Positions 1 through 44,464 of a DNA stretch of 44,464 nt are shown piece by piece. Numbering within the stretch: position 1 is the first letter of the stretch; every line of letters begins with the position of its first letter. The notes below the pieces were generated by a model. It saw nothing but the letters and a program-made list of their open reading frames with translations. It was not told the DNA's origin and made no database searches. Both the position numbers and the translations under genes were made by a program. The stretch is taken from positions 1 through 44,464 of the forward strand of contig DXFO01000044.1 in NCBI GenBank assembly GCA_019114415.1, read 5' to 3'. This DNA is from Candidatus Gemmiger faecavium. GTDB taxonomy: Bacteria > Bacillota > Clostridia > Oscillospirales > Ruminococcaceae.

Positions 1-39
1 GTGCCCGGAAGCGCCGGCCGTTTTGGATGTTTCACTCAT
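1..39 (-). CDS. Start of a truncated minus-strand gene, product unknown
   Basis: Thirteen codons are visible, reading MSETSKTAGASGH, and the frame stays open to the window edge. The start is supported by an AAAGGAG ribosome binding site at 47-53 on the minus strand, seven bases before the ATG at 37-39. The polar, Ser/Thr/Gly-rich start suggests a flexible N-terminus, but no family can be named from 13 residues. A stable hairpin at 72-104 separates it from the membrane-protein gene upstream, so it may be a separate unit. Confidence 0.55.
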   Translation of the reverse strand, partial: MSETSKTAGASGH

Positions 40-71
40 ATGCATTCTCCTTTACCTTTTTTATAAAGACA

Positions 72-104
72 GGCCGCCCTGCCCTCTATTTGGGCAGGGC
101 GGCC
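72..104 (-). terminator. Hairpin after the GH2-GH3-membrane protein operon
   Basis: GGCCGCCCTGCCC and GGGCAGGGCGGCC form a perfect 13-bp stem with a 7-base loop. Read on the minus strand it is followed by TGTCTTTAT, a poor U-tract. It is therefore either a weak intrinsic terminator for the operon ending at 247 or a leader hairpin of the truncated gene at 1-39. Confidence 0.5.
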
Positions 105-246
105 CGCTTCGGTACGAAGTATGGTGCAACAGCTCTGGTTTTCCGGTATGTGGTAGGTCCCATGCCGCGGGTCCCGTGCGACGTTACACCCTAAGGGAAG
201 TTCGTACAGCGTGCTGGCTTGCACAGTTTAGCAAGCGGCGCAAGAT

Positions 247-678
247 TTACTGCTGCGCCTTGACGTTGTTGCAGAAACTGCTGACAATCAGCAGCACGCA
301 GGCCGCCACCAGGCAGACCGTACAGCCGACAACAACATAGAAGATGTTCCAGCCCACGGTATTGCCGGCGTTGTAAGAGAACAAACCGGCAATCAGCATG
401 ATACGCTGCAGCAAGCACTGGCCGTACACATAGCTGAACAGTGCAATGGCGGCCAGCACGCCCAGTGCGGTGACCGGGTTGTGGTTGCCCATGCTGGCAG
501 GGGCCAACATGGCCGCAACCACCAGCACTACGCCGACCACGCCGGCGCCAATGACCAAGGGCATATTGACAAGTGCATTATCGGTGCTGATCATGCTGCT
601 GTACGCAGCCAGCGCCACGCCGATGGCGCCCAAAACGGCGGCTACGGCGCTGATATAAAAGGCAGTACCCTTTTTCAT
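247..678 (-). CDS. Small multi-pass membrane protein, unknown function
   Basis: A 143-residue protein starting MKKGTAFYISAVAAVLG. It has four hydrophobic segments, roughly residues 7-26, 37-58, 68-85 and 108-133, joined by short loops, and ends in a polar tail. The ATG at 676-678 is chosen over an upstream in-frame start because GGAGGAAG lies just before it. That ribosome binding site sits across the stop codon of the GH3 gene (one base between the genes), so the two are translationally coupled. I do not recognise the family. Position suggests an accessory role with the anchored GH3 enzyme, for example in membrane organisation, but nothing in the sequence shows transport or catalysis. Confidence 0.8.
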   Translation of the reverse strand: MKKGTAFYISAVAAVLGAIGVALAAYSSMISTDNALVNMPLVIGAGVVGVVLVVAAMLAPASMGNHNPVTALGVLAAIALFSYVYGQCLLQRIMLIAGLFSYNAGNTVGWNIFYVVVGCTVCLVAACVLLIVSSFCNNVKAQQ

Positions 679-679
679 G

Positions 680-3600
680 TCACACTTCCTCCTTCTTGCG
701 GGTGGAGGCCATAACATACATCACCACGCCCAGCAGCAGCACAGCGCCGGAAACGCCGGCCAGACCATAGTAAGCAACACGCCACCAGGTCATCTGGCTC
801 TCGATGTGGGTCGTAGCATTGTAGCGGTTCATCAGATGGCTCTCGCTCCAAGCGTAGATGTTCTTATGCACCGCATCCTTCAGCTTCAACTGCAGGTTCA
901 GGTCGCCATCAATGAAGTTGGCGTCCAGACCGCGGCCTTCGATCAGATTCTGGAACAGGTTGGAGCTTTCCAGCGTGGTCGTGCCGTAGAATCCGGCCTG
1001 GCCACGGGTGTCGAAACAGGTGGTGCCGGAGTTCAGCACGGCGCTCCACAGGTCAACGTCGTCGTAAATGTCGGTGACCGCGTAGCCGATGAAGCCCCAT
1101 TCGTTGGCCAGGATCTCAGTCATCAAGCCCTCGCTGGTGGTGCACTCGATGGAGCCGATCTTGGAGAAGGAGGTCATCAGGCCGCGCATACCGGCGTCGT
1201 AATCCTCGGTGTCGTACTTGGTAGCCTCAAAGGCGATCTGGTAAGCACGCAGCTCGACCTCACGGGCGCGCTGCTCGGTCATGTAGGGAGACACGCCGCC
1301 GCGCTCGGACTCCTGGTCGTTGAAGGCAAAGTGCTTGGGAGCAGCGACCAGGCCGTAATCCAGCGCGCCGATGGCGAATTCCATCGCCGCCACACCGGAC
1401 AGCACGGGATCCTCGGAGTAATACTCGCCGTTACGGCCGTTGTACGCATGGCGATGGGTGTTCAGGCCGGGGCCCCACAGGATGTTGATACCGGTGAACA
1501 GCGACTCAATGCCGGTGAACTGGCCCAGCTCATACATCAGCTCGGGGTTGAAGGTCGAAGCGCCCATGGGGGCGTTGGCAAAGACCTCGGGGTGCCAGTT
1601 GCCGTTGGGGTCGCTGGCGGGGATGGCCCACGGGGCGTTGGGGTCCTTGGAGGCGTTGAGGTTGACAGCGATGCCGTTGCCGGCGTTCTCGGTCATGTAG
1701 GTCTCGACGGTGCCAATGGAATCAGCGCCGGGGATGGAGGGGCCGCCGAAGGTGAAGATGTACATGGCCTCTTCCAGAGTCAGCTGATCCAGCAGCTGGT
1801 CCCACTTCGGGTCGTCGTAGGGCACACCGTACATCTCGTAGAAGGAGATGCCGTTATCCGCGCCCCAGACCACTTCGCTGGTGTCGTCGCTGGTCTGCAG
1901 GGTGTAGGTATAACCGTTGAGGTTGTTGATCAGTTCCTCGTTGGTCAGGGTCATAGCGTCGTAGGTCTCGGGGAAGGTGCCGGCCCAGTCGGTACGGGTC
2001 AGGTAGGTGACCTCGCCAGGCTGGTAGTAGTTCCAGTCGGCATAGGGCAGCTGGTTGGAGATTTTGTAGCCGGTCTTGGAGATCGAGAACATTGTCTTGG
2101 AGATGAAGTTCTCGTCAATCTCAACGGCCAAAGCCTGCGCGGCGTTGCCGGTGCCGGACATCAGTTCGGCGTCCATCTCCTGGGCGGCCATGATGTGGTT
2201 CAGCGCATCATGCGCGCCGTTGCCGACAGAGAAGTAGTAAGTGCCGGGATCCATGATGTAGGTGCCGGTGGTGCCGTCGCCGTTGTCATAGTTCTCGTCG
2301 TAGCTGGCAATGTACTGCAGGTCAACCTTAACGGGGACCACTTCGGAAGCGCCAGGCTCGAGGATCTCGGTCTTCTCAAAGTTCAGCAGCTGGATGGCGG
2401 ATTTCTCAATGCCGCCGGGGGTGTAAGGCGCCTGGCCATAGATTTGGACAGGGGTCTTGCCGGCGACATCGCCCACGTTGGTGACCTTGACGTTGAAGGT
2501 GGCGTAGGCGTTGGGGGCACCAGTCTCGGGGTCGACAGTGATCTCAAAGGCAGGCTCGCCCTGGAACTCGTAGGTGAACTCGGTATAGCTCAGGCCGTAG
2601 CCGAAGCCGTAAGTGACCTCGTTGTCGTAGTTCCACTCGGTATCGGAGCCGTAAGCGCCGACCGGGCTGGTGGCATTGCCGGTGCCGGCAACAGAGTCGT
2701 AATAGCGGGTCTCATAGTAGCGGTAGCCAACGTAGATGTCCTCCGCCTCGATGAGGTAAGCGCCGGGGTTGAAGCCCAGGACGCCGCCAGTGCGGGTGAT
2801 GGTGCCCTCGGTGTTGGTGTAATACATCTTGCCCATATTCTGCATGGCAGGAGCAGACATATTGTAAGCAGTAAAGATGTCGAACAGACCGCCGGAAGGG
2901 CTGACGCGGCCACAGAGGATATCTGCCACACCCAGCATACCATAGCAGCCGGGGGCGCCGATCCACAGAATAGCATCGACGTCAGGGTCGTTCTTCAGGG
3001 TGCCGATTTCGACCGAAGCGGAGCTGGAAATCAGCACGATGACCTTGTCGCTGGCTTCTTTGGCCAGCTCGATGGCATCCAGTTCGTTCTGGGTCAGAGA
3101 GAGCGGCTCGCCATGCTCAAAGCCAAGGCCCTCGGCCACGCCGCCGGGCAGGTAGTCAACCTGCTCGCAGCTGGGTCGAGCGATGACGACGATGGCGGCG
3201 TCGCCGTACTCGGCAAAGCTATCTTTGTAGCTACCGTTGACAGCGGCAATCTCGTCCACAGAAGGCTCGCCCGGGTCATAGACTTCGGCGGCCGGCTCGT
3301 TCTCGTAATGGACATAAGTCTCGCCCAGAGCTTCGTAGATATCGACCATGGTGGGGTTAATGTTGAAGCCGGCGCCCTCAAAATCGAACTCGTCGCCGGT
3401 CCACTCGCTGATGGTGGCAGAAGGCGCCGCGCCGCGGCTGCCCACCGACCACGCGATGGTGTTGGCGAAATCGGTACGGTTCTGGCTCAGGGCCTGCTCC
3501 AGGCTGATGTAGGCACCCTGCGCTTTCACGCCGAAGCTGGAGCCCAGCAGGTTCGAGTGCGAGCGGATGCCCAGCAGCGTCACGTTGGAGCCGCTGTCCA

Positions 3601-3922
3601 GCGGCAGCGCGCCGTTGTTCTTCAGCAGGACGCTGCCCTCGGCGACCTCGCGGCGGTTGAGGTCGATGGCGGCCTCGATCAGCGCCTTAGAGTTGCCGGT
3701 GCCGTCCTCGTTGAGCAGCTCGGCCGGGGGGGCGAACTTATCGTACAGCGGGTTTTCTTCGTTATTTTCCGATACCAGGGCCTCGCTGTTGGTGCCCAGG
3801 TAGGTGTCGATGGTGGCCGCGTTGGCCTCCAGGGCGCTGCCCAGGATCAAAGACAGACACATGGTGAAGCACGCGATACCGCTAATGCCGCGCCACAATG
3901 CCTTTTTGGATGATTGCTTCAT
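680..3922 (-). CDS. Membrane-anchored glycoside hydrolase family 3 enzyme with swapped domain order
   Basis: 1080 residues, predicted to hydrolyse beta-linked sugars at the outer membrane face. A basic N-terminus with a hydrophobic signal or anchor segment (about 10-35) is followed by what is normally the C-terminal GH3 sandwich domain (EGSVLLKNNGALPL at about 95-108), a fibronectin-III-like domain (about 450-560), and only then the TIM barrel that usually comes first (about 695-1000). The barrel holds the KHF motif at about 863 and the likely nucleophile Asp951 in AVTDIYDD. A transmembrane helix (about 1050-1072) and a basic tail close the protein. This reversed order is known in Ruminococcus albus and Butyrivibrio beta-glucosidases; dual membrane anchoring is less usual. 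Substrate (glucoside, xyloside or GlcNAc) cannot be read. The start has GGAGGAGGA about 12 bases upstream. Confidence 0.92.
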   Translation of the reverse strand: MKQSSKKALWRGISGIACFTMCLSLILGSALEANAATIDTYLGTNSEALVSENNEENPLYDKFAPPAELLNEDGTGNSKALIEAAIDLNRREVAEGSVLLKNNGALPLDSGSNVTLLGIRSHSNLLGSSFGVKAQGAYISLEQALSQNRTDFANTIAWSVGSRGAAPSATISEWTGDEFDFEGAGFNINPTMVDIYEALGETYVHYENEPAAEVYDPGEPSVDEIAAVNGSYKDSFAEYGDAAIVVIARPSCEQVDYLPGGVAEGLGFEHGEPLSLTQNELDAIELAKEASDKVIVLISSSASVEIGTLKNDPDVDAILWIGAPGCYGMLGVADILCGRVSPSGGLFDIFTAYNMSAPAMQNMGKMYYTNTEGTITRTGGVLGFNPGAYLIEAEDIYVGYRYYETRYYDSVAGTGNATSPVGAYGSDTEWNYDNEVTYGFGYGLSYTEFTYEFQGEPAFEITVDPETGAPNAYATFNVKVTNVGDVAGKTPVQIYGQAPYTPGGIEKSAIQLLNFEKTEILEPGASEVVPVKVDLQYIASYDENYDNGDGTTGTYIMDPGTYYFSVGNGAHDALNHIMAAQEMDAELMSGTGNAAQALAVEIDENFISKTMFSISKTGYKISNQLPYADWNYYQPGEVTYLTRTDWAGTFPETYDAMTLTNEELINNLNGYTYTLQTSDDTSEVVWGADNGISFYEMYGVPYDDPKWDQLLDQLTLEEAMYIFTFGGPSIPGADSIGTVETYMTENAGNGIAVNLNASKDPNAPWAIPASDPNGNWHPEVFANAPMGASTFNPELMYELGQFTGIESLFTGINILWGPGLNTHRHAYNGRNGEYYSEDPVLSGVAAMEFAIGALDYGLVAAPKHFAFNDQESERGGVSPYMTEQRAREVELRAYQIAFEATKYDTEDYDAGMRGLMTSFSKIGSIECTTSEGLMTEILANEWGFIGYAVTDIYDDVDLWSAVLNSGTTCFDTRGQAGFYGTTTLESSNLFQNLIEGRGLDANFIDGDLNLQLKLKDAVHKNIYAWSESHLMNRYNATTHIESQMTWWRVAYYGLAGVSGAVLLLGVVMYVMASTRKKEEV

Positions 3923-3994
3923 TCTTTGCTTCGTCCTCCTCCATACGTCAATATAAAATGTATGTTTGTTTTACCGAAATCACTCCCCTCCTTT

Positions 3995-4022
3995 CTATTA
4001 CATTGGAATTTTGTATAGCCAA
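3995..4022 (-). promoter_or_regulatory. Possible promoter of the GH3 gene
   Basis: On the minus strand TTGGCT and TGTAATAG (-10 TAATAG) are 16 bases apart, about 75 bases before the GH3 start, and partly overlap the end of the GH2 gene region. The 105-bp gap is AT-rich compared with its surroundings. GH3 may therefore be transcribed both from here and by readthrough from GH2. Confidence 0.4.
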
Positions 4023-4027
4023 AAGCT

Positions 4028-5950
4028 TTACACCCAGTTGGCGCTGTTGGAGCTCTTGGCGGTGAGTTTATAGGCGGGGTTGGGGGTGTCCACCTTATGC
4101 AGGGTGGCAGCGTCGCGGCAGGGGCCGGCCACGGCTTCCAGCTTGGTCTCGGGGGACAGGCTTACCTGGAAGGTGAAGATCTTGTCCTCTTTCTTGGTCT
4201 CCACCAGCTTGCCGTCCACGTACAGCGAAACTTCCGGCTGGTTGGAATAGACCTTGACGGTGGTGGTGTTGCCGGTGCGGTCGGCAAAGCGCTTGCCGCA
4301 GATATGGACGAAGGGGTCTTTGCTCCAGAAGGCCTTATAGGCGTAGAAGGAATCTTTCTTGGTCTTGCGGTCGAAGGTGACCAGGCCCTTGTGGTTCATG
4401 CCGGGTTCGCCGCCCTGTTCACGGGCGTCGGCCGCAAAGTCGAACATGTTCCACACGTGGGTGGACCACATATAGGGATGACGCTCAAAGCACTTGAGCA
4501 TGAACTCGTGATAGATGGCCTGGTATTCCTCGGTATGGTCGCCGCGGCGGGGCTTGGAGGAGTGCAGGTTGGGCATGGCCTCGCAGCCGTACTCGGAGTA
4601 GCCCAGGCAGCGGTTGGGGTAGCACAGGTGGAAGAAATCGATCCACAGGTCGTTGAGGAACAGGCCCGGGACGTACCAGCCCAGGTAGAGGTTCCAGCTG
4701 ACCAGGTCGGTGATGTGGGCAACCTTATTAAAGGGGCCGCACATGGCGTAGCAGGCCAGGGTGGTGGGACGGGTCTTGTCCATCTCATGGCAGAGGTCGT
4801 TGAGCACGCGGTGGTTGTCCAGCATGTCGGCCTTGTCCTTGGTGGAGATGGTGATCTCGTTGGAAACGCCCCAGCAGACGATGGAGGGGTGGTTGTAGTT
4901 CTGAACGATCAGCTCTTTCATCTGGCTGATGGTGTTCTCGCGGCCATTGGGCATATGCTCCGAGATGTAGGGGATCTCGGCCCAGACGATCATGCCGTAC
5001 TCGTCGCACAGGTCGTAGAAGTACTGGTCGTGCTGGTAGTGGGCAAGGCGGATGGTGTTGGCGCCGATCTCGCGGATCAGGTCCATGTCCTCCTTGTGCA
5101 TTTCCTTGGTCAGGGCGTTGCCGATGCCTTTGCGGTCCTGATGGCGGGAGACGCCGTGCAGGGGATACTTGCGGCCGTTGAGGAAGAAGCCCTCCTTGGG
5201 GTCCACACGGAAGCTGCGCACGCCGAAACGGCAGCTGATCTCGTCCACGGCCTGGCCGTCTTTATTGAGCTGCAGGGTGGCGGTGTAGAGGTAGGGGTCC
5301 TCCACGCCGTCCCACAGATGAACCTTGGGAATGGTCAGGGTCACGTCGGCGCCCTTGCCGGAAGCCACGGTCTTGCCCTCCGCATCGGTGAGGGTGACGG
5401 TGACGTCGGGGTTTTCCACATTGGCCCAGCATTCCACATGGACGCTGCCGTCCTTGCCATCCACGGTGGGAGTGACTTTCAGGCCGGGGCCGCCGAAGTG
5501 GTCCAGATCAAAGTGTTCCTTGCTGACCACGATGAGGTCCACGTCGCGGTAGATGCCGCCGTAGAAGGTGAAGTCCGCCTTCTGGGGATAGACGCGGTCG
5601 TTCTTGCTGTTGTCGGCCACCACGGTCAGGTCGTTCTTGTCGGCCAGCAGGGCGGTGACGTCCGCCCGGAAGGTGGAGTAGCCGCCGTCATGGTGGGCGA
5701 CCTTCTGCCCGTTGAGGGTCACGTCCGCCGAAGCGTTGACGCCCTGGAACTCCAGGTAGACCACCTGGGTGGCGGGGTCAAAGTCGGGGCGGTCAAAGCT
5801 GCGGGTGTAGGTGCAGCTGCCGCGCCAGTAGTCGTTGCCGCCGTCCTGGCCGTCGATGGCGTTCCAGGTATGGGGAACGTCCACGGCGATCTCGGTACGG
5901 TCAGGGCCGCAGAAAGTCCAACCTTTATTCAGAGAAATCCTGTTACGCAT
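4028..5950 (-). CDS. Glycoside hydrolase family 2 enzyme (beta-galactosidase/beta-glucuronidase type)
   Basis: 640 residues, no signal peptide, so probably cytoplasmic. The GH2 order is clear: sugar-binding jelly roll (about 1-140, with NDYWRGSCTYTR and FTFYGGIYRDVDL), an immunoglobulin-like domain (about 150-248) and a TIM barrel (about 250-560). The acid/base is Glu365 in WGVSNEI and the nucleophile Glu453 in YSEYGCEA. The C-terminal GMNHKGLVTFDRK stretch is shared with gut beta-galactosidases; its N-x-K also resembles the glucuronidase motif, so the substrate is left open, with galactosidase preferred. A short C-terminal beta domain ends it. Ribosome binding site GGAGATGGAG precedes the ATG. 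First gene of a leftward operon with the GH3 gene. Confidence 0.9.
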   Translation of the reverse strand: MRNRISLNKGWTFCGPDRTEIAVDVPHTWNAIDGQDGGNDYWRGSCTYTRSFDRPDFDPATQVVYLEFQGVNASADVTLNGQKVAHHDGGYSTFRADVTALLADKNDLTVVADNSKNDRVYPQKADFTFYGGIYRDVDLIVVSKEHFDLDHFGGPGLKVTPTVDGKDGSVHVECWANVENPDVTVTLTDAEGKTVASGKGADVTLTIPKVHLWDGVEDPYLYTATLQLNKDGQAVDEISCRFGVRSFRVDPKEGFFLNGRKYPLHGVSRHQDRKGIGNALTKEMHKEDMDLIREIGANTIRLAHYQHDQYFYDLCDEYGMIVWAEIPYISEHMPNGRENTISQMKELIVQNYNHPSIVCWGVSNEITISTKDKADMLDNHRVLNDLCHEMDKTRPTTLACYAMCGPFNKVAHITDLVSWNLYLGWYVPGLFLNDLWIDFFHLCYPNRCLGYSEYGCEAMPNLHSSKPRRGDHTEEYQAIYHEFMLKCFERHPYMWSTHVWNMFDFAADAREQGGEPGMNHKGLVTFDRKTKKDSFYAYKAFWSKDPFVHICGKRFADRTGNTTTVKVYSNQPEVSLYVDGKLVETKKEDKIFTFQVSLSPETKLEAVAGPCRDAATLHKVDTPNPAYKLTAKSSNSANWV

Positions 5951-6053
5951 GCTCCATCTCCTAACCTGCGCCCTGCCCGGTGCGCAATATGCTGTTTTTT
6001 TTGCACAACACCACGGCGGCTGCTGTGCACATTCACGGATGATAACTATTTAC

Positions 6054-6082
6054 AATTTAACATTTCGGCCACAAAATAACAA
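6054..6082 (-). promoter_or_regulatory. Probable promoter of the GH2-GH3 operon
   Basis: On the minus strand TTGTTA and TAAATT are separated by 17 bases, giving a leader of roughly 100 bases before the GH2 start codon. It lies in the AT-rich part of the divergent gap. Confidence 0.5.
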
Positions 6083-6224
6083 CCGTTTTTTCACAAGTGG
6101 GCAAAAATGCGACTTAAGTGGTTTCGACCTGCCCATAAATCTTTGTAAAATTTGTGCAAGTTCAACAAAATCTTCACAAACCCTTTGTCGGCCCAACGGG
6201 GGAGGGGGTGTCCGGGGTCAGGGC

Positions 6225-6253
6225 TTTTCTTTTATACAATGAAAGGGTATAAT
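6225..6253 (+). promoter_or_regulatory. Probable promoter of the first glycan operon
   Basis: A perfect -10 hexamer TATAAT at 6248-6253 is preceded at 17 bases by a poor -35 (TTTTCT). It lies about 105 bases before the first glycosyltransferase start. The weak -35 suggests activation by a regulator. Confidence 0.5.
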
Positions 6254-6359
6254 AAACGGATAAGAGACGGCGGGGGATGTTCCCGCCGCCATGCCCGCCC
6301 GGTCCCTTTCCGGGAAGTGCGGGATGCCGACGGATTTTTACAGAAAGGAGCCCCCGGCC

Positions 6360-7592
6360 ATGCCTCAGCCGACCCACGCGCCGCTGCCCCGGCGCATCCT
6401 GCTGATCCACACCCGCTACCGCCTGCCCGGGGGCGAGGACGCCGTGTTTGAAGCCGAGCGCGCCATGCTGGAGCAGCACGGCCACACCGTCACCGTCTAC
6501 GAGCGCAGCAACGGGGAAGCCGCCGGCCTGTTGCAGAAGCTGCTGCTGCCGTTCCGGGCGGTATTCAGCTTCAAGGCCATGCGGGAAGTCCGGGCGCTGA
6601 TCCGCGACAACCGGATCGAGCTGGTCCACGTACACAACACCCTGCTGGTGACCAGCCCCTCGGTGCTTCTGGCCTGCCGGAAAGAGGGGGTCCCCGTGGT
6701 CCAGACGCTGCACAACTTCCGGCTGTTCTGCCCCAACGGGGTATTGCTGCGCCAGGGCAAAGTCTGCGAGGACTGCCCCCACCAAAGCCTGTTCTGCGCC
6801 GTGCGCCATGCCTGCTACCGGGGCAGCCGGGCGGAGAGCCTGGTCTGCGCGGCGGTATACGCCTTTCACCGGCTTTTGGGGACCTACAAAAAGGTGTCCC
6901 TCATCACCCCCACCGAGTTTGACCGGGACAAGCTGCTGGAATTCAACGCCCTGCGCCCGGTATTTGACCCGGCGCGGCTGTACGTCAAGCCCAACCCGGT
7001 GTCCGTCACTCTGCCCCAGGGAGCGCCTTTGCCCTTTGGGGCGCGGAAAAACCAGATCATCTATGCCGGGCGGCTGGAGGAACTGAAAGGCCTGCCCACC
7101 GTGCTGGAAGCCTGGCGGCTGCTGGCCGGCGACCCCGACGCTCCCCGGCTGCTGCTGGTGGGGGACGGCCCGCTGGAAAGCTGGGCCAGGGAACAGGCCC
7201 TGCCCAATGTGGAATTTGCGGGGCGGCTGCCTGCCAAAGAACTCCACGCCCGCATGGCGGAAAGCCTGGCCGTGGTGGCCGCCAGCCTTTGCTATGAGAG
7301 TTTTGCCCTGGTGCCGTCGGAGGCCCATCTGGTGGGAACGCCGGTCATTGCCAGCGCCCTGGGCAACGTGGGAGCCTCGGTGACGGCGGGCTTTGACGGC
7401 CTGACCTTTGCCCCCGGGGACGCCGCCGACCTGGCAAGGACGGTGCGGGCGCTGCCCGCCGCTCTGGCGGAGATGGACCCCCATGCCATCCGCCGGGCCG
7501 CCCTGGAAAAGACCGGGGACGGCAATGAGGAAAACTACCGCCGTCTGGCGGACATCTACGCCCGGGTATCCGCCGGGGACGCTGCCCGCTGA
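6360..7592 (+). CDS. Glycosyltransferase family 4
   Basis: 410 residues, GT-B fold, predicted to transfer a sugar from a nucleotide donor to a growing lipid-linked glycan at the inner membrane face. The N-domain begins ILLIHTRYRLPGGEDAVFEAE. A Cys-rich stretch (CPNG, CEDCPHQSLFC, CYRGS; about 125-160) is typical of one GT4 subgroup. The C-domain has IIYAGRLEELKG, LLLVGDGPLE and the donor-binding ESFALVPSEA with its E-x7-E spacing. The ATG at 6360 is chosen because AGAAAGGAG precedes it; an in-frame ATG at 6291 lacks such a site. First gene of the operon. Sugar specificity cannot be read. Confidence 0.92.
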   Translation: MPQPTHAPLPRRILLIHTRYRLPGGEDAVFEAERAMLEQHGHTVTVYERSNGEAAGLLQKLLLPFRAVFSFKAMREVRALIRDNRIELVHVHNTLLVTSPSVLLACRKEGVPVVQTLHNFRLFCPNGVLLRQGKVCEDCPHQSLFCAVRHACYRGSRAESLVCAAVYAFHRLLGTYKKVSLITPTEFDRDKLLEFNALRPVFDPARLYVKPNPVSVTLPQGAPLPFGARKNQIIYAGRLEELKGLPTVLEAWRLLAGDPDAPRLLLVGDGPLESWAREQALPNVEFAGRLPAKELHARMAESLAVVAASLCYESFALVPSEAHLVGTPVIASALGNVGASVTAGFDGLTFAPGDAADLARTVRALPAALAEMDPHAIRRAALEKTGDGNEENYRRLADIYARVSAGDAAR

Positions 7593-7648
7593 CCCCTACC
7601 TTAATATATAGAGAAACCACGCACCAACGACAACAAGGAGACGCCCCT

Positions 7649-8656
7649 ATGAATCAGGTGTACCGCGCGCTGCACATGCCGCCGGACCGTCTTTTCAAAA
7701 AGCTCACCGGACAAAAGGAGATCTACACCATCGCCGTCCGGCCCATCCCTGCCGAGGCTCCTCTGCCCGCCTTGGGGGAGGGCGCCTATACCCCGCTGCC
7801 CTTTGACGGGCATACCTGGTACGCCGACCCGCTGCTCTACCGTCACGGGGACGAGCGCTGGATCTTCTGCGAGGCCTTTGACCTGGCCGCCGGGCGGGGA
7901 GACATTGCCGCCATCCCTCTGCGGGAGGACGGCAGCTTCGGCACGCCGCAGACCGTGCTGCAAACAGGGAGCCATCTGTCCTTTCCCACCGTCTTTGACT
8001 GGCGGGGGGAGACCTGGATGATCCCCGAGTCCAGCGCCTGCCACACCATCGACCTGTACCGCTGCGCGGAATTTCCCGGCAAGTGGGAGCAGGCCGCCCG
8101 CTTCCCGGTGGGGTGCGAGCTGTGCGACACCATTCTGCTGGACAAGAAATCCGACGAAGTGACGCTGCTTTGCAGCGAGACCAAACCGGAGAACCAGCTT
8201 TACACCCGCTACCGCCGCTACATCCTGCGCCACGCCGCGGGGGAGGACGGCCCGGATTTTGAGCTGGAACCGGACGAGCCCTTCAACCTCCAGCACCGGG
8301 AATACGGCCTGGGCTTCCGCAACGCCGGCCCTATGTTTGAAATTGGCGGCCAGACCGTCCATCCCACCCAGGTGAGCACCAAGGTGGACTACGGCGTCTA
8401 CCTGCAATTTTTCGCCCGCCGCGGCGCCAGCGAGATCCCTCTCTGTGCGGCGGAACCCCACATCGTCGCCATCACCGGGCTGAACCGCGCCGACGTGGTG
8501 GGCATCCACACCTACTGCCGGGACGACCGGTTTGAGGTCATCGACGCCCGCTATCTCACCCGCCTGCCCAAACAGCCCGCCCCCGCCGCCAACGCCGGGG
8601 CATTCGGGGCTGAAAACAAGCCCGCCGCCCCCGGCAGCCCGGAAGCAGAGGGCTGA
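7649..8656 (+). CDS. Beta-propeller protein of the GINT1 N-domain type, glycan-cluster accessory
   Basis: 335 residues. The motifs TWYADPLLYRHGDERWIFCEAFD (split: WYADPLLYR, WIFCEAFD), HLSFPTVFDWRGETWMIPES and IDLYRC match the five-bladed propeller domain named after plant glucosamine inositolphosphorylceramide transferase 1, a GH43-related fold often found alone in bacterial polysaccharide loci. No GT-A or GT-B donor site is apparent, and its activity is not established in bacteria; it may be a transferase, a hydrolase-like enzyme or a scaffold. The last 30 residues are a disordered Ala/Pro-rich tail. ACAAGGAGACG precedes the ATG. It sits 56 bases after the first GT4 gene. Confidence 0.75.
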   Translation: MNQVYRALHMPPDRLFKKLTGQKEIYTIAVRPIPAEAPLPALGEGAYTPLPFDGHTWYADPLLYRHGDERWIFCEAFDLAAGRGDIAAIPLREDGSFGTPQTVLQTGSHLSFPTVFDWRGETWMIPESSACHTIDLYRCAEFPGKWEQAARFPVGCELCDTILLDKKSDEVTLLCSETKPENQLYTRYRRYILRHAAGEDGPDFELEPDEPFNLQHREYGLGFRNAGPMFEIGGQTVHPTQVSTKVDYGVYLQFFARRGASEIPLCAAEPHIVAITGLNRADVVGIHTYCRDDRFEVIDARYLTRLPKQPAPAANAGAFGAENKPAAPGSPEAEG

Positions 8657-8715
8657 GTATCGATTTTTTCGCGCATTTTCGCGTTTTTGTGTTTTACCCC
8701 ATTCAGGAGGCTTTC

Positions 8716-9834
8716 ATGCTGACCATTGCCATCCCGCAGCTGTACTGTGGTGCGTCCGGCCGAAAGGGCGCCTACAACCGGCAGGAGGTGGGCCTGGCCC
8801 GGGCCTTTGCGGCCCTGGGCTGCCGCGCCCTTGCCATTTACCCCGACACCTCCCTCTCCGCCCCCGAGGCCGAGGACCTGGAGCCGAATGTCCGGGTGCT
8901 CTATCTGCCCGCCCGCGCCCTGGCCGTCCACGCCTTTTACAAAAGCTGGCAGCCTTTGCTGGACGAAGAGGTGGACGCCGTCCACGTCATGGGGGACAAC
9001 TCCCTGGGCGTGCCGGGGCTGTACCGCTTCTGCCAGAAACACGGCATCTTCTTTTACAGCCAGCTGGGCGCGCTGAAAAGCGATTCCCGCACCCCTGCCG
9101 TCCGGCTGGTGATGGACCTGCTTCTGCGCCGCAACCTGGCCGTCTACCGTAAGACCCCCACCTACGCCAAGACCCCCGCCGTGGCCAAAGAGATCGAGAG
9201 CCTGGGGGTGTCCTGCGCCGGGGTCATGCCGGTGGGTCTGGACACCGCCATCATCCCCATGATCCCCGGCTCTGCCGCCGAGATCCGGGCCGAGCTGAAA
9301 CTGGACCCCGCCGCCCGGTATCTGCTGTTCGTGGGACGGCTGGACCCCTACAAGCGGCCCATGGCCCTGCCGCCCCTGATGAAACAGCTGGGGGAGGAAT
9401 GGCGTCTTATCGTCATCGGCAAAGGCTCCCAGGCCGAGGAGCTGGACGCCGCCATGAAGCCTTACGGCGACCGCTATACCCGCATCCCCGCCCTGCCCAA
9501 CACGGCGGTGCATGCCTACTACCACGCCTGCGACGTCTTTGTCAACTTAAACGACCACGAAATTTTCGGCATGAGCCTGCTGGAAGCCATGTATGCGGGC
9601 TGTCCCCCCGCCGCCCGCCGTGCGCCTGGGCCGGAGCTCATCATTGAGGACGGGGTGTCCGGCGTGCTGGCCGACACCGACGCCGCTCTGCCCGACGCCG
9701 TGCGCCGGGCCGCCGCCGACCCCGAGATGGGCATTGCCGCCCAGCGCCGGGTGAACGAACAGTTCCTGTGGGGCAACAGTGCCGAGACCGCCCTTGCCAT
9801 GCTGGAAAAGAGGGGAGTGCCCGCCCATGGATAA
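8716..9834 (+). CDS. Glycosyltransferase family 4
   Basis: 372 residues, GT-B fold. The glycine-containing N-terminal loop is CGASGRKGAYNRQEVGLARA, and the C-domain shows LLFVGRLDPYKRP, LIVIGKGSQ and NLNDHEIFGMSLLEAMYAG, with the E-x7-E donor motif (Glu in HEIFGMSLLEA). Probable role: a sugar transfer in glycan assembly on the cytoplasmic membrane face. The start is set at 8716 because CAGGAGG lies five bases before it; an upstream in-frame ATG at 8689 has none. The stop overlaps the next start by eight bases, indicating coupled translation. Donor and linkage are unknown. Confidence 0.9.
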   Translation: MLTIAIPQLYCGASGRKGAYNRQEVGLARAFAALGCRALAIYPDTSLSAPEAEDLEPNVRVLYLPARALAVHAFYKSWQPLLDEEVDAVHVMGDNSLGVPGLYRFCQKHGIFFYSQLGALKSDSRTPAVRLVMDLLLRRNLAVYRKTPTYAKTPAVAKEIESLGVSCAGVMPVGLDTAIIPMIPGSAAEIRAELKLDPAARYLLFVGRLDPYKRPMALPPLMKQLGEEWRLIVIGKGSQAEELDAAMKPYGDRYTRIPALPNTAVHAYYHACDVFVNLNDHEIFGMSLLEAMYAGCPPAARRAPGPELIIEDGVSGVLADTDAALPDAVRRAAADPEMGIAAQRRVNEQFLWGNSAETALAMLEKRGVPAHG

Positions 9835-10750
9835 CGACGCCAAGATTTTGCAGAAAGCCCGGGACCTGTACAAAGGTCTGCGGTTCGGCTGGCGGTACCG
9901 GGGCGTGGAGCTGATGGACGCCGAAGCCGGCAACGATTACATTGCCCAGTGCATCCGCTGGGGACGGCCTTTCTGCGCCGGGCGCTGCGGCGCCACCGAA
10001 ATGCGCTGCATGGCCGAATACCTGAAAAACCAGACGGAGGAGAGCGAGCATTTCTCCCCCAAGATCCGCGCCGAGATGCGGGACCTGTCCGGCATGTTTC
10101 CCACCGACGACGCCACCCTGGAGCGCTTTTGCAAGCTCTATGCCGAAGCCGCCCACGCCGCCGACCTGCTGGCCTTGTGGGACGTGGGAGCCGAGCGAGA
10201 GGTCATAAAGGGCTGCGGCCCCGAGACCCGCTTTGCCAAACTGCGGGCGCTGGAGCCTTACTACCATGCGTCGCCCTGGTCGGCGGCGCTGGCGGGCAAG
10301 CGGGTACTGGTGGTCCATCCCTTTGCGGACACCATCCGCAGCCAGTACGCCCGCCGGGAGCAGCTCTTCCAGAACCCCGACGTGCTGCCGGAATTTGCCT
10401 CCCTGCGGGTGGTGAAGGCCGTGCAGGGTCTGGGCGGGCAGGAGACCGGCTACCACAGCTGGTTCGATGCCCTGGCCGCCATGGAGGAGGAGATCGCCAA
10501 AGAGCCTTTTGACGTGGCGGTCATCGGGGCGGGGGCCTACGGCCTGCCCCTGGCAGCCTTCTGCGCCCGGGAACTGAACGCCCAGGCGGTGCAGATGGCG
10601 GGGGCCACCCAGCTTTTGTTCGGTATCCGGGGCAAGCGGTGGGACGACCATCCCATTTTGTCCCGGCTGTACAACGACGCCTGGGTCCGCCCCGGCGACG
10701 GCGAGGGCATCCGCAACAAGGATGCCGTGGAGGGCGGCAGTTACTGGTAA
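9827..10750 (+). CDS. GT-D-fold glycosyltransferase-like protein
   Basis: 307 residues. The region FCAGRCGATEMRCM (about 49-62) with Arg53 and Glu58 resembles the R-x-G-x-x-E signature of the DUF1792/GT-D fold (pneumococcal serine-rich-repeat adhesin glucosyltransferase type). Further matches are VLVVHPFADTIRSQYARRE, DVAVIGAGAYGLPLAAFCAREL and AQAVQMAGATQLLFGIRG, the usual C-terminal part. Likely a sugar transferase in this cluster, although GT-D enzymes are best known for protein glycosylation. Start overlaps the preceding stop (ATGGATAA), with GGGGAG just upstream. Family assignment is by motif memory only. Confidence 0.7.
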   Translation: MDNDAKILQKARDLYKGLRFGWRYRGVELMDAEAGNDYIAQCIRWGRPFCAGRCGATEMRCMAEYLKNQTEESEHFSPKIRAEMRDLSGMFPTDDATLERFCKLYAEAAHAADLLALWDVGAEREVIKGCGPETRFAKLRALEPYYHASPWSAALAGKRVLVVHPFADTIRSQYARREQLFQNPDVLPEFASLRVVKAVQGLGGQETGYHSWFDALAAMEEEIAKEPFDVAVIGAGAYGLPLAAFCARELNAQAVQMAGATQLLFGIRGKRWDDHPILSRLYNDAWVRPGDGEGIRNKDAVEGGSYW

Positions 10751-10788
10751 CCCCCCATATCCCAAATTTACAGAAAAGGAGCACCCCC

Positions 10789-11910
10789 ATGCGCATCCTG
10801 ATGATCGGCAGCGCTTTGACCATCAACGGCGGCATCCAGCGGTACATCCTGAACCTGCTGGGGTCCATGGACCTTGCCCGCTACGAGGTCGATCTGCTGG
10901 CCACCCCCGTTCCCGACGGAGTGCCCAGCTGCGAGGCGGAACTGCGCAGGACCGGGATCAAGCACATCTACTATATGCCCGGCAACGACAAGCAGCGGCT
11001 GTTTTTCTATCCCCGGTTTTTCCGGGAGCATTCCGGGTATGATATCATCCACTTTCACACCACCAGCAAGATCAACGCCCTGGCCTGCGGGGTCATCCGC
11101 CATGCCTGCCCGGGGGCCAGGCTCATTGTGCACAGCCACACCGTCTATCCTCCCATGACCCTGAGCTGGAAGATCGCTCACCGGTTTTACCAGCACTGGG
11201 CGGATTACTTCCTGGGGTGCAGCGTGGCGGCGGGGCGGTTCGTTTTCGGCCCGGACATCGACAAAAAGCCCAACTTTGCGGTGGCCTGCAATGCGGTGGA
11301 CAAGGCCCGTTTCCACCCCGACGATGCCGCCCGGGCGGACATCCGCGCCCGCTACGGCGTTGCCGACGACCAGCGTCTGGCCGGTTTTGTGGGGCGGTAC
11401 AGCCACGAGAAAAACCTGCTGTTTCTGCTGGATGTTTTCGCGGCCATGCGCGCAGAGGACCCGTCCTGGAAGCTGATGCTGGTGGGCGGGGGAGAGGACC
11501 AGCCTGCCGTGGACGCCAAGATCCAGGCCCTGGGCCTGACCGGCGCCGTCATCCAGACGGGGGTGCAGGAGAATGTTCCCGCCTTTATGAATGCTTTCGA
11601 CCTGTTTTTGCTCCCCAGCGAGTTTGAGGGCAGCCCGGTCACCCTGGTGGAAGCCCAGGGCTGCGGGGTCCCCTGTCTGGCATCCACCAATGTGCCGCCG
11701 GACAGCGCCGTCACCGGGCTGGTACAGTTCCTGCCGCTGGACGCGCCCTTTTCCCTCTGGGCGCAGAAGGCACAGGCCGCCGGCCGCGGCCCGCACCAGA
11801 GCCACTGGGACACGCTGGCCGCCGCCAGCTATGAACTGGGCACCGCCGCCCGCCAGATGGAACGGCTGTACGACCGTCTGGTCCCCGCAGAAAAGGAGGC
11901 CGCCCGATGA
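10789..11910 (+). CDS. Glycosyltransferase family 4
   Basis: 373 residues, GT-B fold, starting MRILMIGSALTINGGIQRYI, a classic capsule/EPS GT4 start with the GG loop. HFHTTSKIN and VHSHTVYPP follow, then AGFVGRYSHEKNL, LMLVGGGED and LLPSEFEGSPVTLVEAQGCG in the donor domain. AAAAGGAG precedes the ATG. The stop overlaps the fucosyltransferase start in ATGA, so the two are probably co-expressed stoichiometrically. It could add the galactose that the next enzyme fucosylates, but specificity is not visible. Confidence 0.92.
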   Translation: MRILMIGSALTINGGIQRYILNLLGSMDLARYEVDLLATPVPDGVPSCEAELRRTGIKHIYYMPGNDKQRLFFYPRFFREHSGYDIIHFHTTSKINALACGVIRHACPGARLIVHSHTVYPPMTLSWKIAHRFYQHWADYFLGCSVAAGRFVFGPDIDKKPNFAVACNAVDKARFHPDDAARADIRARYGVADDQRLAGFVGRYSHEKNLLFLLDVFAAMRAEDPSWKLMLVGGGEDQPAVDAKIQALGLTGAVIQTGVQENVPAFMNAFDLFLLPSEFEGSPVTLVEAQGCGVPCLASTNVPPDSAVTGLVQFLPLDAPFSLWAQKAQAAGRGPHQSHWDTLAAASYELGTAARQMERLYDRLVPAEKEAAR

Positions 11911-12845
11911 TCTATGCCGAACTGGCCGGGGGTCTGGGCAACCAGATGTTCCTTTACGCCTTTGCCCGGGCCCTTGCCCTGCGCACCGGTGAGGAAGTGA
12001 CGCTGCTGGACCGGCAGGACTGGAAGTCCGGCGCCCCCGCCCACACCCACTGTGCCCTCAACGCCCTGCGCATTTCTCCCCAGGTGCACATCAGGGCGGA
12101 CGCCGCCTTTGCCAAGCACCATCTGCCCCTGCAGAACACCCTGAAAGTCCTGATGATCCGCCGGGAACAGAAAGGCGGCATGATGGCCCAGAACTGGAAA
12201 CCCTTTGAAGCAAAAATGGCTCCCATGCTCAACGCCCTGGGCCTGCACTTCGTCACCGACGGCTACATTCCCTGCCGCCGGGGAAAGGGCTTTCATTTCC
12301 CGCCGGACCTTCTGGCCTGGGGGTATTTCCAGAGCGAAGCCTACTTTGCCGACCATAAAGATATCATCCGGGCGGAACTGCGCCCGGTGAACGCCCCCGA
12401 CCCCGACCGGGCGGCGGCCATCGGGGCGGCAAAGTGTCCCGTCTGCCTGCATCTGCGCCGGGGCGACTACCAGAACCCCGAAAACGCCGCCCTGCAGGTC
12501 TGCACCCCGGCCTACTATGCCCGGTGCTGCGCCCTGGTGAAAGAACAGTGGCCGGAAGCGACCCTCTTTGTCTTTTCCGACGACATTCTTTGGGCGCAGG
12601 ATCATCTGGACACGGCGGGCCTGCCTGCCGTCTACCTGACGCCGGGCAGCGCGGCGGGGGACCTGGCCCTGATGCAGATGTGCCGGCATTTCATCATCAG
12701 CAACTCGACCTACAGCTGGTGGGCCCAATACCTGGGGGATGCCCCGGACAAACAGGTCTACGCCCCCGACCGCTGGTACGCCAACGGCAAGGAAAGCGAA
12801 CTCTATCTGCCCGGCTGGACGCTGGTGTCCGCCGCCGGGCAATAA
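11907..12845 (+). CDS. GT11 alpha-1,2-fucosyltransferase
   Basis: 312 residues. Expected to transfer fucose from GDP-fucose to O-2 of a terminal beta-galactose, making an H-type Fuc-alpha-1,2-Gal end. All GT11 signatures are in order: GGLGNQMFLYAFARAL at 8-23, the GDP-fucose-binding HLRRGDY at 182-188, FVFSDD at 221-226 and ISNSTYSWWAQYL at 264-276. Length is typical. It starts within the stop codon of the preceding GT4. No gmd or fcl gene for GDP-fucose is present in the window, so the donor must come from genes elsewhere or from a fucose salvage route. Close relatives include intestinal bacterial fucosyltransferases; regiochemistry alpha-1,2 is the family norm. Confidence 0.93.
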   Translation: MIYAELAGGLGNQMFLYAFARALALRTGEEVTLLDRQDWKSGAPAHTHCALNALRISPQVHIRADAAFAKHHLPLQNTLKVLMIRREQKGGMMAQNWKPFEAKMAPMLNALGLHFVTDGYIPCRRGKGFHFPPDLLAWGYFQSEAYFADHKDIIRAELRPVNAPDPDRAAAIGAAKCPVCLHLRRGDYQNPENAALQVCTPAYYARCCALVKEQWPEATLFVFSDDILWAQDHLDTAGLPAVYLTPGSAAGDLALMQMCRHFIISNSTYSWWAQYLGDAPDKQVYAPDRWYANGKESELYLPGWTLVSAAGQ

Positions 12846-12881
12846 ACCGCAAGGAGTAACACAAGGACAGGAGGTGCCGCC

Positions 12882-13892
12882 ATGCGGCGGGAAGGCAAGA
12901 TCCGGTTTTCCGTGGTGATACCGGTATACAATGTGGAAAAATACCTGCCCCTGTGCGTGAAAAGCGTGGTGGAGCAGGCAGGGGACCCCGACTGGGAGTG
13001 CATCCTTGTTGACGATGGCTCCACCGATACCTCGGGGGCCATGTGCGACACCTTTGCGGCGGAATGCCCCGGGGTCATTGCCCTGCACCAGAAAAACCAG
13101 GGCCTGGCCGGGGCACGCAACACCGGCATTGCCGCGGCGACAGGGGAGTGGCTGCTGTTTCTGGACAGCGACGACGAATGGGCCCCCGGTATGCTGGAAA
13201 ACCTGCGCGCCGCTCTGGAGGCCCACCCCGGCTTTGACTGGTATGTGGCCCGGTACTTATCCCTCAACGAGGCCGACGGCACCCTGTATGAACCCACCGA
13301 CGTCCGGTTCGTCCCCGGGGATTTCGAGAGCGACGACTACGCCGCCCGGGTGGAACGGCTGTACGACAGCGCCCACTGGTCGGTGTGGAAGTACTGCCTG
13401 AAACGTCAGTTTTTGCTGGACAGCGGGGTGGAGTTCTGGCCGTCGGTGGTCTGGGCGGAGGATTACCCCTTCGACCTGCTGCTTCTGCGCCGGTGCCGGA
13501 AACTCTGCTTTCTGGACATGGTCATGACCCATTACCGGGAAAACCGTGCCGGCAGCCTGATGAACTCAAACCTCCCCAAGCATTTCACCGGCATCCTGGC
13601 GGCGCTGCGGGGCTTTGCCCAGGTCTTTGCGGAAGGGCAGTGCCTGCCCGCCCAGCGCAATGAGATCCTGCGCCGCACCGCCAACGCTTTCTGGCCGGAA
13701 GCCCGTGCCGCCGCCTGCAGGGACAAGGCGGTGCGCCGTGCCTGCGCCCCGCTCATCGACCAGTGCCGCCCGCTGTTTGACTACGGCGACCAGTGCCGGG
13801 GCCGGGCGGACTGGGTGCTGTTCCGCCTGCTGCTCAAAGTCTTTGGGGCAAGGTTTGCCCTGTGGTTCTGCGGGCATCTGAAAAAAGGCTGA
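12882..13892 (+). CDS. Glycosyltransferase family 2
   Basis: 336 residues with a GT-A domain: FSVVIPVYNVEKYLPLCVKS at 9-28, DDGSTDTSG (Asp44, Asp45), the acceptor/UDP motif GLAGARNTGIAAATGEW and the metal-binding DSDDEW at 95-100. The C-terminal half (about 200-336) is a helical extension common in capsule GT2 enzymes. GGACAGGAGGTG precedes the start with good spacing. Transfers one sugar during repeat-unit assembly; donor unknown. Confidence 0.92.
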   Translation: MRREGKIRFSVVIPVYNVEKYLPLCVKSVVEQAGDPDWECILVDDGSTDTSGAMCDTFAAECPGVIALHQKNQGLAGARNTGIAAATGEWLLFLDSDDEWAPGMLENLRAALEAHPGFDWYVARYLSLNEADGTLYEPTDVRFVPGDFESDDYAARVERLYDSAHWSVWKYCLKRQFLLDSGVEFWPSVVWAEDYPFDLLLLRRCRKLCFLDMVMTHYRENRAGSLMNSNLPKHFTGILAALRGFAQVFAEGQCLPAQRNEILRRTANAFWPEARAAACRDKAVRRACAPLIDQCRPLFDYGDQCRGRADWVLFRLLLKVFGARFALWFCGHLKKG

Positions 13893-14106
13893 TCCCCCCG
13901 CTCCGGCTTTTTATCCGCCGCCCCGGCCTTTGCCCGCCGGGCGTGCCGGGCGCGCCCTCTGCCCCATCGGGCCGTAAGGCCCGCGTCCCCCAGTTTTTCC
14001 GCCGGGACAGGGGCGTGACCGAAATGACCGAAAACCATCTTTTTGCCGTCAGACCGGCATTTCCCGCAAACAGACCAAACTCTCTCACAGGAAAGGGCTT
14101 CTGTTC
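13893..14106 (+). other. Leader-like gap before the flippase gene, with hairpins
   Basis: This 214-base gap is the only large one inside the operon. It carries CGGGCC-GTAA-GGCCCG at 13968-13983, a six-pair hairpin with a GNRA tetraloop, preceded by further GC-rich self-complementary words. AGGAAAGGG lies before the flippase ATG. It may tune expression of the downstream half of the operon; no U-tract follows the hairpin, so it is not a clear terminator. Confidence 0.4.
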
Positions 14107-15648
14107 ATGAGGACCAAACGCACCATCATCAACCTGCTGTACACCCTGGGCTCCAGCTTTGTGCTGCTTTTGCTGGGGCTGGTCGCCCGGGCACTGTTTG
14201 TCTCCAACTTCGACATCACCATCCCCGGTACTTCCACCGTCATCGAGCAGCTGTTCAGCGTCTTTTCCATCGCCGAGTTCGGGGTGGGCAGCGTCATCAG
14301 CTACCGGCTGTATGAACAGATCGCCGCCAAAGATGTGGACAAGATCAGCAAATACATGTCGCTGTACAAGTGGACCTACCGTCTTATCGGCGGGGCCATC
14401 TTTGTGCTGGCGGCCATCTTCTGGTTTTTCCTGCCCCTGCTCATTGTGGAGGCCAACACCGACTGGGACGCCGTCCATGCCATCTATATTTTGCAGACGC
14501 TGTCCACCCTGTCCAGCTATTTCCTGGTCACCCGGCGCCTGCTGTACACCTGCACCCAGCAGGGCTATGTCTGCACCCGCATCGACTTTGTCTTTAACGT
14601 TCTCACCTATCTGGCGAGAATTTACATCTCGTTGAATTATGCCAACAATTACATTCTGTATTTCGGCATCACCATTGTGTTCAACACGCTGGCAAACGTG
14701 GTGGTGGCCTGGCGCTACCGCCGGGATTTCCCCGAAGTCCACGACGTCCGGGTCTCCTGGGCGGACTTCAAGGAGCTGGGGCTCTTCCGGGATCTGCGGT
14801 ACTATCTGGTCCACCGGGTGTCCAACGCCATCTATGGCACCTCGGACAGCCTGGTCATGACCCGCATGCGGGGCTCCGCCAGCGTCACCTATCTGGGCAA
14901 CTACTCCAACGTTTCCTCCTCCGTCACCAACATCGGCAACAAGATCCTGGACAGCTTCGCCGCCGCCATCGGCAACATCGTCTACGACAAGACCGCCGAG
15001 GCCGACGACCACCAGAAAAAGGTCTTCTGGAGCATGGACCTGTTCAGCTATCTCTTCGGCAGCTTTGTGGCGGTGGCCTATTTCTGCCTGTTCCAGCCCT
15101 TCATCACGGTATGGCTGGGCAGCCAGTGGCTGCTGCCCATGTCCTACGTGTTCTGGTTCTGCTTAAATGAGTACGTGGGCTGGAACCACCGGATGCTGGG
15201 CTCCTACCGGGCCGTGCTGGGCCATTTTGAGGAGGACCAGTGGTTCATGGTGGCCAGCGGCGTCTCCAACCTGGTACTGAGCTTTGTGCTGGTCATCCCC
15301 TTCGGCCTGCCCGGCGTCATCGCCGCCACCGTGTTCGCCCATTGCCTCATGTGGTTCGGCCGGGCCAAGGTGGTGTTCCGCCGGTTCATGCGGGGCTGCG
15401 GCGGACGGTATGTGCGCATCCAGCTTACCCATGCCCTCACCCTGGCGGTGGAAATGGCCCTGACCTGGTGGGTGTGCAGCCTGCTGGGCACCGGCTGGCT
15501 GGGCATCATTGCCCGGGCGGTGGTGGTGTGCATCCTGCCCAACGCCATGAACCTTGTCTTTTACGGCTTTACCAGCGACGCCGAATACCTGCGCGGCCGC
15601 GCCCTCCAGCTGTGGCAGCGCATCTCCGCCCGTCGGAAGGAGGTCTGA
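14107..15648 (+). CDS. Wzx-like lipid-linked oligosaccharide flippase
   Basis: 513 residues, about twelve to fourteen transmembrane helices, beginning MRTKRTIINLLYTLGSSFVL, the usual basic start of polysaccharide-transport (MOP superfamily) proteins of Firmicutes capsule loci. FSIAEFGVGSVISYRLYEQIA and YGTSDSLVMTRM are family-like stretches. Expected to flip the undecaprenyl-linked oligosaccharide across the membrane. The gene ends in AGGAGGTCTGA, which doubles as the ribosome binding site of the GT6 gene six bases later. No Wzy polymerase is recognisable nearby, so the exported unit may be non-polymeric or polymerised by a distant enzyme. Confidence 0.9.
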   Translation: MRTKRTIINLLYTLGSSFVLLLLGLVARALFVSNFDITIPGTSTVIEQLFSVFSIAEFGVGSVISYRLYEQIAAKDVDKISKYMSLYKWTYRLIGGAIFVLAAIFWFFLPLLIVEANTDWDAVHAIYILQTLSTLSSYFLVTRRLLYTCTQQGYVCTRIDFVFNVLTYLARIYISLNYANNYILYFGITIVFNTLANVVVAWRYRRDFPEVHDVRVSWADFKELGLFRDLRYYLVHRVSNAIYGTSDSLVMTRMRGSASVTYLGNYSNVSSSVTNIGNKILDSFAAAIGNIVYDKTAEADDHQKKVFWSMDLFSYLFGSFVAVAYFCLFQPFITVWLGSQWLLPMSYVFWFCLNEYVGWNHRMLGSYRAVLGHFEEDQWFMVASGVSNLVLSFVLVIPFGLPGVIAATVFAHCLMWFGRAKVVFRRFMRGCGGRYVRIQLTHALTLAVEMALTWWVCSLLGTGWLGIIARAVVVCILPNAMNLVFYGFTSDAEYLRGRALQLWQRISARRKEV

Positions 15649-15654
15649 CCCGCC

Positions 15655-16524
15655 ATGTCCAAGCCTACGGTAGCCCTTTTGTACATCTGCACCGGCAAAT
15701 ACACGGTGTTCTGGCCGGACTTTTACAAGACGTTCCGGCAGAATTTTCTGCCCGAGTGTGATAAAACCTTTTTTGTCTTTACCGACGCGCCGTCCATCGA
15801 GTTCGACACCGAACCCGACGTGCGCCGCATTTACCAGAAAGCCCTGGACTGGCCGTACAGCACCCTCAAGCGGTTTGAGATGTTCCTGACCCAGGAGGAT
15901 GCCCTGAAAGCCTTTGACTTCCTGTTTTTTGCCAACGCCAACCTGCTGTGCGAGCAGGTGGTGACGGCGGAGGAATTTCTGCCCCGCACCGAACAGGGGG
16001 AGGTGCTTCTGATGGTCCAGCAGCCGGGCTTCTGGGACAAGACGCCGCCCTTTTACTCCTACGACCGCAACCCAAAATGCCGGGCCTACATCCCCTACAA
16101 CTGCGGGCGGGACTATGTGTCCGGTGGGCTGAACGGCGGCACGGCCCCGGCCTTCCTGGCCCTGTGCCACACCCTGGCCAGGCGCACCGACGACGACCTG
16201 GCCGACGGCGTCATTGCCCTGTGGCATGACGAGAGCCAGCTCAACCGCTACGTTGCCGAGCTGGACCCCGCCGAATACCGTCTGCTCACCCCGGCCTACT
16301 GGTACCCGGAGGACTGGCACATCCCCTTTGAGCAAAAAATTACGGTGCGGGACAAATCCAAGTGGATCGACATGACCGCCGTCAAGGGCAAAAAGCCGGA
16401 ACTGGGCTTTGTGGCCCGCAAGTGGGATGCCTTCTGCCAGAACTACCTGCCCTTTGTCCTGGCCGTGCGGGACACCCTGCTGCTCAAACATCTGCCCCGG
16501 TACAAGGCCGGACATAACCCCTGA
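15655..16524 (+). CDS. GT6 (ABO blood-group family) alpha-1,3-GalNAc/Gal transferase
   Basis: 289 residues. Expected to add GalNAc or Gal in alpha-1,3 linkage to the galactose of an H-type acceptor. Matches to the bacterial GT6 family, including Bacteroides ovatus BoGT6a as I remember it, run the whole length: ALLYICTGKYTVFWPDFY (7-24), FFVFTD (39-44), WPYSTLKRF (66-74), FFANANLL (91-98), DYVSGGLNGG (153-162), WHDESQLNRY (190-199) and LTPAYWYPEDW (211-221). NAN at 94-96 replaces the DXD of the mammalian enzymes, the mark of metal-independent bacterial GT6 proteins. Glu193 is the likely catalytic residue. Ser156-Gly157-Gly158 falls where ABO enzymes choose their donor; Gly at the third place is the A-type (GalNAc) state. 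Donor choice is inference. Confidence 0.93.
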   Translation: MSKPTVALLYICTGKYTVFWPDFYKTFRQNFLPECDKTFFVFTDAPSIEFDTEPDVRRIYQKALDWPYSTLKRFEMFLTQEDALKAFDFLFFANANLLCEQVVTAEEFLPRTEQGEVLLMVQQPGFWDKTPPFYSYDRNPKCRAYIPYNCGRDYVSGGLNGGTAPAFLALCHTLARRTDDDLADGVIALWHDESQLNRYVAELDPAEYRLLTPAYWYPEDWHIPFEQKITVRDKSKWIDMTAVKGKKPELGFVARKWDAFCQNYLPFVLAVRDTLLLKHLPRYKAGHNP

Positions 16525-16551
16525 CATCCACGCCCCGAAAGGAGGGCTTTC

Positions 16552-18333
16552 ATGCAGGCAACCAAACGACATATCGGCCCCGAGCACCTTCTTGCGGCGC
16601 TGCTGATCTTGCTGGCGGCGGCCTCGGTGGTCAAGACGCTCTTTGCGGGCCTTGAGATCGACGAGGAATACGCCCTGTCCCTGGGCTGGCGGCTGATCCA
16701 GGGGGATACCCTGTTCTACACCATGTGGGAGCCGCACCAGCTTTCCGCCCTGGCGGACGCCGCCCTCATGTGGCCGTACTGGGCCATCACCGGCACCACC
16801 ACCGGTATTTTGCTGTATATGCGCATCGTCACCCTGGTGCTGAAAGCCCTGCTTTCCATCTGGTTTTACCGCACCATGCGCCGCACCCTCACCCCGCGCA
16901 CCGCTTTTCTCACCGCCCTGGCCCTGTTTGTCTACACCCCCAAATGGTTTTTGGCGCCGGATTACATCTCCCAGCAGTTCCACTTTACTTTGGCGGCTTT
17001 CCTCTGTTTTTACGGCTATTACGGGGACGGCGGCAAAAAACTGTGGCGGCTGGTGCCGGGGGGCATCTTCCTCAGCCTCAGCGTGCTGGCCTTCCCCCAA
17101 AGCGCCTTTGCCGCCCCGGTCTACCTGCTGGGAATGTTCCTGCTGGGCCGCCGCGCCGGGGAAAAACGCGTCCTGGGCCTGCCCGCCGGCATGCTGGTCA
17201 CCTTTCTGACCTGCCTGGCCTGCGCCGGGGTTTTCCTTGTGTATGTTTTGCAGGATATGTCCCTGCGGACCCTCATTGCCCGGGCCACCCTCATCCTCAA
17301 CGATCCCCAGTATGACTTCACCTTTGCCGAGCGCCTGGCTCTTTTGGGCAGCCAGGCCGCCGACGTGGGCAAGTTTTTGGCCAAGCCGGGCGGCGTGGCC
17401 CTGGCCGTGGTGGGCGCGGGCATTGCCCGGGACATCTACCTGCGGCAGGAACGCCCCATCCGCAACATCCGGTACTGGCTGAACATTCTGTTTGCCCTGT
17501 TCTCCGCCGCCACGGTGCTGCTCTGCCTGGCCCGCGCTTTGCGGGATTCCAGCCTGGACGAGCGGTATTTCTGCCCCGTGCTGGTCATTGCGGGCATCTG
17601 GTTCTTCCGCTCCGGCCGGGGCACCGCCCGGGAGGGGCTGTTCTGGCTGGGATACCTGCCCGGCGTGGCGGCCTACCTGTTCATTCTGCGGTCCACCCTG
17701 CTGGGATTTTCCGCCACCTTCATGTACCTGACCTGGCCGGCAGTGTGCGCCGTGCTGGCTCTGGCCCTGCAGACCCGGGCCGCCGAAAACGGCGAGACCG
17801 ACCCCTGCACCCCCTATGCCCTGGACGCCGACTGGGCGGACGGCATCCTTTTGTCCCTGCTGGGCTTTTTGGTGGTATGCCGTGCTTTCCTGGTGCTGAC
17901 CACCGGCTGGAAGCCCGCCAACGTGCTGGACACCGAGCTGACCTACCTGTCCGACGGTCCCGCCGCCGGGACCTGGGCCGACACCGAGACCGCCGACATG
18001 TACTATGCCCTGGAGCGCGCCCTGGACCCCTGCGCGGGCAAAAAGGTGCTGCTTTCCACCGGCGACGTGCACGGCCTGGCCTTTTTGATGGCGGACGGCA
18101 CCCTGGAGACCGCCCAGGCATCGGTCATTTCCTCCACCGACAGCGACAGCCGGTTTGCCAACTACTATCTGGAACTGCCGGAGAAGGAACCGGACGTCAT
18201 TATCTACAACGACGACTGCGTCCGCGACCTGGATGAGTTCCACCAGTGGCTGGAAGAGAATTTCACCATCACCGACCGGCAAGCGGTGCAGTACGGCAGC
18301 GCTTCTCTGGAAGTATTGACGGTGGCGCACTGA
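16552..18333 (+). CDS. GT-C-type membrane glycosyltransferase, GT39/GT83-like
   Basis: 593 residues with about ten to twelve transmembrane helices in the first 420 residues and a soluble C-terminal part (about 450-593). GLEIDEEYALSLGWRLIQGD (33-52) places acidic residues Asp37-Glu38 in the first external loop, followed by LFYTMWEPHQLS, the pattern of polyprenyl-phosphate-sugar-using GT-C enzymes. It would act on the outer face, decorating the exported glycan. An O-antigen-polymerase role cannot be excluded but the DE-x-Y loop argues for a transferase. GAAAGGAGGGC precedes the ATG. Last gene before a strong terminator. Confidence 0.75.
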   Translation: MQATKRHIGPEHLLAALLILLAAASVVKTLFAGLEIDEEYALSLGWRLIQGDTLFYTMWEPHQLSALADAALMWPYWAITGTTTGILLYMRIVTLVLKALLSIWFYRTMRRTLTPRTAFLTALALFVYTPKWFLAPDYISQQFHFTLAAFLCFYGYYGDGGKKLWRLVPGGIFLSLSVLAFPQSAFAAPVYLLGMFLLGRRAGEKRVLGLPAGMLVTFLTCLACAGVFLVYVLQDMSLRTLIARATLILNDPQYDFTFAERLALLGSQAADVGKFLAKPGGVALAVVGAGIARDIYLRQERPIRNIRYWLNILFALFSAATVLLCLARALRDSSLDERYFCPVLVIAGIWFFRSGRGTAREGLFWLGYLPGVAAYLFILRSTLLGFSATFMYLTWPAVCAVLALALQTRAAENGETDPCTPYALDADWADGILLSLLGFLVVCRAFLVLTTGWKPANVLDTELTYLSDGPAAGTWADTETADMYYALERALDPCAGKKVLLSTGDVHGLAFLMADGTLETAQASVISSTDSDSRFANYYLELPEKEPDVIIYNDDCVRDLDEFHQWLEENFTITDRQAVQYGSASLEVLTVAH

Positions 18334-18361
18334 CGCTCCCGCCCCCATACCGGCACCATTT

Positions 18362-18400
18362 CTCCCCCGCAGCAAAAAACAGGCTGCGGGGGAGTTTTTT
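18362..18400 (+). terminator. Rho-independent terminator of the first glycan operon
   Basis: CTCCCCCGCAGC and GCTGCGGGGGAG form a perfect 12-bp stem with a 9-base A-rich loop followed by six T. It ends the operon 29 bases after the GT-C stop codon. Confidence 0.93.
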
Positions 18401-18405
18401 GTGCG

Positions 18406-18434
18406 CTGACAAACGGTGCGGGATGTGGTATCAT
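18406..18434 (+). promoter_or_regulatory. Promoter of the second glycan operon
   Basis: CTGACA and TATCAT are 17 bases apart, directly after the preceding terminator and about 60 bases before the GT2 start. The same GGTATCAT -10 context recurs before the glycerate kinase gene at 30570. Confidence 0.7.
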
Positions 18435-18494
18435 ATAAGGGATTGGGGGGCTTTTTGGCCGCCCGGTGCATCCTGACAAAGGGAGGCTTTTGCC

Positions 18495-19292
18495 TTGGAG
18501 CAGAAATTCTTGATTTTTATTCCGGCCTACAACTGTGAGAACCAGGTCCCCCGGGTGCTGGATCAGCTTCTGGACCCCCAGGTCCGGGAATTTGCGGGGG
18601 AGTGCATCGTGGTGAACAACCGTTCCACCGACGGCACCGAGGACGCGGTAAAGGCCTGGATGGCCGCTCACCCCGAGGCCCCGGTGCGCCTTTTGCGCAA
18701 CGACCAGAACTACGGCCTGGGCGGCAGCCATAAAGTGGCTTTCGGCTATGCCATGGAGCACGGCTATGACTATCTGGTGGTGCTGCACGGTGACGACCAG
18801 GGGGACGTGCGGGATCTTCTGCCCCTGGTCAGGTCCGGCGAGTACAAACAATACGACTGCTGTCTGGGTTCCCGCTTCATGCGGGGCAGCCGCATCAAGG
18901 GGTACAGCGCCCTGCGTATCTTCGGCAACTACGGATTCAACTGGCTGTTCAGCCTGGTGACCCTGCACAAGATCACCGACCTGGGCAGCGGGCTGAACCT
19001 CTACCGGGTGGCATCCCTGAAAAACCGGTACTACATCAAGTTCCCGGATACCCTGTATTTTAACGACTGCATGATTTTGGCCCAGTGCCATTACAAGCAG
19101 AAGATGCTGTTTTTCCCCATCAGCTGGCGGGAGGAGGACCAGGTGTCCAACACCAAGCTGACCAGCTTTGCCATGAGCCTGCTGCGCATGTGCGGCCAGT
19201 ACCTGACCGGCCACAAAAAGTTTGTGGAGCAGGAAATGCGCTCGAAGATCATCGACGATTACAGCTATCAGGTGGTCGCGTCCAATCTGTGA
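18495..19292 (+). CDS. Glycosyltransferase family 2, dolichyl-phosphate-mannose-synthase-like
   Basis: 265 residues, GT-A fold without membrane helices. FLIFIPAYNCENQVPRVLDQ begins the domain, VVNNRSTDGTED holds the nucleotide-binding Asp residues, and VVLHGDDQGDVRDL is the metal site, in the arrangement of polyprenyl-phosphate hexose synthases. SRFMRGSRIKGYSALRIFGN and DLGSGLNLYR fit that subgroup. It may make a polyprenyl-phosphate sugar for the GT-C enzyme upstream, which is an inference. The start is TTG at 18495, chosen because GGGAGG lies seven bases before it and no ATG or GTG fits. Confidence 0.88.
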   Translation: MEQKFLIFIPAYNCENQVPRVLDQLLDPQVREFAGECIVVNNRSTDGTEDAVKAWMAAHPEAPVRLLRNDQNYGLGGSHKVAFGYAMEHGYDYLVVLHGDDQGDVRDLLPLVRSGEYKQYDCCLGSRFMRGSRIKGYSALRIFGNYGFNWLFSLVTLHKITDLGSGLNLYRVASLKNRYYIKFPDTLYFNDCMILAQCHYKQKMLFFPISWREEDQVSNTKLTSFAMSLLRMCGQYLTGHKKFVEQEMRSKIIDDYSYQVVASNL

Positions 19293-19325
19293 CCTTTTGC
19301 CCGTTCTGATAAAAGGAGGCACTTT

Positions 19326-20360
19326 ATGAAAGTTCTCGTCACCGGCGCCGCCGGCTTCATTGGCGGCCAGCTCTGCCATGCCCTGTGGAAGCGGGGCGAT
19401 ACCGTCATCGGCATCGACAATTTCTCCTACGGCAATCTGGACAACCTCCACTTCGACGACCACGATTTCGCCGCCGATGTGCTGCGCATGGACATCCGCG
19501 ACCGGGAGGAACTGCCCGCCCTGTTTGAGCGGGAGCATTTTGACGTGGTGTACAACATCGCGGGCATCGCGCCCCTGCCCGACTGCCAGAGCGACCCGGT
19601 GGAGGCCGTGTCGGTGAACACCATGGGCCTGGTGAACCTGCTGGAACTCTGCCGCCGCACCGGCGTCAAGCATCTGGTCCAGGCGTCCACCAACGCCATG
19701 TACGAAAACGAGACCGAGTTCCCCACCGTGGAGGATAAGTTCAATCCCCCCACCCTCATTTACCCCAACACCAAATACTGCGGCGAGCAGTTCTGCCGCA
19801 GCTTTGCCGACACCTACAACATGAACGTCACCTGCCTGCGCTTTGCCAACGTCTACGGCCCCCACATCGACTGCCTGCGCAAGCAGCCGCCCTTTGTGGG
19901 CTACATGATCCGGGAGCTGTACTACGACCGGGTGCCCGAGTTCCACTCCGACGGCAACCAGCGCCGGGATTATATCTATGTGGATGACCTCATCGACCTG
20001 GCCCTGCGGGTCACCGACCGCAAGGGCTTTGACGCCGTCAACGTGTCCAGCAACACCAACTACTCGGTGCGGGAGCTGTACGCCATCGCCTGCCGCCTGA
20101 TGCACAAGGACATCGAGGCCAAATACTGGGATACCGCCCACTACTGGGCCAAGTACCCGGAACTGTACGGCGGCGCCTACGGCATCCGCCCGGAGATCCT
20201 CGACCACGAGGTCAACAAGTATTCCCTGTGCGACAACGCCCACGCCAAAGAACTGTACGGCTGGCAGCCCCAGGTCTCCATTGAGGAGGGCCTGGCCCGT
20301 GTCATTGAGGCCGAGTGCGCCATGCTGGCCGCCCGGGACGCCGCAGCCGCAAAGGAGTGA
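19326..20360 (+). CDS. NAD-dependent nucleotide-sugar epimerase/dehydratase (extended SDR)
   Basis: 344 residues. GAAGFIGG (8-15) is the NAD-binding glycine motif, DNFSYG the adenosine-ribose contact and MDIRD the next conserved segment. The catalytic pair is Tyr146 and Lys150 in YPNTK, with Ser121/Thr122 before it. CLRFANVYGP and QRRDYIYVDDL are typical of UDP-glucose 4-epimerase-like enzymes. Product sugar cannot be told. AAAAGGAGG precedes the ATG. It lies between a GT2 and a nucleotidyltransferase, so it probably supplies or modifies the activated sugar used by this operon. Confidence 0.9.
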   Translation: MKVLVTGAAGFIGGQLCHALWKRGDTVIGIDNFSYGNLDNLHFDDHDFAADVLRMDIRDREELPALFEREHFDVVYNIAGIAPLPDCQSDPVEAVSVNTMGLVNLLELCRRTGVKHLVQASTNAMYENETEFPTVEDKFNPPTLIYPNTKYCGEQFCRSFADTYNMNVTCLRFANVYGPHIDCLRKQPPFVGYMIRELYYDRVPEFHSDGNQRRDYIYVDDLIDLALRVTDRKGFDAVNVSSNTNYSVRELYAIACRLMHKDIEAKYWDTAHYWAKYPELYGGAYGIRPEILDHEVNKYSLCDNAHAKELYGWQPQVSIEEGLARVIEAECAMLAARDAAAAKE

Positions 20361-20369
20361 TTTACCCCC

Positions 20370-21125
20370 ATGTCCAAGCTACACCTTGTCATGCCCATGG
20401 CCGGGCGGGGCAGCCGCTTTTTTGAAAACGGCTTTGTCTGCCCCAAGCCCCTCATTGAGATCCACGGCAAGCCCTTTTTCTACTGGGCGGCCCGCAGCAT
20501 CGAGAAAAACATCGAGCTGGACGGCATCACCTTTGTGGTGCTGAAAGAGCATCTGCGGGACTTTGACATCGAGCGCCGCATTCGGGAATACTGGCCCGAC
20601 GCCCGCATCGTCGCCCTGGACGACGTCACCCCCGGGGCGGCGGTCACCTGCCAGAAAGGCTGCGAGGACCTGCCCGACGGTGTGCCGGTGCTGTTCAACG
20701 ACTGCGACCATCTCTTCCTCTGCTCCGCCTTTGACGACTTCTGCCGGGAAGGCAATTTTGCCGCAGGGCCTGACGGGGCACTGCTGACCTTTGCCTCTGA
20801 CTCCCCGGCGTACAGCTACCTGCAGTACGGGGAGGACGGCCTGGTCCGCCGCACGGTGGAAAAAGAAGTGGTCAGCCATGACGCCATCTGCGGGGCCTAC
20901 TATTTCAAGGACAAGGCCACCTATCTGGAGGCCTGCGCCAAATATCTCACCGTCTGCCAGTACAAGGAATTCTTTGTCTCCGGCGTGTACAACGTGCTGG
21001 CCGGGGAGGGCAAGGCGGTCCGCGGCTTTGCCACCGACCTGCACCTGCCCTTCGGCACCCCCGCCGAGTACGCCCTGGCGGAACAGCCGGAAAATGCTGC
21101 AGGATTTGAGGCGCTGGACCAATGA
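20370..21125 (+). CDS. Sugar-phosphate or polyol-phosphate nucleotidyltransferase
   Basis: 251 residues with the nucleotidyltransferase start LVMPMAGRGSRFFENGF and the lysine motif PKPLIEIHGKPFFYW. LFNDCDHLF carries the metal-binding acidic pair, and EKEVVSHDAICGAYYFKD is the usual product-side region. It should join a sugar phosphate (or similar) to an NTP with release of pyrophosphate. AAAGGAG overlaps the end of the epimerase gene. The stop overlaps the next start in ATGA, which ties it to the kinase-fusion protein. The donor nucleotide is unknown; capsule relatives of this small type often use CTP. Confidence 0.87.
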   Translation: MSKLHLVMPMAGRGSRFFENGFVCPKPLIEIHGKPFFYWAARSIEKNIELDGITFVVLKEHLRDFDIERRIREYWPDARIVALDDVTPGAAVTCQKGCEDLPDGVPVLFNDCDHLFLCSAFDDFCREGNFAAGPDGALLTFASDSPAYSYLQYGEDGLVRRTVEKEVVSHDAICGAYYFKDKATYLEACAKYLTVCQYKEFFVSGVYNVLAGEGKAVRGFATDLHLPFGTPAEYALAEQPENAAGFEALDQ

Positions 21126-23059
21126 CCGCTGTTTTGTTGCTGCTGGCGTCGGTCTTGCTGCTGCTCCTGGGCCACCTGTTCCGCATTTTGCGGTGGGAGC
21201 AGTTCATCCGCATCTATGAGCGGCCCATGCGGGGCGCCATGCTGCGGGGTATGGCGGGGGGCTACGCCGTCAACTTTCTTCTGCCTTTTCACATCGGAGA
21301 TATTTTCCGCGCCTGGTTCACCGGCCGCAGGATGAAAAACGGGGTGGGCTTTGCCCTGGCCACTGTCATCATGGACCGGTTTTTGGACGTCTGGCTGGTG
21401 ACGCTGCTGTTTGGGGTGTTCCGGCTTTCCGGCGCGTCTGGCATTGAGGACGAGACCCACTATTATCTGTTCTTCTCCGCCGCCCTGGCCGTGGCCCTGG
21501 TGCTGGTCATCCGGCTGCGGGGACCCATCAAGCGGCTGTGCCTGAAAATCTGCGGCATCTTCAACGACACCCTCAAGCTGGACGGCCTGGTCTTTTGCTG
21601 GAGCCTCATCAACACCTTCAAGGACCTGGGCCGGGTGCGGCTGTCCCGTCTGGCGGTGAACACCGCCCTCATGTGGGCGTCCTATCTGGCATCCTACCGG
21701 GTTCTGGCGGAGGGCCTTTCCCTGCTGGGCGCCGATTTCGGCATGGTGGAGGTGTTCACCATGCTGTTCGGCCGAGACGCCGTGGACGTGACCAGCTTTT
21801 CCCTGACCGGGCAGCTCCACGACAGCGCGCCCCTGGCCCAGGGCATGATGCTGGCCTGGTACATTCTGCCGCTTCTCGTCATGTGGGCGGTGACCCTGCT
21901 GCCCGACAAAATGCGCAGCGGCATCAACCACGCGGCGGCGGCCGCCGCCCCCGAGCCCTCCGACGAGGACGACTACCTGAACCTGCTGCCTCAGGTGGAC
22001 CCCCGGGACCGCAGCGCCTTCCTCAGCCAGTATTTCGGCTTGCAGAACAAGCCTTTTGTGGAGCAGTTTTTGCGCATCAACCGGGGCGTCACCATTCTGG
22101 AGGACCACTCTGCGGGGTCCAACGCCACCACCATGCTGTGCATGGACCATTCGGGGACCTTCTGGCGCAAGTACGCCTTCGGAGCGGACGGGGACAAGCT
22201 GGCGGTACAGCTGGAATGGCTCCGCGCCCAGGAGGGCCGCCTGCCCCTGTGCAACATCCTCCGCGGGGAGGCCGAGCCCGGCTGCTGCTGGTATGACATG
22301 GAATACTCCGCCCAAGCGGTGAGCATGTTCCGTTATCTCCACTCCAACCCCGTGGAAAAGAGCGCCGCCATCCTGCGGGATGTGCTGGCCACCCTGGACA
22401 AAACCCTCTACACCCCCGCCAAGTCCGCCGACCCCGCCGCCCTGGCGGAATACCTGGACAAAAAGGTGGACGGCAATCTTGCCCGCATCCGGGAAGCCCG
22501 GGGCCTGCGGGAACTGTGCGAGTACGACCGGGTGTGGATCAACGGCGCGCCCTATCTGGGCCTGCCGGCCCTGGGGCGGCTGTTTGACCGGAAGTACCTG
22601 ACCGATCTCTTTGCCGACGACCCCGTCGCCACCATCCACGGCGACCTGACGCTGGAAAACATCATCTGCCGCACGGAGGCGGATACCTGGTATCTCATCG
22701 ACCCCAACACCGGCAACCTGCACGAAAGCCCCTTCCTGGATTACGGCAAACTGCTGCAAAGCCTCCACGGCGGTTACGAGTTCATGATGATGACGCCCCG
22801 GGTGTCGGTGCATGAGAACCGCATCGAGTTCACCTTTACCCGGTCCGCCGCCTACGATGCTCTGTTTGCCGAGGTGCGCGCCTATCTGGAAAGCCGGTAC
22901 ACGCCCCGTCAGGTGGAGAGTATCTTCCTCCACGAGCTGATCCACTGGCTGCGGCTCATGCCCTACAAGATCTCCAAGGACCGCAAGCGGGCGCCCATGT
23001 TCTTTGCGGGGCTTCTGATGGTGGCCAACGACATTGCCCGGTGGTATCCCCACGATTGA
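21122..23059 (+). CDS. Fusion: LPG-synthase/UPF0104-type membrane domain plus APH-like kinase domain
   Basis: 645 residues. The first part (about 1-265) has seven or so transmembrane helices with RILRWEQFIRIY, NFLLPFHIGDIFRAWF and MDRFLDVWLVTLL, the signatures of lysylphosphatidylglycerol-synthase-like membrane domains, proposed elsewhere to move or bind polyprenyl-linked substrates. After an acidic linker (about 265-285) comes a soluble domain (about 300-645) with IHGDLTLENI (His506, Asp508, Asn513) and YLIDPN (Asp527), the catalytic and Mg-binding signature of aminoglycoside/choline kinase-like phosphotransferases. Such a pairing suggests phosphorylation of a small or lipid-linked substrate at the membrane. 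Substrate unknown. Start codon sits in the previous stop. Confidence 0.85.
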   Translation: MTAVLLLLASVLLLLLGHLFRILRWEQFIRIYERPMRGAMLRGMAGGYAVNFLLPFHIGDIFRAWFTGRRMKNGVGFALATVIMDRFLDVWLVTLLFGVFRLSGASGIEDETHYYLFFSAALAVALVLVIRLRGPIKRLCLKICGIFNDTLKLDGLVFCWSLINTFKDLGRVRLSRLAVNTALMWASYLASYRVLAEGLSLLGADFGMVEVFTMLFGRDAVDVTSFSLTGQLHDSAPLAQGMMLAWYILPLLVMWAVTLLPDKMRSGINHAAAAAAPEPSDEDDYLNLLPQVDPRDRSAFLSQYFGLQNKPFVEQFLRINRGVTILEDHSAGSNATTMLCMDHSGTFWRKYAFGADGDKLAVQLEWLRAQEGRLPLCNILRGEAEPGCCWYDMEYSAQAVSMFRYLHSNPVEKSAAILRDVLATLDKTLYTPAKSADPAALAEYLDKKVDGNLARIREARGLRELCEYDRVWINGAPYLGLPALGRLFDRKYLTDLFADDPVATIHGDLTLENIICRTEADTWYLIDPNTGNLHESPFLDYGKLLQSLHGGYEFMMMTPRVSVHENRIEFTFTRSAAYDALFAEVRAYLESRYTPRQVESIFLHELIHWLRLMPYKISKDRKRAPMFFAGLLMVANDIARWYPHD

Positions 23060-23077
23060 GAATCTCACGAGGTTTTT

Positions 23078-23650
23078 ATGGACAACAAGCAATTCGCCGC
23101 CGTGCTGGTGGACCTGGACGGCACCCTCTTTGACACGGTGACGGTGAACGCCGCCAGCTACCGCCGCGCGTTGGAGGAAGTGGGCTTTACCGTCACCGAC
23201 GAATACTACGCCAAATGCTGCAACGGCGGGCATTACAAGAGTTTTCTGCCCCCGCTCATGGGCGGCGACCCCGACCCGGCCCTGCTGGAACGGGTCCACG
23301 ACCGGAAAAAGGAGCTGTACTCCGCCTGTCTGGGAGCCGCCCGGAAAAACGAGGCCCTTTTTGCCCTGCTGGCCGCCATGCGGCCCACCGCCCGGCTGGG
23401 CCTGGTCACCACCGGCAGCCGGCAGAACGCCACCGAGATTTTGGACTATTTCGGCTGCCGGGACTGGTTTGAGGTGATCCTGACCTCGGAGGATGTTGTG
23501 CACAACAAGCCCGACCCGGAGGGGTATCTCCGGGCCATGGAACTTCTGGGGGCAACGCCGGAGACCACCATGATCTTTGAGGATTCCTCCACCGGCCTTG
23601 CCGCCGCCCGCGCCACCGGCGCGGCGGTGTTTGTGGCGGACCAGTTCTGA
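23078..23650 (+). CDS. HAD-superfamily phosphatase/phosphomutase-like
   Basis: 190 residues, slightly short for the family. VLVDLDGTLFDTVTVN has the nucleophile Asp and the second Asp (DLDGT). The cap helix region follows, then VTTGSRQNATEIL with the motif II Thr/Ser, LTSEDVVHNKPDPEGYLRAM with the motif III Lys, and MIFEDSSTGLAAARATGA with motif IV acids. It resembles beta-phosphoglucomutase and phosphoglycolate phosphatases. In this operon it probably dephosphorylates or isomerises a sugar phosphate in the donor pathway. ACGAGG precedes the ATG 18 bases after the kinase-fusion gene. Confidence 0.9.
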   Translation: MDNKQFAAVLVDLDGTLFDTVTVNAASYRRALEEVGFTVTDEYYAKCCNGGHYKSFLPPLMGGDPDPALLERVHDRKKELYSACLGAARKNEALFALLAAMRPTARLGLVTTGSRQNATEILDYFGCRDWFEVILTSEDVVHNKPDPEGYLRAMELLGATPETTMIFEDSSTGLAAARATGAAVFVADQF

Positions 23651-23684
23651 GCCGGGCGCACGGCAAAGTCAAAAGAATACAAAG

Positions 23685-23731
23685 CGGCCCCGCCGCGGGA
23701 AGAGATTCCTGCGGCGGGGCCGTGGTTTTTT
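23685..23731 (+). terminator. Strong terminator between convergent genes
   Basis: CGGCCCCGCCGC and GCGGCGGGGCCG make a perfect 12-bp stem with a 14-base loop and a TGGTTTTTT tail. It closes the second glycan operon. The minus-strand gene ends at 23730, right at the tail. Confidence 0.9.
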
Positions 23732-25619
23732 ATGAAAATTCGCGAACACTGTCTGTGGTATGGTCAAGAATTTCCTGGGCAGTAAGGTCATCCAAAAAGC
23801 TGTATACCCGGATATAGTACCCGCCCTCTGCGACGCGCATGGCGTAGGACTTTGCCTGGGACAAGTCGAGGTCCTTGGGATAAAATTCCGTATCTATTCC
23901 GTATCTGTCGGACTCCTGTGGGACACTGCCGTCCCGTAACCAGATTGTCTCTATATAGGCCAGTATTGTCGTTCCGCCCTCTGTCCAGAACAGATTTCCA
24001 TCCACGTAATATTGTCCCTCATAATTGAACCAATAATTATGCCTTGGGAAGAGAATTCCCAGTTCCTCCAGCTGGATGGGCAATTCCGTGACGAGCGTTG
24101 CATCCATGGGTGTCGGTCCCGTTTCCTCGGAATAGGGTTCGTAATAAAAGTACAACGTCACTGGCTCCGCATACTTTTTCTCCGGCGTGGGGGTGGGAGT
24201 AGGTTCCGGCGTAGGCGTCGAGGTGGGTTCCGGCGTGGGGAGGGGATTTGGTTCTGTCCCCGCAGGGTAGAACAGGGAGAGGACGTCCATGTAATCCGAA
24301 TCCCTAGATGCCACTTCTTCCAGGCTCTTGCCGCTCAGGGAGAGGGGATCGGTAGTTTTTTGGTTGAAAATATGGACGCTGATCCGGCAGGTGGGCTGCT
24401 GACGGGGGACAAACCGGACCGTGCCGCCATCGTACTCTCCGTCTTCAGTATGCCTCAGAAAATCCAGATAGACGTCATAGGTCACGCCGTTGACCGTCAT
24501 GCTCTGCAAGGGGACCGTCATTCCCCAGTGCTCATGCCCGGTGGCCGGAGCCTGCCGGTACAGTTCATTCCAGGCGTCCGCGACGACATTCCAGTCCCTT
24601 GCCGCAAACTCAATGCGGAAATCAGCCGTGGAATCGTTTGTCTCAAACACATAGCTGGTGATCCGCGGTCCACTGGAATAGACATAGACCGGCATTTTGC
24701 TGGTAGAGTGACCATCCTCCCCATAAAAATACCCATAGGAATAAATGGTTTTTTCTATCTCGCTGGCCCACAGATACTGGGATGTCGGCAGCGTCATATA
24801 CAGGGAACTGCCTACTTCCACCTTGCTGCCCGGCACAGGCAGGACCAGCGGTTTGCCCACTGCCTCCAGAACCTGCTGGGCCGACACTTCCGGCGCTGTA
24901 CTGTATGCCCGCATCCAAAGATTGGGCTGTTCACAGGCGGTCACCGCGTAGGTATAGGACTGTCCCAGCTCAAACAGTTTTTCCAGGTAATTCTCGCCGT
25001 ATGTCTCGGTCTCCTCGGGACTGCCGCCCTGGGGCAGGTAAACAAGTTCCACATAAACCACCGGGGCACCGTCCTGCTGGTTGGAGTAGTACACCATACG
25101 GACGCCACTCTCTTCATCTTCATGGTCGCTGCCCGAAAGGACCGAACTCTCCACTCCATTGCTGTACAGAAGCCGGGATACCGGATCGTTGGAAAATCCC
25201 GCCGTCTGCCCGTCCATCTCCAGAAAAATGCACCGGTCCTGTGACTCCACCCCGCCAAAGGCATAGTCCAGGTAGGTCAGACGATTCTCTGCATTAGAAA
25301 TTTCTGGCTGAATGGTGGGAACATCTCCCTCATACAGAATCTGGGCAGGGATCTCGTCGTAACTGTAAAAATAATTGCACTGCTCTTTCCCGCACACCGG
25401 GCAGACCGGGCCGGCCACCACCGTCACCAGCGTGGCCGCCACCGCCACCACGGCCACCGGCGCCGCCAGGGAAAAGGCCCGCTGCGCCGTCTTGTGCCGT
25501 TTTGTGCGGAAGGTCTGCTGCTTCTGCTCCTCGGCCTGCTCCTGCCCCGTCAGGGGACGGGGGGTATTCCACTCGTCGGTAACCGCCGAGCGGAAATATT
25601 CATTGTCGTTCGTCTGCAT
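23730..25619 (-). CDS. Membrane-anchored extracytoplasmic protein of unknown function
   Basis: 629 residues. A polar, Gln/Glu/Lys-rich cytoplasmic start (1-47) is followed by one helix (about 48-70), placing the rest outside. CPVCGKEQC at 73-81 is a four-residue-spaced cysteine pair plus a third, directly outside the membrane. A Pro/Thr linker of repeated TPEP/TPTP units (about 461-480) separates a large beta-rich region from a smaller C-terminal domain (about 485-629). I recognise no family. Base composition is clearly less GC-rich than the neighbours, particularly the 3' half, suggesting transfer or weak selection. It follows the MscS gene by nine bases and is surely co-transcribed; a role in envelope sensing or as an RsgI-like anti-sigma protein is only a guess. 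Confidence 0.85.
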   Translation of the reverse strand: MQTNDNEYFRSAVTDEWNTPRPLTGQEQAEEQKQQTFRTKRHKTAQRAFSLAAPVAVVAVAATLVTVVAGPVCPVCGKEQCNYFYSYDEIPAQILYEGDVPTIQPEISNAENRLTYLDYAFGGVESQDRCIFLEMDGQTAGFSNDPVSRLLYSNGVESSVLSGSDHEDEESGVRMVYYSNQQDGAPVVYVELVYLPQGGSPEETETYGENYLEKLFELGQSYTYAVTACEQPNLWMRAYSTAPEVSAQQVLEAVGKPLVLPVPGSKVEVGSSLYMTLPTSQYLWASEIEKTIYSYGYFYGEDGHSTSKMPVYVYSSGPRITSYVFETNDSTADFRIEFAARDWNVVADAWNELYRQAPATGHEHWGMTVPLQSMTVNGVTYDVYLDFLRHTEDGEYDGGTVRFVPRQQPTCRISVHIFNQKTTDPLSLSGKSLEEVASRDSDYMDVLSLFYPAGTEPNPLPTPEPTSTPTPEPTPTPTPEKKYAEPVTLYFYYEPYSEETGPTPMDATLVTELPIQLEELGILFPRHNYWFNYEGQYYVDGNLFWTEGGTTILAYIETIWLRDGSVPQESDRYGIDTEFYPKDLDLSQAKSYAMRVAEGGYYIRVYSFLDDLTAQEILDHTTDSVREFS

Positions 25620-25628
25620 AAGCCGGTG

Positions 25629-26603
25629 TTACCCCCGCGCCACAACGATGCGGTTGTACGGGCAGCCCATGCCATACTTCTCCATGCCGGTCTTCAGGTC
25701 CTCGCGCATCCAGCGCTCGGCGGCAAAACGGTCGTTCTCGTCCACCACCGCAATGATGCGCAGCACCACCGCGCTGTCCGCCAGCTGCTGCACGCCCAGC
25801 AGAGTGGGAACTTCATGGAAGATCTCGGGGTGATTTTCCACAAAAGCAGGCAGCAGGTCGTTTTCCAGGGCGGCACGGGCCTGTTTCAGGTCGGCCTCGT
25901 AGGGGATGGGCAGGTCGCACACCGCCGTGCTGCCACGCTGGGACAGGTTGGTCAGGTTGCGGATGTCGCTGTTGTTCAAAACCTTGATGTTGTCGCCGCC
26001 GTCACGCAGGCAGGTGGTGCGGATGCCGATGCTGTCCACCGTACCGCGGAAGCCGCCTACCTCGATGACGTCGCCCACGTTGTACTCGTTCTCAAAGATC
26101 ATGAAAATACCGGTGACCACGTCGGCGATAAGGCTCTCGGCGCCGAAGCCCAGCACCAGAGCGACCACTCCGACGCCAGCGAGCATGGTGGCTACGTTAA
26201 CGCCCAGGATGCTCAGGCCCCAGAAAATGCCGATGAGCACAAAAATGTAGCTCTGGGCGCTGCGCAAAAGGGTCATCACCGTGCTGACACGGCCGCTTTT
26301 GGGCTTGAGCCGGGTCAGGACCTCCGCCAGCACCAGGTGCACCAGGCGCAGCACCAGCACCATGACCACAAGCTGGATCACCGCCACCCAGTTGAAGCGC
26401 AGCACGCTGGAGACCTGGGTCATGTCGCCCAGCAGGCTGCTCACCGCGTTTGTCATCATGCTCTTGGCGGAAGCCGGCAGGAAGGGGATCAGCCAGGGGT
26501 TGGTCAAAAGCAGGATCACTGCGATCCAGATCACATACTTGACGGCCCGGCGGGCGGTATCATTGCCCGGGCGCACAGGGGCGGTATTCTCTTTCTTTTC
26601 CAT
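25629..26603 (-). CDS. Small-conductance mechanosensitive channel (MscS family)
   Basis: 324 residues. Three or four transmembrane helices (about 21-45, 67-95, 112-128 and the pore helix at about 131-160) precede the cytoplasmic beta and alpha/beta domains. The pore-lining stretch ATMLAGVGVVALVLGFGAES is followed by NEYNVGDVIEVGGFRGTV, GIRTTCLRDGGDNIKVLNNSD and the C-terminal domain, all MscS features. It releases solutes under low-osmotic shock. The N-terminus carries an extra basic, polar tail. ATTGGAGGG-type sequence on the minus strand lies before the ATG on the same strand as the promoter at 26693-26721. Confidence 0.93.
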   Translation of the reverse strand: MEKKENTAPVRPGNDTARRAVKYVIWIAVILLLTNPWLIPFLPASAKSMMTNAVSSLLGDMTQVSSVLRFNWVAVIQLVVMVLVLRLVHLVLAEVLTRLKPKSGRVSTVMTLLRSAQSYIFVLIGIFWGLSILGVNVATMLAGVGVVALVLGFGAESLIADVVTGIFMIFENEYNVGDVIEVGGFRGTVDSIGIRTTCLRDGGDNIKVLNNSDIRNLTNLSQRGSTAVCDLPIPYEADLKQARAALENDLLPAFVENHPEIFHEVPTLLGVQQLADSAVVLRIIAVVDENDRFAAERWMREDLKTGMEKYGMGCPYNRIVVARG

Positions 26604-26692
26604 TGGAGGGTCACATCCTTCTCACATTTTCAAAACGATCCGCCCGCACCCCGTTTACCGCATTGTTATGGGGTCGGACGGCTGTCAAATCC

Positions 26693-26721
26693 GTTATACC
26701 ATATCAAAAAACCTTTTACAA
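26693..26721 (-). promoter_or_regulatory. Promoter of the mscS-like operon
   Basis: On the minus strand TTGTAA and TATAAC are 17 bases apart in an AT-rich patch, about 90 bases before the channel's start codon. Confidence 0.65.
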
Positions 26722-26890
26722 CCAAAACACTGCCCGTAATCTAAAAATGTGTAAAACAGCTTTGCGCCGGGTTCCGGCCACGCAGAAATCTTCCCCGGAT
26801 TTTTCCTTTTCCCGCCGGGGAACCGATCCCCGCGTGCATGGGGATTTTTGCCGTTTTTGCAGGGTATTCTCTTTTATCTCGCAAGGTATT

Positions 26891-26933
26891 TTCAAGGTTC
26901 CTGTAACAAATTGGATACATCTGTCGTTATAAT
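26891..26933 (+). promoter_or_regulatory. Promoter of the two-component operon with possible regulator site
   Basis: TATAAT at 26928-26933 has no good -35 hexamer, which suggests an activated promoter. The 37 bases before it closely resemble the region before the LtaS-like gene (33553-33590), sharing TTCA, GTTCCT, AATT, GA-ACATC in the same order and spacing. Autoregulation by the adjacent OmpR-type regulator would fit. Confidence 0.5.
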
Positions 26934-27016
26934 TAGTAATATGCGGCTTTGTTGTCCGTCCCCCACGGACCGCCGCACGGGTGAAAAAGATAGAGGAATG
27001 AGGCGAATATACCCCA

Positions 27017-27673
27017 ATGGCAAGCATATTGATCGCAGAGGACGCCCCGGCCATCAACAACCTGATGGCGGCCAATCTGCGTCTGGTCGGTCATACCTGC
27101 GACCAGGCATTCAACGGAGATCAGGCGCTGGAAATGACCGCGCAGAAAACCTATGACCTGATTTTGCTGGACGTCATGCTGCCCGGCACCGACGGTTTTG
27201 CCGTCAAGGCCCGCCTGCAGCCCGACCAGCCGGTGATTTTTGTGACGGCAAAAACTTCCCTGGACGACAAGCTCCACGGCCTGGGCCTGGGCGCGGAGGA
27301 TTACATCGTCAAGCCCTTTGAGGTGCTGGAACTGCTGGCCCGGGTGGACACGGTTCTGCGGCGCACCAGCCGCAACGCCACCTGCTTTGAGTTCCGCGAC
27401 CTGAAAGTGGACCTGAGCGCCCGCCAGGTGCTGCGTGCGGGCATCCCTGTCACCCTGACGCCCCAGGAATTCGCCCTTTTGGAGGCGCTGGTGGTCAACC
27501 GCAACCTGGCCCTCAGCCGGGAAAAGCTGCTGGCCCTTGCCTGGGGCTATGACTACGAGGGCGAGACCCGCACCGTGGATGTGCACATCCAGCGCCTGCG
27601 CAAAAAGCTGGGGCTGGAAAAGGAGATCCAGACGGTGTTCAAGGTGGGCTACCGGCTGAACACCCGGGGCTGA
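27017..27673 (+). CDS. OmpR-family response regulator
   Basis: 218 residues. Receiver domain 1-118: acidic pair in LIAEDA (Glu8, Asp9), phosphorylation site Asp52 in LLDVMLPGTDGF, Thr78 in VTAK and Lys99 in YIVKPF. Winged-helix domain about 125-218 with LTPQEFALLEALVVN, DYEGETRTVDVHIQRLRKKLG and VFKVGYRL. DNA-binding transcription regulator paired with the kinase 33 bases downstream. GAGGAATGAGGCG precedes the ATG. Target genes are unknown, but a shared upstream motif points to the LtaS-like gene at 33802. Confidence 0.95.
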   Translation: MASILIAEDAPAINNLMAANLRLVGHTCDQAFNGDQALEMTAQKTYDLILLDVMLPGTDGFAVKARLQPDQPVIFVTAKTSLDDKLHGLGLGAEDYIVKPFEVLELLARVDTVLRRTSRNATCFEFRDLKVDLSARQVLRAGIPVTLTPQEFALLEALVVNRNLALSREKLLALAWGYDYEGETRTVDVHIQRLRKKLGLEKEIQTVFKVGYRLNTRG

Positions 27674-27706
27674 CCCATCTACAAATCCACAAAGGAGGGG
27701 ACCGGA

Positions 27707-29173
27707 ATGCAGAAGCTGCGGACCCCGCATTTCTGGCAGGCGATCTATCTGGCGACGCTGGCCCTGTTTTTGGCCTGCCTGTTTGGCGGCGTGCTGGGGG
27801 TCGCGACCATCAGCTGCCGGTTGAGTTTTGACGCGCGCTGCGACGAGTTTCTCGCCCGACAGCGCGCGTTTGTGCAGCGTTTGTCGGAGGACGTTCCCGC
27901 CGTGGCGGAAAACCGTCCCGCGGCGCTGGATTCCCTGTATGTCTACCACGCCATGCAGGCCCGGGGCGACGGCATGCGGGTAAGCATCCGTCTGGACGGC
28001 AGGGACTGCTTTTCCAACCTGCCCCTGGACGCCGCCAGCCTGCCGGAGCTGTCCACTCTGGAACCGGGGCAGCGCAGCTGGCAGGTGCGGGAGGTGGAGG
28101 GCCGCCATCTGATCTTTGCCACCACCTGCATGAGCGGAACTATGGAGGGCTACGTCATTACCGCCTGCGCCGACATGGAGGACTTTTTTGCCGACTGGCG
28201 GCAGACGTCGCTGCTCTTCACTTTACTGTGCGTGGCGGTGAGCATTCTGTTTGCGGCGGGGCTGTACGCGGTTTTGCGCCGGATGAACCGCCCCCTGCAA
28301 AGCCTGACCGAGACCGCCCGCCAGGTGGCGGCGGGGGACTACACCGCCCGCACCCCGGTGGCGGACACCCGCCGGGACGAGCTGGGAGAGCTGGGCCGGA
28401 CCCTGAACCACATGACCGCCCGGGTTCAGGACCAGCTGGCCCAGCTTGCCGCCGAGGCCGACGGCAAGCAGGCCCTGGTGGACGACCTTTCCCACGAGAT
28501 GCGCACCCCCCTCACCGCCATTGGGGGATACGCCCAGACCATCCGTCTGGCCGACCTGCGGGGAGAGGAACTGATGCAGGCCGCCGAGTCCATCGAGTTT
28601 GAGAGCCGCCGCCTGCTGAACCTGTCGGAACAGCTTTTGCGGCTGTCGGTGCTGAACCACGAGGAGCCGGAGTTCCGGGACGTCCCCGTGGGGATGCTCA
28701 TGCGCCGGGTGCTGAACGCCGTCGGCCCCAAGGCCGCCGCCCGTGGGGTGGCGCTGGAAGGTTTCCCCCTGCCGGAGAGCATCACGGCTCCCGTTTCCTG
28801 CCAGCCCGATCTGATGGAAAGCCTGCTGGTCAACCTGTGCGACAATGGCGTCAAGGCCTGCGCGCCGGGCGGCCGGGTGGTGCTGCGCTATGAGCAGACG
28901 GGGTCCCGCGCCGCCTTTGTGGTGCAGGACAACGGCCGGGGCATGGACGCCGAGACCCTGGCCCGCATCGGACGGCCCTTCTACCGCGCCGACAAGGCCC
29001 GCAGCCGGGCGGAGGGCGGCGCCGGGCTGGGGGTGTCCATCTGCTACGCCATCGCCAAGGCCCACGGGGCGGAACTGACCTACACGAGCAAACCGGGGCA
29101 GGGGACCACCGCCACCCTGCGGCTGGCGCCCCACCTTTTACAATCCCGCAACACCTCCGAAACAGCTTTATGA
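27707..29173 (+). CDS. Membrane sensor histidine kinase (HAMP-HisKA-HATPase)
   Basis: 488 residues. Two transmembrane helices (about 10-33 and 165-190) flank an extracytoplasmic sensor of about 130 residues with no clear PAS motif. HAMP (about 190-243), then HisKA with His263 in DDLSHEMRTPL, and HATPase with NLCDNGVKA (N box), DNGRGMDAETL (G1) and GGAGLGVSICYAIAKAHG (G2). Autophosphorylates and passes phosphate to the upstream regulator. AAAGGAGG precedes the ATG. The signal is unknown; neighbours point to envelope state. Confidence 0.95.
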   Translation: MQKLRTPHFWQAIYLATLALFLACLFGGVLGVATISCRLSFDARCDEFLARQRAFVQRLSEDVPAVAENRPAALDSLYVYHAMQARGDGMRVSIRLDGRDCFSNLPLDAASLPELSTLEPGQRSWQVREVEGRHLIFATTCMSGTMEGYVITACADMEDFFADWRQTSLLFTLLCVAVSILFAAGLYAVLRRMNRPLQSLTETARQVAAGDYTARTPVADTRRDELGELGRTLNHMTARVQDQLAQLAAEADGKQALVDDLSHEMRTPLTAIGGYAQTIRLADLRGEELMQAAESIEFESRRLLNLSEQLLRLSVLNHEEPEFRDVPVGMLMRRVLNAVGPKAAARGVALEGFPLPESITAPVSCQPDLMESLLVNLCDNGVKACAPGGRVVLRYEQTGSRAAFVVQDNGRGMDAETLARIGRPFYRADKARSRAEGGAGLGVSICYAIAKAHGAELTYTSKPGQGTTATLRLAPHLLQSRNTSETAL

Positions 29174-29222
29174 TTCTGCCGCGGTAGGATACAGGTATCA
29201 CAGAGAGAAAGGATGATCCGCC

Positions 29223-30461
29223 GTGCTGCATTGCAAAACATTCCGCCGCCGGGGAGCCCTGCTGGTCCTGACGGCAGCCTTTGCCCTCACCGGCTGCACC
29301 GCCGGGCTGGGCAGCGAGCCTACCGTGGAAAACGACCCTGCCGCCACCCCCGAGGCCGCCCCGGTGCTGGTGCCGGAAAACCAGGAGGACGTGGCCTTTA
29401 CCTGGATGGGGGATATGACGGAGGAGGACGGCCTCTCCGAGGGAGCCATGAGCGCCCTTCTGGAACCCACCGGCCCCCAGATGGACAAGCAGACCGCCGC
29501 CAACAACGCCGCCTCCCTGCTGGCCAGCGCGGGGTATTCCCCCGAGGAACTGGGGGACCCCGATGCCCAGCTGGTGCTGGGACTGCTTTCCCGGCGGGAT
29601 CTCACTGCCATGGTGGACACCATATCCTACGGCAGCTACGACCAGCTGTGGCCGGATGTGGACGCCCTCTATGTGGCCACCTACATTGTAAGCGACGGGC
29701 CCTACTCGGTGGGGTGTATGTTCGACGCCATCACCGGCAAGGCCTATCTGATCACCTGCAGCCTGTTCACCGGCCTGTCCAACAATCCCTTCTATCCCCA
29801 CGATACCCAGCTGGAGGACATCGCCGCCCAGATGACCAACCTGAGCCAGGAGACGCTGGACCTGGTGGAACCCACCTATGAAGCGGCGGTGACCGCCGCC
29901 AACGCCATCGACCCCGCCGCTTTTGTGGAGCAGCTCATGCCCCAGCTGGGCTGGCAGGTGGAAACGATGGATTCCTGCACCAGCTCCCCCTGGCCGGACA
30001 CCTTTGCCCAGTACTGGAAGCAGAGCATGGGCGGCCGGCTGAACTGGCAGTGGCTGGACGATCTGCGCTTCACCACCCAGGACGGCAGCCACTGGGTGGC
30101 CTGCTACGACACCTCCTACGACCGGCTGCTGACGCTGGTCTGTCTGGGGCAGGAGGGTTCCGTCCCGGAGGGCTATGTCATGGAACGGAACTATGGCCGG
30201 TATCAGCTGACCGAGGGTGCCCCCGTACCCGGGGACAGCTCCAGCAGTTATCTGCTTCAGGGTTCCGACGGGGTCTGGTATCCTGTGACCTTCCTGAACG
30301 GGGACGACTACGACGCCTTTTTGCAGGACACCGACTTCCACGCCGCCGACTATCTGGACACCATGAGCTGGCTGGCCCCCGGGGAGGAATATTATTCCTA
30401 TATTCCTCTGTCCGACGGGTTCCCCCTGGTCTCCGGCAATACCACCGAGGCCGCCGGGTAA
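29223..30461 (+). CDS. Predicted lipoprotein of unknown function
   Basis: 412 residues. Basic start, hydrophobic stretch and lipobox LTGC with Cys25, so lipid-anchored outside the membrane. An acidic, Pro/Ala-rich linker follows (about 26-65), then a mostly acidic, aromatic-rich globular region in which two halves (about 95-215 and 225-400) may be separate domains. I recognise no family. The start codon is GTG at 29223, with AAAGGATGA upstream; no ATG fits. It lies 49 bases after the kinase gene and ahead of a terminator, so it may be an accessory sensor or a target of the two-component system. Confidence 0.85.
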   Translation: MLHCKTFRRRGALLVLTAAFALTGCTAGLGSEPTVENDPAATPEAAPVLVPENQEDVAFTWMGDMTEEDGLSEGAMSALLEPTGPQMDKQTAANNAASLLASAGYSPEELGDPDAQLVLGLLSRRDLTAMVDTISYGSYDQLWPDVDALYVATYIVSDGPYSVGCMFDAITGKAYLITCSLFTGLSNNPFYPHDTQLEDIAAQMTNLSQETLDLVEPTYEAAVTAANAIDPAAFVEQLMPQLGWQVETMDSCTSSPWPDTFAQYWKQSMGGRLNWQWLDDLRFTTQDGSHWVACYDTSYDRLLTLVCLGQEGSVPEGYVMERNYGRYQLTEGAPVPGDSSSSYLLQGSDGVWYPVTFLNGDDYDAFLQDTDFHAADYLDTMSWLAPGEEYYSYIPLSDGFPLVSGNTTEAAG

Positions 30462-30499
30462 AGCCGGGAACGGTTTCCTCCATCTGTCAGAATACCTCC

Positions 30500-30531
30500 A
30501 TACCCCGCCCTTTCCCGGGCGGGGTATTTTT
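30500..30531 (+). terminator. Terminator after the lipoprotein gene
   Basis: ATACCCCGCCC and GGGCGGGGTAT form a perfect 11-bp stem with a 6-base loop and a T-tract. Ends the two-component and lipoprotein unit. Confidence 0.9.
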
Positions 30532-30546
30532 GTCTGCCGTAGGCGG

Positions 30547-30575
30547 TTGCTTTTTTGTGCCGGGGCGGGTATCAT
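30547..30575 (+). promoter_or_regulatory. Promoter of the glycerate kinase gene
   Basis: TTGCTT and TATCAT are separated by 17 bases, directly after the preceding terminator and about 55 bases before the start codon. It shares the GGTATCAT context with the promoter at 18406. Confidence 0.7.
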
Positions 30576-30629
30576 TAGTGCTAGAAATTCTGCCGCGGCG
30601 CGGCATCCACGAAAGGAGCGTTGTCTCAC

Positions 30630-31772
30630 TTGCGCAAGATCATCCTGGTCCCCGATTCCTTCAAGGGTTCCCTGACCTCCGCCGAGGTGTGCCATATTCT
30701 GGGGGAGGTTTTCTCCCGACATTTTCCCGAAGCCCAGCAGGTCCGGGTCCCTCTGGCCGACGGGGGAGAGGGCAGCGCGGCGGCGTTTCTGGCCGCGGCC
30801 GGGGGCGAGACCCGCACCGTTCGGGTGCAGGGTCCCTACGGGGAAGAAGTCCGCGCCCCCTACGCCCTATTGCCCGGGAAACACACCGCCGTCATTGAGA
30901 TGGCGGCCTGTGCGGGGCTGCCCCTGGCCCAGGCGGCGGGACGGCTGGAACCGGGGCGGGCCTCCACCTACGGCGTGGGGCAGATGATCCTGGACGCCTT
31001 GCAGATCGGCTGCCGGGAGATCTTGCTCTGTCTGGGCGGCAGCGCCACCAACGACGGCGGCGCGGGCTGTGCGGCGGCGTTGGGCGTGCGGTTCCTGGAT
31101 TCCAGCGGCCGCAGCTTTGTGCCGGTAGGGGACACCCTGCAGAACATCGCCCACATCGACCTGTTGGGCCGGGCTCCGGTGCTGGCCGGGGCCACCCTGA
31201 AAGTTTTGTGCGACATCAAAAATCCCCTCTGCGGGCCGGAGGGCGCCGCGGCGGTCTTTGGGCCGCAGAAAGGCGCCACCCCGGAGGACGTTTTGCGGCT
31301 GGACGCGGGCCTTGCCCATCTGGCTGCCGTGGCGGAGGCCGACCTGGGCATGGAGGTGGCAAACCTCCCCGGGGCGGGCGCTGCCGGGGGCATGGGGGCC
31401 GGGGCGGTGGCCTTTCTGGGGGCCAGCCTCTGTCCCGGCATCGAGATGCTGCTGGATCTGGTGGGCTTTGACCGCATGCTGGAGGGCGCCGACCTGGTCC
31501 TGACCGGGGAGGGCTGCATCGACGGCCAGACCGCCCAGGGCAAGGTAATCGCCGGGGTAGCCCGCCGGGCCAAAGCCGCCGGGGTGCCGGTCATTGCCTT
31601 TGGGGGCAGCATCCGGCCGGAAGCCGACGCCCTGTACGACCTGGGCGTCACCGCCATGGCGGTCTGTGACCGGGCGGCCCTGCCCTTTGCCCAGGCCGCT
31701 CCCCAGGCTGCCGACGATCTGCGCCGGGCCGCCGGGGATGTCTGCCGTCTGCTGACCCTGGGCCGGGGCTGA
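30630..31772 (+). CDS. Glycerate kinase (GarK/GlxK family)
   Basis: 380 residues. Phosphorylates D-glycerate to 2- or 3-phosphoglycerate with ATP. Starts RKIILVPDSFKGSLTSAEVC, the family's invariant N-terminal motif, then PLADGGEGSAAAF, GGSATNDGGAGCAAALG, DIKNPLCGPEGAAAVFGPQKG, GAAGGMGAG and DLVLTGEGCIDGQTAQGKV, in the right order and length. Two TTG codons are possible: at 30621, only two bases from the AAAGGAG, and at 30630, eleven bases from it and matching family N-termini. The second is preferred. Confidence 0.95.
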   Translation: MRKIILVPDSFKGSLTSAEVCHILGEVFSRHFPEAQQVRVPLADGGEGSAAAFLAAAGGETRTVRVQGPYGEEVRAPYALLPGKHTAVIEMAACAGLPLAQAAGRLEPGRASTYGVGQMILDALQIGCREILLCLGGSATNDGGAGCAAALGVRFLDSSGRSFVPVGDTLQNIAHIDLLGRAPVLAGATLKVLCDIKNPLCGPEGAAAVFGPQKGATPEDVLRLDAGLAHLAAVAEADLGMEVANLPGAGAAGGMGAGAVAFLGASLCPGIEMLLDLVGFDRMLEGADLVLTGEGCIDGQTAQGKVIAGVARRAKAAGVPVIAFGGSIRPEADALYDLGVTAMAVCDRAALPFAQAAPQAADDLRRAAGDVCRLLTLGRG

Positions 31773-31783
31773 CGCCGGGTCAG

Positions 31784-31823
31784 GGCGGAAAAAAATAAAG
31801 GACGTTTTCCTGTTTTTTCCGCC
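31784..31823 (+). terminator. Probable terminator of the glycerate kinase gene
   Basis: GGCGGAAAAAA and TTTTTTCCGCC form an 11-bp stem around an AGG-CCT inner pair. The A/T arms make it function-like in both directions. The absence of a free U-tract beyond the stem lowers confidence. Confidence 0.55.
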
Positions 31824-31859
31824 GTGCAGCTTTCCAAAAAATTTCGTTCCGCCGGGTGG

Positions 31860-31888
31860 TTGCATCCCGCTGGGACGGATGCTATACT
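31860..31888 (+). promoter_or_regulatory. Promoter upstream of the MATE gene
   Basis: TTGCAT and TATACT are 17 bases apart. Transcription would begin near 31895, giving a leader of about 140 bases that contains two stable hairpins. Confidence 0.65.
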
Positions 31889-31897
31889 GTTTGCGCC

Positions 31898-31970
31898 GAG
31901 CCTGCGGGACCTCCTCGTCCCGGCAGGCTCTTACTGTGTCACGGGGGCGGAAAAGGGAAAGCCGCCCCGT
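31898..31970 (+). promoter_or_regulatory. Structured 5' leader of the MATE gene
   Basis: Two hairpins lie at the start of the predicted transcript. The first pairs GAGCCTGC-GGGAC with GTCCC-G-GCAGGCTC (31898-31930). The second pairs CGGGG(G)CGG with CCGCCCCG around an A/G-rich loop (31941-31970). They are ten bases apart. The layout fits a regulatory leader or small riboswitch, but it matches no class I can name, and no U-tract follows. Confidence 0.4.
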
Positions 31971-31983
31971 TGCAGCATATCCG

Positions 31984-32009
31984 TTTTGTATTTTGTGGTA
32001 TATACAAAA
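31984..32009 (+). promoter_or_regulatory. Palindromic candidate operator before the MATE gene
   Basis: TTTTGTAT and ATACAAAA form an inverted repeat with a 10-base spacer, overlapping possible -10 sequences (TATACA, TATAAA) and ending seven bases before the ribosome binding site AAAGGAG. The spacing fits a MarR- or TetR-type repressor dimer. Confidence 0.45.
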
Positions 32010-32033
32010 TGTATAAAGGAGTTTTGGGGTATT

Positions 32034-33416
32034 ATGAAAAGCGGCAGACAGGATCTGGGCAACGGGCCGGTGCCCAAGCTGGTGCTGGGCCTTGCGGTGC
32101 CCGCCATGATTGCCCAGTTCGTCAACGTGTTGTACAGTATCATTGACCGTGTCTACATCGGCAACATTCCCGGCATCGGGGACCTGGCCCTGGCAGGCGT
32201 GGGCGTCTGCGGGCCCATCGTCACCCTGCTCAGCAGTTTCGGCACTCTGGTGGGGCTGGGCGGTTCCATCCTCATGGCTATCCGCATGGGGGAGGGGGAC
32301 TCAGGCGCCGCCCGCAAGGTGCTGGGCAACTGTTTTCTGTTCCTGGTGGGGCTGTCGGCGGTGCTGACCGCCGGGTTCCTGATCTGCCGGGAACCGCTGC
32401 TCCGCTGTTTCGGCGCCAGTGAATCCACCTTCGTCTACGCCGACACCTACATGACCATCTACACGGCGGGCACTTTCTTCGCCCTCATGGCGGTGGGTCT
32501 CAACTATTTCATCACCTGCCAGGGGTACAGCACCGTGGGCATGGCCGCCGTGCTCATCGGAGCGGTGGCCAACATCATCCTGGACCCCATCTTCATCTTT
32601 GCGCTGGACATGGGGGTAGCCGGTGCGGCGGTGGCCACCGTTCTGTCCCAGTTCCTGAGCTGCGCCTTCAACGTCTGGTTCCTGTTCTGCAAACCGCCCA
32701 TCCGCATCAGCTTCTGCCGACCTGATTTCCGCCTGATGCTCCGGGTGGCGGGCATGGGATTTCCGCCCTTCCTCATCATGGCCACCGACAGCCTGATCCT
32801 CATTGCCATGAACGCCGTGCTCCAGCACTACGGCGGCCCCGAGCAGGGCGACACCCTGATCGCCTGCGCCACCATCGTCCAGAGCTGCATGTCCCTCATC
32901 ACCGGACCCATGCTGGGCATCAGCAGCGGTACCCAGGCCATCATCAGCTACAACTACGGCGCCTGCCGGAGCGACCGCGTCCGCCAGGCCGCCCGCTGCG
33001 TGCTGCGCATGTGCCTGATCTTTACCGTCATCATGTTCGCCCTGTTCCAGCTGCTGGCCGGGCAGATCGTGCGCATCTTCACCTCCGACACTTCCCTCAT
33101 CGACCTGTCCGCCTGGGGGCTGCGGGTCTTTACCCTGGCCATCATCCCCCTGGCCGTCCAGTACGCCCGGGTGGACGGCCTGACCGCTCTGGCCCGTACC
33201 CGCACCTCTCTGGCCCTGTCCCTCTTCCGCAAGGGCAGTTTTGTGGCCTTTACCCTGATCCTGCCCGCCTTTTTGGGAGCGCAGGCAGCCTTTTACGCCG
33301 AGCCTTTGGCCGACGTCATCTCCGCCTGTGTCAGCGGCACCGTCTTTGCCCTGGTGTTTGAGCCCCAGCTGGCCCGCCGGGAATTCCACGCCGCCAACCG
33401 CAGGGCGGAACCGTGA
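32034..33416 (+). CDS. MATE-family multidrug/sodium antiporter
   Basis: 460 residues with twelve predicted helices in two related halves, each opening with the MATE pattern: PKLVLGLAVPAMIAQFVNVLYSIIDRVYIG near the N-terminus (split: AVPAMIAQFVN, IIDRVYIGN) and LMLRVAGMGFPPFLIMATDS in the middle. GISSGTQAIISYNYGA is typical of the DinF/NorM relatives in Clostridia. Exports cationic drugs or metabolites using Na+ or H+. The ATG at 32034 is chosen since homologues begin just there and AAAGGAG precedes it; the frame runs open upstream to 31824 without support. Possible regulation by leader and operator described nearby. Confidence 0.93.
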   Translation: MKSGRQDLGNGPVPKLVLGLAVPAMIAQFVNVLYSIIDRVYIGNIPGIGDLALAGVGVCGPIVTLLSSFGTLVGLGGSILMAIRMGEGDSGAARKVLGNCFLFLVGLSAVLTAGFLICREPLLRCFGASESTFVYADTYMTIYTAGTFFALMAVGLNYFITCQGYSTVGMAAVLIGAVANIILDPIFIFALDMGVAGAAVATVLSQFLSCAFNVWFLFCKPPIRISFCRPDFRLMLRVAGMGFPPFLIMATDSLILIAMNAVLQHYGGPEQGDTLIACATIVQSCMSLITGPMLGISSGTQAIISYNYGACRSDRVRQAARCVLRMCLIFTVIMFALFQLLAGQIVRIFTSDTSLIDLSAWGLRVFTLAIIPLAVQYARVDGLTALARTRTSLALSLFRKGSFVAFTLILPAFLGAQAAFYAEPLADVISACVSGTVFALVFEPQLARREFHAANRRAEP

Positions 33417-33444
33417 TCTTTCCGCCTTTTTCTTCGTCTTTCAT

Positions 33445-33473
33445 GGCCGCCGGGAGCTTCCGGCGGCCTTTTT
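33445..33473 (+). terminator. Terminator of the MATE gene
   Basis: GGCCGCCGG and CCGGCGGCC make a perfect 9-bp stem with a 6-base loop followed by five T, 29 bases after the stop codon. Confidence 0.9.
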
Positions 33474-33493
33474 CGTTTTCCCCTCCAAAAACG

Positions 33494-33516
33494 CCGCTGC
33501 GAGGCCCTCGCAGCGG
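33494..33516 (-). terminator. Second hairpin, terminator-like on the minus strand
   Basis: CCGCTGCGAG and CTCGCAGCGG pair perfectly over 10 bp with a 3-base loop. Read on the minus strand it is followed by CGTTTTTGG. No minus-strand gene lies upstream, so it may block antisense transcription or end an antisense RNA. Confidence 0.45.
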
Positions 33517-33552
33517 GGTCCTGGATAATTTTGCCGCTGTTTCGAAGGATTT

Positions 33553-33596
33553 TTCACAGTTCCTTTCTTTACGAATTCGACACATCGTGATATAAT
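33553..33596 (+). promoter_or_regulatory. Promoter of the LtaS-like gene
   Basis: TTTACG and TATAAT are 17 bases apart. Transcription would start near 33603, giving a 200-base leader. The sequence before the -10 matches the region upstream of the response regulator gene (26891-26927). Confidence 0.7.
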
Positions 33597-33801
33597 AAAT
33601 GGTTGTTCGCTGCTGCGCCGGTGAGATCAGGAAAAGAGTTCTGCCAAAACCGCCTTGCAGACGGGATCTTGCGGCCTTGTTTTCCGGGAGAGCCGGGCTG
33701 TTGCGAACGCCTCTTTTTTATACGTATCACACAAAATCACACGTGCCGCCTTGGTCAGTATGACCGGGTGCGGCACCCATCCACAGTAAGAGGGAACATT
33801 C

Positions 33802-35694
33802 ATGCAAACGCTCAAATCCCGCATCGTCGACCGGACCTTCTGGCTGCAGACCGTGCTGCCCTGCCTGCTTGCCCTGGCGGCGGCCTTCATTGCCCGGTAT
33901 CAGCTGGAGCTGTCCGACGGCGTCACCGCCGACTACATGGCCGGGCAGTGGCCGGTGTACGCCCCCCTGAACGCCCTGACCGCCTTCTGCCTGACGCTGG
34001 TGCTCTTTGCCTTGCTGGGCAAGTGGTCCCGGGCCACCGGCATTGCCGGGGCGGTGTTCACCATTCTGTCCATCGCCAACTACTACACCCGGGAGCTGCA
34101 CGGCTCCGCCCTCATGCCCCAGGACGTTTTGAACATCGGCACCGCGGCGGAGGTCATGGGCAGCTACACCCTGCGCATCAACCAGACCGTCCTGACGCTG
34201 GGGCTTCTGTATCTGCCGGTGCTGGCCATGGCCGCTTTGCAGGCATGGCTGGTGCGTCCCCGCAAGGGCGTCAAGATCAGCTGGAAGCGCCGGGGCATCC
34301 GGTACGGGGCCAGCTTCCTCTGCGCCGCCCTGATCTTGTACATCGGCTATTTCAGCCCCGCCCCCATCAAGCCCAAGGCCACCTACGGCTGGGCATGGCA
34401 GGAGACCTATTATAAATACGGGTATCTGGCCGGCACCATCGAGGCTGCCTCCCTGCTGGTGGACCCCATCCTCATGCCGGAGGGCTATTCCAACGACGCC
34501 GCAGCCCAAGCCGCCGCCCTGGGGGCCGATTATCAGCGTTCCACCGCCGAAGTGGCGGAGGAGGAATACCCCGACGTCATCCTGATCCTCTCCGAGAGTT
34601 TCTACGATCCCTCTCTGGTGACCGATCTGCAGACCGACGTGGAGTACATGTCCACCATCCAGAACCTGCCCAACAGCATTCTGGGCCACACCGTCAGCCC
34701 CCACGTGGGCGGCGGCACCAACTCCAGCGAGTACGAGATGCTGACCTCCAACTCCCTGATGCTCATGCCCAGCATCACTCCCTTCAACTGGCTGAACCTC
34801 CACGGCGCCAACAGCCTGGTCAGCTATCTGGAGGAGCTGGGCTACGCCACCATGGCGGCCCATCCCTACACCAACTCCAACTATCGCCGGGATTCCGCCT
34901 GGCTGGCCCTGGGCTTTGACGAGACCCATTTCCAGGAGGATTTCCCCACCCAGGAATACTACGGCAACCGTCCCTACCAGACCGACTCGGCCACCTACAA
35001 GGACTTTGCCGCCCTGTACGAGGCCATGCCGGAGGATCAGCCCCGGTTTGCCTTCCTGGTATCCATCCAGAGCCACGGCGACTATGACATGAACGATGCC
35101 TCCCTGGATCTGGTCCATGCGGCCACCGACTACGGCGAGTACGACGACGAGGTGGACGAGTTCCTTTCCTGCATGTACATGAGCGACCAGGCCATCGCCG
35201 AGCTGTGCGATTACTACACCCAGGTGTACGAGGAGACCGGCCGCAAGGTCATCATCGCCATGGCGGGCGACCATGCGCCCAGCTTTGTGGACCACATTGC
35301 CGACCAGAGCATCCCCGAAAACGACCTGCAGATTTTGGAGCGCAGCACCCCCTATTTCATCTGGGCCAACTACCCGCTGGAAAACGCCGGGTATGTGAAC
35401 GAGAAGGACCCCCTGAACCGGATGGACCTGTGCGACCTGGCTCCCACCCTGGTGGAGCAGGCGGGATTGCCGCTGTCGCCCTTCTATCAGTATCTGCTGG
35501 CCATGAAGCAGGATGTTGCGGTGCAGACGGCCGGCAACGATTACATGGCGTCCGACGGCAAGACCTACACCTACGGTGTAAATGCGGACAACGACGCCTG
35601 GATGAGCGGATATTTCTATCTGGAATACAACAACATCGGGGCCAAGGCGACCTGTGACAAAAGCCTGTTTTCGCCCCTGACGCCCGCGGCCTGA
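33802..35694 (+). CDS. LtaS-type glycerol-phosphate transferase (membrane sulfatase-fold enzyme)
   Basis: 630 residues. Five transmembrane helices in the first 185 residues, then an extracellular sulfatase-fold domain. Metal and catalytic residues follow the LtaS pattern: Glu265 in LILSESFYDP, the nucleophile Thr306 in HVGGGTNSSEYEML, and Asp490-His491 in MAGDHAPSF. It should polymerise or transfer glycerol phosphate from phosphatidylglycerol onto a lipid or glycan outside the cell. A preceding AGAGGGAAC is the likely ribosome binding site. Closest in layout to the LTA-synthase relatives of Clostridia that may modify cell-surface glycans instead of making LTA. Its promoter motif ties it to the two-component system. 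Confidence 0.92.
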   Translation: MQTLKSRIVDRTFWLQTVLPCLLALAAAFIARYQLELSDGVTADYMAGQWPVYAPLNALTAFCLTLVLFALLGKWSRATGIAGAVFTILSIANYYTRELHGSALMPQDVLNIGTAAEVMGSYTLRINQTVLTLGLLYLPVLAMAALQAWLVRPRKGVKISWKRRGIRYGASFLCAALILYIGYFSPAPIKPKATYGWAWQETYYKYGYLAGTIEAASLLVDPILMPEGYSNDAAAQAAALGADYQRSTAEVAEEEYPDVILILSESFYDPSLVTDLQTDVEYMSTIQNLPNSILGHTVSPHVGGGTNSSEYEMLTSNSLMLMPSITPFNWLNLHGANSLVSYLEELGYATMAAHPYTNSNYRRDSAWLALGFDETHFQEDFPTQEYYGNRPYQTDSATYKDFAALYEAMPEDQPRFAFLVSIQSHGDYDMNDASLDLVHAATDYGEYDDEVDEFLSCMYMSDQAIAELCDYYTQVYEETGRKVIIAMAGDHAPSFVDHIADQSIPENDLQILERSTPYFIWANYPLENAGYVNEKDPLNRMDLCDLAPTLVEQAGLPLSPFYQYLLAMKQDVAVQTAGNDYMASDGKTYTYGVNADNDAWMSGYFYLEYNNIGAKATCDKSLFSPLTPAA

Positions 35695-35741
35695 GGGCCG
35701 GGAAACACCGGGATACGGGGTGTACGGAGGAACAATCGGAT

Positions 35742-36596
35742 ATGGAGCAGAAACTCGGCCTTGTGCTGGAAGGCGGCGCCATGCGGGGGCTTTACACCGC
35801 AGGCGTACTGGACGCTTTTTTGGAATCGGGCATTCATGTGGACGGAGTCATCGGCGTATCGGCCGGGACGGTGCACGGGGTGTCCTATCTGTCGGGCCAG
35901 CATGGACGCAGCATCCGCTATTATGAAAAGTACCGCAAAGACAAGCGGTTCATGGGGCTTTACCCCCTGCTGACCACCGGGGACATTGTGGACAAGCAGT
36001 TTTGCTACCACGACATTCCCTGGGAGCTGGACCCCTTTGACGACGACGCCTTCACGGCGTCGGGGATTCCCTTTTACGTCACCTGCACCAACGTGGAGAC
36101 AGGCAAGGCGGAGTACATCCGCTGCGACTCCATGAGCAAAGGGGACAGCATGGAGTACCTGCGGGCGGGCGCGTCCATGCCGCTGGTCTCCCACATTGTG
36201 GAAGTGGGCGGCAAAAAACTGCTGGACGGCGGCGTGGCGGACAGCATTCCCCTGGGGGCTTTCCGCCGGATGGGGTATCTGAAAAACATCGTAGTGCTGA
36301 CCCGGGCGGCGGGATACCGCAAGAAACCGGCGTCCATGCTGCCGTTCAAGATGATGTACCGGGAATATCCTGAGTTTGTGAACGCCATGGCCCACCGGCA
36401 CGAGGTCTACAATGCCGAGCTGGCCGCCGTGGAGCAGGGCGTGGCAGACGGCGACGTCTTTGTGCTGCGGCCCAGCGTGGACCTGGAGGTCTCCCGCACC
36501 GAGCACAGTGTGAAAAAGCTGCGCCAGCTGTACGAGCTGGGCCGCGCCGACACCCTGTCCCGGCTGGGAGAGCTGCGGCGGTTCTGCGCAAAGTAA
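35742..36596 (+). CDS. Patatin-like phospholipase
   Basis: 284 residues, soluble, no signal peptide. GGAMRG (11-16) forms the oxyanion loop, Ser40 in GVSAG is the nucleophile and Asp162 in DGGVADSIPL the second member of the Ser-Asp dyad. The size and the RAGASMPLVSHIVEV region match the YjjU/RssA bacterial group, which hydrolyses acyl esters of lipids. The C-terminus is helical. GGAGGAAC precedes the ATG, 47 bases after the LtaS-like gene, so the two are probably co-transcribed; membrane lipid turnover links them (LtaS reactions release diacylglycerol). Confidence 0.93.
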   Translation: MEQKLGLVLEGGAMRGLYTAGVLDAFLESGIHVDGVIGVSAGTVHGVSYLSGQHGRSIRYYEKYRKDKRFMGLYPLLTTGDIVDKQFCYHDIPWELDPFDDDAFTASGIPFYVTCTNVETGKAEYIRCDSMSKGDSMEYLRAGASMPLVSHIVEVGGKKLLDGGVADSIPLGAFRRMGYLKNIVVLTRAAGYRKKPASMLPFKMMYREYPEFVNAMAHRHEVYNAELAAVEQGVADGDVFVLRPSVDLEVSRTEHSVKKLRQLYELGRADTLSRLGELRRFCAK

Positions 36597-36609
36597 AACT
36601 GCGTACAGC

Positions 36610-36638
36610 TTGCGCTTTTGCCCGCTGTGTGCTACAAT
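36610..36638 (+). promoter_or_regulatory. Promoter of a candidate small RNA
   Basis: TTGCGC and TACAAT are 17 bases apart, 14 bases after the lipase stop codon. No gene with a ribosome binding site follows within reach, but a strong terminator does. Confidence 0.55.
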
Positions 36639-36644
36639 ATCGGG

Positions 36645-36804
36645 CGGACGATCGGTCTTTCCCGCAAAATTGCGGTTCGTTGCCCGCATGACGCCTCCTC
36701 GGCGGCGGTGGCGTTTGCCATGCTGCCATGCGGCGGGGAAGATCTTTCCGTTTACCAAGTTCGGCGGGCGCGCCGCGGGGGAAACTCTGCGGCGCGCCCG
36801 TTTT
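36645..36804 (+). ncRNA. Candidate non-coding RNA, about 160 bases
   Basis: The segment is bounded by a promoter (36610-36638) and a perfect terminator. Within it, GCAAAATTGC (36665-36674), CGCCTCCTCGGCGGCGG and similar words are self-complementary. A 68-residue frame crosses it but lacks a ribosome binding site and reads through the terminator. It matches no RNA class I can name (no SRP, 6S, tmRNA or RNase P core). Confidence 0.4.
36765..36804 (+). terminator. Strong terminator with no gene before it
   Basis: CGGGCGCGCCGC and GCGGCGCGCCCG form a perfect 12-bp stem with a 12-base loop, then TTTT, GGG and five more T. It may also serve the lipase gene 170 bases upstream. Confidence 0.85.
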
Positions 36805-36806
36805 GG

Positions 36807-37741
36807 GTTTTTGGGTGGCTTTGACTTTTGGGAGATGTTTTTTGGGGAAGGTTATTTCCAGGCGGACGGCAGGCAGGGCAGGGTTTGGATTATTTAAGAT
36901 TTTTATTTGGTAACCAGAGGCTTTCTGTATGTTGCGACGTTTCAGGAAAGCGTCATCTAACAGCAGACTGCCGCTTTTTGTGCGGTCAAAAAGCGGCGGA
37001 AAAACCCGCCCCTAGTTCCGAGGCGGGGGGCACGGCTCAAGGGGCCTGCGGGCCCCTTAAGAAACCCCGGGGCAAGAAGTGGGTCGTGCCGAGAATTGCC
37101 TCCTGCAACTCAATAGAACACGGTCTATGGAGCACGTTACGTGCATCACAAGATACACGGTCACCCGGCCTCCCGCATTTGTGCGCCGGCCAGGCCCCGC
37201 AGGCCGGCGCCTGGGGGCCAACCCCGTCACCCTCTCGTTTTCCTTTCTATTGTCCAAAGGCCCGGCTGTAATTGTTGCCGCTTTCTCACCCTCCATTTTC
37301 CACCCTTTCGCCCGCTCCTCCCCGTCCGCTAAAGCGGGTTTTTATCCCATCACGCTTGCCCCCAACAGCAGGGCAGGAAACTGCTTTCCTCCCCGTTTCC
37401 GCCATTCTGCCCAAGCCGTGTCCCTGCTTTTGTGCGGTTTCGCCAAAAGTCTGCGGCGGCGGGGCGGGTATCTGGCGCATGGGGCGGGCGGCATGGTATT
37501 ATTGTTATCAGAAATATTTCCCCGCCGCGCCGGTGCTCTCCCTGTTCCGTGCACCGCCCTGTTTGATTCCGGCGGGGATTCCGGCGCGCCGCTCTTTCGG
37601 CGGGAGCCACAGAGAAAAGAAAGGATCTGCAAAACCGCAAAGCGGCAGCCGCTGCCCTGCGGTGAGGATGTTTGCCCTTTTGTTTTCCGCTGGCTCCCTC
37701 CGGCAGTGGTACGGCCGTTTTTTCCGGGAGATGTAAATGCT
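36807..37741. other. Long gene-free region with hairpin-rich core
   Basis: Over 900 bases without a convincing gene. 36807-36955 is G/T-rich and then AT-rich (around 36888-36910, promoter-like). 36960-37210 is a dense array of stems described separately. 37220-37741 is pyrimidine-rich with no strong signal; open frames here lack ribosome binding sites until the GH115-like gene. A weak -10 (TATTAT, 37498-37503) may drive that gene. Confidence 0.6.
36960..37210 (+). ncRNA. Candidate large structured RNA
   Basis: Consecutive stable stems: GCCGCTTTTTG/CAAAAAGCGGC (36970-36997), CCCGCC/GGCGGG (37005-37027), an outer 10-pair stem GGCACGGCTC/GGGTCGTGCC with two G-U pairs (37029-37090) that encloses AAGGGGCC-TGCG-GGCCCCTT and CCCCGGGG, GCACG/CGTGC (37132-37144), and a perfect 9-pair GCGCCGGCC/GGCCGGCGC (37183-37210). 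Nested, near-contiguous helices in a gene-free stretch suggest a folded RNA. No known class recognised; strand is assumed from the neighbours. Confidence 0.4.
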
Positions 37742-39772
37742 ATGGAATTTCTTTTGACACGGGGCGTGGAGATCTCGGCCCAGTGGTCCAGCGAGCCTTT
37801 GCGCCGGGCCCTGGCCCGGTTCCGCCGCGACCTGGAAATGACCCTCAACGAGGGGGACCTCATCCCTTCCGGGCGCATCCAGCTTTGTCTGGTGCGCAGT
37901 CTTGCCCCCGAGCAGTTCTCCATCGACCTGCAAAGCAGCGAGTCCATGATCATCCGCGCCGCCGACGAGCTGGGGGCCATCTACGCCCTGCTCCATCTCA
38001 GCCGCACTGCCCTGGGGGTGACCCCCTTCTGGTTCTGGAACGACCAGCAGTTTGAACGCAAGGAACTGGCCGCCGTCACCGCCGAACACACCGCCAGCAA
38101 GGCAGCTTCCGTGGCCCTGCGGGGCTGGAGTTTCGAGGGCGGCCAGCTGCTGGAAGGCTGGAACACCAACCCCGCCGACCTGGGCTGGGAGATGGCCTTT
38201 GAAGCCCTGCTCCGCTGCGGCGGCAACTTTGTGGCTCTGCCCCAGGGCGCCCCCGCCGACCTGGCCGCGGCCATGGGCCTGTGGCGGCTGCAAAGCGGCC
38301 CCTGCCCGTTGGAAGCCGCCCCCTTTGACCGGGCGGTCCCCGGCAAGTCTCCCATCTACGCCCGGAGCGCCGACGACTACGCCCGGCTGTGGGCCGACGC
38401 CGTCAACCGGCACAAGCAGCAAAAGATCATCTGGCGCATCGGTCTGCCCGCCCAGGGCGGCGACCTGTTCGACCGGCGGGAGCTGGCCATGGCCACGCTG
38501 CCCCGGCAGGGCGAGGTATTGGGCCGCATCCTCCGCGCCCAGTACGACGCCGTGCGGGCGGTACTGCCCTCCGCCCCCATCTGTCTGTCCGACCCGGAAG
38601 CCGCGGCCCTGGAACGGGCGGAGGCCCTCACCCTGCCCGACGACATCATCCGCCTCTGGCCGGACAACGGCTACGGCAGGTTCGTCAGCCCCCGGGAGGG
38701 CAGCCGCGATCCCCGCACGCCCCAGCTTCCCCCCGAGCCCACCGGCGCCCGGGGCGGCGTCTGGTTCCACGCGGCATACAGCGACGGTCAGGCGGGCAAC
38801 TGTCTGACCATGCGCCCCGCCGCCATGGATCTGGCCGCCCGGGAACTGTGCGACGCCTTTGAAAAGGGCGCCCGGGCCATGTGGCTGGTCTGCGCGGGCA
38901 GCGTCAAGCCCCATGTCTATCCCCTGGATGCCCTGGCCGCCCTGTGGCGCAACGTAGACGCCGACCTGGATGCCCACCGGGCAGCCTATCTGCGCACCTA
39001 CTACCGCGCCCCCGACGGCTGGGCCCTGCAGGACCGCCAGCTGGACGATCTGAATACCTGTCTCAAATCCTGGTTCACCTCCACCGCCGCCTTCGGACCC
39101 TGGCCCGACCAGCGGGCGGGGGAGCAGCTCATGGCCTGCGCCGCCCGGGCGGTGGCCACGGCCTGGCTGTCCGGCCGGACCAAAAGTTCTCTTCCCGCCC
39201 TGCGCTGGGCGGCAGGGGACCAGCCTTTTGCCGAGCAGCTGGCCTGGCTGCGGGGCGTCTGCGCCGACGCCCTGCCCGGGTTCGACACGCTGCTGTCCGG
39301 CTGCGAGTACGCCGCCCGGCCCACCACCCGTCTGTGGACGGACACGGTGCTGGGTCAGGTGCGCATCTACCGCTACTGTCTCAAGGGCGTGGTGGAGCTG
39401 TGCGACGCCTGGCAGCTGTGGACGGCCGGGGACTACCGCGCCTGCTTTTTGAAGGTGGGCCGCTCCGCCGCCGGGTTCGAGACCGCCCGCCGCGTGGTGC
39501 GGGATATGGCCCACGGGCGGTGGGCAAACTTCTACCGTCAGGAGGAGACCCTGACCGACCTGGCCCGCACCGTCTGGGTGCTGCGGGGGCTGGCCGCCCT
39601 GCCCCGGGCTGCCGGGGACGGCCCCGACTACACCGGCTGGCAGCGGGAGGCCCTGGGCAGCGACGCCCCCGTCTCCGCCATGCGGGACGAAGCCCTGCTG
39701 GCCATTCTGGAGCAGGCCGACGCCCGGGAAGCCGGAGACGGAACTGCCAACCAACAGGGGAGGGAACTTTGA
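37742..39772 (+). CDS. GH115-like protein (alpha-glucuronidase family), short form
   Basis: 676 residues, no signal peptide, so cytoplasmic. The N-domain ends in DELGAIYALLHLSRTALGVTPFWFWND, and LRGWSFEGGQLLEGWNTN follows, both recalling GH115 enzymes that remove (4-O-methyl)glucuronate from xylan or arabinogalactan. KIIWRIGLPAQGGDLF and GGVWFHAAYSDGQ continue the barrel. Typical members are 800-1000 residues; here the C-terminal domains appear shortened. The ATG at 37742 follows GGGAG; the open frame extends 660 bases further upstream but with no conserved or plausible sequence. Family call is moderate, activity unproven. Stop overlaps the next start. Confidence 0.75.
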   Translation: MEFLLTRGVEISAQWSSEPLRRALARFRRDLEMTLNEGDLIPSGRIQLCLVRSLAPEQFSIDLQSSESMIIRAADELGAIYALLHLSRTALGVTPFWFWNDQQFERKELAAVTAEHTASKAASVALRGWSFEGGQLLEGWNTNPADLGWEMAFEALLRCGGNFVALPQGAPADLAAAMGLWRLQSGPCPLEAAPFDRAVPGKSPIYARSADDYARLWADAVNRHKQQKIIWRIGLPAQGGDLFDRRELAMATLPRQGEVLGRILRAQYDAVRAVLPSAPICLSDPEAAALERAEALTLPDDIIRLWPDNGYGRFVSPREGSRDPRTPQLPPEPTGARGGVWFHAAYSDGQAGNCLTMRPAAMDLAARELCDAFEKGARAMWLVCAGSVKPHVYPLDALAALWRNVDADLDAHRAAYLRTYYRAPDGWALQDRQLDDLNTCLKSWFTSTAAFGPWPDQRAGEQLMACAARAVATAWLSGRTKSSLPALRWAAGDQPFAEQLAWLRGVCADALPGFDTLLSGCEYAARPTTRLWTDTVLGQVRIYRYCLKGVVELCDAWQLWTAGDYRACFLKVGRSAAGFETARRVVRDMAHGRWANFYRQEETLTDLARTVWVLRGLAALPRAAGDGPDYTGWQREALGSDAPVSAMRDEALLAILEQADAREAGDGTANQQGREL

Positions 39773-40428
39773 TGAGCGTTACCTTTGATGATATCCGGCA
39801 GAACGCCGAGATTGCCGCCTACATCCGCAAGGCGGACGAATCCCTGGCGGCCCTGGGTTACACCGAGCACAGCTTTGCCCACGTGGGCCGGGCGGCGGAC
39901 GTGGCCCGGCGCATCCTGCTCTGGCTGGGCTGCGACGCCCGCACCGCCGAGCTGGCCGCCATTGCGGGCTGGCTGCACGACATCGGCAACGTGGTCAACC
40001 GCATCGACCATGCCCAGAGCGGCGCGGTCATGGCGTTCCGCATTCTGGACAAGCTGGGCTTTGACCCGGAGGAGACCGCCACCGTCATCACCGCCATCGG
40101 CAATCACGACGAGGGCACCGCCTTCCCGGTAAACGCCGTGGCCGCCGCCCTGATTCTGGCCGACAAGACCGACGTGCGTGCCAACCGTGTGCGCAACAAG
40201 GACAAGACCACCTTTGACATCCACGACCGGGTGAATTTTTCGGTCAAGGAATCCCAGGTGCTGTTTGAGAAAGGGGTCATCCGCCTGGCCCTGACCATCG
40301 ATACCGATTTCTGCGCCGTCATGGACTATTTTGAAATTTTCCTCGACCGCATGATCCTCTGCCGCAAGGCCGCCGAAAAGCTGGGCGTGCGGTTTGCCCT
40401 TTCCATCAACGGCCAGGCCATGCTGTGA
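39772..40428 (+). CDS. HD-domain phosphohydrolase
   Basis: 218 residues. The HD signature is clear: HSFAHVGRAADVARRI (His near 32), LAAIAGWLHDIGNVVNR with the His-Asp pair, and GNHDEGTAF later for the second half of the metal site. ILADKTDVRANRVRNK is typical of small Firmicutes HD proteins. Likely a metal-dependent phosphohydrolase acting on a nucleotide or small phosphate ester; substrate unknown. The ATG overlaps the GH115-like stop by one base, with GGGGAGGG upstream, so the two are translationally coupled although no functional link is obvious. Confidence 0.9.
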   Translation: MSVTFDDIRQNAEIAAYIRKADESLAALGYTEHSFAHVGRAADVARRILLWLGCDARTAELAAIAGWLHDIGNVVNRIDHAQSGAVMAFRILDKLGFDPEETATVITAIGNHDEGTAFPVNAVAAALILADKTDVRANRVRNKDKTTFDIHDRVNFSVKESQVLFEKGVIRLALTIDTDFCAVMDYFEIFLDRMILCRKAAEKLGVRFALSINGQAML

Positions 40429-40548
40429 CCAGGGCTGACATCTAGTAGGCCGCGGCGGGCGGCACAACAAGATATGGAGCAGGGGAAAGAGATTGCCCCG
40501 CAATTCGTGAAAAAACACATACAAAAGGCAAAAAATCCCCTTTGGGTG

Positions 40549-40578
40549 TTGACAAAAGCCTTGACGATGGGATATAAT
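40549..40578 (+). promoter_or_regulatory. Promoter of the rpmH operon
   Basis: Consensus TTGACA and TATAAT with an 18-base spacer, the best promoter in the window. It gives a leader of about 110 bases containing CGATGGGGC/GCCC-CATCG (40601-40624) and GCGCGTGG/CCACCGCGC (about 40643-40672) stems before GGAGG at 40683. No DnaA-box cluster is seen around it. Confidence 0.9.
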
Positions 40579-40696
40579 CATAGTCTGCAAGGCTGTCCCT
40601 CGATGGGGCGTAGCCCAGGCATCGAAATTCACCCCGCAAGGCGCGCGTGGCACCAAGCATCCCACCGCGCAAAATTGGGACAGGAGGATATGTAAA

Positions 40697-40831
40697 ATGA
40701 AACAGACTTTCCAGCCGAAGAAGCGTCAGCGCAGTGCCGTCCACGGTTTCCTGAAGCGTATGTCCAGCAAGAATGGCCGCAAGGTCATCAACGCTCGCCG
40801 CGCCAAGGGCCGCAAGAGCCTGACCGTCTGA
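40697..40831 (+). CDS. rpmH: Ribosomal protein bL34
   Basis: 44 residues, starting [18 protein letters not shown] and ending GRKSLTV, with the highly basic body [20 protein letters not shown]; unmistakable bL34. Component of the large ribosomal subunit. The ribosome binding site CAGGAGG lies nine bases before the ATG. First gene of the conserved rpmH-rnpA-yidD-yidC-khpB group. dnaA, usually divergent beside it, is replaced here by the HD-domain gene in the same direction. Confidence 0.97.
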
Positions 40832-40862
40832 TCATTCCGGTCACCGGCGTCACCGACGCAAC

Positions 40863-40885
40863 GGCCCGGCTGCGGGCCATCTTTT
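40863..40885 (+). terminator. Partial terminator or attenuator after rpmH
   Basis: GGCCCG-GCTG-CGGGCC followed by ATCTTTT, 32 bases after the rpmH stop. Likely lets part of the transcripts end after rpmH, which would raise bL34 above RnpA as is usual. The 252-base gap up to rnpA holds no other signal. Confidence 0.6.
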
Positions 40886-41083
40886 CAATGAAATACGGTT
40901 TCTCGGGTATTTGAACAGGACACATCGTCAGTCGACCCACGAATCCACCTTCAGGCTGCTGATCCTGGTCAAATGCAAGATCAAAAAGTCCGCCGGTATT
41001 TTATCGGAGGCTTTTTCCTTGTGTTTGGCCGTGCGCTCGGCAGCCTTTTTTCAAACCCGCCTGCCGCGGGATCACGAGGTATT

Positions 41084-41431
41084 ATGCGTTACCGCACCAT
41101 CTGCAAAAACAAAGAATTTACCCGCGTCTATGCGCGGGGCAAAAGCTACGTCCACCCGCAGCTGGTGCTGTACGTTGCCAAAAACCGGGTGGGCCACACC
41201 CGCATCGGCCTGACCGCCACCAAAAAGGTGGGCTGCGCCGTGCTGCGCAACCGCGCCCGCAGGGTCATGCGTGCCGCTCTGGCGGAACACCTGCCCGCCG
41301 ACATCGGCGGCTACGACATCATCCTGGTGGCCCGGTCCCAGACCCCCCGGCTCAAAAGCACCCAGGTCAGCCGCACGCTGGCAAAGCTCATGCGCGCCGC
41401 CGGCCTGCCCGACCTGGCCAAGCAGCAATGA
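41084..41431 (+). CDS. rnpA: Ribonuclease P protein component
   Basis: 115 residues. [22 protein letters not shown] is the family start, [24 protein letters not shown] holds the RNR box that contacts RNase P RNA, and [11 protein letters not shown] closes the core. Processes tRNA 5' ends together with RNase P RNA (not in the window). Start at 41084 because GAGGT lies upstream and the frame before it does not fit the family. Stop overlaps the yidD start in ATGA. Confidence 0.96.
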
Positions 41432-41700
41432 CCCCGCCGCTGCTTACCCGGCCTTTCATCGCCCTGATCCGGCTGTACCAGAAACACATCAGCCCCCATC
41501 TGGGGCATCACTGCCGGTTTCTTCCCACCTGCAGCCAGTACGCCCTGGAGGCACTGACCGTCCACGGCCTTTTGAAAGGCGGGCTGCTGGCAGTGTGGCG
41601 CATTCTGCGCTGCAACTCCTTCTGCCGGTTCGGCTACGACCCGGTGCCGCCCAAAGGCCGCTGGACACACCCTGACCGGCGGCTCATCCGGGAAAAGTAA
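41428..41700 (+). CDS. yidD: Membrane protein insertion efficiency factor YidD
   Basis: 90 residues. [39 protein letters not shown] and CRFGYDPVP follow the YidD pattern with its conserved cysteines. An N-terminal amphipathic helix likely associates it with the membrane, where it aids YidC-dependent insertion. One difference: the usual GG before DPVP is GY here. Starts inside the rnpA stop codon. Confidence 0.96.
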
Positions 41701-41835
41701 GCGCGCTGTCGGGTCTTGCGTTTCACCGGACGGGCCTTGGTTTCCTTGTTTTTTGTCCCTGTGCTGCGCCGTGGGGGCTTTTCAAAAAAACATAACAAAA
41801 TGCCCCGTGCGCAGGCGGGGCGGATTGGACAGGCT

Positions 41836-42912
41836 ATGACTGAAATATTTGGTTTCCTCTCGATCATCCTCGGCCCCCTGATGGCCCTGATGTACCAGGC
41901 CATCCCCAGCTACGCGCTCACCATGATCGTATTTACGATCCTGATCCGCGTGGTCTCGCTGCCTCTCGCCATCAAACAGCAGAAATCCATGGCTAAGATG
42001 TCGGTCTACACGCCGATGCTCAACGAGATCCAGCAGAAGTACAAAAACAACCCCGAAAAACAGAACGAGGAACTGATGAAGTTCCAGCAGGAATACGGCT
42101 ACAACCCCATGGCGGGCTGCCTGCCCATGCTGCTGAACATGCTGATCCTCTTCGCCATCATCCAGGTGGTCTACCATCCGGTGCGCTACATTCTTGGCAT
42201 TCCCACCGATGCCATCAACGCCGCCTGCACCGCCCTGGGCATCAGCACCTCCAACGTCACCCTGGCTGAGACCCAGCTCATCACCGCCATCAAGGCGGGC
42301 ACCGACGTGGCCACCGGCCTGACTGCCGGCCAGATCAGCCTGATTCAGGACTTCAACACCACCTTCCTGGGCATGGACGTCTGCACCACCGCCGGCTTCA
42401 CCCTGTCCCCCCTGCTGATCTTCCCCATCCTGGCCACCATCACGGTGTTCGCCTCCAACATCATCGTCACCCGCATGAACGGCCAGCAGGCCGCCACCCA
42501 GGGCAGCATGAAGATCATGCTGTGGGTCATGAACCTGATGTTCGCGTGGTTCTGCTTTACCGCACCCATCGGCTTCTCCCTGTACTACACCACCTCCAAC
42601 ATCTGCATGATCCTGCAGTCCGTCCTTACCAACAAGGTTTACAGCCCCGAGCGCTTCAAGGCGGAGTATGAGGCTGAACTGGCCGCCAAAAAGGCTGCCA
42701 AGAAAGCCAAGAAGGAAGTCGTCGTTGTGGAGGAAGGCCAGGAAGTGACCAAGCAGGTCAACGAGGCTGAACTCAACCGTCTGCGTCTGGAGCGCGCCCG
42801 CGCCCTGGATGCCGAAAAGTACAAGGACGAGCGCACCCGCCCCCTGACCGAAGCCGAGCGCGCCGAACTGGAAGCACAGAGCAAGAGCAAAAAGAAAAAG
42901 GGAGGCAAATAA
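41836..42912 (+). CDS. yidC: Membrane protein insertase YidC/OxaA
   Basis: 358 residues, inner-membrane insertase. First helix about 5-25 and second with the functional Arg38 (TILIRVVSLPL), then the cytoplasmic hairpin MSVYTPMLNEIQQKYKNNPE and the PMAGCLPMLLNM motif before the next helix, and further helices at about 190-215 and 230-270 (estimated). The C-terminal tail is Lys/Glu-rich (KKAAKKAKKE and KSKKKKGGK), typical of ribosome-binding tails. No lipobox, unlike some Firmicutes YidC. The ATG at 41836 has only a weak GGACAGG upstream; an in-frame ATG at 41716 would add 40 unlikely residues. Confidence 0.95.
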   Translation: MTEIFGFLSIILGPLMALMYQAIPSYALTMIVFTILIRVVSLPLAIKQQKSMAKMSVYTPMLNEIQQKYKNNPEKQNEELMKFQQEYGYNPMAGCLPMLLNMLILFAIIQVVYHPVRYILGIPTDAINAACTALGISTSNVTLAETQLITAIKAGTDVATGLTAGQISLIQDFNTTFLGMDVCTTAGFTLSPLLIFPILATITVFASNIIVTRMNGQQAATQGSMKIMLWVMNLMFAWFCFTAPIGFSLYYTTSNICMILQSVLTNKVYSPERFKAEYEAELAAKKAAKKAKKEVVVVEEGQEVTKQVNEAELNRLRLERARALDAEKYKDERTRPLTEAERAELEAQSKSKKKKGGK

Positions 42913-42913
42913 T

Positions 42914-44035
42914 ATGCGTGAGATCGAAATGACCGGCAAAACCGTGGAACTGGCCGTCCAGGCCGCCTGCGACGCCCTGGGCGTTGACCGCGATGACATC
43001 AATGTCAGCTACGAAGTTCTGGATTTCCCCGTCAAGAAGCTGTTCAAGACCATCCCTGCCCGCGTCCTGGTAAAGCTGGAGGAGCCGGAAGCTGCTCCGG
43101 CCGCCGCCCCCGTGGAGGCTGTCCCTGCAGCCCAGCCCGTGGCCGAGGCCCCCAAGGCGGAGGAACCCGCCGAGGAAGCCGCTCCTGCTGAGGAAGCGGA
43201 GGAGGCTCCCGCCCAGGAGACCGCCGACGCCGCCGCTGAGGTGGAGCTGGACATTGCCGCGGACGCGCGCCTGACCGCTGCCGTGGACTACCTGCGTCCC
43301 ATCTGTGAGATGATGGGTGCGTCCAACCTGGTGTTCACCGCCGTCAAAAAGGGCGAGGCCACCATTCTGCGCATCAAGGGCGACCACGTGGGCGTGCTCA
43401 TCGGCCGCCGCGGCGAGACCATGGAGAGCCTGAGCTACCTGACCAGCCTGGTGGTCAACCGGATGGAAGGCAGCTACGTCAAGCTGGGCCTGGATGTGGC
43501 CGGCTACCGCGGCAAGCGGGAGGACGACCTGGCTGCTCTGGCCGGCCGCCTGTGCGAGCGTGTCAAGCGCACCGGCTGCTACTACGAGATGGAGCCCATG
43601 AACCCCTACGAGCGTCACATCATCCACACCGCCGTGGCCGCCATCGAGGGCGTCCGCAGCGAGAGCAAGGGTGAGGGTGCCGACCGCCGTGTGGTCATCT
43701 ACTCCACCGATCCCGACGCCTGCAACCTGCCCGACCGTGAGAGCGGCCGCCGCCGCGTCGGTCATGGCCGTGACAATGGCCGGGGCCGCAATGGCGGCAA
43801 CCGTGGCGGACGCGGCTTCCGCGGCGATAACCGCCGCGGCGGTGAGCGCAGCGGCCGTGGCGGACGTTCCGGCGGCCGTGGCGGCAACCGCAGCGGCAGC
43901 CGTGGTTCCTACGTGCCCGCCCGTGAGTTTGCGGACGCTCCCCGCGATCCCGAGGCCCGTCCCCAGGCTCCCGCCCCCGTGGAGCGCATCCATGACGGCG
44001 ACGACTTTGCCATGTTCGGCAAGATCGAGCTGTAA
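42914..44035 (+). CDS. khpB: RNA-binding protein KhpB (Jag) with an RGG-type tail
   Basis: 373 residues, longer than the usual 200-260. Order: Jag-N (1-53, MREIEMTGKTVELAVQAAC), a long Ala/Glu/Pro linker (about 56-112), KH domain (about 113-195, GVLIGRRGETM at 160-170), R3H domain (about 197-262, with Arg234 and His238 in NPYERHIIH), then an Arg/Gly-rich low-complexity tail (about 276-332) and a short conserved-looking acidic end (DGDDFAMFGKIEL). KhpB binds many RNAs with KhpA and affects cell elongation and division. The tail of RGG/GRG repeats should add non-specific RNA binding and perhaps condensate formation. Start is one base after the yidC stop. Confidence 0.95.
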   Translation: MREIEMTGKTVELAVQAACDALGVDRDDINVSYEVLDFPVKKLFKTIPARVLVKLEEPEAAPAAAPVEAVPAAQPVAEAPKAEEPAEEAAPAEEAEEAPAQETADAAAEVELDIAADARLTAAVDYLRPICEMMGASNLVFTAVKKGEATILRIKGDHVGVLIGRRGETMESLSYLTSLVVNRMEGSYVKLGLDVAGYRGKREDDLAALAGRLCERVKRTGCYYEMEPMNPYERHIIHTAVAAIEGVRSESKGEGADRRVVIYSTDPDACNLPDRESGRRRVGHGRDNGRGRNGGNRGGRGFRGDNRRGGERSGRGGRSGGRGGNRSGSRGSYVPAREFADAPRDPEARPQAPAPVERIHDGDDFAMFGKIEL

Positions 44036-44053
44036 GACAGCCTGATACAAAGC

Positions 44054-44096
44054 ATCCCGCCCCCGACGGCAACCAATCGTCGGGGGCGGGATTTTT
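44054..44096 (+). terminator. Terminator of the rpmH-khpB operon
   Basis: ATCCCGCCCCCGACG and CGTCGGGGGCGGGAT form a perfect 15-bp stem with a 9-base loop and a T-tract, 18 bases after the khpB stop. Confidence 0.95.
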
Positions 44097-44216
44097 GTGT
44101 GTCCGGCTGCGGGAGAAAGGGCATACCGGGGGATTTTTTCGGGATTCCCGCTCTGTGTCCTGTTATCCGGAAGCCTTTTGCCTTATGATAAAGGCAGAAA
44201 AAAGGAGGGATCTTCT

Positions 44217-44354
44217 TTGGATCAGCAGAAATTCGGCGTCTTTTTGCGGCAGCTGCGGCGGGAAAAGGGCCTGACCCAGGAACAGCTTGCCGAGCAGCTC
44301 TGTGTCAGCAATCGCAGTGTTTCCCGGTGGGAGACGGGGGATTCACTTAGATAA
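44217..44354 (+). pseudogene. Truncated XRE-type helix-turn-helix regulator
   Basis: 45 codons from a TTG at 44217 (AAAGGAGGG upstream). The HTH is complete: FGVFLRQLRREKGLTQEQLAEQLCVSNRSVSRWETGDSLR, given here in parts as FLRQLRREKGLTQEQLAEQL and CVSNRSVSRWETG. The reading stops immediately after the WETG that ends the HTH, where family members continue for 50 or more residues with a C-terminal domain. The bases after 44338 do not resume it in any frame. Either an insertion or a rearrangement broke the gene, or the window runs into foreign sequence. A natural mini-regulator is less likely. Confidence 0.6.
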
Positions 44355-44418
44355 AGATACCACACCATTCCCACGCTGACTTTTGCTCAACCGATACAGC
44401 CGGAGGGCTGGATAACAA

Positions 44419-44464
44419 GAAAAGGCGGTATGCGCCCCGTAGAGGGGTAGCGTACCGCCTTTTC
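44419..44464. repeat. Inverted repeat at the window end
   Basis: GAAAAGGCGGTA (44419-44430) and TACCGCCTTTTC (44453-44464) are perfect 12-bp arms, with CCCC-GTAGA-GGGG nested inside, and the arm ends exactly at the last base. Just before, CAGCC-GGA-GGCTG gives a further small hairpin. Could be a two-way terminator or the hairpin end of an inserted element that cut the HTH gene. Confidence 0.5.

Follow-up and report, generated by a model that had tools for sequence, protein, structure and literature searches.

A 2014 study (PMC3961637) counts 36 bacterial species that have glycosyltransferases of family GT6 and describes them as Gram-negative "with a single exception". The available sections of a second source (PMC4202792) describe an O-antigen pathway in E. 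coli O86 that contains both a GT6 enzyme, WbnI, and a GT11 enzyme, WbwK, as well as A synthases from B. ovatus (BoGT6a) and H. mustelae (BgtA), and place the human A and B enzymes four residues apart; they also list an alpha-1,3 enzyme, HhFT2, within the GT11 family. On the strength of these E. coli, B. ovatus and H. mustelae cases, as given in the sections available, a glycan made by GT6 and GT11 enzymes is of a kind already known. New in the locus described here are a GT6 slot occupied by divergent alleles and the near-core presence of GT6 in a genus of Bacillota. We found no report of GT6 or of blood-group glycans from Gemmiger or Subdoligranulum in a search of titles and abstract openings, with the subscription literature mostly outside its reach.

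The window, the whole stretch of 44,464 nucleotides that was analyzed, is contig C36 of a Gemmiger assembly of 2.55 Mb that is 92% complete. The phylum of its host is Bacillota, and the label Gram-positive is taken from this taxonomy alone. GT11, GT6, further glycosyltransferases and a flippase share one operon of 15 co-directional genes on the + strand (about 6360-23650; largest intergenic gap 214 bp). An earlier note on this DNA had proposed such an operon; its composition stands, and the interval given for it, 11907-16524, falls short of the span found here. The first gene encodes a GT4 glycosyltransferase (GT4a, 6360..7592; PF13692 78 bits, PF00534 77 bits) and is syntenic, as is the second, for a GINT1_N-domain protein (7649..8656; PF24793 59 bits). 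Then come GT4b (8716..9834; PF00534 84 bits), a GT-D-like protein, GTD (9827..10750; PF22882 20 bits, under the cut-off of 27), GT4c (10789..11910; PF00534 82 bits), GT11 (11907..12845), the GT2 glycosyltransferase GT2a (12882..13892; PF00535 128 bits), the flippase FLIP (14107..15648), GT6 (15655..16524) and a multi-pass membrane protein, GTC (16552..18333). The operon continues with a second GT2 glycosyltransferase, GT2b (18495..19292, start codon uncertain; PF00535 63 bits), which has a weak profile match, under the cut-off, to polyprenyl-phosphate-GalNAc synthase, an NAD-dependent sugar epimerase/dehydratase, EPI (19326..20360; PF01370 175 bits; top NCBIfam match galE, 124 bits, under the cut-off), a nucleotidyltransferase-like protein, NTP (20370..21125; PF12804 20.5 bits, under the cut-off), a membrane protein with an LPG-synthase-TM domain, LPGTM (21122..23059; PF03706 59.5 bits), and a HAD-like hydrolase (23078..23650; PF13419 98.5 bits). 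A terminator-like stem-loop on the same strand (23684..23723; 18 pairs, then a T run) lies 3' of the last gene. Gene order and identity are conserved across the genus Gemmiger, which excludes a chance grouping. None of the operon genes scanned encodes a PF02397 initiating transferase; three are encoded elsewhere in the same genome.

The GT6 protein of the window passes both curated cut-offs (PF03414 67.3 bits against 25; NCBIfam NF041524 260 bits against 250), in agreement with the ABO-family assignment of the earlier note. The comparison with characterized enzymes that the note had called for gave E=8.8e-56 by sequence against BoGT6a, the B. ovatus A synthase (4ayj), and E=5e-17 against human GTA (1r7t). 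An AlphaFold model (mean pLDDT 74, poor at residues 125-155, which belong to the acceptor loop) retrieved BoGT6a structures first in a structure search (E=2.5e-22) and human ABO structures next. The closest named relative is from Gemmiger gallinarum DSM 109015, also of the phylum Bacillota, and is 90% identical; the operon of that strain is syntenic with the one in the window. Contact residues were aligned from the contact table in the accessible part of PMC3961637, and this alignment ends before His239 and Arg243. Judged by that table, Thr10, Tyr13, Trp66, Thr70, Arg73, Asn95, Ala96, Gly157, Trp189, His190, Asp191, Glu192 and Lys231 are conserved, including the WHDE motif and most donor contacts. 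Asn-Ala-Asn at 95-97 stands in place of a DXD motif, with Asn97 kept, so that the protein fits the bacterial GT6 branch that carries NXN and is predicted to be metal-independent. The protein resembles BoGT6a in sequence (E=9e-56), in fold, in the NXN and WHDE motifs and in most donor contacts. It departs from BoGT6a at Asn69, His122, Thr134 and Ala155, where the window has Ser, Gln, Ser and Ser, and in its setting, a Bacillota host and a gene flanked by those for a flippase and a GT-C-like protein. Gly157 (human position 268) is found in every aligned Gemmiger GT6 and is the sole reason to favor GalNAc over Gal as the donor sugar. A call between A and B from donor residues was considered and dropped, because Gly157 leans toward GalNAc and does not decide.

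These features suggest that the window GT6 is probably a working enzyme, one for which the acceptor of the human enzyme should not be taken for granted. In BoGT6a, His122 and Thr134 touch a GalNAc located in the acceptor site, according to the accessible text of PMC3961637. Within the acceptor-site trio of BoGT6a the window retains Trp189 and has Gln for His122 and Ser for Thr134. The window or the second GT6 type described below departs from BoGT6a at residues 122, 134 or 189, as might be expected if GT6 and GT11 worked on the same glycan with GT6 using some other acceptor sugar, which would yield a fucosylated alpha-GalNAc or alpha-Gal glycan unlike A or B; Gln and Ser, however, could still hydrogen-bond, and we regard this alternative as unlikely, though the stronger of the two considered here.

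The GT11 assignment made in the earlier note is borne out by a PF01531 score of 91.6 bits against a cut-off of 23.9. The protein also carries the motif HLRRGDY, read directly from the window sequence, in keeping with the fucosyltransferase-family label. Together with GT6 it gives the operon relatives of the enzymes behind the human H and A/B blood-group sugars. A GT11 requires GDP-fucose, and the genes for its supply exist in the same genome, where contig C31 carries in a row gmd (521 bits, above the cut-off), fcl (478 bits, just below the cut-off of 500), a manC-like gene (201 bits, below the cut-off) and manA (145 bits, above the cut-off). Strong or partial fcl was found in 27/30 Gemmiger genomes with GT11 and in 0/5 without (Fisher p=1.7e-4), and gmd above the cut-off in 26/30 and 1/5, respectively (p=0.006); these statistics are descriptive, since the genomes are related and some are incomplete. 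In the 35-genome search, neither a strong gmd nor a strong fcl was found in three genomes that have GT11 (G002, G003 and G030). A galE above the cut-off was not found in the window's own genome; 30 of the 35 genus genomes have one, which makes an assembly gap the likely cause.

The 513-residue FLIP protein lacked a Pfam match, as did all of the 10 orthologues scanned, and further sequence searches gave nothing useful. Its AlphaFold model (mean pLDDT 76) matched MurJ best in a structure search (E=1.6e-7), then WzxE (E=3e-5), with MATE transporters lower down. On this modeled fold FLIP is a MOP-fold flippase of the MurJ/Wzx type, which bears out the flippase that the earlier note had placed in the operon. 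GTC, GT-C-like by inspection, was likewise without a Pfam match in the window, and other sequence searches gave nothing useful; one of 10 orthologues had a weak PMT_2 match (E=0.51). The GTC protein may cap the product with another sugar.

Within Gemmiger, GT6 and GT11 form a near-core pair: GT6 occurs in 29 of 35 genomes and GT11 in 30, each in 18 of the 19 of high quality. They lie on one contig, separated by 1572-3462 bases, in 28 of the 29 genomes with GT6, and on separate contigs in the remaining one (G023). One further genome (G012) has GT11 without GT6, its contig ending about 2.3 kb from the GT11 gene, and another that is 99% complete (G014) has neither. Outside the genus GT6 is scarce. 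In a sample of the family, 8 of 396 genomes had it, seven of them Gemmiger and the eighth with 2 TGA within its match (G273); in a sample of the phylum the count was 2 of 398, the window's own genome included, in line with the rarity in this phylum implied by the earlier note. A GT11 homologue adjoins GT6 in four of the five non-Gemmiger loci examined (Phocaeicola L096, Prevotella L097, cyanophage S-CAM9 L098 and Bacillota L091). Linkage in 28/29 Gemmiger genomes and adjacency in 4/5 other loci support a functional coupling of the two genes, and the persistence of that adjacency even in distant lineages argues for a fucosylated acceptor and against GT6 acting on some other sugar.

The pairing is not universal. 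The fifth non-Gemmiger locus (L092) gave no GT11 match, and neither did any of the nine Gemmiger loci with a second GT6 copy (L082-L090); GT6 is therefore not invariably accompanied by GT11. These loci, together with the GT2 and flippase genes that intervene between GT11 and GT6 in Gemmiger (GT2a and FLIP in the window), would suit a reading in which the two enzymes modify different parts of the repeat and are linked merely as members of one polysaccharide operon. Two points make that improbable, more so than a change of acceptor: GT11 and GT6 are direct neighbors in 4/5 non-Gemmiger loci, and known bacterial GT6 enzymes of this type use Fuc-alpha-1,2-Gal, according to the portion of PMC4202792 available.

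We prefer, with a probability of roughly 0.55, the reading of the operon as a lipid-linked oligosaccharide pathway with a GT11 fucose and a GT6 branch of the A/B type, whose product would be exported. The oligosaccharide would be assembled on its lipid inside the cell, with GT4, GT2 and related enzymes building the core. GT11 would then place L-fucose from GDP-fucose on a galactose, most likely in alpha-1,2 linkage. The A/B-type branch would be completed by GT6, which would link a further sugar alpha-1,3 to that galactose, GalNAc being likelier than Gal. The MOP-fold flippase would turn the lipid-linked product outward to the surface, and on the outside the GT-C-like protein, with GT2b, may attach one further sugar. 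We give slightly better than even odds to the step in which GT6 acts on the fucosylated product of GT11. An end resembling human A or B is plausible, and binding of the product by human anti-A or anti-B is less probable than the step itself. The use of one GT11 and one GT6 for one surface glycan is shared with E. coli O86, as described in the accessible text; that system, by contrast, serves a Gram-negative LPS O-antigen, and WbnI is likened here by description, not by sequence. BgtA of H. mustelae, which in the same partial account yields the blood-group-A determinant, is likewise a bacterial GT6; it too differs in its Gram-negative host and is likened by description, not by sequence.

GT6 alleles were compared among 29 operon copies, each from a different genome, with one genome per species. 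Type I (Gln122, Ser155, Trp189) accounts for 15 of the 29, the window included; type II accounts for nine, with Pro134 and mostly His122, Ala155 and Phe or Cys at 189, the residue at 189 being Phe, Cys or His across the type; and a form IIb (His122, Pro134, Ala155, Trp189) accounts for the other five. One copy, L078, deviates among those of type II. In 27 type I/II pairs with a flippase identity of at least 84%, GT6 is 51-56% identical and the other genes average 76-93%, apart from GTC, directly after GT6, whose mean is 62%; over 34 same-type pairs the means are 86% for GT6 and 76% for GTC. At the DNA level, identity in type I/II comparisons falls from the start of GT6. In four such comparisons it is 79-94% through the flippase and 42-71% in GT6, and it has returned to 84-91% at GT2b in the three that include this gene; in a type I/I control (L071, L056) it holds at 80-90% in GT6. 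Two single-contig genomes are of opposite type (G026 type I, G034 type II), and misassembly does not account for the pattern for this reason.

On the GT6 tree type II is one clade (99*; 100* among operon copies alone). A tree built from five of the remaining operon genes (28 of the 29 rows; L073 lacked data) requires six changes for type II, four of them forced by starred branches, and rejects type II as a single clade (AU p=5e-12). L059 and L065, a pair picked after the operon tree was known, are sisters on that tree (100*), a relationship that is rejected for GT6 (p=3e-64). Counted over the same 19 rows, the changes of GT6 type number one for GT6, two for GTC, three each for FLIP and GT2b, four for GT11 and five for GT4c, so the fit to GT6 type weakens with distance from GT6, the pattern that exchange of a short segment would leave. 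GTC tends to go with the GT6 allele, and this tree-fit pattern, with a pair in which GT6 is 53% and GTC 75% identical (L054 and L071), indicates that GTC is partly, not strictly, co-inherited with GT6. GT6 with much of GTC behaves as a replaceable cassette that has moved between species as divergent alleles, and the glycan tip would in consequence probably differ between species. A scheme of two clean alleles proved too simple: type I takes two changes on the GT6 tree, which does not show it to be a clade, and IIb stands apart. The five IIb rows gave no sign of swapping; the four that the operon tree includes group as one clade on it.

Types I and II differ by 36 fixed differences, 22 of which lie in columns 115-134 and 211-230 (40 of 231 columns), regions selected after inspection of the data. 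The densest 20-column window holds 12, a density that 0 of 5000 permutations reached. This clustering, with the same post hoc reservation, is what a shift of GT6 to another acceptor sugar might also produce, and it is the second point in favor of that otherwise disfavored alternative.

Divergent alleles occur at one syntenic slot and are common to several species, and an ABO-like swap between species has affected GT6, a probable glycan-tip gene. The human ABO locus belongs to the same family (GTA, E=5e-17) and also has alternative alleles at one locus. It differs in that, by the partial account cited above, human A and B are four residues apart, whereas the Gemmiger alleles differ at about half of their residues and are alike at Gly157 (human 268), and in that the Gemmiger alleles are seen between species, not within one. 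We speculate, tentatively, that the slot, fixed in the operon behind a GT11, corresponds in bacteria to the ABO locus: ancient GT6 alleles that differ in their acceptor pockets are exchanged along with much of GTC and diversify blood-group-related tips, with host antibodies, lectins or phages exerting the pressure that maintains them; the different products and the selection are putative. The swapped alleles offer in any case a natural comparison for the role of acceptor residues in the GT6 family, and they parallel ABO variation in a bacterial genus. Should the product be A/B-like, a gut genus of Bacillota would supply blood-group-like antigen from beyond the Gram-negative bacteria, which would matter for natural anti-A/B antibodies and for the binding of viruses by gut bacteria; the host mimicry and antibody induction raised in the earlier note are putative consequences.

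GT6 matches were also returned from 71 phage records, three of which were examined. Phage-borne GT6 as a vehicle of the swap was rejected, as two of the three, "Bacteriophage sp." records L094 and L095, look like Gemmiger chromosome. The former carries homologues of FLIP, type II GT6 and GTC, its GT6 being identical to that of G006 at 280/282 positions; in the latter, GT6 agrees with the second copy of G006 at 271/276 positions. L094 (MT836157) is a human faecal record from Mexico, which shows that people harbor the locus. For several of the named Gemmiger records, the name itself hints at poultry.

Two Gemmiger copies of the operon differ in the placement of GT2a, the GT2 gene that lies between the GT11 gene and the flippase gene: no match to it was found in the L079 copy, and in the L080 copy it sits behind the GT6 gene, so further operon slots have also been rearranged. 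A second GT6 gene occurs at a separate site in nine Gemmiger genomes (loci L082-L090). Alignment of these second copies identified a third GT6 type (His122, Thr134, Cys155 and Trp189 in BoGT6a numbering) in eight of the nine, and the copy at L089 is of type I, unlike the other eight. GT2-like genes lie close by at 8/9 of these loci, and a GT11 match was detected at none of the nine.

The operon ends with nucleotidyltransferase-like, LPG-synthase-TM and HAD genes (20370-23650), which might jointly produce an unusual activated sugar or alcohol. Glycoside hydrolase genes (GH3, GH2 and GH115) are found around the operon, at 680-3922 and 4028-5950 on the reverse strand and 37079-39772 on the forward strand. 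No galE above the curated cut-off was found in the genome that carries the window; one is present in 30 of the 35 Gemmiger genomes, and the lack of such a match here is probably due to an assembly gap.

Two human-faecal records named "Bacteriophage sp." (MT836157 and MT838506) look like pieces of Gemmiger chromosome. Among the phage matches listed, the S-8S53 and S-8S55 records carry a GT11 annotation under their GT6 match. In cyanophage S-CAM9 (positions 2210-3702 of locus L098), the GT6 gene adjoins a GT11-like gene, and a pair of nucleotidyltransferase-like and HAD genes comparable to those at the end of the Gemmiger operon lies nearby.
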